The notes under the pieces were generated by a model. It saw nothing but the letters and a program-made list of their open reading frames with translations. It did not search any database and was not told the origin of the DNA. From positions 1,844,715-1,898,331 of the forward strand of contig FN649735.1 of assembly GCA_000310025.1 (NCBI GenBank): 53,617 nucleotides of DNA, written 5' to 3'. The translations under genes were made by a program, and so were the position numbers. Within the stretch, counting starts at the first letter, position 1. Every line of letters starts with the position of its first letter. Positions 1 through 53,617 of the stretch are shown in pieces. The DNA comes from Ectocarpus siliculosus (taxonomy: Eukaryota; Sar; Phaeophyceae; Ectocarpales; Ectocarpaceae).

Positions 1-15
1 CCCCCCCCCCCCCCC
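1..15. other. C-run at window start
   Basis: Fifteen C open the window and a C-run also closes it (53608-53617). Together with the G-tracts at the internal gap this suggests contig breaks at G/C homopolymers rather than biological ends. Confidence 0.6.
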
Positions 16-3000
16 TCTTGTGCGCCCGCCGAACCAGGCGAGCGGTGGCCCTGCACGTGGCCGCCCTGGGTGAGGACTTCCTCCCATACTCGTCCGGCGG
101 CAAGCCGGTAAGGTTTGTTTCTGTTGTCAGCAGATGGTATCCATTGTAGTGTTGGTCGTCAGTATGATATGTGCTGTTACGCCACGTGTGGTGTTGGAGA
201 GATGAGCCGGGGGGCTAGCGGGGAGCCAGAGAGCTAAGACTGCTGTGAGAGGGCCGTCGTTGTGAGATTAAATCGGCATGGATGATACGGTCGAATTATT
301 CCACGTTTCGGTTCTGCAGTCTTGCACTCGCCACCTTCCCCTATCCCTCACAATCATGTGCCCGGCGCCCCCTACTAACCCCCCTTTGGGAAGGGGGTGG
401 TTAAGGTGCACCGGATGGTGTCGGCGGCGATCAGCTCGAGAGATAGACGCAACCCGAAGAAGGCGGCACGGGCACAGAGGGTGTACGAGGGATTAATGAA
501 TCTGACCCTGTTCGCGTCGCTGTTTCGTCTTCGGATGGGGAAATCTGAAGTGCAGGTGCAAGAAAGAGAAGGGAAGGTATCTAGAAGGTACAGTTGTGTG
601 CCCGTCTTTGTGTTTGCCGGTTTGGTTGCGGAGGCCTGCCTTTCGAAGCCGCGGGGCAGGCACCTGTGTCTGTGCGTACTCGTCTTGATTCTTGCTGTGA
701 GTACGAGGGGTTTCCTTTCGTGGTCTGGCACCAATCCCAACACCTGCAGCTGGTAAGTTTTTTCTCGTTTTTGCCATGGGTTTTCCGTGATTGGTTCTCT
801 GCCATTCTCTCTCGATCTGTGCTTGAAATCAAGGCGTGCCTTGTTGCGGTTCGCGAGTGACCTCGGGAGTCCGTATGCAAGCCATGTCATCTTCCCAATA
901 CGGTTTTACGAACGACACTTGGAAGCGGTGCCTTGTTTCTTTCTTTGCTACAGCACACTACGCACGCGCCGCCTCACCCGTACCTGTCGTACTTTGTTGT
1001 GGAAATGCCGATGTTCACAGGGCCATGGATTGTTTGCCGCAAGGGCAATCGCGGCCCAGGAGGTCGTCACCGAGTTCAAGGGCGACCTCATCGGCGCCGC
1101 TGAGGCACAGCAGCGAGTCGCGCACTACAACGACACGGGACTTTTTGTGAGAGCGTGTTTGTCGGCCGTACTCCGCGTACTTATGGGGTATTGTTTGTGT
1201 AGTGTATTAACTTCAGACGGTGAGGCAACGCCCGTACCCAGGGCGCTGTCGTGCTCAGAAAGGAGGAGTGGCAGCAGGGCTGCTGCACACAACAAAAGGG
1301 GGCCCCGGTGCATCATCACCGTACCCCTACCTAAAAGGTTCTACACCATCTGCGTCACACTTGTACGTACGGCTAACATATCCAAACCATGTCCGTAGAC
1401 CCACGAACACCCTCCCTGGTTCTTCACGCAAGTGACTAACCATCAGTGGGGCAAAAACACCACGGATACATCAATAAAATGCCAATACGGTGGTCGAGGG
1501 GAAACCCGGCGCCCGGGCAAAACCCCTCGAAAATAAACCCCATCCAACACAAACCATTGCTATCACGGCGGATCACAACGGCCGCACTTATCAGGAAGGC
1601 CAAAAGGGCGAAGACAAGAATGCGAGGCAAGCCTCCTACTCTTGCCAATGGGACACAGCCCGCGACAGTAATGCATCTTTCCCCGCATGGTATACATGAC
1701 CTTCCCCAAGCGCTAAAAAACTCCTACAGAAGCTCCGGCAAATTCGTCGGCTTTTTCCGGTGGTACTGCAGGTTGCTCTTGCTAAGAGCCTTGGTGACCA
1801 TGTCCGCATGTTGCTCCGACGTCGACACAAACTTGATCGAGATGTCACCCGACCTAAACAATCCACGAATGAAGTGGTACCGCACGTCGATGTGCTTGCT
1901 ACGCGCTGAGCTAAGGGGGTTCTGCACCAAGGCCATGGCCCCCTGATTGTCCTCAATCAAGCACCTGAATGCTACCGCCACTGGTCTCTGGGGCAATAAA
2001 CGAGAGCACTGCACGCACAAACAAAGCTTCTTTCACACCCTCTCCGGCAGCAATGTACTCTGCCTCCGAAGACGACAAAGATACGATAGCTTGCGTCTTG
2101 CTACCGTGGCTGATGACGGTTCCTCCAACCGTTGTTGCCACCCCTGACACCGAACGTCTATCCTCAGCGTCGGCGTAGCTAGCGTCCACGTACACCGCCA
2201 GCCCCAGCCCCGATCCCCGTTTATAGGTGATCCCGAGGTCCCTCGTCTCTTTGAGGTAGGCGAGGATCTTCCGTATCGCCTTCCAGTGCCTCTCGGCACG
2301 GGCATGGGCGTGGCGCGCTACCGCACGCACAGCGAACGAGATGTCCGGGCGCGAGAACGTCGACACCCACATCATGCTGCCGATGGCCTCCCTCACCGGC
2401 CACTCCCCTCCACTTTCGTCATCTCACTTCGGCCCTATGGGGGATTCTGTACTCAGCTCGGTCGACGCCAGGGCCCTCACGAAGGCGTCTGGAGAGTTGA
2501 GCACGAGGTCCTCCGCTCCCAGCAGGAAGTCCTCGGCCTCTAGGCGCGCGATGTTGGCCTCCTCCGCGCGCTCGCACAGCAGCGCTTGCACCGCCCTCGC
2601 CTCTAGCCCTTCCACCACGTCGACCACACGCGCGAGCATCCAGTGGGTGTACTCCTCCGTGCTGTTGATGGGCAGGGTGGGCAGCCCGGCCGCCGATGCA
2701 TGGCGGGCGAGCAGACCTTCGGCACTCGTTGACGACTCGTACCTCGTGTTCCGGCGAGGGTTCTCCCTGAGTCGGCGGCTGGTGAGTTCGGCCGGCTCGC
2801 CAAAGCGGGCGAGCCTCCGTTCCTCGGGCCCGCGGAGCGCCGGAATATCCGTGTCGCTGCCGCTGTCGCTGCCGCCACCGCTGCTGCTGCTGCTGCTGCT
2901 GCTGCGGCGGTCGTCCTCGCCGCCGCCCACAACGGCCATCCCGGTCGACGTGGTAGATGGGGCGACGCTCGCGCCCTCCCTGCTCGAGGGGGCGCCATCG

Positions 3001-6000
3001 CCAGCGTCGCCCGCGCCCGACTCCTGGGGCGCGGCCGGCGGCGCCGCCGGCGCATCGCGCGCGGGCGGCTCCGCGGGCCCCGGGTTTGCCGTCGTGTCAA
3101 GGTGGAAACCTCCATCCTCAGGTTCTCCCTCCGCCCTCCCTCCACCGTGGCATGACGCACCCCCCCCGCCCTCGTGCTCCCCAGTGGTGAGCTCCTCGTC
3201 CTCCTCTGCAATGGGAGGCAGCGGTGCTCGGGTTGACGTCCTGTTGGGGATGGGCTTGGATAGCCCCTTTGCCGTCGAGCATCCCATGCACTCCCGGAGC
3301 TGGCCCACCAGCGTCACCCCTTGCTGCTTCGCCGTGTTCTTCAGCAGCACCTCGTGGGAGTGGCCGTGCGCGCAGTGGAAGTCGTTGACGTCAACGGGGG
3401 TGCGGTTCGCTTTCGCGTTACCAGGAGCAATTATGGCACAGGCTAGTTCCCTACCTGACTCTATGCGGTGACCAGTCTGAACGAACAGGCCCCCCCATAG
3501 AGGGAAGTACACCGACTCCCCCCAACCAACGAACGCCTCCAACTCGTGCTCGTCTGCGGCTAAGCGGCCCTTGGTTTGTTTCAAGAGGGCTGTGAGGGAC
3601 ACGAGGTTGTAGTTGAGCTCCGGCACATGAGCGGCCCGTTTCAATAACAGGTCTGTGGTCCCAACGCGAGAACCGATGGTCACCCTCACGTCGCCATACC
3701 CTACGATGGCGAAGGCTTGCTTCCCTGCGGCGACACTCAAACGTCGATCGCACTCATGGTAGTTGTCGAACGCGTTAGCGCTCGGGAACATGTGGTTGGT
3801 TGCGCCGGTATCGGCCACAAACCTTTCCTGCCTGGCCTGCTCTACACCCCCTCGATCAACGACTCTGTTCCACTCGCCTGTGAAGTCGCGGACCACTAGC
3901 GCCTCCTCTGCCACGTCCAGTGCGGTGGCGTCCAAGACCGGCAGCTCCACCGCGAGCACCGCCTGCTCGGACGAGCACCTGCTCTTGTCGTGTCCGTAGC
4001 CCAGGCACTTCTCGCATCGCAGGGGCTCGGGCTTGGTACAGGCGGCCGCCTGGTGACCCTTCTCTCCGCACCGGAAGCAGCGGCCGTGCATGCTACTTGC
4101 ACCGCCGCCGCCGCCTCCGCCGCTGTTGCCACCACCACCGCCCCCACCGCCCTTGCTGCCACCCCCTTTCCCCTTCTGGCCGCCACCACCGCCGCCGCCA
4201 CCCTTGTTGCGGCCGCCGCTGCTGCGGCCGGGCGCTCCACCCCTGCTGTTACCGTCGCTCGCGAGGAAAGCATGCTCCGCCTTGTGCTGGCCCTTCGGGG
4301 CCTTCCTCCCCTCCGGGAGGCTCGCGTGCACCGTGCTTACGATCCTGACGATCTCGCCCCTGTCCATCTTTGTCGCCGTCTCCAACAGGAACTTCGCTTG
4401 TTGGTACTCGGGTGGAAGCGAGTCGACGAAGTGTGCGAGGACAAATGGTGCGTCAGCGTTGAGCCCCTTTTCGCGTAGGCGCATGTATATCTGCTCGAGC
4501 TTGCTTAGGTGCTCGATTGGATTGCTGCTGCTGTGTGCCGGGATCGAGAAGCGGAACATCTCTTTCATCAGGGCTTGTTTGGATCCCTGCGACTCGGGGT
4601 CGTAAACTTTTTCAAGCTCCGTGAGGACCCCCTTCGCCGTCACACAACTACTGACGACCGCTTCGTCAGTTTCTTTCACCACGGCGGTAGTGATGAAGTG
4701 GAACGCGGCGAGCCCACGTGCGACCTCGCTCCTAGTGTAGCGCAAGTCGTTGTAAAGTGTGGAGGTGGGCATGTTTGGGTCGCCCACGGGGGCATGTCTT
4801 TCAGTACTCCCGATGAATTGACCGTCTAGTTCCACGGTCTTAGCGGCCTGGATGAAAGCTTTTCGCCACGTGCTAAATCCGCTGCTGCGGCCCCCCTCAA
4901 GGCGAGGGGCCACCACGTTCACTTTCTTCGAGTGATTGAAGCTATCGATGTAATCACCGGTAACACGAGTTGCGGGTATCTCACCTGGGGGGTTTAACCC
5001 CCTCGCTTCCCCGCGGTCAGCTCCTACGCCAGGCCCCACTCTCGCTGGAACCCCAGGACTCGCTCCCGGTATGTTGTCCCAGCGGCTTTCCCGCGGGTGA
5101 TTTGGCCCATCACGGGCTGCTTCCCGGGAAAATGCCCCGCCGCCCTTTGACGGCAAGGACTCTCTCTGGCTTGGGACGGCAGCACCGCCGCCCCTACTGG
5201 CATCGCCCGCCACGGCGTCGCCAGGCTCCTTCCTCTTAAGCTCCATTATTATGCTCATCAGCTGCGATAACTGGCCCTCCAGTCTCGCAATCGCCGGGTC
5301 CTCGGCGTGTTGCTGTTGCATGGCTGAGGTCTCTTCCCCCAGCCCTTCGACCGAACCGCTGTCCGACACAGCCATCTCCCTGCTCTTTAGACAAAATAGA
5401 AGTTCATTTAGTTGTATCTCTTAGGCGCATGAGTTGTGCATACAAAAGCGCAAGAGACGGAAATGAAACAACGTGTTTTGCTGACGCGCCGGCGCTTCGC
5501 TTGAGAGTTTCGTGACGACACCTGTAGTCTCTATCTTGTAGATACTTCTGACGCCCAACACTTTCGCTCCCATGTTGTACTTTTTCTAACACTGGTGCGT
5601 GCTACACGCACACCTCAGCTGACGCCTCGAAAGCAAACCTCGTCCGTGCTTTGACGGCATGTGTGTAGGAAGCAGAGGAACGTGACACCCCCCGTTTTCA
5701 TACAATTTCAAGTCTAAGCCGGGTTGAAGTAGAGAGTTTCTTGCCCGTGCTTTATTTTGCTGTCGAAAACATGCTACGTTGGCAACAGCAGCAACCACAC
5801 CCAGCGAAAACCTGGACACAGCGTGGGTGGATGGTATGGTAGTATCGTGCCAAATCAGTTCGTTTGGGGTACGCCAATTGGTCAGTCAGCCCGCCACCCT
5901 TTCTCTCCGCTCCTGCCAACACCACCATTTCTTTCCCTTTCCTGGACTCCCCCGATCTCATCGCTGCCACAGGGATGCATAGTACAGGTCGGAAACGGCC

Positions 6001-6961
6001 CCCTGTACCTGGACGCCCTGCTGCAGGGGTACCCCACCAGGTTTCTGAACCACTCCTGCGACCCGAACGCTTACCTTTATACGGTGAGCAGCGTACAATG
6101 TTTCCAACTGTAGACTCCACCACTCACTATATTTCAGTCAATTAGATGGGATGGATGGTACATTGCTGAAAGAACATTATGTGAACTTGTATCAAATCTG
6201 CTATCTGTTTAGGAAGGTGCTAAACACGCCCAGAAAGATTGGGTGATTAATTTTCTTTTGCGAATCGAGGGAAAAAGGCAAATTGGGGAGGGGACTCCTT
6301 CATGGCCCGTCCAGAGGACCCATTTTCACGGCGGTGGTGTCCTCGGTTCAACTATGTTTTCGGAGTGAAACCGTTGGTCGGGTTTTCTGTCGTGTGCCCG
6401 AGAGTGTTACTGTATATCGCCCCAACTTCGCCCCGTGCATAGCCATGTTTGACATAGGCTTCTCTTCTTCTCTATCCACTTGTATACATACATAGTCTTC
6501 ACCGTGCTTCCACACAATGCACACCGTTGATGCCATCCACCAAGAAGGTTATTCACACAGCACCGTTCCGGGGGAGGGTGACATTTAGCTTTTTTCCTGG
6601 AGCAACTGACTGTTTCCCGGTTGGGGCGGAGGATGCAAGAAACGAAGGCTATCGCTCGAACCCCGTTCTTATAAACAAGGCGCGACCTGTGCAGATGCCC
6701 CTCTCGCACCCCCCCTCCTCCTTATTGTTGTACCCTATATGTCTGAACGCTTTCTGTCGCACGTTTTGGTTCACACAGGTGATCGCAGGCAAGGGGGCCG
6801 CGCAATCGAAGCGCGTATATGTATTTACGATGAAAGAAATCGCAGCTGGCGAAGAGCTGTGCATCACGTACCCCAGGCTGTTCACCATCAGCCCCGAAGT
6901 GGCAGACACGAAGTGCACTTGCGGCGCGCCGGGGTGTCGCCAGAAGATATTCCGGCGCTAG
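1..6961 (+). CDS. SET-domain protein (histone-lysine methyltransferase-like), 5' end outside window
   Basis: SET-domain proteins transfer methyl groups from S-adenosylmethionine to lysine, often on histones. I read the exons as about 16-107 (partial), 660-752, 1021-1146, 5973-6083 and 6779-6961 (TAG). All internal joins are phase 0 with GT..AG borders. Exon 1021-1146 holds the SET start (GHGLFAARAIAAQEVV, then EFKGDL). Exon 5973-6083 holds the cofactor-binding core RFLNHSCDPNA. The last exon holds GEELCITYP (normally GEELTYDY) and a post-SET cysteine cluster, CTCGAPGC, just before the stop. The last three exons are secure; the two upstream ones rest on phase and open frame only. The 4.8 kb intron at 1147-5972 contains a copia element in antisense orientation, so the gene has tolerated the insertion. 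Whether the substrate is histone or another protein cannot be told from the sequence. An AATAAA lies near 7166, in the likely 3' UTR. Confidence 0.8.
1724..2423 (-). pseudogene. Copia RNase H remnant, frameshifted
   Basis: Just beyond the TGA at 2424 the same frame reads MMWVSTFSRPDISFAVRAV, YVDASYADAEDRRSVSG and SSSEAEYIA, which are hallmark copia RNase H motifs. Near 1970-1990 the frame shifts, and the domain continues in another frame as IEDNQGAMALVQNPLS and KHIDVRYHFIR, then HADMVTKALSK, ending at 1724. The reverse transcriptase that should precede it (YVDD box) is absent. This is a decayed 3' end of copia pol. Confidence 0.8.
2424..5375 (-). pseudogene. Copia Gag-protease-pre-integrase ORF with internal deletion
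   Basis: The 983-residue open frame starts at the ATG at 5375. Residues about 140-330 resemble the copia Gag (UBN2-like) domain. A glycine-rich stretch precedes the knuckle RCFRCGEKGHQAAAC, followed by a second Cys/His cluster (CEKCLGYGHDKSRC). The protease shows FVADTGATNHMF (DTG active site) and the pre-integrase region shows FHCAHGHSHEVLL with CMGC. After the pre-integrase motif, near 3250, the frame runs directly into the low-complexity linker that normally follows the integrase, so the DDE core is missing. The frame then stops at a TGA at 2424-2426 where the reverse transcriptase should be. The same frame reopens just beyond this TGA into the RNase H segment. Confidence 0.8.
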
Positions 6962-9130
6962 GACGTTTTAGGGGGGGGAGAGGGGGGGGGGAAGGGCCTC
7001 TAGTGTGATGTGCATGTATGTTTGCATGCACATGTATGTTTTTGTTGCGCGGATTGTGTGGATGTACTACCGCAGAAGAACCTGTTGTGGAAACTCCAAT
7101 ATCATTTTGTACCTGTTGCAGAGTCTACGCGCCACCGCCGCCGTGGCCATGGCGTGGAAAAAACAATAAACATGCGATGACGTGTTTTGTTTTAGGATAT
7201 GTGCTGTATGTACAGATACTTTGATGTACGTGCGAACGCCGTTGGGCGCAAGAGGTTAGTCAGTGCTGAGCCAATGTCAGTTACAGGTTGGGAGTGGTTG
7301 CGTTGATTGATTGTTGTGCGGATCGACCTTCGCAATATAACAAATATCTCGACATTGCCGTTGAAAGGAAAACCGTATGTGCGGGAGAACGAGGGAATTC
7401 TGTTGCGTCAGAAGCAATTTAGCACACTGTTTTTTTGGGAATTTATCATGAACTGGTTGAGGACGTCCACGTGCAGCACATGTTCTCGATTCCCGTACGT
7501 ATCGTGGTTATAAAACGTGGCGAGAGTAGCTAAAAAATACCAGCAACTGTAGACTACAGTTTCATGTTTTTTTCTCGCCACCGGTAGGTTCTGCGAAGGT
7601 GTACCGATTCTGGTAAAAGTCAATCGACGGATACCCTGCGAATCGGGTCCTCCTTAACACTCTCCACCCACAGAATTTACCCTCAACTGGGAACCTCTTG
7701 TGGCCAGGACGGGTAATTCGATGGAAGTGTCACAAGGTTCTTTATAGGATCGATTCCAAGAGGTGTTCTCAGGACTGACACACATTGTGTCCATGGGAAA
7801 ATGTCCAAGTCAGGAGAAAAAACGTGCACCCAGGGAGATTCGAACCAGTATCCGGCTGACGCCATATTTAAAGGAGGGGAAGCCGTGGGTGGTAGCTTGC
7901 TCCTAGAGATAGATGAAGGTAGGTTCTGTCGTTGACACGCTTGTCCACGATCACGTAGAGATGAGAAAGTTGCTTGTTATTGCTGAGAGACGATCAGCAA
8001 GGGTCTGAGGTGAAGTGGGGATCCAACTTCACCTCAGGGGGGTACGCAGACTAGACAAAATCCTAAGAGGGTAGGTGTCTGAAGGGTATACCTCCTGAGA
8101 CCGACCCACATCCTATCAACAATAAGATGTACCCTATTTAAGCTAGCAGCCACACTCCTTAACACTAGCCCACCCTGAATATCATATATGCAGATTCTAT
8201 ACTCAAATCAATGCTCAACTCCTAAAAGCTACAACGAAGATTTTAGCTGACGATTGATGCTCATGAATCGAAGATATGACTCTTCACAAAACATCCAAAA
8301 AGGAGGGTGAGTTGTAGAAACATCCCGAATCAACCCCCACACCATCATTGAGACGAAAGATGGATGCGAACGGCCACGAGACAACACATCGACATCTCAA
8401 TGACAACGCTCCTATCAATGAAGGGATAAGGCCAAGAAAAATATGTAGTGCTGCACAGCACGCTATCCGCAACAGACGACGGCAAGAGAAATAAAGTCAA
8501 AACCTAAACGCCACACACCACTCTTTTACGCGCACCCGCGCGTATAACAATGGGAGGAATGAGGGCGACTACCCGAGAGAGCCCCAAAATACTGCAACAA
8601 AACTCAAAACCCAAGCAAATTTCCGAACGAATACGGCCTTTGATACTGGACGCGACGTAAAGGGGAAGATATCAACGCAACCAATCTAGGAAAGCGTCAA
8701 AGAAGGGCAGGAGAAATGAATGACAGGCGAACACACTGACAACAATTTCCAGCGTGTCAGAGAACTCAAACCGTATAGAGAGGCGGCCACGGCAAGACCT
8801 AATGAAAACCAAGAATGTAAAGCATGAATGATCAACGTCTGAGAAGCGATCTGACGAACTTGCCCTGGCTCGCTGGCAAAGCACAACACAGGAAGGCTCA
8901 AATAACACAGAAAAATCGCAGAGATACACACAACAACACAACGACTCAAGGGCTCGACGATGATGAAGGCGTCGCCGGCAGGTAGCGATGACGGAGACGA
9001 AGTGGAACGAAGTGTGGATGACGACGAATGTCCACGGGAGAAGACGACGCCACGGGATGGAAGCCCGAAGTAACAAGCCTAGATGACACTTCGGCGACAC
9101 GGTGGAGCTAAAAAAAAAAAAAAATGAGTT
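6962..9130. other. Region without a recognised gene; 3' flank of the SET gene and outer flank of the gypsy element
   Basis: No open frame here looks like a protein family. 6970-7200 is probably SET-gene 3' UTR. A perfect 12-bp stem hairpin lies at about 8003-8038. A TATA-like TTAAATA occurs on the minus strand near 8135. The part from about 8050 to 9130 is A-rich on the plus strand and could be the decayed 3' LTR of the gypsy element, but I found no matching copy on the other side of it. Confidence 0.5.
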
Positions 9131-9345
9131 GGCGAAAGGCGAACCAAGGGAAACACGAGAAACTCGGTGTTTGCCTGGTCAGAGGCGAACATACCGACGA
9201 AACTTGGGGAACTCGTTGTTGAAGTGTTCAGAGGCAAACAACACCGACGAAACTTGGGGAACTCTTTTTCCAAGTATTCAGAGGCAAAGAACACCGACGA
9301 AACTTGGGGAACTCATTTTCCAAGTGTTCAGAGGCAAACCACACG
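9131..9345. repeat. 50-bp tandem repeat, about 4 units
   Basis: The core GACGAAACTTGGGGAACTC recurs at exactly 50-base spacing (9196, 9246 and 9296), each time followed by a variant of TTTTCCAAGTGTTCAGAGGC. A more degenerate unit precedes at 9131-9180 and a partial one follows at 9331-9345. In the orientation of the gypsy element this lies directly downstream of the pol stop, so it belongs to its 3' untranslated region or LTR edge. Confidence 0.85.
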
Positions 9346-9365
9346 GAGAAAACAAGAAGGAAAAG

Positions 9366-10370
9366 CTAGGAAGAGATATTGGGAACAGCCGACGGTAAGG
9401 AGTCAGTAATGGGAGGAGTGCGATCCCGGGCGTCGCCCAAAGGGCGCGAGCGATGTTTTTCTAAACACCACGATCCACAGACGGCGTCCAAGGCGGTGGA
9501 GTAGAGGTGCGCAGGCAGAGGGAGAACGCTGGGGCCCGGGTCATCCAGAAATCGAACGATGTACGAGCCGTCCTGATGAGCACCAATACGTCCGGTCCAC
9601 CATAATCCGTCGCGGGCCTTGTACCACAGCCGCGCTCCTACTGGAAGGGGCGAAATGCTGAAGCGACGGAGCCAAGTCACGTGAAGCACAAGGTCAGCCC
9701 CAGGAGGCAAATAGCGTTCGCCACGATTCCGGGCGAGCTCCCGTTGTGCCGCGCGTGTCCGAGCCACTCGATACGTGCGGTTACCCTGCTTGCTTTGGCA
9801 GACCTCTCGAGACCAGTACAAGAGGATGTGTCGACGGAATTGATCGAGGTCGGACTCCCGTTCCCAAGAAGGAGTAGTCAGGCCTAGCCAATGCGTCTGG
9901 TACAGGACAGCGAGAACGCCGCTACGGCCCCGCACCAATTGGTGTCCCGAAATGTAGTCGACCTCGAGGCGCCCGACAGGCACCGACACATCATCTGCGG
10001 TGACGTGAAACGGTGGACATTTATCGCCGAAAGAGTGCAGGACATAACGCGAAAGCTCAGCGGGTAGAGATTGAGGCAGGTCGTCCGTCTCGTATGGATT
10101 GCGACAGGGCTTGCAACGAAGGACAGATACGCGACATCGAGCAGCTGGGCCGGAAAGATCCGAAGGCAGGTCCAGGTAGAGGAGTTTACGCGCCAACGGG
10201 CTTCCATCTGGGGTGGCGTTGGCCGAAGCGGGACCCACCGCAAGAACTTTGTAAGGCCCCGTCCAGGAAAGCGCGAATTTGGCCTTGAGCACCTGTTGAT
10301 CCGTGTCCTTCCGCACACCCTGTCGAATTGTAGCAGCCGTGTTGTAGACCCAAGCCCACCCCGCCAACAG
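9366..10370 (-). CDS. pol: Gypsy integrase C-terminal part: GPY/F, chromodomain and Tudor-like module
   Basis: This frame continues Pol after the frame changes. It opens with WAWVYNTAATIRQGV and the GPY/F signature WTGPYKVLAVGP. A chromodomain follows at about 9977-9800 (LEVDYISGHQLVRG, LYQTHWLGL, PSWERESDLDQF, ILLYW), the part of chromovirus integrases that directs insertion to modified chromatin. After an Arg-rich spacer comes a second barrel-like module at about 9650-9440 (VGARLWYKARDGLWWTGRI, YIVRFLDDPGP, GSWCLEKH), which resembles a Tudor/PWWP-type reader. The frame ends at a stop at 9366. The GPY/F and chromodomain calls are firm; the Tudor-like call is by pattern only. Confidence 0.75.
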   Translation of the reverse strand: MLAGWAWVYNTAATIRQGVRKDTDQQVLKAKFALSWTGPYKVLAVGPASANATPDGSPLARKLLYLDLPSDLSGPAARCRVSVLRCKPCRNPYETDDLPQSLPAELSRYVLHSFGDKCPPFHVTADDVSVPVGRLEVDYISGHQLVRGRSGVLAVLYQTHWLGLTTPSWERESDLDQFRRHILLYWSREVCQSKQGNRTYRVARTRAAQRELARNRGERYLPPGADLVLHVTWLRRFSISPLPVGARLWYKARDGLWWTGRIGAHQDGSYIVRFLDDPGPSVLPLPAHLYSTALDAVCGSWCLEKHRSRPLGDARDRTPPITDSLPSAVPNISS

Positions 10371-13300
10371 TAAATTGCGGGAGCTTGTGGATGGCGTCCC
10401 AGCAGGGATGAATTACGGCGTTCGACTCGCGAGATCTTCAGGGCGTTGTACTCACGGACCAGGTCGTAGGCCCGGCGCTGACGATCGACAGCCAAGTTGC
10501 AGTACTCGAGTTGGTCACGGGCTAAGCTTTGATGACCACCTACCGTTGGATGATCGAAGACCGAAAGCGGAAGCCGCGGAATGCGTCCGATATGGATCTC
10601 GTTCGGCGCCAATCCAGTCGACTGGTTCACGGAATTGTTGTAGGCAAATTCGACGTGCGGGAGATGTACGTCCCAATCGTTTTGCTGTTCGTTGACGACT
10701 ACCGCAAGCATCTGAGCCATCGTGTGATTGACGCGTTCCGTGCCGCCGTTGGTTTGCGGGTGGTAGGAGCTGGTGGTGACTTTCTTGATTTTCATCACCT
10801 CGTAGATCGCCATGGAGAGCTTCGAGCAGAAATGCAGTCCGTTGTCCGACAATAACGTAGTCGGACATCCCCACTTGGTCATGTACTGGTTGACGAAGAT
10901 GTGAGCCGTCCCTTTCGCCGTAAATTCCGCCGCTGTAACCGCGAACATGTCGGCTCTCCGGCTGAAACGGTCTGTGAACAACAAAATGTAGGAGTTGCCC
11001 TTGGCAGTCACGGGCAGGGGTCCGAAGAAGTCGACGTCGACGACCGTACCAGGCCCCTGTGGCAATGGCATAGCGATGACGGGCCACCGAGCGGTTTGAC
11101 GCGAAGTCTTGCGAGCTTGACACACCAAACACGCTCGAAGCCACCAACGCACGGAACGATCCAGACCAATCCACCAGTAAAAACGCTCAAGCAGACGTTG
11201 TGTACGATGAACACCGAGATGGAAGGACGCGGCGGTATGGCAGGCATGAAGGACCCACGGACGCATCAGCATGGGCACGTAGACACGGGGCACACCAGTA
11301 TCCGGTAGACGAGTGGTCCTGCCGCCAGAGCGCCCGATCGGCGATGGCGCCGGTTTATGTACGAGGAGGGTGACGTTCTCATCGGTCGTGTGCAGCCTGG
11401 TTTTCGCCGCCAACGCAAGGACATCGTCCAACCGAGGGGAGCGGAGCGGGGCACTAAGGGTGAACAAGTCAGAAGGGGGGGGGGAGGGAGAGCCACGAGA
11501 CAGAAAGCGCATAGCCACCACGCATTCGCTCTCCCGCTGTTGTTCCCTAGCCCAGTCCACAGTGCCGAAGCTCTGAACGCAAGCTCGCAAATGTGAGGGG
11601 TCCAAGTCAGTCGGCTCCAACCCAGAGACAAGCGATCCCACGGAAGAGGCTGGAGAACGAGGGGCCTCAACGAGTGGTGAAGTTGCAGACCGCGGTGTCA
11701 CCTCAGGAGGAGGCATTGGGCGGGGCGAAGTCCCAGGCGAAACCTGGATAGAGGGCAAAACCGAGGATGCAGCGCGCGCCGATGCCGGCGAAGGCACCTG
11801 TGGCGCAGAGGCAGTCGACGAAAACGCCGACGTTGGCGTCGCAGATGACGGCAGGGGACGCGTGCCGGTCCGGATGGTCTTGTTTGTCGAGCGGGACCTG
11901 CTAGGACGACGGGCAGTGGACGATGCCCGAGGGACGATGGTAGCCCGCGGCTGGCGTCCGAAATAGGTGGGACCGGTGACGGTGCCTCCAGAAGCAGCGG
12001 TGGTCTTGGCCCGAGTTCGTGAAGAAATGAGCGGTCCCCGCTCCGGAAGCGAAGACAGGACGTGCACATATCTATTCGCCAAAGACGCGGCCGGAGACAT
12101 TCCGCGGGACGTAGCCGGAGCCAAACAGGAAACAGGCACCGGAGACGCGAAAACATGTGAGACCACGAAGACTCCCGAAGACCTCCGAGAATCTTGATAA
12201 TCAATCGGTGAGTCCGATCGAACATCCAGCAGGCGCGGGTGATGACGGCGGAAATCCCCAAAATCGGATGGCTGTAGCGCTGGGGGTGAAAAGACACCCG
12301 CCGAGCAGGGAGGGCGGAGCCCACCCAAACCGACCTCCGGCGTAGACGACGAGTGATAGTTGAGTCCACAAGCCCGAATGAGGAAGACACCAGCGTGATC
12401 GACACCATCAATGCAATCGGGGCCGGTTGTGTCCGTGTCTTGTGCTGGAAAAGGCAGCCGCGAAAGGAAATCCGCGTTGCCGTTTGCCGAACCTTTCCGA
12501 TATTTCAGGGTGTAGGTGAAGTTGGACAGGAATTCGAGCCATCGTTGTACCCTGGCGTTGTGTTCTCCAACCTTTCCAATGCTCTCTAAGGCTTTGTGAT
12601 CTGAATAGATGATGAACTTGGTTGACCACAAATAGCCCCGAAGACGCTTAATGGCCCAAACAATGCCACCAGCTTCCAGATCCAGAACAGTCCAGTTCCG
12701 CTCCGCCGGAAGAGTAGCGCGGCTGATGTACACAATGGGTCTCACCGAGCCATCGAGTTGTTCTTGTTCCAGGGAGGCTCCAAAGCCGTCAATGCACGCG
12801 TCGGAGCACAAACGGAGAGGACGGCTGTTGTCCTCGACCGCAGCCCAATCCGGGAAGACCAAAATCGGGGGACGCGCGAGTTCGCTCAACAACGTTTTGA
12901 CAACCTTGACCATGCCCGGGGTGTACTTGAAGGGGACGCCTTGTTTGAGAAGAGAGTTGAGAGGCCGCACCTTGGTGGCGAGATTCTGAAGGAATTTCCG
13001 GTAGTAGCTGAGACCACCGAGGAGGCTCCTAAGCTGCTTAACATTCGTCGGCGGCGGCATGTGCGTGAGCGCCCTAACCTTGACGCCATCAGGGCTAACC
13101 CCAGCCGGGGAGATGGTGTGACCGAGGAAATTGGCGTGGGTGGCGCCGACACGAGCCTTCCCTGGAGACAGCTTGAGGTTGTACTGGCGCAGCCGTTTGA
13201 AAAACTCGATCATGTTGAGCACGTGTCCCAGAGGTTCCTCATCGAAACAGATAACATCATCCAGATAGGCAAGCACACGCTCCAGACCGTGCACCACTCT

Positions 13301-16300
13301 GTTGATGACCTTGACGAACCAAGACGGGCTGGCGTTGGCTCCTTGCGGCATCCGAAGCCATTCGAACAACTGCGTGGGAGTGCAAAAGGCGGTGAGCGGG
13401 ACAGTGTCTTCGTCACAAACGATCTGGTGGAAGGCCGAATTGAGATCGAAGATGGAGAACACTTTCCCGGTGTAGAGAGAATCCAAGATACCGTCCACCC
13501 GAGGGAGAGGTTGTCCATCCAAGTCCACCAGGGCGTTGAATCGTTTGTAGTTGACGGTGATGCGAACCGATCCGTCCTTCTTGGGGATGACGACCAGGGG
13601 AGAAGCCCAGGGAGAAGTGGAATGCTGAATGAGCCCTGCCGCCAAATACTGGTCCAAGACGGCATCCACTTTCTTCTGCATTAACGGGTTAATACGATAC
13701 GGGCGTGATGCGACGGGCTTCGTCCCTGCGGGGACAGAAAGAGTGAATGGCATGACGGTGCAGGAACCAAAATCGGTTTTCGAAGTAGAGAACACGTCGG
13801 AATACTCAACAAGGGCGTCGGCCAAACGATCAATAGCCTCCGGTGTCCATCCCGGGTTGTGTAGATCGAAAGCGATGTCGTGCATATGTGCGGGCAGCCT
13901 AGTCCACAATCGCAGAAAACTGGAGCGCTGGGCCTCGGAGAAGCGGTCAAGCAGTTCTTGTGGAGGCGGCTTCGGAGGAGGCGGGGCGGAGGCTGGGTCC
14001 GGAGAGCGGCGAGTCCCGGACTTGGGGCCAACGGCGTTGACCCGATGCGGTGATGTAGAGGACGGGGGGGCGGTGGGAGTCGAAGATGGAGCCGCCTTCA
14101 GGGTTTCTACCGGTACTCGTAATAGCGGTGCAGCAGACACGCCAATAACGTCGCCCGGCTCCAATTCGGCACAACCTGCAAGGGGAATACGCTGAAGACC
14201 ATTGGAAACAAATGCATCGGGGGACGAAAGTGCACCCACTTCAGGTCGGAACGATACGAGATATTCGCCGATCAGCGCAGGCATGCCCGAAGAACGGACG
14301 AGGTCCACCTCAACAAGGGCCGGCTCCGGCCCCAAGGAAATGCCCGAGCTCCCTGCATATTTGAGGTGAAACGAAGAGGCAGGAGCGTCGTCGTGCGTAG
14401 CGTAAACACACGCGCCAGCGGTGAAACGTGGAGAGAGCGTGAGCTCGCCCATAACCCGGCCGTCCGGTCCAGGGTGGGGGAGGGTGGTGAACACTCGAGA
14501 GTTGAACCGCATCCAGCTATCGCGACCCAGAAGCACGGCGTGCCCCATGGCGGCATCTGGAACAACGCAGGCCCAGACCGCCAACGAAGCGGTAGCTCGA
14601 GCTCCATGAAGAAAATTAACGGTGAGACGAACTGACCGAGTGGTCACAAGGGCGGGTCCATCACCAAACCCACCCCAACGACGAGAGGGCGAAACACGAA
14701 CGCTGCCAGCTGTCAAGGCTCCAGCAGCTATCATGGCGGTGACCACGGAGTCGGACACAAAAGACGCAGGAGATCCAGAGTCCAGCAGCGCCACTCGCGC
14801 CAGTTGAGAAGTGGCTGTAGGTCCTCCATGCAGCAGGACCCGGGTGGTGTAAGAGTCCGAGTCCAACAGGAGCGTGCCGCCGACCAGGTCGGGCCCGTGT
14901 TCCAGAAGAGGAGGTTGGTCTGCACAAGCGGAGGTCGAGGCCACCAGATGAACACCAGGAGCATGGTCCCCCGGAGCGTCCAAATGGAGACAGGCTGGGT
15001 CTTCACCCCGGTCCTCCCGTGACGACGAACCGGCCGCGGTAGCAACCTCGTGGATGCGTCGACGGCCATGTGGAGGAGGCTGCGAAATGGAAGGTGCGGG
15101 AGAAGTGGAGGCGGGGAGAGCTTCGCCAGACAGGGGATGATCACGCAAAAGGCGCCGAACTTCCATCAAAGCTTTTCCCAACAAGTTTTTACCGCTAGAC
15201 GCCCACTTGGATGAAACGCTAGCCTCCGGAAAGCATGCAGACATGCCGATACCCCAAACACGATCGAAGGGGCTGGCTTCCGCAAGGAGGCGGGTACCCG
15301 TCTCCAGTAGATGTTGTTTCATGTCGCGGTTTTGAGCGAATTTGGCATACGACCCCGTAAGCACGATCTCTTCTCGACGACGCTCCCATTCAGCATAGTC
15401 AAAAGGACGGACGTTACGACCCAAGTACTTGTGTGTCTTAGGATCTGGTGCAGCCATGATTTTGTCATACGACGTCATATCCCCAAACAACTTCGCTTTT
15501 TCAGACATCATAAATTGCTCACCACATGAATAACGTACCCCCAGTACGTCAAAAGCCGAGGGTGTCCATTGCGAGAACACAGACGGAGGTTTCCAGAAGA
15601 GGAGGACGTCATCCGAAGCGTACTCGCATTTGTCATCAAACGGCGGAGCCGGTGCAGGGCGCAGAGGCAAAGAGCGGGCACCAGGCACGGGCGGGGGTGG
15701 GTCAAGCGGACGGGTCCTCATCTCCGACGGGGAGGACCCAGAAAGCGAGGGAGGAGCGGGCGAAGTCGCTCCGGTCCATGATCCGGAGGGCGGCCTACGG
15801 GCGGCGGCTCCGGCGAGGTCAATGTTAGCAGAGGCCATTCGGCTATTAGAGACCTGTTCGTTAAGAGAAGTCTTTCCTGCGGCAGACGGATATGTGTGAA
15901 TGGACGCAGGGCGCTCTGGACTACTCCCCCGTGACAAAGGAGCCGAACCTTCCACAGAACGGTGGGCACTACCATCCGATCCCGATGGCAGTGGTGCAGT
16001 CAGCACGTTGTGGGCAGCAGAGGAAGACGCATTCGTATCAGGTGCTGCCACACGGGGGCAGCGGACGGTCGAAGACAACGAAAGCTGCGAAAGAGAAGGA
16101 GAATCGACGGGGTCCCCGACGAGTGTAGAAGAAGGCTCGTGTGCTATCCGAGAAGAGGCCCGGCTGACAATACCAGGAGAGTCTTGGCGAACAGTAGTAG
16201 ACGAGGTTCTTGTTCCTTCTGTAACCCGAGACGGCGAGGTGAGCAGGGGTGAACCACTCGACGTCTTACCTCCCTGTCGCCCACACCACAAAGGTTGTGC

Positions 16301-16498
16301 CGGAGTGGGTTTGTCATGTCCAATACCAGCAGACGATGAGGTGGGTGACGAGGAGGCGGGCCGAGAAACTAGATGCGATTTGGGGGCGTGGGGAGTATCC
16401 AAAGAAGTAGGCTGTACACGAACATCCTGGGAGACTCCAAAAGGGTGCACGGTGGTTGCTAGTGACGGTAGTACCGGCTGAACTCCGCCATCGGCATG
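10355..16498 (-). CDS. pol: Gypsy Pol polyprotein: NADAR-protease-RT-RNase H-integrase
   Basis: The frame continues from Gag after one UGA (16499-16501) and stays open for about 2,000 residues. Numbering from the codon after the UGA: a Ser/Pro-rich linker to about 285; a NADAR domain at about 287-452; an aspartic protease with LLDSGSPASF (DSG) at about 573 and HAVLLGRDSW further on; reverse transcriptase with YLDD at about 1077; RNase H at about 1228-1350 (LCSDAC, DLEAGG, YSDHKAL, GNADFLSRLP); and integrase with an HHCC finger at about 1752-1790 (CHTAASFHLGVH...CLVC) and catalytic Asp/Asp/Glu in DVDFFGPLP, LLSDNG and GGTERVNH. All catalytic residues I can check are present. The natural frame is lost twice between about 10440 and 10355, before the GPY/F module. 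Beyond about 10430 the original frame runs on out of register to 9884. Confidence 0.9.
15145..15639 (-). other. NADAR (YbiA-like, former DUF1768) domain within gypsy Pol
   Basis: About 165 residues match the NADAR pattern from end to end: LLFWKPPSVFSQWTPSAF (a strand followed by the F-S-x-W/F segment), YSCGEQFMMSEKAKLFGD (usually SSEHYFQAQKA..F.D), KIMAAPDPKTHKYLGR, WERRREEIVLTGSYAKF with QN following, HLLETGTRLLAEASPFDR, VWGIG, and NLLGKALMEVRRLLRD at the end. Known NADAR proteins are N-glycosidases: YbiA cleaves riboflavin intermediates, and NADAR antitoxins remove ADP-ribose from guanine in DNA. The conserved glutamate, tryptophan and aspartate are visible. The domain is in frame with the polyprotein and has no stops. 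Serine/proline-rich linkers on both sides suggest a separately folding module that may be released by the protease (inference). Confidence 0.88.
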
Positions 16499-16501
16499 TC
16501 A
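16496..16501 (-). promoter_or_regulatory. In-frame UGA between gag and pol, candidate readthrough site
   Basis: Gag ends with codons for Lys-Gly-Lys-Lys and then UGA followed by CAU. The same frame then remains open through all of pol. A single stop in register is the arrangement used by retroviruses that make Gag-Pol by stop suppression. UGA followed by C is the leakiest context known in eukaryotes. A recent point mutation in a continuous gag-pol frame is the alternative. Confidence 0.55.
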
Positions 16502-19500
16502 TTTCTTACCCTTCCAGCCCCTCTTGGCCGAAGTGGAAGTCTCCGATGAGGATTCTGTGTGCGAGGACTGTTTCATGTCCGATGTGTCAGATGAACGGCG
16601 GGCGCGTCCCGAGGAGTGAGCACGGGGTGGGTTGCGTCCTGTAGGTCGTCTATACGAGGTCATGCGCTTTTTCCACCGACTCCAAAGTGTGGGATCTTTT
16701 TCCATGCAGAGCTTGATATCATTGTTAAGCAGGCCTGTGGCGTTAATGAACCCACGAGTACAAGATTTGAAGGAGTGGTCTTCCCCTAAGCAGTTGAGGC
16801 ACTTGCCCTTGTACAGCCGAAGCGCGTTGCGGCGGTCTTCAGCCGAGACCAAGGGGGTGAACAATGGCGGATCATTCTTGGTTAGAGCCATCTCACTAGC
16901 GACGTTGTATACCTCTGGAAAGTGTCCTTGCAGCGGCCAGTCGCTGTAGTGCAACAGAAAAGGGTCTCGATCATCATAAGGTAGAGGGTCAACACTCATC
17001 ACCGCAGCCGAAGAACCTGGACTCCACGAAGGGGTCACCGATGACCGCAACGCCGAAGAAGCTACAGCACGCGAAACAGCAGACGAACTCCGAGCATTCG
17101 TGGAAGACACCGAAAAAAAATCGTCACCATGTACCGCCGGCGTGTGCGCGAATGCCCGCTTGTCCAACACATCCCACATATCGTCCAAACACGAAGCATG
17201 TCGCCCAAAAGGGGCTTCCATGGAGAGCTGCTCATCCTTGTACACCTGTCCAGACACTACGGGAAACTGCTTCAACATGGAGTCTCGAACAGCTATCTGC
17301 ACTTGTGCATCCGAAGGCTTGAACGCGTGATGAGAAACCATGACAGTCATGGCCAGAGCCTTATAGCGACGAATGTATTCTCCGTACGTCTCGCCGGTGG
17401 ACACGCCAAAACTACGAAGGCGATCGATCCCCGAGCTCTTGTCTTGAGTGTCCCAGGCGGCCGCCAATTTCTGGATAAAGAACGCGTACGTCGAGGGCCC
17501 GGCCGGTTCCTTGCGCAGATGGTTTTCTACCTGTTGGAAAGTGGCATCAAGAAATTCCAGCGTGGCACGGTTGGTGGTTTGACCTTCAACGACAGCAGCA
17601 CGAACACGTTTGCGCAACAACGGAAGCCATCCTGCGACCCAGGTGGAGGAAGCGAAAGTCTGCTTGCGTTTGACGTCGCTTTTGTTGAGGATCTCGGTGA
17701 CCACGCCCTTGCAGCTAGACGCGAAACGAGCAAATTCATCAGGATCAGAACCAAGGGGCAAGCGTGTGACACTATCAAGTTGTTCCGGCTTCAGCTTGTC
17801 CATCTTGTCTTGAATGCGGATGGTGTCGGCCTCCGCTGCAGCGGCGTCCGCAGCGTCCAAAGCCTCCTGCCTCGTCCTCGCCCCCGTGGAAGACAAAGGC
17901 AAGCTAGCATCATCCTGAGGCAACGGCGATGTCGCGTTGGCCGGTGACGCCATGACGTGGCCGGTCGCCGGGCGAGGATCGATCAGGATAGACGTACGCG
18001 GGAGGGGGGGGGGCACCACCAAAGGCTGTTGTAGCAGAGCTGGGGCGGTCGACGCTGATGACACCACCAAAGGCTGTTGCGGCAGAGCTGGGGCGGCCGG
18101 CGCTGATGACGATGACACTGCCGTGGCCCTGGCAGCTGCCTCATCGTGAACCTCGTACCCTGAACGAACTCCCGAGGAACTCGAAGCGTGGTCTTGCAAT
18201 GGTGCCAAATGCGCCCGTGACGAAAAGGGTGGGGCAGAAGGTGGCATGCTAGGGGCGTTCGAGGGCACAGAAGGTGGTACATTCGAGTCGGCAGCAGCAT
18301 CCACAACTTGGCCAGGCGTTTGCGCGCGCAGGAGAGTGAGCACTTGTTCCAACAGCATTTCAGTACGGGAAGCCGAAGTCGAGGCTTGTGATGCAGCATT
18401 GCGTGGTGAACCAACACGTTCGTCCAAAAGCAAGGAAGATGTGGGCTGATCTACCACGGTGTGTGTAGGGGCATGGCTTTTAACCGCGGCGGAATGTTCA
18501 CGAAGTTGCATGTTGGCAAGTTTGAACGCCAAAGTAGACACGGGCGGCGGTCCTACATCAGCGGGGGGGAGCAAAACCGGTGGCGAAGAACAGAGTGAAC
18601 CATCTTCTGAGGCAGTCTTACGTTCCCCCAACAGCCCAGAACTACGAAAATCACACCGATCATACTGCACTTGCCTGCGACCCCGACCTGACTTCCGTCG
18701 CCCTTTGCCCCCTCGACCGCTGTCCGAGCTGGTCGCCCTGCCGTTGCCCCCGCTCCTCGTCGGGCTCCGGCTGCGGCTACGCCTACGCGAAGGCGTGTTG
18801 CTCCCGCGGCGGTCGCTGCTCCGGCTGCGACCACGCCGAGACGAAGGTGCGTGACGTGGCTGGCGGTCGGTGCTCCGGCTCCGGCTCCGGCTCTCGCGGT
18901 GTCGACGCTTGGACGAAGATTCCGCGTACCCCCGCCCGCCATCTTCAACACCCGGCCCTCGCGAAGTGCGCTCGGCCGTCCCGCTCTTGGCCGTGGGGGC
19001 TTGATCACCCCAACGGCTCCTCCGGCTGGTGGAGGCAGGAGCCGCCGACAGACTGTAGTCCTTGGTCCCTCCGGAACCATGCGCACGGCTTTCAGAATCC
19101 TGCTGTGGGAGCTGCAGATCATGCTGAAAATCGTCGTTGGTTGCAGTACGAGCTAGCGGCAACCGAATTCCCCCATTGTGCACCACCACCGCGGTTCCCT
19201 GGGGACCCTCGGTGAAGGAAGCCCTACGGAGAGCAGACACTAACCGAAACACACTCTGTCGTAAGGACGGTTCTAGCTGGTCGAGGAACGGACTCGATAC
19301 AAGATGTGCAAAACCAAGGTCTGTATAAGAGTCAGGACAGCGGTCACGCACGATGTGTTGGAGGCCAGCCCACGCAAAAAGGGCACTAGTTCGGTCAGCA
19401 TCATGGAAGGTGATCACATCTGTGGGCGTGGAAAGGGGGCGGGACAGGAACGCTGTGTCTTCTGCGTGAAACCTGTACTCCTCGGCTTCGTCGTCTGACG

Positions 19501-19657
19501 CGCCGTCGGCATCCCCGGCCGGCCCACCCAGCGTCACAGAAAACTGGGGAGCAGCAGCCACTTCCGGTGCCGCCTGGGGCGTGGGAGGGGGCACGACACG
19601 ACGACGGGCGGGTCGCGAAATATATCTCCATCTGCAACCTCGCCGTGCTTGATCCAT
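16499..19657 (-). CDS. gag: Gypsy Gag polyprotein with RS-rich segment and CCHC knuckle
   Basis: This is the structural protein of the retroelement, about 1052 residues. I chose the ATG at 19657 (MDQARRGCRWRYIS); the open frame extends only ten codons further upstream, with no other ATG. Residues about 250-325 are rich in Arg-Ser dipeptides (for example SRSRSRS and RRRSRSRSPTRS), like RS domains of splicing factors. Proline/serine linkers follow. A helical capsid-like region lies around residues 620-850, with DEFARFASSCKGVV near its start. A zinc knuckle of the form C-x2-C-x4-H-x4-C (CLNCLGEDHSFKSC) lies near residue 955. The C-terminus is basic. The stop is UGA, followed in the same frame by pol. 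Gag is much longer than the usual 300-500 residues. Assignment is secure from the knuckle and the position before pol; the capsid fold is inferred. Confidence 0.85.
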   Translation of the reverse strand: MDQARRGCRWRYISRPARRRVVPPPTPQAAPEVAAAPQFSVTLGGPAGDADGASDDEAEEYRFHAEDTAFLSRPLSTPTDVITFHDADRTSALFAWAGLQHIVRDRCPDSYTDLGFAHLVSSPFLDQLEPSLRQSVFRLVSALRRASFTEGPQGTAVVVHNGGIRLPLARTATNDDFQHDLQLPQQDSESRAHGSGGTKDYSLSAAPASTSRRSRWGDQAPTAKSGTAERTSRGPGVEDGGRGYAESSSKRRHRESRSRSRSTDRQPRHAPSSRRGRSRSSDRRGSNTPSRRRSRSRSPTRSGGNGRATSSDSGRGGKGRRKSGRGRRQVQYDRCDFRSSGLLGERKTASEDGSLCSSPPVLLPPADVGPPPVSTLAFKLANMQLREHSAAVKSHAPTHTVVDQPTSSLLLDERVGSPRNAASQASTSASRTEMLLEQVLTLLRAQTPGQVVDAAADSNVPPSVPSNAPSMPPSAPPFSSRAHLAPLQDHASSSSGVRSGYEVHDEAAARATAVSSSSAPAAPALPQQPLVVSSASTAPALLQQPLVVPPPLPRTSILIDPRPATGHVMASPANATSPLPQDDASLPLSSTGARTRQEALDAADAAAAEADTIRIQDKMDKLKPEQLDSVTRLPLGSDPDEFARFASSCKGVVTEILNKSDVKRKQTFASSTWVAGWLPLLRKRVRAAVVEGQTTNRATLEFLDATFQQVENHLRKEPAGPSTYAFFIQKLAAAWDTQDKSSGIDRLRSFGVSTGETYGEYIRRYKALAMTVMVSHHAFKPSDAQVQIAVRDSMLKQFPVVSGQVYKDEQLSMEAPFGRHASCLDDMWDVLDKRAFAHTPAVHGDDFFSVSSTNARSSSAVSRAVASSALRSSVTPSWSPGSSAAVMSVDPLPYDDRDPFLLHYSDWPLQGHFPEVYNVASEMALTKNDPPLFTPLVSAEDRRNALRLYKGKCLNCLGEDHSFKSCTRGFINATGLLNNDIKLCMEKDPTLWSRWKKRMTSYRRPTGRNPPRAHSSGRARRSSDTSDMKQSSHTESSSETSTSAKRGWKGKK
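18690..18910 (-). other. RS-rich segment of Gag
   Basis: The segment is dense in Arg-Ser and Arg-Arg-Ser dipeptides, alternating with Gly-rich stretches, and resembles RS domains that are phosphorylated by SR-protein kinases. In Gag it lies upstream of the capsid-like part and could bind RNA or splicing-type factors (inference). Confidence 0.7.
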
Positions 19658-19745
19658 TGAGATGTACACACCAGTGTCAGACAAGAAACGAGCGGATGTA
19701 TGTGTGGACGAGGAGGGGGCAATGGTGGGACCGATCCAATGTCAA

Positions 19746-19760
19746 CCGGAATCGTTGCCA
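19746..19760 (-). other. Possible primer-binding site of the gypsy element
   Basis: Upstream of gag the minus strand reads TGGCAACGATTCCGG, the shape expected for a site complementary to a tRNA 3' end (CCA). Three bases before it is a possible LTR end (GATACA). I could not match it to a particular tRNA or find the partner LTR, so this is a weak call. Confidence 0.25.
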
Positions 19761-20569
19761 TCATGTATCACACACACACTCATCTATTTTAGCGTGCATG
19801 CTACAGGCCATGCAGCCACTTCGTAGTCTACTCTGCACCGCGTCATCGGAGCCTTTGATGGCAATCAAACACCAAACAGGAAGTTCGTTGTGGCCTTCTC
19901 TGATCATCGCTCGGACGTACGTGTAGTCGCACAACACCCCAGTCGGTCGTGAAAAATCTCTTAGTCCCCGGTTTCTTCTGACGCGTCCACAGAACTCGTG
20001 CCTCTCACAGAGCTTCTGATTCTGCCCCGAGGCTTGGTCTGGGAGTACTACAGGTAGGGCCCGCAGTTGAGAAAAATTCTGTCCAGAAACAACAAGGCTC
20101 AACTTCTTGCGAGAAACATGAAAAAAGGGCTAAGCAACACCGCTCGATCTCGGCCACAAGATAAAGAAACGTCCAAAAAGGGAACATGATCGATCGTGCG
20201 ATACCCCAAGACAAAACGAAAAGGGGGTAGAAGCGGGGGGCGCGCGTCCAATAAGAAACGTCCCACTGCTGCTGCGGCTGCCATGCTCCCACCCCCTACA
20301 CCTAGCTAACAACAACAGCAGCCTGGAATTTTTTGGTAATTTAGGGGCGGAGAGTGGATATTTTCGCGGCGCCACCCCCGCGCCCCAGCGCCGCCCTGGT
20401 GGGCTGCACTACCCACTGCTGCTGTACTGCTGTACTACCACAACCCCCAATGTTCCCCACGCCGAGCTGTTGGTTTAATGCTGCATGAAGGCTTGGTGTG
20501 TTGTTGTATTCTTCGCCAGAAATAAGACAACAAGAGCAATCAGCAGAATGCGACAGCCCAAAGAAATAA
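19761..20569. other. Region without a gene; likely 5' leader or LTR of the gypsy element
   Basis: No coding frame of note. If the primer-binding site is real, the 5' LTR would start at 19764 with TGTATCACACACAC. The stretch contains a short CA repeat, an A-rich part at 20100-20230 and CTG/CAG-like runs near 20270 and 20410. I found no second copy near 8000-9100. Confidence 0.35.
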
Positions 20570-21775
20570 GAACCGGCAATGCTATTTGCTCTACCGGTGG
20601 AGTGCTTACTATTATTTGCTCCACCACTTTTATCGTAAGACTTGGATCAGGCGCATCCCCGCCCACAGAGCTCCAATCAACCTTACACCAATTGCATCGT
20701 GTAGGCATGGGCTACAGCTACACTGAAAAGCTGCGAAGCTGAATCAGTGGCTGCGGAGATACGCTGAAAGAAGGGGGAATCCGCAGCATCTCAGGAAGTA
20801 GTCATCATCTCGAGCTTCCGTCCACACAGCTCCGGTTGACCCCAAACGTTTTGCATCGTGTTTGCACGGTCCATACCGTTCATGCAAGCCATCGGAAACT
20901 CACAATGCGATATGTTCCTGCAGAGGTATGGTCAACAGAGGGGTTCCGCAGCATCTAGGAGGTGGTAAATGTCATTGACTACTGTTTTTCCTCACTACTG
21001 TAGTCCCGCTACCTCCCGTCACGGCTGAACTGCGCCTAAATCTGACCGCACCGTTTTGGCACGGCTCACATCTATCATTCAAGCCATCGGGCACCCCAAT
21101 GGGACCAGTGGGTGCAGAGAAACGCCCACCCACGCGGGCTCATCAGTAACTCAAAGGCCGGTGGAGCGGATAGGCCATATCTGCTCCACCAGGCCAAACT
21201 CTATCCAGAGGGCGTCCTGTTGCCCTACGAAGACTTGTATTGTGCCGGCACCGCTCACAGCCATCTATCATGCAAGCCATCGGGCACCCGATCGGATTAG
21301 TGGGTGCAGAGAAACGCCTATCCACGGGGGCTTGGGGGCTCAAAGGGCGGCGGAGCAGATTGGCCATATCTGCTCCACAGGCCAAACCCTATTTATAGGG
21401 CAAAGCCTATCTACAGGGCGTCGTTTAACCTACGAAGACTTGCATTGTGTTGGCCCACAAAAATCTTACAGGTCATCGAGAACGTCGTTCAGATCGGCAG
21501 ACGCAGAGAAACGCCCACCCAGGGGGGCTCGACGACTCAGAGGCCGGTGGAGCAGATTGGCCTATATCCGCTCCACTAGGCCAAACTCTATCTCTAGGGC
21601 GTCGTTTGCCCTACGAAGATTTGCGTTGTGTTGGCACGGCGCACAACTATCATAAAAGCCATCGACGACGTCGTTTGGATCGGTGGACGCAGAGAAACGC
21701 CTATCCAGGTGTCCATCCCCACGGTGGGCGGAGGAGGGGGGGGGGGGCGCTCGTGTTTCGTGGCCCGAGGCAAGC
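20570..21775. repeat. Tandem array of about 190-bp units with a conserved hairpin
   Basis: The marker GCAGAGAAACGCC recurs at 21114, 21305, 21503 and 21689 (periods 191, 198 and 186). Each unit also carries CTACGAAGA(C/T)TTG followed by a TGTTGGCAC-type segment and AAGCCATCG. Older, degenerate units are visible back to about 20570 (GCATCGTGTTTGCACGG near 20855 and GCATCGTGTAGGCATGG near 20695). Every unit holds an inverted repeat, GGTGGAGCAGAT ... ATCTGCTCCACC, around a short GGCC loop. Nothing in it is convincingly coding. Confidence 0.85.
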
Positions 21776-23381
21776 AACATGGACACACCTTACCAATGAA
21801 TCCAGAGACAAGCATGTCGTGGAGTTGTTCCCACTCATGAAGGCCACCTGTCTATGATCACTTATCGCCCAAGACACTGCGTGATTATGGGTTAGAATAG
21901 TCACTTTACAGTGGGATGCGTGTCCCAGACGATCGGCTGTCAGCTCTGTCTCACGTCAACTCGCAACGGACATTCAACTCTTGGTTCTCTTCGTTGAAAA
22001 AAACACCGCCACAATATCCGAAACGCTACTCATGCAAACGCAAACGCCAGTGCAGGGCCCAACAAACCCGGGAAACACAAAGATCAAAGCCGCCCGCCGC
22101 TCAGTCCGAGCGGGCGGCACAACAGAACACAGTAAGCACGCACGGAAGGTGGTCAAACACCCCGGGCGGTTATTATTACAGCCTTCCATCCAAAGACATC
22201 ACTATTATCATCTTCGAATACAACCGAGTTGGCAGCGGCCGGGTGAGGGACGGAGGCAACGACTTCCGTCATTTCAGATGGTTGTACGTGCAACAGGGCT
22301 TCCACACGGCCTCCTTTCCAACAACACACCGATGCGCGTATCCTTGGCAGTACTACGCAAAGGGATGAACGAAAGCAACGGCCGCCGTGCTACCACACGC
22401 CAAAACAAACATGTCAACTTTCTTACCCTTTAGAACAACGCACCAAACACCGTTCGTGCTAAAAAAAACAAAACATTTATCGTGCGCATACAATGAGCTG
22501 TTCTCAAGACAGCCCTTCCCCCACCCCTTACACCCCCATGCAACTTCATCAAAACTCTACCCTCACCCGCCACCCAAAAATATCGGCCTTACGCAGCCTC
22601 TGGCAAGAAATAAACAAAAACCGAGGACTACAATGCCAACCCAATGACACCAAAAGCGATGCGCCCTTGCTTCCGGTCAGCCGCTCTTGTAGTTGTTGTA
22701 TTTCCTTCTAGTCAGTGTGTGCCGCTTTCACCTGTTCGTGACGCAAGAGGCACCCGGCAGAAGACAGCGCCACGAAGGCATGCGCACACGGAAACGACTT
22801 CAACTATCGCTGAGGAATGCAGTTCGGGAGTGATACGAAACAAGGACATGGACATTCCGACATCCTAGAACGGTGCTGCGCTTCCATGCTGCTTTTCCGT
22901 ACAACCGACGACCTAACATCACCAAGCGCGAAGCAATGATGGAAGGGTTTCATGGAGGAAGCGCTCTCTACACCGGTAGTATAGCCTTCGCACGTTTGTC
23001 GATTAAGTAAACATGTTGGATGAAGCATGCAATCGGGGATTTTGGGCTACGGTTAGGGAAAAGGGTCTGCGTACCCCCTCCCTGTTCTATTTCCTCATAC
23101 AACCTTACTTTCTCGCGAAAGGCGGTCCTTCTGAACGGGCATCACAGCAGCAAAATCACGCGCCACACCACAGAACACACCTAGTACTTATCCCAGGCAG
23201 AATCGCCGCACTTACGTACGTAACCGAGAAGTGGACGCTTTCCCCCAGAATATTTCGGAGGCGGGGACGATAAAACGAGCCGTTACGACGCAAACAACGA
23301 CACGCCGAGTACCAATACGAAACCACACACAAGGCGTCGGATGCGCGCCACACCACCACACCCTATTCCGACCGTACGTAC
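21776..23381. other. Region without a recognised gene; downstream part of the HU gene
   Basis: No family-like protein is visible on either strand. The last HU exon (a few C-terminal codons) and its 3' UTR should lie here on the minus strand, but I could not place them. No repeat structure is obvious. Confidence 0.4.
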
Positions 23382-26300
23382 CATGTCCTTGAAGGCCTTC
23401 GACGCTGAGAACGCCGGCGCCGTGGTGGCCTTGATCTTGAGCTCCTCGCCCGTGCGCGGGTTGCGGCCCGTGCGACCCTTTCGCGCGCGTCCCTCGAAAG
23501 TCCCGAAGCCCTGCAGGCTGATCTTGTTCCCGTCTGCCCCAACCAATCACAACGGAGGTTGAGTTGTCGCGGGGATGGACGAGTTAACTTGGCGGGCGAT
23601 AGAAAGAGTGCTGTTGTTGTGTTGCTGTTGAAAAATCACAACAGTGTTGGTTTCGCAAAGAATCACACAACACCGACCAGAAAATACGATACGCAAAATC
23701 CATCGACAGATATACATGAGGCCAACAACATGATACTTTTCTTCACTCGCAGGCGAACACAATCATCAAATAAATATAGCCGTCCAAGCACACGCCCCCA
23801 AGGCGACCATTCAGTTTAGGATGCACACGAAAAGTCCCCCTGGTTTGGTTTTTGTCCCGAGGACAATGTCCACAGACGCCCACAGCTCCACGGCCGTCGA
23901 ACCCGACGCTCGTGGATACGGCGTCGGTTGTTGCTTTTCAAATGCCCCAACACACCGTTGAAACGCCCGCCTGCGGGCACAGCTATTTATGTGTGAGGAA
24001 AGTTGGAGACACACGATCCTCAACATCCAGCGCCGAAATTCTTGCTTGGATTTTCATGGGCAAATACACCGACCAAATAAGGCGCCGGGAACGATTTCCC
24101 TCGAAAATGTAGTATCATGCTGTAAACACCACGACGTTTCTAGAGAAAAAAGTCAAAGGTTGCCCATAACGAGGACCAACCTCCCGGAAACGAACACTAC
24201 GACAGACGCACCCCAAACGCGCTTAAAAATAGAGTAGCGTCAACCGTTTTCGGTAACCTTTACGCTAGGTGGTAGGTTGTTCAAACTTGTTCGGGTACGA
24301 AGGAACACTGGCGGAAAAGGTGTTTGTAGACATCGGCATGGACGGACCATACCAATGTGCCCCCGAACCCCCCCCGGTCGAAACTCGCATCGATTCCCTT
24401 CATGCGAACCTGAGAACAAACTCAGGGCTTTCGTTCTTTGTTCCCCTTCAAGTTAAGCCCACGGGGCGAGAACAACACAGGCTTCGCTGACAAGGTCTTC
24501 GAGATCAACACGTTACGGTGATCGCATGAGGCATCGAACTCATCAAGCGACGGCCAGCGAGGGGTGGTGTTCCGATTGCCCGACGCAAAAGTTAACCTTT
24601 TCGTCCATGCCAAAGTGCCCAAAAGGTATTAATTAGTTCGCGGGGGAGGGGAGGGCGTACTCTTATGTTTTGCATGCCTTAGCGGTTAGACCATTGACCA
24701 CACGTCCCCGAGAGGACGGAGCATTGTCCCCACTGGACCGATCACCGATGGCCAATCGTTCCTTCCTACTTTGCCAAAGGTGGCTCAAAAATGTCTTCCC
24801 TAGTCTATCTATCCTAACGATATCACTCCCCGCCTATTCAAACCACTTCCTACTCCCCAGTACATCTACCGCCCTCTCTTCTCTATTCCATGCCTCAAAC
24901 ATCTCCCAGTACCTCCCTTGTATTTTTCCCAGCTCAGACATGTACACGTCCCTCTCCTTTTCATACAACTGACATTCCGCGACTACATGAACACGGTCTT
25001 CGCGTTCGAAGCCGCAATCACGTTTGAACTTGTCGTCTTCGTCGTCTACCGTCCTATGTCTTCGTCGACGTTCTCGAAGGCGTATGTCCCCGGTCCTGAA
25101 TTTGACCTTAAGCTTTGTCCCTGCATCCATTGGTCCATGTAGGTAATCCTTGAACCCTATTCCTTCTTTCAACATTCCGTACACTTCTAGACCCTCCTTA
25201 TCCTTGGTTTCTTTCCTTAGATTCTGTTCTTCTCTCTCGGCACAAGCAACAGACATCTTCTCATTGAACCCCTGTAGACCCTCCGTTTCCAGCGTTTCAT
25301 CTTCGTCGATTCCGAACCCCTTCCATACGTCCTCTACAACCTTGACCCATTCCGTGGGTTGTCTACCCCTCTTTTTGTTTGCCCACTTCGCCTCCCATAC
25401 TATTCTCAGCAGCCTCTCCTCTCCCATCCCGCACATGCGATACTGCCGTGTCAGCTTCCTTGCGTCTCTTCTCGACCGTAGGGATTGGATCCCCATTTCT
25501 GCCCTGACGGCTGCATTACTTGTGCGCTTGGAGCATCCTAGGATGATTTTCGCTGCTCTCATCTGCGCCGCCTCGAGTTCTTTCACTACCTTCTTATTTC
25601 CTTCCCATACTTTTCCGGCGTACTCTAGCGGCGGTACGATTACGGGGGGGGGGGGGGGGGGGATCAACCTTCACGGTAAGTCGGGAGGGTTTTTACTCAC
25701 CGGCGACTTCCTGCATGACGACGTCCGTGAAAGCGGCCAACGCCGCTTCGGCCTGGTTCTTGTCCAGGTTGCTTCGCTCCGCAATCGCCTCGACTACCGC
25801 CGGCTTCCTCAAGTTAACCGACGCCTTTCCAGTTAGCGAACGGGCATGTGAAACAGAAAAAACAGGCTCAAGAGTACGTACGTCCAGCAAGTCCAGCAGA
25901 TTGTCCTACACTTGATGATGATCTCTTGCACGGACTTTGCCGCGTTAAAGACAGTTTATCGCCCGGCTTCAACCAGAAGACTTGCGTGTGTAGCACCAAG
26001 AGAATCCAAGAGTGCGGCTTGGAGTGTCCAGGGTGTCACATATGATATGAGCAAGGAAGAGAGGTTGGTGCAGTTTGAGGCTGGCGGGAGAGTAAACGAG
26101 CCTCTTAATCTAAACCGCAAGGGGCGGATTCGAATCAACGAAAGCCCCCGGGGGCGTCGGAAAACCATGTAGACATTTCTCTGATTCGGTGCGAACTTCT
26201 GAACCAAGATGACATGCATATCGTCCGGCACCTCATGTATGACAAAGTAGTAAATACACCAGCGCCGAGAGAACGACGAAGACCACTTAAATCTGTCCCG

Positions 26301-27537
26301 AAACTGCCCTGTGATTGTGATGTAAATTTTGAAAAATAAACTTCCTCAGCCGTCGGGTGAGGCGTACCATCGACGGCACATGACGGTAGGCCCGGGATTG
26401 CGGTCTTGGAGGGAGAGATGATCCAGAAATGTACCCACACCCTAACAGATGGGCAACAGGAGTCGAGGGACACCGTCTCAAGACGGAAGACAGGGCTCAG
26501 CGAGGGGCCGGGTTCCATCAGCCTGAAGCGCATGGCAAATCGCACACATGTTGTAGTCTACGTGCACGCAATGCACACTGCTGTAAGATACCGTACATTG
26601 GTGACGTAATGACTCACGCCCCCCTGGATCGATTTTCAAAGCTCGATTACTCCACGATGAGAGGATTCATGTACATACATCAAACGATTCGTTTTCACAA
26701 ACCTCTCGACGAGATGGTTCCAACGCCGACTGTGGGTATATCTCGCTCAATGGGTAGTCTTTCTGTGTGTGTAATTATTTTTCCTTTAAAGAGGGCACCG
26801 CCACTCTCCTATGCTGTGGAGCAATCCAGCTTTGAAAATCGGTCCAGAGGGGGGGTGATATCTTCTATCACCCACGTTACATGTACAGCAGTAAGTAGTA
26901 AGGAGCAAGTAGTAAGGAGTGGGGAAGATGAACTCCCGCGCGCTCCACGTCTGGAACAACGGAGATTTGAAAAAAGGAGCGTGATGCCACGATTTCGCCC
27001 TCAAAACCAAGGCCTCAAACCATGCAAAAAGCCAGTGATAATTCATTGTTATGTCCACGGCGATTGCCTTTGCACGGGGCTGCCTCTCTACTCACTCTCT
27101 ATTACTGTCATTTCCCTCTCTCGCCCTCTTTGCCTCTTTCTCTCTCTCTCGAATGATCTATCTATCTTTTCTTCGAGGGGCTACGGCGGGGCTACACATG
27201 AAGACATGACGCCAAATCAAAACCCAACGTTATTCGCCGTTGTGTGCCAGTCGTCTCGGGAGTGACGCAGTGCAACAGAGGCAACGTCGTAGGCCAATAA
27301 GGTCGACAGCATTACCCAATGGAAGCTGCCGTGCGCATAGCACCCACTCACATCACTGCCTTCGTCGGAGGCTGCAGCCTTCAGGGAGGTCGAGGCCACT
27401 CCCCTCCTCACGATGTTGTTGTTGCTGCGCGCCGCAACCGAGACGCAGTTGGAGAGGACCAGCCCTCCCGTGGGACCAACGAAGCCTTGTCCGGACTGAG
27501 CCCGGAACGCGAGAGCAAGAAGCAGAGAGCACTTCAT
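23382..27537 (-). CDS. HU/IHF-type DNA-binding protein, predicted plastid nucleoid protein
   Basis: HU proteins bend and compact DNA in bacteria and plastids. Exons on the minus strand: 27537-27352, 25824-25701 and 23533-23382; a short last exon is not located. Joins are phase 0 and phase 1 with good GT..AG sites. Exon 1 (62 residues) has a hydrophobic signal sequence (MKCSLLLALAFRAQSGQG) followed directly by FVGP, the Phe-led bipartite plastid signal of heterokont algae, then a Ser/Arg-rich transit peptide. Exon 2 gives the helical half (RKPAVVEAIAERSNLDK). Exon 3 gives the HU signature GFGTFEGRARKGRTGRNPRT, then AFSASKAFKDM, which is a few residues short of the normal end. Linking exon 1 to the HU exons is inference from phase and order. 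Intron 2 holds a LINE fragment and intron 1 a foldback element. The gene is divergent from the kinase gene, 632 bp apart. Confidence 0.75.
24640..25663 (-). mobile_element. 5'-truncated LINE (non-LTR retrotransposon) fragment in HU intron
   Basis: An open frame at 24834-25640 on the minus strand reads like the C-terminus of a LINE reverse transcriptase: LEYAGKVWEGNKKVV, AQMRAAKIILGCSKRT and RAEMGIQSLRSRRD, then a Cys/His cluster (DCGFEREDRVHVVAEC). It begins abruptly at a run of 18 or more C (G at 25644-25663 on the plus strand). Past the stop comes a 3' UTR that ends near 24640 in a pyrimidine-rich tail. The last 110 bases resemble the segment at 32700-32830. The reverse transcriptase core is not included. 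Confidence 0.8.
26578..26891. mobile_element. Foldback/MITE-like element in HU intron 1
   Basis: Inverted arms of about 80 bases: CTGCTGTAAG ... CCCCCCTGGATCGATTTTC on the left, and the reverse complement of nearly the same sequence on the right (GAAAATCGGTCC ... GTACAGCAG). The best stretch is GATTTTCAAAGCT at 26631, facing AGCTTTGAAAATC at 26828. There is no coding capacity. The ends (TACAGCAG) resemble those of the larger element at 52421. Confidence 0.65.
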
Positions 27538-28169
27538 CGTTGATGCTGCTGTTGTTCTCGTTGGAGGTACGCCACAGAGAGAGCAAGAGAGAGGCTGTGC
27601 TGTGCTGTGAGTTCCAACAGCGCCATTTTGCAAAGCGCGGAGTTCCAAACTGAGGGGAACGGATTCGTCAAAATCTGAAACCGTCGTTGCATTTTTTGTG
27701 TTTTTATTCCGTTTCGACGTACTGCTTTAGAATCAGCCCGCCCTTTTCATGAAGGATTCTTTGGTTGTTGTTGCGTTCTGATTCTTCCGGTGGGCCGCCA
27801 TACGCGGAAACGGGTGGAAAGTGGAAAGCCTCGGCCCAGGCCTCTGGCGAAAAAAACTTCTTCCCTTGTAAAGCACAGCATGCCCATCTCGGGTTGCGGT
27901 TCTCTGCAACCAGCAAGATAGACAGATGGGGCTGAGAGCAAACGAAAGGGTTCGTTCGACACTCATGTTCCTATCCGCACGTTCGCTGTCGCAGACAAGA
28001 CACAAGAATTCCCGTCAATAGTAACAGCAGTCTCAAGATTCTGACTTGGCGTTAAAATCAAATTCACAAGAATTGAAGCTAACTGTTGAGAGGCGTCAAG
28101 TAGCAGTCAGCCCGCTGTCCCTATACTGCTGTGTTGGGTCCGAGATACTAGGAGAAGCGTGGCGGCAAG
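27538..28169. promoter_or_regulatory. Divergent intergenic region between HU (-) and kinase (+)
   Basis: This 632-bp region between two head-to-head start codons must contain both promoters and 5' UTRs. No TATA box or other motif stands out. Confidence 0.5.
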
Positions 28170-31100
28170 ATGGAAGACCCCGACATTTTCGGCGACATCA
28201 GCCGGATGCACCAAAAGCAAATCACGATTCACGCTGGGGACGAGGGTCTGGCGGAGACGGGACGCGTCTTGTATGTGGAGCCAGACTGGACGACGGACGA
28301 TCTGCTGCAGGCCGCGGGCAGGCGGCTAGACCTGGTCTCGACCCCGAAGAGGATGTTCAATTGCAATGGTGAGGGCGTGAACCTTTGTGAATGTATTGTA
28401 GTCTAGTGCCTGCACGGAGACGTGTTGCAGACGTCTGTTGGTTCTACCTCCTTGATTCACCACGAAGTAATGTGATTCAGATGCTGCTCCTAACTGTACA
28501 AAATATTTCGCAGTTTGACTGTGGACTACTGAAACATACCCACAGAAGGGAAGGGGCCCAGCTGCAACCCCCTTATGGTGCGACCGTGTGCATAACATCA
28601 ACGCTAGAGGCGCTGGGGGGTTATAAGCCTACGTGATCTTCATCTGCCAACATCTATCCATTCCTGCTTTTGAGGAACAGGATCAGATTCGAGCGTCTAC
28701 AATGGTAGGAACATGTTTATCGTTGAGGATGCCCCGTCTCCTGCATAACATGTGTTTGATTAAAACCAGGTTGACTCGCTGCCGCTGAGATGATCACGTT
28801 ATAATCGTTCCTTAGCAGAGCTTTACTGAGGGTCTGGCCTCCTGGCCCAATAGACTGTTCCGTTCCAAGTCACACAGGAATCCTCTCCCTACCCCTGAAA
28901 CACATGGTATTGGTTGTGAGTACAGCAGAGGTGGATGTAGCGTCAAGTTGTCTACATAGGCAAGTGTCCCCTGTGGTCATGGGCACAGTATTGAAGCAAG
29001 AGCACGGTGACGGTGAAGGGACATTGTAACTTTAAGGTGTGCGTGTGCGTGACACGCAATCCAATGGGCTAGGCGGACAACGGCAACAACTGACGTATCT
29101 ACTTGAAAGAGTATGGACAAGTTCCTTATTTGAGGAAGCCGTGCATATGATGAGAACGTTTCGGGTCTAAACGTACTACCCCTGTCCGTGACATGAGTTG
29201 GCTGTAGTTTTTCACAGACTGGTAGGTACCCCAGGTGCTGGGAGGTAGGGCAAGCCAGGAATTTTGAATTTTCTACGTAGAGCGGAATTTGCTTTTCGTG
29301 CTTTAACGATTACAATTGGTTATATCTTCCCGTTGCCGATGCAGCATGCTGCAGTTGCTCTCTACGGTCGCAAATGCTGCTAAACACCCGCCAATGTTCC
29401 GCGAGAGAAACAAGTTGTGACGAACGCGTGTCCAAATCGTACATTTTCTTCATCGAACCAACCCTATCAAGGCATGGAGGTGGCCGACGTTATGATGATC
29501 GAAGATCGCGAGGTGATATTCTTCACGCAGGGAGGGGACTACGTGGCGCCGCTCTTGGCAGACGGGGACGATGCGGACGGCGGCGGCTCAACCTCCGGTC
29601 TGCCTGCGGTGGTCGGTGCCTACAAGGTACTCCGTTCGAGTGATTGACCATATCGCAGACAATACACATCACATCTGGGCTTGTTTCCGAGCACTGGAAA
29701 GCCTGTTTGGCAAACGCTGCCGGCCAGCACCTGGGGTACCTACCAGTCTGTGAAAAACTACAAGCAACTCATGTCACGGAAGGGGTAGTACGTTTAGACC
29801 CGAAACGTTCTCATCACATGCACGACCTCCTGAACTAAGGAACTTGTCCATACTCTTTCAAGTAGATACGTCAGTTGTTGCCGTTGTCCGCCTAGCCCAT
29901 GGGATTGCGTGTCACGCACTCGCGCACCTTAAAGTTACCAATGTCCCTTCACCGTCACCGTGCTCTTGCTTCAATACCGTACATGACCACAAGGGGGACA
30001 CTTGCCTCGACAACTTCACTGTACATCCAAAGCCTTACATATATGCCATTGTGCTTGTCGCCGCGCGCTCAACGACCAGGTGAACGAGTTTCTGGGCAAG
30101 GGCGGCTTCGGGGAGGTAAGGGTCGGCGAGCACCAGCTCACAGGGGAGCGGGTAGCGCTGAAATTCTTGAGGAAGAGCGCCATCGCGGACATGGGGGCGG
30201 CGGAGCGGACCACCACCGAGATTCAGTGTGAGAAGCCATAGAACAGGGAGGTGTTGTGCCTTTAGGGTGCTTTCGACACTCAGTCGTAGAATGAGCGGTG
30301 ACCTGTAGTAGTCGGTTGGGTGGCAGCGTCGGCTTAGTCTTGGTCCTGTTTTGGTGTAGAGAATGAAGGCACCCGGAAGGGTGAACTGAGGAAGCGAGCG
30401 ACCCCGTGGATCCGTTTGGACGCAGTAACTACTCGCCGTACACCGGGGACAGGGGGCGTGCGTCGACGAGCCCGAGACTTGTGCTGTTCCTCGCCGAGCG
30501 TGATTTGTTCGTGGGACCTAGCTCGCTCCCCTCTTGACCATAACTGTCTTCTAAACAACGCACCGAGGCCACAGCCGCATTGCATGTACTCCCCCATTTC
30601 AGTCCCCTGCCAAGCACGAAGTCAACGACAGCCATAATTCTCATAGAGGCCTATTTCATGCAAGAAATCCGACGAATTCTGCTAGGAGAGTGGAGTTCTG
30701 CAAGCTTCGTCGATTGTGATATCCTTACACGCTCCGTGCACCCTTTGTTTGCTTTCCCTGTACACTCTCTTGCCTGCCAGGTCTCACGGCGCTGAAGCAC
30801 CCGAACATCATACGCCTCGTGCAGCACATCAACTCCTCGCAGAACGTCATCATGGTGTTTGAGCTGGCGGAAGGGGGTGACCTTTACCAGTTCCTGTGTG
30901 GGGCGCCCGGGCAGCGTGTGGACGAGGAGGAAGGGAGGGCGGTCTTCCGGCAGGTTGGATTATTGCACATTCGTCTGCTGCTGCTGTCAAACTGCTACGA
31001 ATGCATGCTAGATTAAGCCGTTTTCGTGGAAGCCACCCAGCCGGACAGTCTTGATTCACGCCTTTTCTCAGCATTTTCCCCCTCATTCAATGCTGTCATT

Positions 31101-34100
31101 GCTCGAAGGATTGCTTCGCTGGACAACTTACTCGTTTCACCAGCGCCGGCCCTTCTTTGGCGGGTTGATCTTGCGCATGGCGGTCAACGGCTCACGGCCC
31201 TGCTCTTGCTTGCCCCTCTCCGCACCACTGATGCACCGTCCCAGATCGTTAGCGGGGTGGGGTACGCGCACAACCAGCACATCTGCCACCGCGACATGAA
31301 GCTGGACAATGTCTTGCTTTCTCGCCCGGGCTGTCTGAAAGAGGTGAAACTCGCTGACTTCGGGCTCAGCGACTTCTACCGCCCCGGAGCGACGATGCGC
31401 ACCAACTGCGGGTCGATTTCCTACCTCGCGCCTGAGGTAAGACTTTGGGCCAAAAGGGGGTGGGTGACCTGGCACAAGATGCAAGGTTTCATCGCATGGT
31501 TTCGCATTCCTTTTCTCTGCTCCCGGCAATGAGGGTTTTGTGACAGTTGGGGAATGCCGGGTGTAGATGGGCATGGTTATTGTGCCGCGTTCTCAGTGCC
31601 CTTGTGGAAGAAAACACATGCAACATACGTATTTTCTGAACCTTGTATGTGTTTGTCAGCTTCACGGTGTTTGTCGCCCTTCTTGCAGATATTCCAAGCT
31701 TCCTTGCGATGAACCTACTTCACGACAACCCACAATTTGCGCTTCCGGAACGCTGCGCGCCACCATCTTATCTGAAGCAATGCTATTCGGCACCGGCGAC
31801 AGTATGCCGTACGTGGCTCGATTTTAGCACGCGTCCATCACAACGCCTTCATGAAACGCTGTTGGCGTGATGGACCGGAATGCGTGGGCCAATATGCGGA
31901 ATCTGTACAGCAGTACTGTCATGAGATTGCATCTACCAAGGGGACGATGAATAAACAGCATTCGGGAAAGCTAACGAAACTTCGGAACACGAAATGGCAG
32001 GTGTTTCGGGGAACGTCGAACGCCGGGCCTCCCCTAGACGTGTGGTCCATCGGGGTGATTCTGTTCGCGTTGTTGTGCGGGCGCCTGCCCTTTGAGGGGA
32101 GCGATTTGCAGGTAAGTTTCCTTCTAGGGAAGGCGTTTTAAAAACGACCGCATTCACTCGCGGTAGAAGCTCGAAGAAAAGTGTCGTTCGAAACGCGTCG
32201 AGACAAACAGCTGCTCCTGAGTTGCAGTGAACCCCTCCGGTCGGGCTCTCTCGCTACCCTTTGCTGCATTCCGGCCAGCAGGGCACGAACCGACCACGAG
32301 AAGCAGCCATCCGGCGCCGGATCATGGAGTGTCGATACAAGCCTGTGGAGTCTCTTTCGCCAGAGGCTAAGGTGGGGTGTGCTCGCTTTTCCCACAGCTA
32401 GCTTTGCCTCGTCGAAAATTTCGCTTCCGGGGCGTTCGCTCGGACCTCGGCGGGAGAGCTGTCCTCTCATGATTCGGTACACTATCACGGTTAGGCGGCG
32501 AGAGGAACGAGGGGCAAAACAATATTTCAGGCAAAGGTACACTTTCGACGCAGGTCGCTGTGTGGAGTTCGGGTGGTTGCGGAGTTTGGTGGCAAGGAAG
32601 TATAGGACATCAGGTGAAGATCGAGTTTTCAGCCGTCATTTTCCGTGAATGTACTCGTTCGTTTCAGCCGACGGTTTCACGAGACTGCAGAGGTTGGGGG
32701 GAATGGGGAGAGGGGGGGGGGGGGGCGGTGTACTCATAGTCGTGCATGCCGTAGTCGTTAGACCATTGACCTCGCATCCCTACAAAGCCGGGACGGAGCA
32801 CGCCGGGTTCTCACCAGACCAGGCTCTCACATCACCAAGCGCGAAGAGCCGTGAGGTATTTGGCGAGTCGCATGAAGGGTGAGCTGCATCCTGCTAAGGG
32901 TGTTCGGCATCTTGCGCTTACTTCCTTGCGTACGGATAACAGCTGCGTATGACGTAATTTATTTTCTGGTGCTTTCACTTCCAGAGACAGTTACATTGTA
33001 TAAGCACTGTGTAACTGCCTCGAGGGTGCTTGACCATTTTAACACAACGTGGTGCGATCATCCCCCGTTGCGCGGAGTGAGGGTTCTCGACCCAGCACAA
33101 CATGATCTTCTCGACCATCATTATGGTTACCGCCAAAAAAAAAAACAGAGTTAAAAAAAAAGCGGTAACCTGGTTGCCGAGTTCACGAAGTGAATTGGCT
33201 TGTTTTACAACGTCGTTGCCAAGCGACGAAAACCCAACCCCGATGGCAAACACCGGGATGGGGGGGGAGGGGGGGGGGGTNNNNNNNNNNNNNNNNNNNN
33301 NNNNNNNNNNNNNNNNNNNNNNNNNNNNNNNNNNNNNNNNNNNNNNNNNNNNNNNNNNNNNNNNNNNNNNNNNNNNNNNNGGGGGGGAGGGGGGGGGTAA
33401 TCTTGAAATTGGACTACGTGGCAACCTTCGATCCGCGCTGACGCACAATTGCTGTGTCGTGTCCCGGCCTTAGCAATTTTCGCTCACTAACAACCGTCGG
33501 AAACGCCCTGGTTCTCGTTTTTTATTCAATCCCGAACTCTCTCCAGCCTTTTCCCACGTCGTCAGCGGCTTGACGTGCCCACGCCCGTAACGTTTCGAGT
33601 AGCCACTGTTCGTCATTCTTGCTTGTGGGCGTTTCTTCGCAACTGCTGTGTATCGCATGGGAACTGTCCTTGTGATGTTTATTCCATTGGTCAAATCCAG
33701 GATCTGCTGAGGAGGATGCTGAAGCTGGACCCCAATGAGCGCGCGTCGATCCCCGAGATCTTCAACCACAGCTGGCTTCGGTTTCGAAATGTCACATCGC
33801 TCGACAACCAGGTAGGTAGTTCATTGCGGTTTGGGTGAGGCCGTCCTGCATGCCGCACAGGTTTGCACACACGCGGTCCGTCTCCCTGCGATACCGGGCG
33901 CTCTGCCCTCTATCGAGTCTCCACTCATTCTTGGCTAATTACCAATCGGATTGCACTCACCCCAAACCCCACTTCAACTTGACCAAGTTCACACGACGAT
34001 GCTTTCAAAATCAGCCTGGGAGGCAAGAGGGGCGCGGTGGGCTGCGAGACGCGTTTCATGAGGGGACTGGCGCCGCAAGCGTCAGTCCGCGTGAATCCTT

Positions 34101-37100
34101 CGGCGGCGGCGGCGGCGGCTCTCCCAGGCTATCGACTGGGTCACGCGGGGGTACGGGGGGGTCGAACAGCCCGCGGCTGTTGGCCCCGTTATTGACGAGG
34201 TCGGGCACCCCGCCAGGTGAAGACCAATCGAAGTAAAGCACTCCCAGCGTGTGAAACTCAGGGCCCAAGTTTGTACGTTGTAAGAAGATACGAGTCTTGC
34301 ATCCCCAGGGTAGCGGTGGCGATCTCAACGCAGTTAGTTGGACAAAACAAGGGTGTCTACTCACGCTGCGCCGTAAGCTATTCTTCCTGCACTTTCCGTT
34401 TGCAGGGGGCCTAAACTCCACCACGGTATAGAATTTTGTATAGGGTCTCGTGTTAGGGCAGGTTAAGCGTGCTTTCAGCATTCAGCACACTGCAAGAAAG
34501 AATACGCTTTCGTGCTGTAACCGGGGACATAGGTGGTGCAGAGGTTTGTCGAGAAGGTCGGCCAGGAACCTCTCCAGGCGCGACATTGAGCGGAGTACGC
34601 ACGTGCCCAGTAACGTTGTGTGTGGCGTCGACGAATCCCTCCGGAGTGGCATTGCCGCCCGCACGCCGCACTTCTGGGTCCCGCGCTCGCTGCTGTAGGC
34701 TACAAACGTGAAGCAAACCGCGGGAAGTAGCAGCACGAAGCGAACCAATTCCCTCTCTCCCGTTGCGTCCGGCCGGTCCCGCTCGATTGCTGCCTCCTAG
34801 CAGACTGCAAGGCGCCCGCCTCGCCGCGAAGGTCGGCGCCGGCGTCTCCTCGCCGCTCGCAGATCGTGCTCGATCCTCTGGAGCCCAAGTCACCCGGGTC
34901 AGGAGGGGCAGGGCGACAGCAGCAGTGGCCGGGCGCCGGGGTGGACTTGGAGGAGGCGAAAGGCGTTCCGCGTGATGCGGAAGCGATGGGGGGGTTCCGG
35001 GGCGCTGCGGGCCCCGCCGAGTGCAAGACGTCGTCGGGACATCGAGGAGGAGGTGGAGGAGGACGAGGGGCATCTGGTCATGGTGGCGGAGGTGGGGGCA
35101 TCGACGGCGACGGGGCCGGCCGATTTTACTCTCCGCACACGGTACGCGCGCGAATGTATTATGTTGTGTAGAGTTGGGGAACGATCAGGGGTTCAACCTA
35201 TCAGGCAGTAGACCAGGTTGGGGTATGCGATTTCAGGTTTTTCCGCGTTTGATTTTGAGAAACATTTACTCAAAGATGCGCTCTCTACCAGAAGATCTTG
35301 TATTGAAAGTGTGAAGTTGTCGATCGAGGACGGATGATTCGCACATACGTCTACTTGTGGCTTTCGTCTCCGTGTACATATGGGTGTCATGCGAACTATA
35401 TTTAGGCACGCCCTAGCGCACAACGTTGCCACAATTTTGTTCCAAACCTCACGCTTGTGGTAGGTTTCCGTTGCTCACCACAACGACGTTGGGTAAAAGT
35501 AGGTTGGTTGTGACCAATTATACCCTGCTGCGTACTCGATTTGTTGCCCTTCTTGTTCGTGCTGGGTGGAAGGGACCCACGTAGTCCATACACCCGTTTC
35601 AGAAAAAAAAAAAGAGAACTACAGTAGTTGTCACTGCACTTTGTGCGCGTTGGGTAGAGAGCCTTGGTGTCTCGTTCAGCGTGACAAAACATCGACCTGC
35701 GTCGCACCGACTCTTCTTTGCATCGGTGTGTCTTGCAAACAGACCGAGGGAGATGCCAACCACAGCGGAAGCGACAGCAGCGGCGACGAGTCGCACAACT
35801 CAAGAGTCGGACGAGGTGACAAGAATAGCGCCACCGCGTCAAGCTCTGGGATGCAAGGCGAAGTGCCCACGACACGACACGGACGGTGTTTGCAGACCCC
35901 ATATGAAGCGTCCCCCCACCGCCATGTTGGGATCAAGATTGCGCACGGCCGCCTACGTAGTTGCGGTGATCACTTGAGTATTCATGGGTTGTGCCCCCGC
36001 GCAGACCCTCTCCTCGTTGGAAGTTAAATATGTGCACATCCCCCTTTGCTTTTCCCAGTACAATGTACTTGGAATCAACGAGCCGACCACCACCCGTGCT
36101 TCAAGGGCTTTGTCCCCAAACCCAGCGTTCCGACCTTTGCCTGAAGTTCGTTAGGAACCCCTCATTTGCCGATGCTGCCCCGTATTCCTCGGAGAGCAGG
36201 TGGGCGTGGGCGGGACTTTACGCTGACGATGCACCCGGTTCGGGGCAGCCCCAACGGTGGCTCGGCGCACCCGGGGGGCGGGGGGGGCGGCGGCGTCGGC
36301 GGTGGTGGCGGCGATGGCGGGACAACGAAGCCGATGATCCGCATGAACTCTCGCCTCGGTGCTACCCATCCTGCCCGTTGCAAGACCCTGTCCGGTCTCG
36401 GCGGTGTCTCGTCCACCACTATCAACATCACCTCGGGCGGGGCCGCCGCTGTCCCAGGTGGTGGTGGAGGGAGCATTACGGGAGGAGCAGGGAGTGGGGG
36501 GAGCGGCGGCGGAGGCGGGGGCGGAATCCGAAGCCGTACGGGCGTGATGAAGTCGAGAACGATGGACCTCAGCCACCACCTCTCGCGGCCGGCAGCGACG
36601 GCCGGCGAGCAGAGGTCGCAAGCCCCGTCAAGATCTGTGTCGCCACCGCCGTTGCAACACCACGGCCAGCACGAACACCGACGGCGGGGGACGGTCCGTC
36701 AACGAACGTGGTCGGCAAGCGAAGCGGCGGCGGCGGCGGCGCAACAACAAAGCGACGAAGACGAGACGTGGGGACAGGGAGCACCGGAGGGCGACAGACG
36801 GGACCATGGCGAGGGGAGAGACCAAGAGGGGCGTGATGGGGACGGCGGCGGTGGCGGCGGTGGCGGCGACGGCCACCCTGGGGAGGAGAAGGGAACGGGC
36901 ATCTTGCCATCCCTGAGCCCGAGAAGCGCTGCGGACACCGATCCCTACCGAAACGACGGGAGTCACGGCAGCGGTAGTAGGCCCGCGCGACCACGCACGG
37001 GCAGCAGCCCGCGCGGCGACGGGAGTGGAAGGCATCGAGATAACCACCACCAACGGGAAGAACGAAAGTCTCCTAGGGAAAGTGGGAGCGGCAGTGGGAG

Positions 37101-38381
37101 CGATAACTCGCCCCGTTATCAACCTTCGATGAGGCCCACAACGTCTCCCCCCAGCACCGCAGGCGGCGGCAACAGTAGAAGTAGAGGCGGATGGAGTGAG
37201 GGGCGCGGCAGCTGGCAGGGCTGGGGCGGCTCCTGGGATGGGAAAGAGGGAGAAGACGAAGACGATCGTAATCGCCGCGATTCCGGCCACCTGTTGCCGC
37301 GGTCATCCTGTAGTCCTTTGCTCCAGGAAAAGCAGAGAGACTCCGCTGGCGGTAGCGGTGCAGACAGGAGAGATGGAGAGCACGAGAATGACGTTAGCTA
37401 CGGGCATCAAGGACCATCCTCGCCCTCAAGGCTGCGCAAGTCTTCCTCCGAGGGGTTCAAGCTCCCGCAATCACCGAGCCTGTAAGAGATACGCTCCATT
37501 GTGTCTGGTTTTCAAGGAAATAGTCAGTCGCAGTGGTATTGCTCCCTGAGCATGTACATCTGATCTCCATTTCAGTTTATATTCTCAGCGCGTGCTTGTT
37601 CAGTTGAAATATGAACGGACGACAGCAGAAACCAGGTAGGATGACCATGTGGTCTTCACGGCTCGGGCTTGTCGTTCTTCCGTTGCTTCTCGACACGAAA
37701 CGTAGGCGACGGCAGCAGTTGTCACGCCAGGGACGGTCGCAAGGCGACGTTGAACACAGCGACAGCAGCAACAGCAGCAGCCAGCCAGGTGCGGAGAAGC
37801 TAGGGACAGCGGGGGGGCGTGGAGTGGCCAACAAAGGCATCGCCCGTAATAACCTCAAACGATCTTTGACAACGCCAACCGCAGGCGCAACCTCAGCAGC
37901 ACTATCAGCAACAATAGGAGGCACCGAGCGAAGAAGTAGAGGTAACGAAGATGAACGACAAGATCGCAACGACGAGCGACCTGACGACGCCAATGGCGCC
38001 GCGTGTAGCAATGCCCCGAGTAGCGGGGTGTTCATGTTGGCACCGAGCATAATTTCGAGCGGAACTGGGAGGATGGGCAACACCCAACGACCTCGCCGAA
38101 GTACTTTGTCTACAACCGGCTCTGACGTGTCATCCGATGGGGAGAACGAGGGGTCGGATGCTCAAACGCCTGACGCAGCGGCGCGGTCGGAAGGAACACC
38201 GACGACAGCTTCTGCTGCAAAAACTCCGCTTGTTCCGCTCACAAGAGGAGACTGCGATCAGACGAAGGAGCGTGGGAACGAGGAGGAGGAGGAAGAAGAT
38301 GACCTGTCAAGTAGAGACCAGGAATCGTGGGGAGTTGGCAGGGACTCAAAAGGGGAAGGCACTACGCCGCGGGACGTTTGA
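28170..38381 (+). CDS. CAMK/SNF1-like Ser/Thr protein kinase with ubiquitin-fold-like N-terminus and long disordered tail
   Basis: Exons: 28170-28368, 29472-29626, 30080-30227, 30781-30953, 31245-31436, 32001-32111, (33566-33598, weak), 33701-33811, 34015-34216, 34804-35141, 35743-35956, 36200-37481 and 37706-38381; phases agree throughout, about 1,270 residues. Residues 15-110 (ITIHAGDEG, GRVLYVEPDWTTDDLLQAA, MIEDREVIFF) look like a doublecortin/KHA-type ubiquitin-like fold. The kinase shows GKGGFGEV, VALKFL (ATP lysine), CHRDMKLDN, DFGLSDF, SYLAPEVF, DVWSIGVILF and NERASIPEIFNHSW, so it should be active. Some 10-25 residues expected between PFEGSDLQ and DLLRRML are not accounted for. The tail is Gly/Ser/Arg-rich with SPRRS repeats. 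Exon 36200 could instead end at the TAA at 37483-37485; splicing at the GTAAGA at 37482 adds the acidic C-terminus. Substrates are unknown. Confidence 0.8.
28933..29242 (+). repeat. Left arm of 305-bp inverted repeat flanking kinase exon 2
   Basis: This segment of intron 1 is the reverse complement, with roughly 10% differences, of 29724-30028 in intron 2. Anchor points: CAAGTGTCCCC, TATTGAAGCAAGAGCACGG, GACGTATCTACTTGAAAGAG and CAGACTGGTAGGTACCCCAG. Confidence 0.9.
29724..30028 (-). repeat. Right arm of 305-bp inverted repeat flanking kinase exon 2
   Basis: Intron 2 copy of the repeat, in opposite orientation to 28933-29242. The loop between the arms (about 480 bases) contains exon 2 (29472-29626). 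In the transcript the two arms would pair into a long duplex around that exon. Confidence 0.9.
32697..32830 (-). repeat. Copy of the LINE 3' end, pyrimidine-tailed
   Basis: The segment shares with 24640-24760 the order: G-rich tract, GTACTC, GCATGCC, GTTAGACCATTGACC, TCCC, GGGACGGAGCA, CCAGACC-like end. In the minus orientation it ends in a C-rich tail, as the LINE fragment does. It is probably a severely 5'-truncated copy of the same family and lies in a kinase intron. Confidence 0.6.
33125..33170. repeat. Hairpin with A-rich loop
   Basis: GGTTACCGC at 33125-33133 is inverted as GCGGTAACC at 33162-33170 around two A-runs. It sits in a kinase intron, just before the assembly gap. Confidence 0.7.
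33281..33380. other. Assembly gap (100 N) flanked by the same G-tract
   Basis: Exactly 100 N. The left edge ends in G-run, A, G-run, T, and the right edge begins with the same pattern, so the two contig ends may overlap or be a broken homopolymer. The gap lies in the kinase intron where a short exon is missing. Confidence 0.95.
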
Positions 38382-38953
38382 TGTGATACAAAAGAGTGCA
38401 TGTTGCCATAGGACCTTAAGAGACGCTCAAAACGCGTAGCTTGGAGTTTGTCGCGTTGTACCTGGTGGAGCTCCACTTCGAAATTAATTTTATTGGCCTT
38501 CAAAGTATTCTAGTATTCCTTACCTCCGACTGTAATATTGTAATATTGAAGGGTCAACTTTTTGTGGCCTGACCTCCAGATTATTGTGTGTTGTTTTGGT
38601 GCGTCCCAATCTTGTCGTATCTCCCCCCGTGCCTGGTATTTCTTGCAAATTTTCATCTCGCCGGCGAAGGAGGCATGCATAAAGATACGTACGTACGTAT
38701 GCACATGTGCATATACATACTGCTGTAATAGTACGATATTGAGGGCAAGGAAACGCAGAACGATCAACAGTGAAGCCGGAGGTCATACGTTTCCGCAGCG
38801 CGAAAACACACACACACGTCCTTAGATACGTCTACGCCGTAGATTGGCACTTCTTTGTGGTGCAATCCTGGTGGCCAGACTTGTTTGAGCCCTTCCTTGA
38901 CATTCTGCGCGCAGAATCATCCTCTCTCGGTCGCTTCCAATCATCAAGCCGGT
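38382..38953. other. Kinase 3' flank, no gene seen
   Basis: Probable 3' UTR and spacer, with an A/T-rich part and a short TACG repeat near 38690. No coding frame of note. Confidence 0.5.
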
Positions 38954-39275
38954 CGCCCCGGTGGTCTAGTTGGTAGCCTCGTAACCTTCTAGAGGTCAGG
39001 TCAGGGGTTCGAATCCCGGCGTAGGCGAGCTTTTCTTGCAAAGTGAGTTTTTCTGTCGCTTCCGCTCCTGGCCAAGTGGATAGCGCTAGTTCGTGTGTAC
39101 ACAGAGGGAAGAGAGTGCTGAACTCTTCTCGCATTAATAATCGAAGGCGAAGTACCGCAGGAGGCGAGGGTAGAGAGAGGCTCTTCTGTGTGACCACGGG
39201 TTGGAGTAAACGGCACTAGTGCTGTGAGCGCTGATTTGAAGTAAAGAACAAAAAAAAAAAAAATCATCAACCCGG
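38939..39275. repeat. Target-site duplication of the SINE
   Basis: Left copy 38939-38953 and right copy 39262-39275 differ at one position (G/C) and bracket the SINE exactly. The near identity suggests a fairly recent insertion. Confidence 0.85.
38954..39261 (+). mobile_element. tRNA-derived SINE with poly(A) tail and target-site duplication
   Basis: The head has a pol III A box (TGGTCTAGTTGG, 38962-38973) and a perfect B box (GGTTCGAATCC, 39006-39016) at tRNA-like spacing, but the flanking stems do not form a proper tRNA cloverleaf. A non-tRNA body of about 240 bases follows and ends in 14 A (39250-39263). The 15-base direct repeat AATCATCAAGCCGGT at 38939-38953 is repeated with one change at 39262-39275. 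A second A-box-like string (TGGCCAAGTGG) near 39071 hints at a composite head. Confidence 0.88.
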
Positions 39276-39678
39276 TACATTACAATTTTGTCACTTACTT
39301 TTGGGATCTGGATGGTACGCCTTAGACTAAATATGTACTACTATCTGCAGGCTCTACTCTGCAGAGAGTGCCAGACTTCGGAGTAGATAGAGCGCCAGAG
39401 AGACGTGATAACGAGACAGAAGATAAAGACGAGAGTAACAGGTGTGAAGGTCAGGTGTGGCGAAGGAATCTAGACTGTCTAAGATTTTGCACGGGAGCTC
39501 CGTGATATCGATGAAGTATCCCCTCGGACGATCCCAACCGCGTGTCTCCCTCCTGCCGCCGGTCCAACCCCGCCGTCTTGCATGTACTTGATCCCGCCAC
39601 CGCTCGGTCACTCGAACACACGCTACCGATCGACCGGGACACGCTCGTCACAGTGAGTAAATCGGCACCCAATTCAGC
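39276..39678. promoter_or_regulatory. Upstream region of the RHL1-like gene
   Basis: About 400 bases between the SINE and the RHL1-like ATG, presumably promoter and 5' UTR. No motif stands out. Confidence 0.35.
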
Positions 39679-42600
39679 ATGAGCAAAAAGCGAGAGAGGG
39701 ACGGCGGCGGCAGTGACACGTTCCAGCACGACAATGGCGCAGAATCGCTCCTGTTTGAAATCGCTCCGCCCCCCGAAGACAGGACGACCAAGCGCAGCAA
39801 GAAGAGCAGTGCTGCTGACGCCCCTCTGCTGCCGCAAGAGTCTGCGGGCAGTGCCGGCGACGGCAACAACAATGCAGCAAGCACAGCAGAGCCGAGCAAG
39901 TATCACCCGGCAGCCATCGCACCGTCTTCCACCCTCCGGCAATGCGACGGCTTGAATGTCGTGAAGAACAAGGCGCGGGGACGAGGGCGGCAGCTCATGG
40001 TACTGCCCGGCGCGCTCGGCCTCGGCAACGGCAGTACCGGCGGCAAACTTGGGACGCTGAACAATGCCACACCGGCGAACCCGGTGCTGTACATGGAATT
40101 TCCCGAGGTGCGCGCGCAGTTTCGTTTTTGGTACGACAGAGGCTCGGCTCTGGCCTCGAGTGTTTGAATTTAAAAAAAGTCGCAACTTCCTCTCTTTTCT
40201 GAAGAACTTGTGTTCACGGGCAGGCATGTTCTCCCTGTGTATCAAACTGTATGCATACAATAGGCATATCCATACTACTTGTAGCTGTTGTGTTTCATGC
40301 AAAACACCGACGTATATCTTTGAAGCCTTTCATATCCATGTGCCGCTGCACCCTTCCGCATGTCGTGGGGATAAGCTTTCACTACCCAACACGACAGCTG
40401 CTTCTACGGTAGATGTACTGTGAATTCCGGAAACATCGGCCATCCCCCCCTCCCGCCCCCGCCCCCGGGAGGGCAGCGTTTTTCTGAACGGAATGGATCT
40501 CCGAAATTCTTGGCTGCAGCAGCCTGACGCTATCTTGGTTGTTTGGGACAGACCAACAAGTGCACCCACGTGGTACTATCGTCAGATTTCAGAGACTTCA
40601 CGCTGTCTCCATGGTGCCTCTCTCTCGTTGGGCAAGTAGTATTTCGTCTTTCACTCCTCACAAATCTCAGATTTCAACGCCGTTGTCTCTGCAATCTTCT
40701 GCTTTCGATTTCTGTTTTATGCATATTTAAAAGGAATTACACAGGGGGCTTCGTTCATGGAATATGTCGTTCACCCCCCTACTGCAGAGGGGTTTCTATC
40801 CACGGTGCCTCTTGCACAATTATTTAGAAATTAGACTCCCCCCCCCCACGGACACCGATTTCGGTTAGTAGGCCGATGTGTCCGATCGCCAATCTCCCCA
40901 GGATGGACCCTATCCACTCCCCCCCACCAGTTGAAGCAAAGAGGATTGTCACAAGGCGACTTGGTGCTTGCATTGTTACGTGCAGGTTCCACACATCTCG
41001 CACTCTCGTGGCCCCACGCTGTCACCGAGGAATATCCCCTCTTTTTTGCCGTAGAGTTAAAGTTCCTGCACGCACAATTGGGCCCACCGCTCCCCGCCCC
41101 CCCGCCCCCCACCCCGATTTTTTGACGGCCCTCGACTGTGTTGCAGGGTCGGCTGAAGTGCACGGGGCGCACGGTGCACGCCAAGGGAAGGTTCTTCACG
41201 CTGTACGCGGACAAGGCTGCCGGCCGCGCTACCCGCATGGACTGCCGCGACGTGTTCGACTCCGCCGTGTTCTTCAGCAAGGCTTGCTGGGTGGGAAAGA
41301 AGGAAGACAATCCGTCCGAGGAACCCCTTCCCCTGCCAGAGTCGCTGCAGGTGGGTTCGTTCGGTGACTGCTGGCTATGTGCATGTTTAGCATACGCTTG
41401 TTTGCTGGTATGTGCACGACTGTTGTGGTGGCTGGCGTCTGCGTAGCCGAAAAGCGGTGTACAAGAGCCGTCTGCTAAGATCCATGAGCCCTCCGCGAAA
41501 ATAGTACCTCCTGTGTTGCCTTCCTCCTGGTGTGACTCCCGCTGATGCATGGAGAAAACTTGCATTTTTTTTTTTAATAGCTGTCGTCCAGAATACATGG
41601 AAATATCCTGGGTTTGGTTCCTTCGTTGTGCGTGGGGCGGAATTTCTTCACCGCAGCAGTGAAGTGTTATGATCACCTTCATGCCCGACGAGCACACAGC
41701 GGTATTGCGGCAGAACCGCAACGATGTTCCGTCACAATACAGCGGTGTCCCGTCGGTACTTGCTCGCTCTCACGAGGCACGCGTGGCCTACTGCTAATGC
41801 CCTGTAGGGAGACGATTCCTCAAACACAAAGTAAACAACACTGTGGTCTTACCTGCACCACCACCGTTTTTACCTCCACACATCAATCACGCGTAGTCCC
41901 TTCGAGGAGAGGATGAACAGGCCTCAGGCGGTGGTGGCGACGACGGTGACGCCACCGGCGGGGGCGATGCCGCGCCGAAGCTCACGGCCGCCGACTTCAA
42001 GACACACTTCGGCGGTGGGAACCCGGCATCTCTCATGTCGGGAGACTCGGAAAGCAAAGCCTCCGCGGGCAACGACGCGGGTAACGGGGGGCGGGGTGGC
42101 GGCGGCAGCGGTGGAGAGGAAGGAGAAGGGAGGTCGGCCGCGGCGGCGGGGGCAGCGACGAAGACGGTCGGCCGACGCACCAGTAGCCGTTCCACCAAGA
42201 GCACTAAGACGTACGTAGAAGAAGACTCGGATGATGGCGAGCTTGAGGACGGGAGTGGCAGCAGCAGCAGCAGCGGTGACGAAGGGGCGGGAGGAGAGAG
42301 AGGAGGGGCCGACGATGGAGACGAGGACGTCGTTGCCGTTGAGGGAGGAAGCAGTGGTAGCAGCAAGAACGGCGGTGGTGGCAGCGGCAGCGGCAGCGGT
42401 AGCGGTAGCGGTGCCGGAGGGGTGGAGGCGTTCTCTATCCTCAACGCGCCGGCCGCGGCGAAGAGGAAGCCGGTCACGGTGGGCTCCGGCAAGGAGGAGA
42501 AGAACGCGCCGGCCTCGAGCAAGAAGAGAAAGGCCGCCGCCGGCAGCGCTAAAGGGAAAGGCCGCCGCCGAGCGCTGGCGAGCTCCGGGTCTTCGTCGTC

Positions 42601-42865
42601 GAGCGATGACGATGACGACACGGGTGGTCGCGGAGAAGAGAACGGGGATTCCGGTGAGGAGTCTCCGGCTTCGGGGGAGGACGTGGCGGCGGCGGCGGCG
42701 GCGGTGAGATCGGGTCCCGCGAGAAGGAGCCGCCGGTCTAGCGCCGTGTCGCGGGTTAAGTACACCCAGAGCAGCAGCGGTTCCGAGGAGGAGGATGAGG
42801 AGGAAGAGGAAAAGGAAGAGGAAGGAGGTGATGATGATGATGATGATGATGAGTTCGAGCCGTAG
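39679..42865 (+). CDS. RHL1: RHL1-like DNA-binding protein, topoisomerase VI complex subunit
   Basis: In plants RHL1 (HYP7) is a nuclear DNA-binding partner of topoisomerase VI, needed for endoreduplication. Exons: 39679-40107, 41147-41350 and 41921-42865 (TAG), all phase 0, about 525 residues. Exon 1 starts with a basic, low-complexity part, then CDGLNVVKNKARGRGRQL, LPGALGL, GKLGTLNN and NPVLYMEFPE. Exon 2 continues GRLKCTGRTVHAKGRFFTL, DVFDSAVFFSKACWVGKK and EDNPSEE. This order is the RHL1 core (NPVLYLDFP, then G-K-x-x-x-x-x-R-Y-L-T-L, then FDN-IVFS-AWWIGTK-ENP). Exon 3 is a long acidic, Ser/Gly- and Lys-rich tail ending in a run of Asp/Glu, longer than in plants. The family call is by remembered motif, without a search. 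Confidence 0.75.
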
Positions 42866-43704
42866 ACTTGCTTTGCGAGGAAGGAGGTAGTGTGTACCTT
42901 GGACAGATTCCCTCTTCGCGGGGGAAGGATGCCAGTTCGATATCACCAAAGTCTTGCTTGCCTGCGGTCGGATCAGAGTTGAGTGTGTCAGTGACGGGGT
43001 TTTGGTGGGCGAACGCCGTGTCCTCCTGCTGCTGTTGCGTCGGATCAAGTTGAGCGTGTCGCGCCTTTTCGGGGGGCAAACGCTTTGTGCTCCTTCTTTT
43101 GCTGGGTCGTTTTCTGGCTCGGTAAGCTGGGGATGGGGAAGGTTTTCTCTTCCTTGGTAAATACGTGGGAGTGTTGAACGTCGGTGGTTGGGATTGGGTT
43201 TTTCCGGGCGACTTCTGCAGGCGTTGTTGCTGCTGTTTGCTGCTGACGGCCTTCGGCATAACATGGCGTTTTACTTGTTCACCGTTTGCGAGACAGAGAG
43301 GGGGCTATTTACTCCGACGTGGTGCGGGAGAGGCTTTTTTTGCCCCAGTTACTTTGATAGACTGCTGAGGGAGGCGATCAGGCAGTGCGGAGTGACGTGA
43401 TGAATGAAAAATAACTCGTAAGCACCGAATTGGATAGATGGGAGACGCGGCTGTGACACCCACGGTAAATATTGGAGTCCATCTAAAGGTTTGCGCGAGC
43501 GCCGTATCACCCACCATCGTCAGAGCTGCAACTCCGTGTTTCACAGAATGCGCTGCAATTTTTCAGGGTACATGTACGCGCTAGGTCAGACCTTGCGTGC
43601 TGTGGGGCGCAATGCCCAATCCATAGCGTCTCAATTTGGGTTCCGTTAGACCCCAGATCACCTCCAGCTCGAGGTATAATGTTGAAATGAATTTACGGCG
43701 CCGG
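42866..43704. other. 3' flank of the RHL1-like gene, no gene seen
   Basis: Spacer between convergent genes. No family-like frame and no repeat of note. Confidence 0.4.
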
Positions 43705-44150
43705 GGGCAGCCCGCCCCACGTCGGGTAGCCAGCCGCCAGCGTGGTAAATTGAGATTTATTTTGTTGTTGTTTTTCCTTTGCCTGGCCTTTACTTTCGAC
43801 CCTGACCCCGCGGGCTTGTGTAGAGGGTGGCACCCTGCCCCCGCAGCTCGAAGGACGGCCATTTAATGCATCCGGCCGTGGTGCACGTCTGTGGCTCTTG
43901 CTTCACCTTCGGCTCTTGCCCCCGGGGTCTTGTGCTCGGCGCAGCAGTTAGCCCGAATGCCACCAACCTTTTCGTAGGGCTAGTTCTGTGCATCCGGGCT
44001 GCGGGGTCAGGGTCTCACTCGTTGCGCCAAGCACACGCCCGTGGGGTCAGGGTCGAAAGTCAAGCACAACCACAGCAGAAGATGGAAGGGTACGTCTATA
44101 TTTACCACGCTGGCGGCTACCTGACGCGGGTTAGTTTGTCGGGGGAGCTG
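43705..44150. mobile_element. Foldback element with about 110-bp inverted arms
   Basis: Left arm GTAGCCAGCCGCCAGCGTGG ... CTTTCGACCCTGACCCC (about 43715-43815) is mirrored by the right arm GGGGTCAGGGTCGAAAG ... CCACGCTGGCGGCTACC (about 44042-44125). The arms pair at both ends but differ in the middle. The 220-base centre is C/G-rich and non-coding. A MITE-like element is the simplest reading. Confidence 0.65.
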
Positions 44151-44916
44151 CTGAACAGATGTTCCATCTCGTTTTGGCTTTTTAGCTTCTTTCTTTTTGA
44201 CATTCCGCATCGCCGTAAATAACGCTACCAAATTCTCCTGTCGTGCAAGTGAAGTGCTTGCTTTGCTCATTTCGACTACAAGAGATGATACGGGTTTTTC
44301 GCCGCCAGAGACACCGGGCGCGCGAGAATGCGGAGGAGCCCTTCGCGTACGCGCCGAACGGGCACGTACGTACTGGGGAATTCATGAGCTGTCTCTGACG
44401 GTGGTGCACCCTCTTCGTGTTCAGCACGACCTGTGACACATCTGTCTCCGTGCTTCTTCACCACTACATGAACCCGGAAGACGGCCGCAGTCATTTCGTC
44501 CCAGCAGCACTTGCTTTCTCCGCGCAACCTTGGACGCGCGCTCTGTAGTTTACATTAGAGGATGAAGGCGACAATTCGTCATGGCCCCCTTCCAGGGAGA
44601 AATCACCTTCTCCGTACCCCCCTGCACAACCACTTGTTGGTCGAAAAAATACCGGTGCTGCCAGTCACCAGTCACGTACGACATACAAAACCATCTGCCG
44701 CTGCTGGTTTTGGAGCACGCCCCCCCCATCTCCCGACCATGGGTCTTTTGCTCAGAATCGAGCGCTCTGACCGGCCGACCAATACCTCTGTGAAAAGTCT
44801 CGCAACGAACAGCACCACTGTGGATTATGTGTCGGCAGCGTTTTCGAAACAAGTTGTATGCACATCCGAACCGGAGCGAAGCGAGTCCCTCTTGGCTGTC
44901 TGTTTTTCCACGCTCA
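44151..44916. other. Spacer between foldback element and FKBP gene, no gene seen
   Basis: The 3' UTR of the minus-strand FKBP gene should lie here. No coding frame resembles a known family. Confidence 0.4.
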
Positions 44917-47900
44917 TCATTTCTTGCACTGCCCGCTGGCGTTTCCGGCGGCGACGGCGGCCGCGTCGCAAGGATCGTCCGTGTAGAAGTTGTCCCTCGC
45001 GTCCGACGCGTTGATCGAGAAGTTGATGCTCACGAGCTCAACCCCGAACACTACGTCGGCGGAGCCCTTTTTTGAAGCCGTCGTCGTTGTCACGTGTGGA
45101 GAAGTACCGGTGGGCATGGACGAAGGTTATGGGACACCGAAAACAGGGGGGGGGTGGGTGGGTGATGGGATGGAATGAACGACCGAAAGAACGATAACCA
45201 CAGGGAAAACGGACCTGCATTCAACACGAAGCAAATGTTCCTGCTTGTTGGGCACACCAATGTGTGCTGGTTGTTTCTCTCACCGTTCCGTCATCCGGAG
45301 GCACTCCGAAGGCCTTGCTCCCCTTCCTCCCGTAAGCCAGGCGGGCAGGAATCTCTATCTTTCTCCGCTCGCCGACGCACATGTCGAACAGTGACAAATC
45401 CAACCCTTTTACCACCTGTAAAAAATAGAGGAAGAGCAAAGTGTTCTGCTCCGCAAGAATAACCACTGCGCGGACGAAACCTAGCAGACGATCACCAACC
45501 CTACAACTCCGGTAAAGGCGCGATGGCGATCGTAAAGATGGGGAATATCGTAGGGGGCAACGGGGGGTCCGTGAATGCACGGCAAGGGTGGTATACTCTC
45601 TACCAGATGCTTTCCCCCTTCGCACGAGTGCATCCTCTCACACTGTCGGAAACATGAGTCGGGGTTGTAGTCTCACATCGCCGTTCCCCAGGACGATCGC
45701 ATATGGAAGCCCCGTCCCCCTGCGGTCGCTGGAATCAAACTCCACCGACAGATCGCTCGCCAAGCGTGCAGAGTACCTGAATTAAGTCGGTCCGGGAATT
45801 TCGATCAGCATCCGCACCGGCAGCCGCATGCGGCAGCAGAAGCAGGCAGAAGCAGAGAACCGATAAATTTGAGTGTGCCAACACCCTCACTTTGCACCGA
45901 AGACCACACCTTTATTTCCACCATATGGCGGTGTAGGCACACAAAACAAAAACACCTTCCAAGAGTAACTTTAAGGCAACTAGCAACAATGGCAAACCCT
46001 GCTGCTACGTGCTCCAGCAATCCAAGGATGAACCAACGGAAAAAAGGATAGGGGAAGAGGAAGTCATGGGGAAGGTACTGGTACAAAGGGAAAACACGAA
46101 GACGGACATGAGGAAATATCGAAATATCCACAGGTACCCGTATCACCCACTGGCGGTACCGTCTGCCGATCCCCGTTGACCGCTGCCTACGTACAGGGCG
46201 CAAGCCCCCCAAAATAACACCAAAAGAGAACCACCAGCACCCAAGAAAAAGTCAAAATCCGAAACTGAACAGAACCGAGAGGAAACAATCGCAACATTTG
46301 CGAAGGCTGGATGCCCGCTATGTATTAATTCACTATAGGCCGGATACCGTCGTCCGCCAAAAGAAAAAACTGCTGCCGCACCTGAACTCGATCAAGTCGC
46401 CCGCCTTAGTCCTTGTGCCGCACACCTCCGGCTTCTTGCCCACCTGCGTCACCCTCAGCTCCCCCGAGGAGGCGCTGCCGCCGCCGTTGCCGACGCTGCC
46501 GCTGCGAGGGTCAACGGCCGTCGTCGCTGTTGCTGAATCTCCCGTGTCCGGAGCCGCCGTCTCCGGGGATGCCGCGTCGGCGGCCGCCTTCTGCTTTCTC
46601 CGCTTCACGGCCTCCGCTTTCCTGTCTGCCTGGGTGTTCGACGGAACAGCCACGAGAAAAAGAACATCAGGTCAAGTTAGGGTCATGGAGCACTGCCGTG
46701 GGTCCCTTTTCTGTCTTCCCCGTGCGTGAAGATCAGCGGTTGGATTCGATCGGGGAACGCCAGATCCTGCTGTACCTAACTGCTACCACTGGTCGCCACT
46801 CAAGCGCCCTGTCCTCGTCCGCAGGAAGCTACACAAGATGTTGGCTACGACCGAGGCTTGCATCGCGACAGTTTCACTACAAAACACGCCTCCGCTCTGC
46901 CCACCTCGGCTTGCAGTCGTCGACCAAGCAACTCGGGGTCCCTGCCAAGAAAACAACACCGAGAGAAGATAACACGGACACGCGATTATCACACAGAGGG
47001 CGTTGGGTGCCGGTGAAATCGACCCCATTCTCAGAAGTCGGCCCCGCCCGCAAGGCGTGGCCGAATGCCACTGCGACAAAGATCATGCACCCGCGCTTTT
47101 TAAGACCAAAAGGAGAGAAGGAGAACCGTATTCGAGTACGAACAGCGTCGGCAGAAGCAGCGTTGGCAGAAGCAGCGGACTCACATTGGCCACAAGTTTA
47201 TATAAGGCGAGACGACATGGTCACTACTACACTCGCGAAAAACATTCACAGCTTACGCAACCAACCCGTTCGGCGTGCTTGCAGGGCTGAACGACAGCGC
47301 CCTTTACAAAAAATACGGTAAGCCCTAACTTTGAGGAGGCGGCCTCTCTTGGTGTAAACCCTGCGTGAAACAAGCACCCTGTGGCCTGAAAAATCGTACT
47401 TCGAACTAGGTGCCCAGCATCTCGGGGGGTTAGACTCGCACCTGAAGACGATCTCCATGGGCCGAGGCGACAACCGGATGAGCTCCGCCACCTCCTTCGG
47501 CTCAAGCCTTTCCGCAGGCTTGCCCCCCACCGCGGCCACCCCGAACCCTGCTCGGAGGTTTGCTTGGCGTATCGCTTGCGATCCCGTTAGCACCTTAATT
47601 TTTCGCACAGAGATAGGAGACGCAGCAGCGTTTATGGCGTTGTTGGGAACGTCGGATCGCGAGTCTCACGCGCCTTGCCTCTCATGCTGCATCTGGCGTT
47701 TACCGCCTTCGTGGATGGAGGCAGAAATGAATCTTATTTCGCAGCGGCGATATGTGGTACCACGAGTTAGTAAGCCGTAACGATCCCCACGCAAAGGGAC
47801 TCACACGATGCACGCTTACGAAAAGTAAAGCCAGGATTGGAAATACTACCCGTCTGCGGGTCCTGCCGTTGCTGCTGATACTACACCGCGAGTGACTGAT

Positions 47901-50724
47901 GCCGAGTGCCCCACACAAGTCTCACGAGCCAAGTGGTGGTGCACGTCGCAATGGACTAACGTTGCCATCAACCAACGCAGGCTAGGGGGCCCTCTTTTCC
48001 CCCACTAAACTAAACTACCCCACGAGGCCTAAAATTACGTTTCTCCTTTCCAGCCAATTTCCCGAACAGCAGTGGGCGAAAAAAGTGCTACTGCCCTAGC
48101 TGATTGCATCCCATGTTCTGCTGTGTGAGCCGAGCCTATGTATCTAAAAGAACCGTGGTCGTCTGCTAGTTCTGCCGTAGAAACTATGAGTATCTAGAAG
48201 AACCGTGGTCGCCTGCTAATTACACCGCATTAAACCAAGTTTTTTTTTGTGGTATTAATTATCGTCTCCTAAAAACCGAAAATTGCTTAATTACTTGAGA
48301 TTGTATGGATTAATTAAATATGCCAGAGCAGTGGCAAGTGTGAGAGGAGATTCGTAGAAGAACTGTTCCTCCGTACAATACACGATTTCGCTCATACAGA
48401 AGCCGGGCTGCACTGACTGACACCTGGTACCAAGGCTATTCGTTGTTTTTTTGCTGTTGAGAAAGGAGTTTTTCACCATAAATTGTATCGAAGTGTGGGG
48501 CGCGTGTGTTGTTGTTGTTGTTGTCTTCACATTAAAAACCGTTCCGATCTCTCTCTACCCAGTACCTTCGTATGTCCGTACTGATCCAACACTCGACGCG
48601 GTCGATTCCCGTGGTCACAGGTTAACTTACCCTAAAAAGGTACACTCAAATAAACTGGCCCCGAGGGGTCCGCAAGTCAATAGAAATCAACGACAGATAT
48701 TCTGGGATCCTCCGCTCCCTCTTCACGCTATGCGGGGTATCAACTGAGATTAGCAGTCACTATCTATCATGGGCCGGAGAGAAAGAGGCACACTCCCTTG
48801 GTTCAATCTTGGTACTTCACAACGCAAGCAGAGACAAGTCCATCTGGCACAGAAAAAGAGAGAAAAAAAAAAGAGAGAAAAAAAAGGACAAAGAGAAAAA
48901 AAAGGAGAAAAAATAAAAATGGAAACCGTAAGGAGAAGAGAAAATAAATGAAAATAAAATGAAAAAATGAAAAAAAGGGCGAGGACAAAGAGGGACCAGG
49001 CCGAAAATAACAGGAAGTATGAGGCAGAACAAGGCACACGGTGGAGAGACCACTAATCGAACAAGCAAACACGCAAACATGGCCACCAACCAGCGATACA
49101 TTGTAGTGGTACGAAATCACTACTAGTGGGGGGTTGGTGCAATGGTGCAGCGTTGGGGGGGGGGGAATTGGCGAAAAGAAATTCAATCCGGCACGTGTCG
49201 TGCCACTCGGTCCGTCTCTTCTCGTTTGCTTTCTTCCCTCGCCGTCTCGTCCGTCTCCTGCCCCCCTCCCGCCCCATTGGTTGTTGGCTGCTAGGGGACA
49301 GACATCTGTCCGTGAGCTTACCCGCCTTGAGTTCGATTCCCCCGACTTTGGCGATTTTTGCACATGGCCAACGAGCGTCGACCGCAAGGCGCTTGCGTCC
49401 GAAATAATTGATCCTGCCTCCATATGTACTCCCCAAACCCAAAAACAATTAATTAAACCCAAAAACAATTAACTAAATCAAACACCCCCATATATATTAT
49501 ATAATAGTAGTATAAACGCTGCCACCTTTTTTCCGGCCTTTACCTCCGTAACGTAGACCCTGCAAACCCCCGAAGCCTTGAGAGGGTTGTCTCCGAGCTT
49601 GATGCCGATGGGCCCGTCTCCAAAGAGCACGCCGACCTGTCCCACCAACGAAAAAACACTGTTGTGTCGGTCTACAGCAGTAGGCGCCCGACCTACTGTA
49701 GAGAAACTCTGTATAGTTTCGGCCGAGGCTGGGATACTAGGGTTCCGCTACGAATGAGGTATATAGGTTATAGTGTAGACGTCAGCTCACAAAGGTGGTA
49801 GTTCTAGATTTTGAGTTTAGAGGCTATGTCAATTTCTTCATTATGTGCCAAGTTGTTCACTGCCGGCGCTACTTGTGCGACGCTATCCATCTAGATCGTC
49901 GAATGCGTTTCAAAAGTGTTGGGCCCTTGCAGAGAGGTTTGACCAGTTGCCCAGCGGGGTTGGTGTCGTCAATTGGCAAGCAAGCCATCAAGGATGGCTG
50001 TCGACCGTGAGACTCCCGGCCGAAGTCCGTGGGCTGTCATGTCTACCTACCACTTTGTGGCGATTGGGTCTGTTGGCAAACGTTCGGGATCTGCAGTGGA
50101 TGATCCTCACAGCTTGAGAGAAGCTATTATTGTAGTACCGCACGTAATCATGGCACACTTGAATCCTTCTTGACGAAAAACCGTTTTCCACTTTACCTCG
50201 TCAGATTGCACGACGTACTTCGCCGCCGCCACCTCCTCCACACCCCCACCGACCTCCCCCTGCCCTGCCGCAGGCCCGGTGCTCGCTGCTTCCGACACCA
50301 GCGTTGTCTCCACATCTGCTGCTGAGGCTTGCCGTGGTGCCAACAGGAACCCCGCGGCCGCGGTCGCCATCGAGGAAAGCAGCTGATTTCGAGTCAGCGA
50401 CACAGCAGTTGCACCGCATCTCCCAACAGCCTCCGTGCTGCTACCAGCCATGGTTGCAACAGCAGCGCTGCTTGTGGCTGCAAGAGCTTCCCTGGGGCCG
50501 CTGGTGCTATCCTGAGGCGAAGCGCACCACCCCCCTTTAGATGCGTCAGCACTGAGCGATCGCCGCCCTGCAGAACAAGGTTCAATTTCACGGCAGATTC
50601 TGTCATGTTTGCCGCTGGTCCTTTCGCAGCCTCGCTGCGCCAAGGCCGCGCCAGTCCGGAAAGCTCCGGCAGAATGCCAAAACGACACCAAGAGGAAACC
50701 ACCCACGAGGTGGAATAGCAGCAT
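44917..50724 (-). CDS. PDZ-FKBP peptidyl-prolyl isomerase, predicted thylakoid lumen
   Basis: FKBP domains catalyse cis-trans isomerisation of prolyl bonds. Exons (minus): 50724-50197, 49636-49544, 47593-47442, 46621-46382, 45776-45677, 45415-45284 and 45066-44917; phases agree at every join, about 464 residues. Exon 1 shows a three-part address: signal peptide LLFHLVGGFLLVSFW with SAGAFRT, a transit peptide, then a hydrophobic stretch ending APRQASAAD (lumenal AxA site). Exons 2-3 form a PDZ domain (GDGPIGIKLGDNPL, VAAVGGKPAERL, SPRPMEIVFR). Exon 4 is a charged, disordered linker ending CGTRTKAGDLIEF. Exons 5-7 form the FKBP fold: FDSSDR, PYAIVLGNGD, KGLDLSLFDMCVGERRK, IPARLAYG, VVFGVELVSI. 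The floor Trp of FKBP12 is Leu here, which usually means weaker activity. Exon linkage is inferred. Confidence 0.8.
48137..48225. repeat. Short tandem duplication, about 52-bp period
   Basis: TATCTAAAAGAACCGTGGTC at 48138 recurs as TATCTAGAAGAACCGTGGTC at 48190, each followed by GYCTGCTA. Intronic. Confidence 0.75.
48851..48995. repeat. Purine-only tract (A/G) in FKBP intron
   Basis: About 145 bases, almost entirely A and G on the plus strand, so a long polypyrimidine stretch in the minus-strand transcript. It lies within intron 2 of the FKBP gene. Confidence 0.85.
49671..49704. repeat. Minimal foldback: two fused TIRs of the 52.4-kb element family
   Basis: CTACAGCAGTAGGCGCCCG followed by ACCTACTGTAG. 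The left half matches the terminus of the element at 52421 (CAGCAGTAGGTGGCCCG) and the right half is its inverted end, so almost the whole interior is missing. Lies in FKBP intron 1. Confidence 0.6.
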
Positions 50725-51082
50725 TGGTCAACCACCGGACAATGGAGAAGGCGGAGCAGGACAATGGCTTATGGATCGGCTTGTGCTGGTGTTGAGGTGC
50801 TGGACATATGTCACATGTGCCCCGTGACATAAAAAGCGAAAAAAAAGGGTACCATGTTAGAGAAAAATTCTCCATTGCGGGGCCCCTGGGAGCGTTGCTC
50901 CTGTGCTGGCTGGCATCCATCCTCTCTCACTGCTCACTCGTGTTCTCTGCCCCGTTGTATAAATTTCTCCCCCCCCCCCTCTCTCTCTCTGTCTCGTTGT
51001 GGTATCCGTAGTAGACTTAGATTATAACTCGTGATCGGTCCAGCCAGGAGTCTTGTTCAAGAGCCTAATAGAAAGTTTTTGT

Positions 51083-51121
<39 letters not shown>
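50725..51121. promoter_or_regulatory. Divergent promoter region between FKBP (-) and STRAP-like (+)
   Basis: These 397 bp separate two head-to-head start codons. The plus-strand side ends in a (GA)n run of about 36 bases (51086-51121) that touches the STRAP ATG, and a (CT)n run lies near 50980-50996. GA/CT repeats near start sites can act as GAGA-type promoter elements (inference). Confidence 0.5.
51086..51121. repeat. (GA)n microsatellite next to the STRAP start codon
   Basis: About 18 GA units run directly into the ATG at 51122, so they form the end of the 5' UTR. Confidence 0.9.
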
Positions 51122-51127
<6 letters not shown>

Positions 51128-53617
51128 GCACCCGCGGCAGCAGCGAGACAGATCCCGATCGTGTGCCCAGGGCACTCCCGTCCGTTGGCAGAGGTCTCCT
51201 ACTGCCCGGAGACGCCGGACGGAACCTTCCTGATCAGTGGTTGCCATGGTGAGTGAGAGGACAGCAGTCTTCGTGTCTTGAAGGAGAACAAGATGGCCTT
51301 ATTGTACGCACAACAAGGAAAATGTCGGTGGGCCTGGCGTGGAGGGGGACAGACGGGACAGAGAGTAACGTGCCACCGCAGTCGGATGGGTGTCACGAGG
51401 GTACATGTTGAGAGCAGGCGTGTATGCCGCGTGTTCTCTTCCCCTGTGCCGTTAATTTTACCATGAAAGAGAGATGACCCGAAATAAAAAACAAGCGGAC
51501 AATCCGCTAAAGGGAAGGGGAGAGAGACGAAAAAGGCCGAAACGTGCCGCGGGCGCTCGATTTGTGCACGAGGGAAGATTTGAGGGCAGGCGCACACCGC
51601 GTGTATATCCCGGCCCGCTCTGTTCGTATTCCCAAGACACGATTGTTCTGGGGGGGGGGGGTATTCCTTCGTTTGTTACGAGTTTTTGTTTTTTTAACGG
51701 CCAGAGAGACTTTCCATTTTCCATGTGATGTATCGCCGAGAGAGCAACTGCGCGGCAGGATTAAGCTTTGAAACTTAAAGACACGGGAAAGACGCGGGAA
51801 AAATGGGACCAAGCTGTACATGAACACCTCACCCTCGACAAAACCCTGCCGTACATAGTTCAAGTGCTTCAAGGGAGCCTATGTGATGACATTATGTGTT
51901 CATCCGCGAAGATCGCGTACTAACGATGTTCGACGAATCTAAACGGATTAAAAAAATGAGCTCTGATTGGTCAATAGAAGCATGGTACCATACAAAGCCT
52001 TTTCTGGGTTTCCAGCAGAGCTAATTTTGAAAAACTGGCGTGGGAATCTTGGATGAAACAATCATGCCTTTTTTTTGCGATTGAGATTTGTTCATAGCAA
52101 AGCCATCATGAGGCGAAACGGTTTCGCCGCAGCATGTTCCCCCCTGTTCTTGATGTTGTCGCTGTTTGCTCTCCATCTGTAACCGCCGTGCAAACCGAAA
52201 CCGTTCCGAAAAACACCCCGTCAGCCAAGACCCCGATGATCCGTAACGGGTCTACCGGAGACTGGATCGGGACCTTCGTGGGGCACAAGGGGGCGGTGTG
52301 GGGGGTGGCGCTTGACGACACGGGCCTCCTCGCGGCGACAGGTGCGTTGTGCTCGCGCTCTCACGTTCCCTCTCGCGATGTTGTTGCCAACACTGCCTGC
52401 ACCCAGTTACAATATAAGTATACAGCAGTAGGTGGCCCGGTATAATGCCGGTTGCTCGCTATAATGCCGGTGATATCGGCTGGCACAACTTCAAGCCGGT
52501 ATAATGCCGGTTTTGGGGGGTTGGCGCCTCGTGAATATTGCCGGTTCTCAAGATTGCTTGAACACTTTCTGCTTGGATTTCCTGTGTTTTTTTTTCTTGT
52601 TCTGAGTGAGCAAGTATTCGTCGGTTATGCGGCACGTACATCGTACATGGGTGTGTTCAGATGTGTTCAGATGTTTTATTTTCGTACGTTGTTTGTTGCT
52701 TTGCTTTGCTTTCTCGATAATTGCGTACGATATAATTTACATGTCTTTTTGCGAGTGACGGGAAGGCACCAGAGGTGAAGATTTTGCGTTAAGGAAGAGT
52801 GCGTGCGCAGAGACACTGCTCTGCAAAAAAAAAAAAAGTTCGGGGTAGAACCAAAGATGCATGGAGGGATGAGCGAACATACGGCCCTTCGGTGCACGCG
52901 TCTCTGAAATCTGCTCGATCACGGGAATGCTTACCAAACCTCCTGTCGCAGCATCCACTACACGTTTTTGTATTGAGTAGCTCGATGGTTTCGTACATAG
53001 TGCCAGTACCGGCAGTATAGCGGAATTCTCAGACCCTCAGTAATGCCGGGAACCGGCATTATTGGGGCCGATTCCATATAATGCCGGTCTCCCGCTACAC
53101 CGTAATGCCGGTGAAATCGGGTGTCAACCGCCGGCATTATACCGGGCCACCTACTGTAGTAGCCTTGGCGTCCTCTCTTGGCACTCCTGACATGTGTACC
53201 AACGTGGTGAAGACGCTATCATCAGTCTTTTTCACGAGTCTCCTTACAAGTGTGCTGGCTACGGTGCACCAACGCCCAGTTAGCACGTAGAAGTACGAGA
53301 AAGATAGGTGTTTATCCGCGTCTGGTGGGCACCGTACTCCGGCCGCGTTTCGTCGTACTTGTGTTTTCTTGGTCTTGTCTGACGAGTTGCTTCGCCAAGT
53401 ACATAAGTGCGTATCGCTTGTCGTGCCTACCTGCAGAAATCAACAACCAAAACTTTCTGTGAAGAACCCATCATTCGTGCAACCACCACGCGTTCTGTTG
53501 TTTGATGCAAACACGCAGAACATGACGTTCACCCACCAACACCGGCTCAACACCACCATGGCACAGCCAGCAACAATTCCCCCCCTCAATCACTTTCTCT
53601 CTGTCGCCCCCCCCCCC
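51122..53617 (+). CDS. STRAP-like WD40 protein (UNRIP family), 3' end outside window
   Basis: STRAP/UNRIP is a seven-blade WD40 protein that binds the SMN complex and other partners. Two exons are inside: 51122-51248 and 52225-52341, joined in phase 1 with GTGAGT and TCAG borders. Exon 1 reads [20 protein letters not shown] and then [10 protein letters not shown]; human STRAP starts with the same order (GHTRPV...FLISAC). Exon 2 reads [20 protein letters not shown] and then [19 protein letters not shown], the second half of blade 1 and the start of blade 2, very close to the family ([18 protein letters not shown]). The next donor is GTGCGT at 52342. The rest of the gene lies beyond the window. 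Intron 2 contains a TIR element. Confidence 0.85.
52421..53162. mobile_element. Non-autonomous TIR element with TATAATGCCGGT subterminal repeats
   Basis: The left end TACAGCAGTAGGTGGCCCGG is mirrored at the right end as CCGGGCCACCTACTGTAGTA. Inside both ends the 12-mer TATAATGCCGGT or close variants recur (near 52441, 52461, 52499, 53041, 53079, 53102 and 53130). The terminal CAGTAGG with a possible TA target duplication resembles pogo/Tigger-type ends, but no transposase is present. It lies in STRAP intron 2. Confidence 0.75.

Follow-up and report, generated by a model that had tools for sequence, protein, structure and literature searches.

A NADAR domain at the front of Pol in a Ty3/gypsy lineage of the brown alga Ectocarpus siliculosus, apparently akin to a NADAR gene of the alga itself

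In a stretch of 53,617 nucleotides from the genome of Ectocarpus siliculosus (the whole analysed stretch is hereafter called the window), the Pol polyprotein of a Ty3/gypsy retrotransposon carries a NADAR domain at its front. The domain has kept its active-site residues, has evolved under mostly purifying selection and has been inherited together with the reverse transcriptase (RT) through a gypsy lineage; these features, its position in Pol and its kinship with a NADAR gene of the alga are directly supported by the data. As an explanation, it is proposed that this host-related NADAR serves as a particle-borne guanine ADP-ribose hydrolase. Taken as a whole, including the activity, substrate, packaging, readthrough, and direction of capture that we infer, this explanation is tentative, with a probability of about 0.4. 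The fusion of NADAR with gypsy elements is already known from a paper of 2025 (PMC12477816), which, in the part available to us, describes NADAR-bearing Gypsy elements of Ectocarpus sp. 7 (such as Gypsy-12_Ec32) with NADAR in all families of one lineage. Relative to that part, the present analysis adds the kinship with a host gene, a survey of active-site residues, an estimate of selection, and the TGA-C junction between gag and pol.

The NADAR domain is encoded at window positions 15143..15598 on the minus strand (Pol residues 301-452), and its membership of the superfamily is indicated by a full-length profile match above the cut-off: the Pfam family PF08719 scored 154.3 bits (E 4.4e-45, cut-off 35.1) over profile positions 2-163 of 163. 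TIGR02464 of NCBIfam was also matched (137.6 bits, cut-off 73.7), and the nearest solved relative was PDB 8bau (E 2.7e-17, 66 bits). Only the minus strand encodes the domain, and the plus-strand translation of 15145-15639 is interrupted by stops. The initial annotation, which gave no strand, had placed a NADAR domain at about 15145-15639 inside a gypsy polyprotein and had named the lack of a significant profile match in Pol as a reason to abandon the idea. The profile search bears the proposal out, and the domain in the window is confirmed as real, open, and complete, apparently an intact enzyme domain.

In the NADAR protein of the oomycete Phytophthora nicotianae, 13 residues have been reported to contact ADP-ribose (available part of PMC11543638). 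Based on alignment to 8bau, 11 of the 13 are identical in the window (E43, K50, K75, G78, R79, V81, W89, R93, E125, D130, and W133), among them E43 and K50, which are conserved across the superfamily; the two differences (Y84 to F and D86 to Y) fall at positions that are also variable in standalone NADARs. E43, K50, and E125 correspond to E327, K334, and E407 of Pol. All 28 other copies that were aligned have the same 11 residues without variation; these copies had been chosen by score or by a long open frame, a choice biased towards intact active sites. Fourteen other gypsy Pols share nine of the 11 without exception; of the remaining two, E43 is found in 13 Pols and replaced by D in one, and R93 is found in ten and changed in four; the equivalents of E125 and K50 are kept in all 28 copies and all 14 of these Pols. 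It has been reported that position 125 is Glu in the YbiA subfamily, Asp in BC4488, and His in phage types (available part of PMC11543638). Since a Glu (E407) stands at this position in Pol, the window domain is, judged by alignment, of the YbiA type, and the early suggestion of a YbiA-like NADAR with its active-site residues in place holds at that level.

Pol is an open reading frame of 2204 codons (9884..16498, minus strand, as are all parts of the element) in the frame of gag. Its order of protease, RT, RNase H, and integrase is that of Ty3/gypsy elements (Metaviridae), in which the protease was recognized solely from its motif and from alignment of the copies with one another. This motif, LLDSGSP, was found by eye at 14768..14788 (starting at Pol residue 571) without a Pfam match, and the region around it could be aligned in 28 of 28 element copies. 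Over their Pfam cut-offs are RVT_1 (13112..13588, residues 971-1129), RNase H (12518..12832, residues 1223-1327), and the H2C2 zinc domain of the integrase (11105..11278, residues 1741-1798); the integrase core (rve; 10757..11056, residues 1815-1914) falls slightly below (29.1 bits, cut-off 32.6). The portion of gag common to other family copies spans 16502..19620, lacks its 5' end, and contains a zinc knuckle (CX2CX4HX4C, seen by eye at 16760..16801), and no family was matched in a Pfam search of the window gag. The place first assigned to NADAR, between the gag stop and the aspartic protease, is correct, as the domain lies at the front of Pol with a TGA at 16499-16501 before it and LLDSGSP after it.

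The description of the window copy as an otherwise complete gypsy element has to be given up. The copy is 5'-truncated and broken, with its NADAR intact, because similarity to the family ends at about 19620, only a single LTR can be inferred, and the integrase changes frame. Family similarity ends at window 19619-19620 in seven of the ten copies compared, although their fetched stretches continue; two of the remaining three diverge before this point and one reaches a contig end. The gag reading frame extends to 19741, past 19620 in sequence that is not part of the element, and a search with window 19600-20048 matched only the window itself among the best 40 of 369 candidates in the genome. The C-terminal part of the integrase (9381..10367) was located by tblastn with the C-terminus of protein P0006 in another frame than the rest of Pol; the change takes place between 10400 (frame -1 up to this point) and 10367 (frame -3 from here on), and this part is in a single frame in the fetched portion of six of ten other family copies. 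Repeat sequence of the family continues 3' of Pol as far as 7592, an edge that recurs in many copies among the best 40 candidates per search and that would be the outer edge of a 3' LTR, putatively at about 7592..8620 with its inner edge a rough guess. No second LTR was detected in the window by self-blastn. The lack of two flanking LTRs concerns the window copy only, whose 5' end is lost at 19620; it reflects the truncation and leaves the assignment to Ty3/gypsy unchanged.

Several other features were observed along the way. Elsewhere in the genome, G000:C3:3300507-3302506 aligned to window 8000-10000 at 100% identity, and a NADAR match lies about 5 kb from it (C3:3307650); this locus is either a very recent relative of the window copy or a duplication. 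The window also contains a copia-type gag with the N-terminal part of its Pol (2424-5375, minus strand; Pol_BBD over the cut-off, Retrotran_gag_2 and a zinc knuckle slightly below), an inverted repeat (28932-29241 and 29724-30029) whose arms of about 310 bases are 92% identical and which is perhaps a DNA transposon, and a piece of a protein kinase (31026-31532, plus strand; PF00069, E 1.2e-18) that may be a host exon.

At the scale of the whole genome (189 Mb in 492 contigs), at least 150 NADAR matches were found (230 candidates, of which 150 were scored). Besides the window, 30 copies were examined, comprising the top-scoring ones (L001-L008), those with open frames of at least 1709 codons (L009-L028), and two (L035 and L036) from a search with the algal protein P0018. 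A gypsy protease lies downstream of NADAR in all 30, and both RT and integrase are present in all 20 long stretches examined. Damage within NADAR was seen in three copies of lower score (L038-L040, 0.8 kb each): two have the middle of the domain in another frame, and the third loses the match in mid-domain. The copies were sorted into four groups, of which A is window-like (97-99% in NADAR), and B, C, and D stand at 55-59% in NADAR and 64-72% over full-length RT. L001 and L008 were counted with D, yet L001 forms a separate branch in the NADAR trees, and there are therefore at least five families. The nearest named proteins to the window element are from Ectocarpus sp. CCAP 1310/34 (92 and 89%), and PF08719 is present in 15 of the best 120 RT relatives (of 337). 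Together with the number of genomic matches, the last count rules out a one-off chimera. Absence of the fusion from all related elements had been named at the outset as a possible refutation; instead, the fusion is present through a gypsy lineage.

The history of this lineage was traced using the RT. In a tree of 43 rows, 30 Pols form one lineage (100/100). Based on blastp of 37 Pols, NADAR occurs in 16 of 29 Pols of the lineage (two of them partial) and in none of eight outside it. Among the 13 lineage Pols without NADAR, the protease or RT match is preceded by no more than 39 residues in ten, and three (P0134, P0148, and P0153) possess upstream sequence from which NADAR is absent. When the comparison is limited to lineage Pols whose protease match is complete and preceded by 200 residues or more, NADAR is found in 11 of 12; the one without it, P0148, branches off deepest within the lineage in the RT tree, where the split above it is weak (84/65). 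Moreover, NADAR distances are strongly correlated with RT distances (r 0.922, n=17), a value reached in 0 of 2000 shuffles. Because of this distribution and this correlation, the data fit one gain of NADAR near the base of the lineage followed by long co-inheritance. In the neighbouring RT group, the gypsy Pols P0158 and P0159 are listed with PF00145 (C-5 DNA methylase) and PF00385 (chromodomain), the methylase being another enzyme acquired by a related element.

A dN/dS test over the domain had been suggested from the beginning. Within group A, the ratio was 0.175 for NADAR (55 pairs), 0.199 for RT, and 0.124 for the protease; the within-family ratio of 0.81 for NADAR in group C is based on almost no synonymous change, and that of 2.9 for the protease in group D on very little. 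Between groups, synonymous differences in NADAR are saturated (median pS 0.79-0.89) and median pN is 0.22-0.34, compared with 0.21-0.26 in RT and 0.28-0.39 in the protease. Selection on NADAR is thus mostly purifying, and the constraint on it is about that on the protease and weaker than that on RT. The retained active site and a pN well under the saturated pS speak against the possibility that the domain is a decayed passenger.

With regard to the origin of the domain, standalone NADARs are present in brown algae, namely P0018 in Ectocarpus fasciculatus and P0020 in Pylaiella littoralis. Searching the window's genome with P0018 revealed a host NADAR gene on another contig, in four pieces that are 70-96% identical to P0018 (L037 2301-531, minus strand). 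The gene is split inside the NADAR domain, and its first piece holds an N-terminal cysteine- and histidine-bearing stretch before NADAR; the stretch of P0018 and P0020 matching this part gave no Pfam match. No match to gypsy protease, RT, or integrase was detected in 3.2 kb of L037 around the gene. The element copies with long frames match P0018 only from residue 29, past the cysteine-rich stretch.

In a NADAR tree of 70 rows, 22 element rows and the two host NADARs are on one side of a branch supported at 99/96.8, opposite 46 bacterial, fungal, and unnamed sequences, and in a second tree, with 22 viral sequences added and P0142 restored, the branch uniting elements and host received 96/95.8. 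P0015 was counted as an element row by its grouping with P0006, not by gypsy context; P0010, P0011, P0012, P0014, and P0016 (the last two being Ectocarpus proteins at 92% to the query) were excluded from both of these trees and P0142 from the 70-row tree, and the oomycete NADAR was in none of the trees. In a first quick tree, the long-branch protein P0011 had fallen inside the element group. As to the proteins themselves, P0010 is very long and combines NADAR with a DprA-type domain, and P0011, also very long, combines it with FHA and a sub-threshold zf-AN1. In P0012 (1301 aa), the NADAR match (E 1.2e-35) stands ahead of a region with a YLDD motif and a weak similarity to RT_RNaseH (14.3 bits, cut-off 24.8); the protein gave no significant match to the gypsy RT profile built here and lay outside the element group in the first tree; by eye we take it to resemble a DIRS/Ngaro-type retroelement, and it is perhaps another independent NADAR capture.

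These trees favour a close relationship, at the level of sequence, between the NADAR of the elements and the alga's own NADAR gene. As to the direction of transfer, capture of a spliced host transcript is most likely the simpler one, since breaks between pieces of the host gene fall within its NADAR domain. The reverse course, in which the host gene was domesticated from an element, draws on the weak support for the elements to the exclusion of the host gene (64/30.9 in the 70-row tree; with viral sequences, not on one side in the best tree, together in 4% of 200 bootstrap trees, and p-AU 0.308, no rejection, when held together), so that the host gene may nest within the elements. It is nevertheless rather unlikely, given the pieces inside the domain and the N-terminal cysteine-rich stretch of the host gene, after which alone the element copies match P0018. 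Direct horizontal transfer from bacteria was suggested in the 2025 paper, where, in the part available, blastp outside Ectocarpus gave almost only bacteria (PMC12477816), and many standalone matches here are indeed bacterial or metagenomic (the best named one, from Nannocystis, at 51%, and unnamed metagenomic ones at up to 58%); against it stand P0018 and P0020, the intron-containing gene in the host genome, and the union of element and host NADARs at 99/96.8 and 96/95.8, which includes two host sequences and is compatible with the entire group having come from bacteria at a deeper level, and a direct transfer appears improbable. A viral source was also rejected: NADAR identities reached at most 49% in the best 80 of 524 viral_contigs loci, and all 22 of these in the tree fell opposite the branch of elements and host. 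Queries with gypsy protease, RT, and integrase found no match in the fetched flanks of the same 80 loci, and the 730 phage records matching NADAR were all below 60%.

The expression of the domain depends on the gag-pol junction. Gag and pol are in one frame and are separated by a single TGA (16499..16501) whose next base is C, a candidate readthrough stop. TGA followed by C is a leaky stop context. Counting the window, 19 of 29 copies have it at the junction specific to their family (nine of 11 in group A, six of eight in C, and four of eight in D); in the other ten, a different stop comes first in nine, both B copies among them, and one stretch is too short. Upstream of the TGA, the open gag frame, which is that of pol, measures 1080 codons in the window; among the eight other A copies that have the junction it measures 546-1132 codons in seven and 57 in one, and in four C and D copies it measures 711-915 codons, the others being interrupted sooner. 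RNA structure 3' of the TGA did not exceed that of shuffled sequences in two stretches (z 0.32 and -0.22). Pol would probably be made by occasional readthrough of this stop.

In the mechanism that we propose, an old and vertically inherited Ty3/gypsy lineage that is known in brown algae would have acquired NADAR in its Pol, most likely through a spliced host mRNA, and occasional readthrough of TGA-C would give a Gag-Pol with NADAR as the first domain of Pol. NADAR would then be carried into the particle with Pol, where the adjacent protease could free it, and the packaged domain, acting as an N-glycosidase, would most likely free guanines in the genomic RNA or the single-stranded cDNA of the element from ADP-ribose. 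Such removal may keep the template copyable or undo a host mark, in a manner similar to the betaretroviral dUTPase, which guards the DNA against uracil. The choice of guanine-linked ADP-ribose as the putative substrate is made because the relative in 8bau, an oomycete NADAR of YbiA type, hydrolyses it (available part of PMC11543638) and because the dUTPase occupies the same slot. Counting against this function, de-ADP-ribosylation activity alone has been reported to give no protection in cells (available part of PMC11125620). With respect to host chemistry, four short PARP matches (two with an internal stop) and one partial Macro match in the genome give a hint of ADP-ribose metabolism. Also counting against the proposed function, DarT, the partner in DarT-NADAR toxin-antitoxin pairs, gave no match in the genome in a search whose control set matched in one of 14.

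Another possibility is that the domain acts on small NAD- or ADP-ribose-derived molecules, such as immune signals or by-products of RNA repair, and not on nucleic acid. NADARs, above all those of phages, have been proposed to process soluble ADP-ribose derivatives (PMC9503650), and bacterial and plant members have been suggested to act on riboflavin intermediates (PMC11125620), as far as the available parts of these papers go. However, the domain is fixed in Pol and is not a free protein, and the NADARs of eukaryotic RNA viruses are proposed to target macromolecular ADP-ribosylation (available part of PMC9503650); a small-molecule substrate is unlikely on balance, although a serious contender. 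A purely non-catalytic role, in which NADAR binds ADP-ribosylated chromatin or nucleic acid and aids targeting or assembly, would accord with the chromatin readers that such families putatively carry at the opposite end of Pol (Gypsy-12_Ec32; available part of PMC12477816), but the E125 and K50 equivalents, retained by all copies and Pols surveyed above, would not be required for binding alone, and we regard such a role as very unlikely.

If the packaged domain does act on guanines, a wider and doubtful speculation is that brown algae ADP-ribosylate guanine in the RNA or cDNA of retroelements and that this gypsy lineage counters the modification with a captured host eraser packed into its particles. 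Such an arms race, if true, would make NADAR the eukaryotic retroelement counterpart of phage antitoxin mimics. Little is understood of how nucleic acids are ADP-ribosylated outside bacteria, and a selected eraser borne on a polyprotein may offer a natural probe of the modification of retroelement nucleic acids in eukaryotes. In addition, host and element NADARs form a paired comparison, and their kinship alters the published guess on the origin of the domain.

Several known systems resemble the window element in part. The NADAR antitoxins of DarT-NADAR pairs (DarTG1) belong to the same superfamily, but they are of the BC4488 type with a catalytic Asp (available part of PMC11543638), whereas the window domain is of YbiA type with Glu in a genome without a DarT match. 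Tx1 LINEs of Crassostrea gigas are also retrotransposons that carry NADAR, but they are non-LTR elements in which the domain is divergent and located in ORF1, as known here from the available text of PMC12477816. The Gypsy lineage of Ectocarpus sp. 7 in the same paper is the closest published parallel; no difference in architecture from the window element was seen in a comparison with the description in the available part, and the two studies differ in that bacterial transfer is suggested there (PMC12477816) and that the domain falls together with a host gene in the present NADAR tree. The Phytophthora nicotianae NADAR (8bau) is, like the window domain, a stramenopile member of the YbiA subfamily with 11 of 13 ADP-ribose contacts identical, from which the window departs by F for Y84 and Y for D86 (66 bits). 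To our knowledge, that protein is not part of a retroelement. The betaretroviral dUTPase is unrelated to NADAR in fold and chemistry and is reached by frameshifting in a retrovirus, whereas the window element is a Ty3/gypsy element that probably uses stop readthrough. The two are nevertheless alike as small nucleotide-handling enzymes that precede the protease in the polyprotein of a retroelement, the dUTPase being N-terminal of Pro and preventing the incorporation of uracil (available part of PMC1224870).
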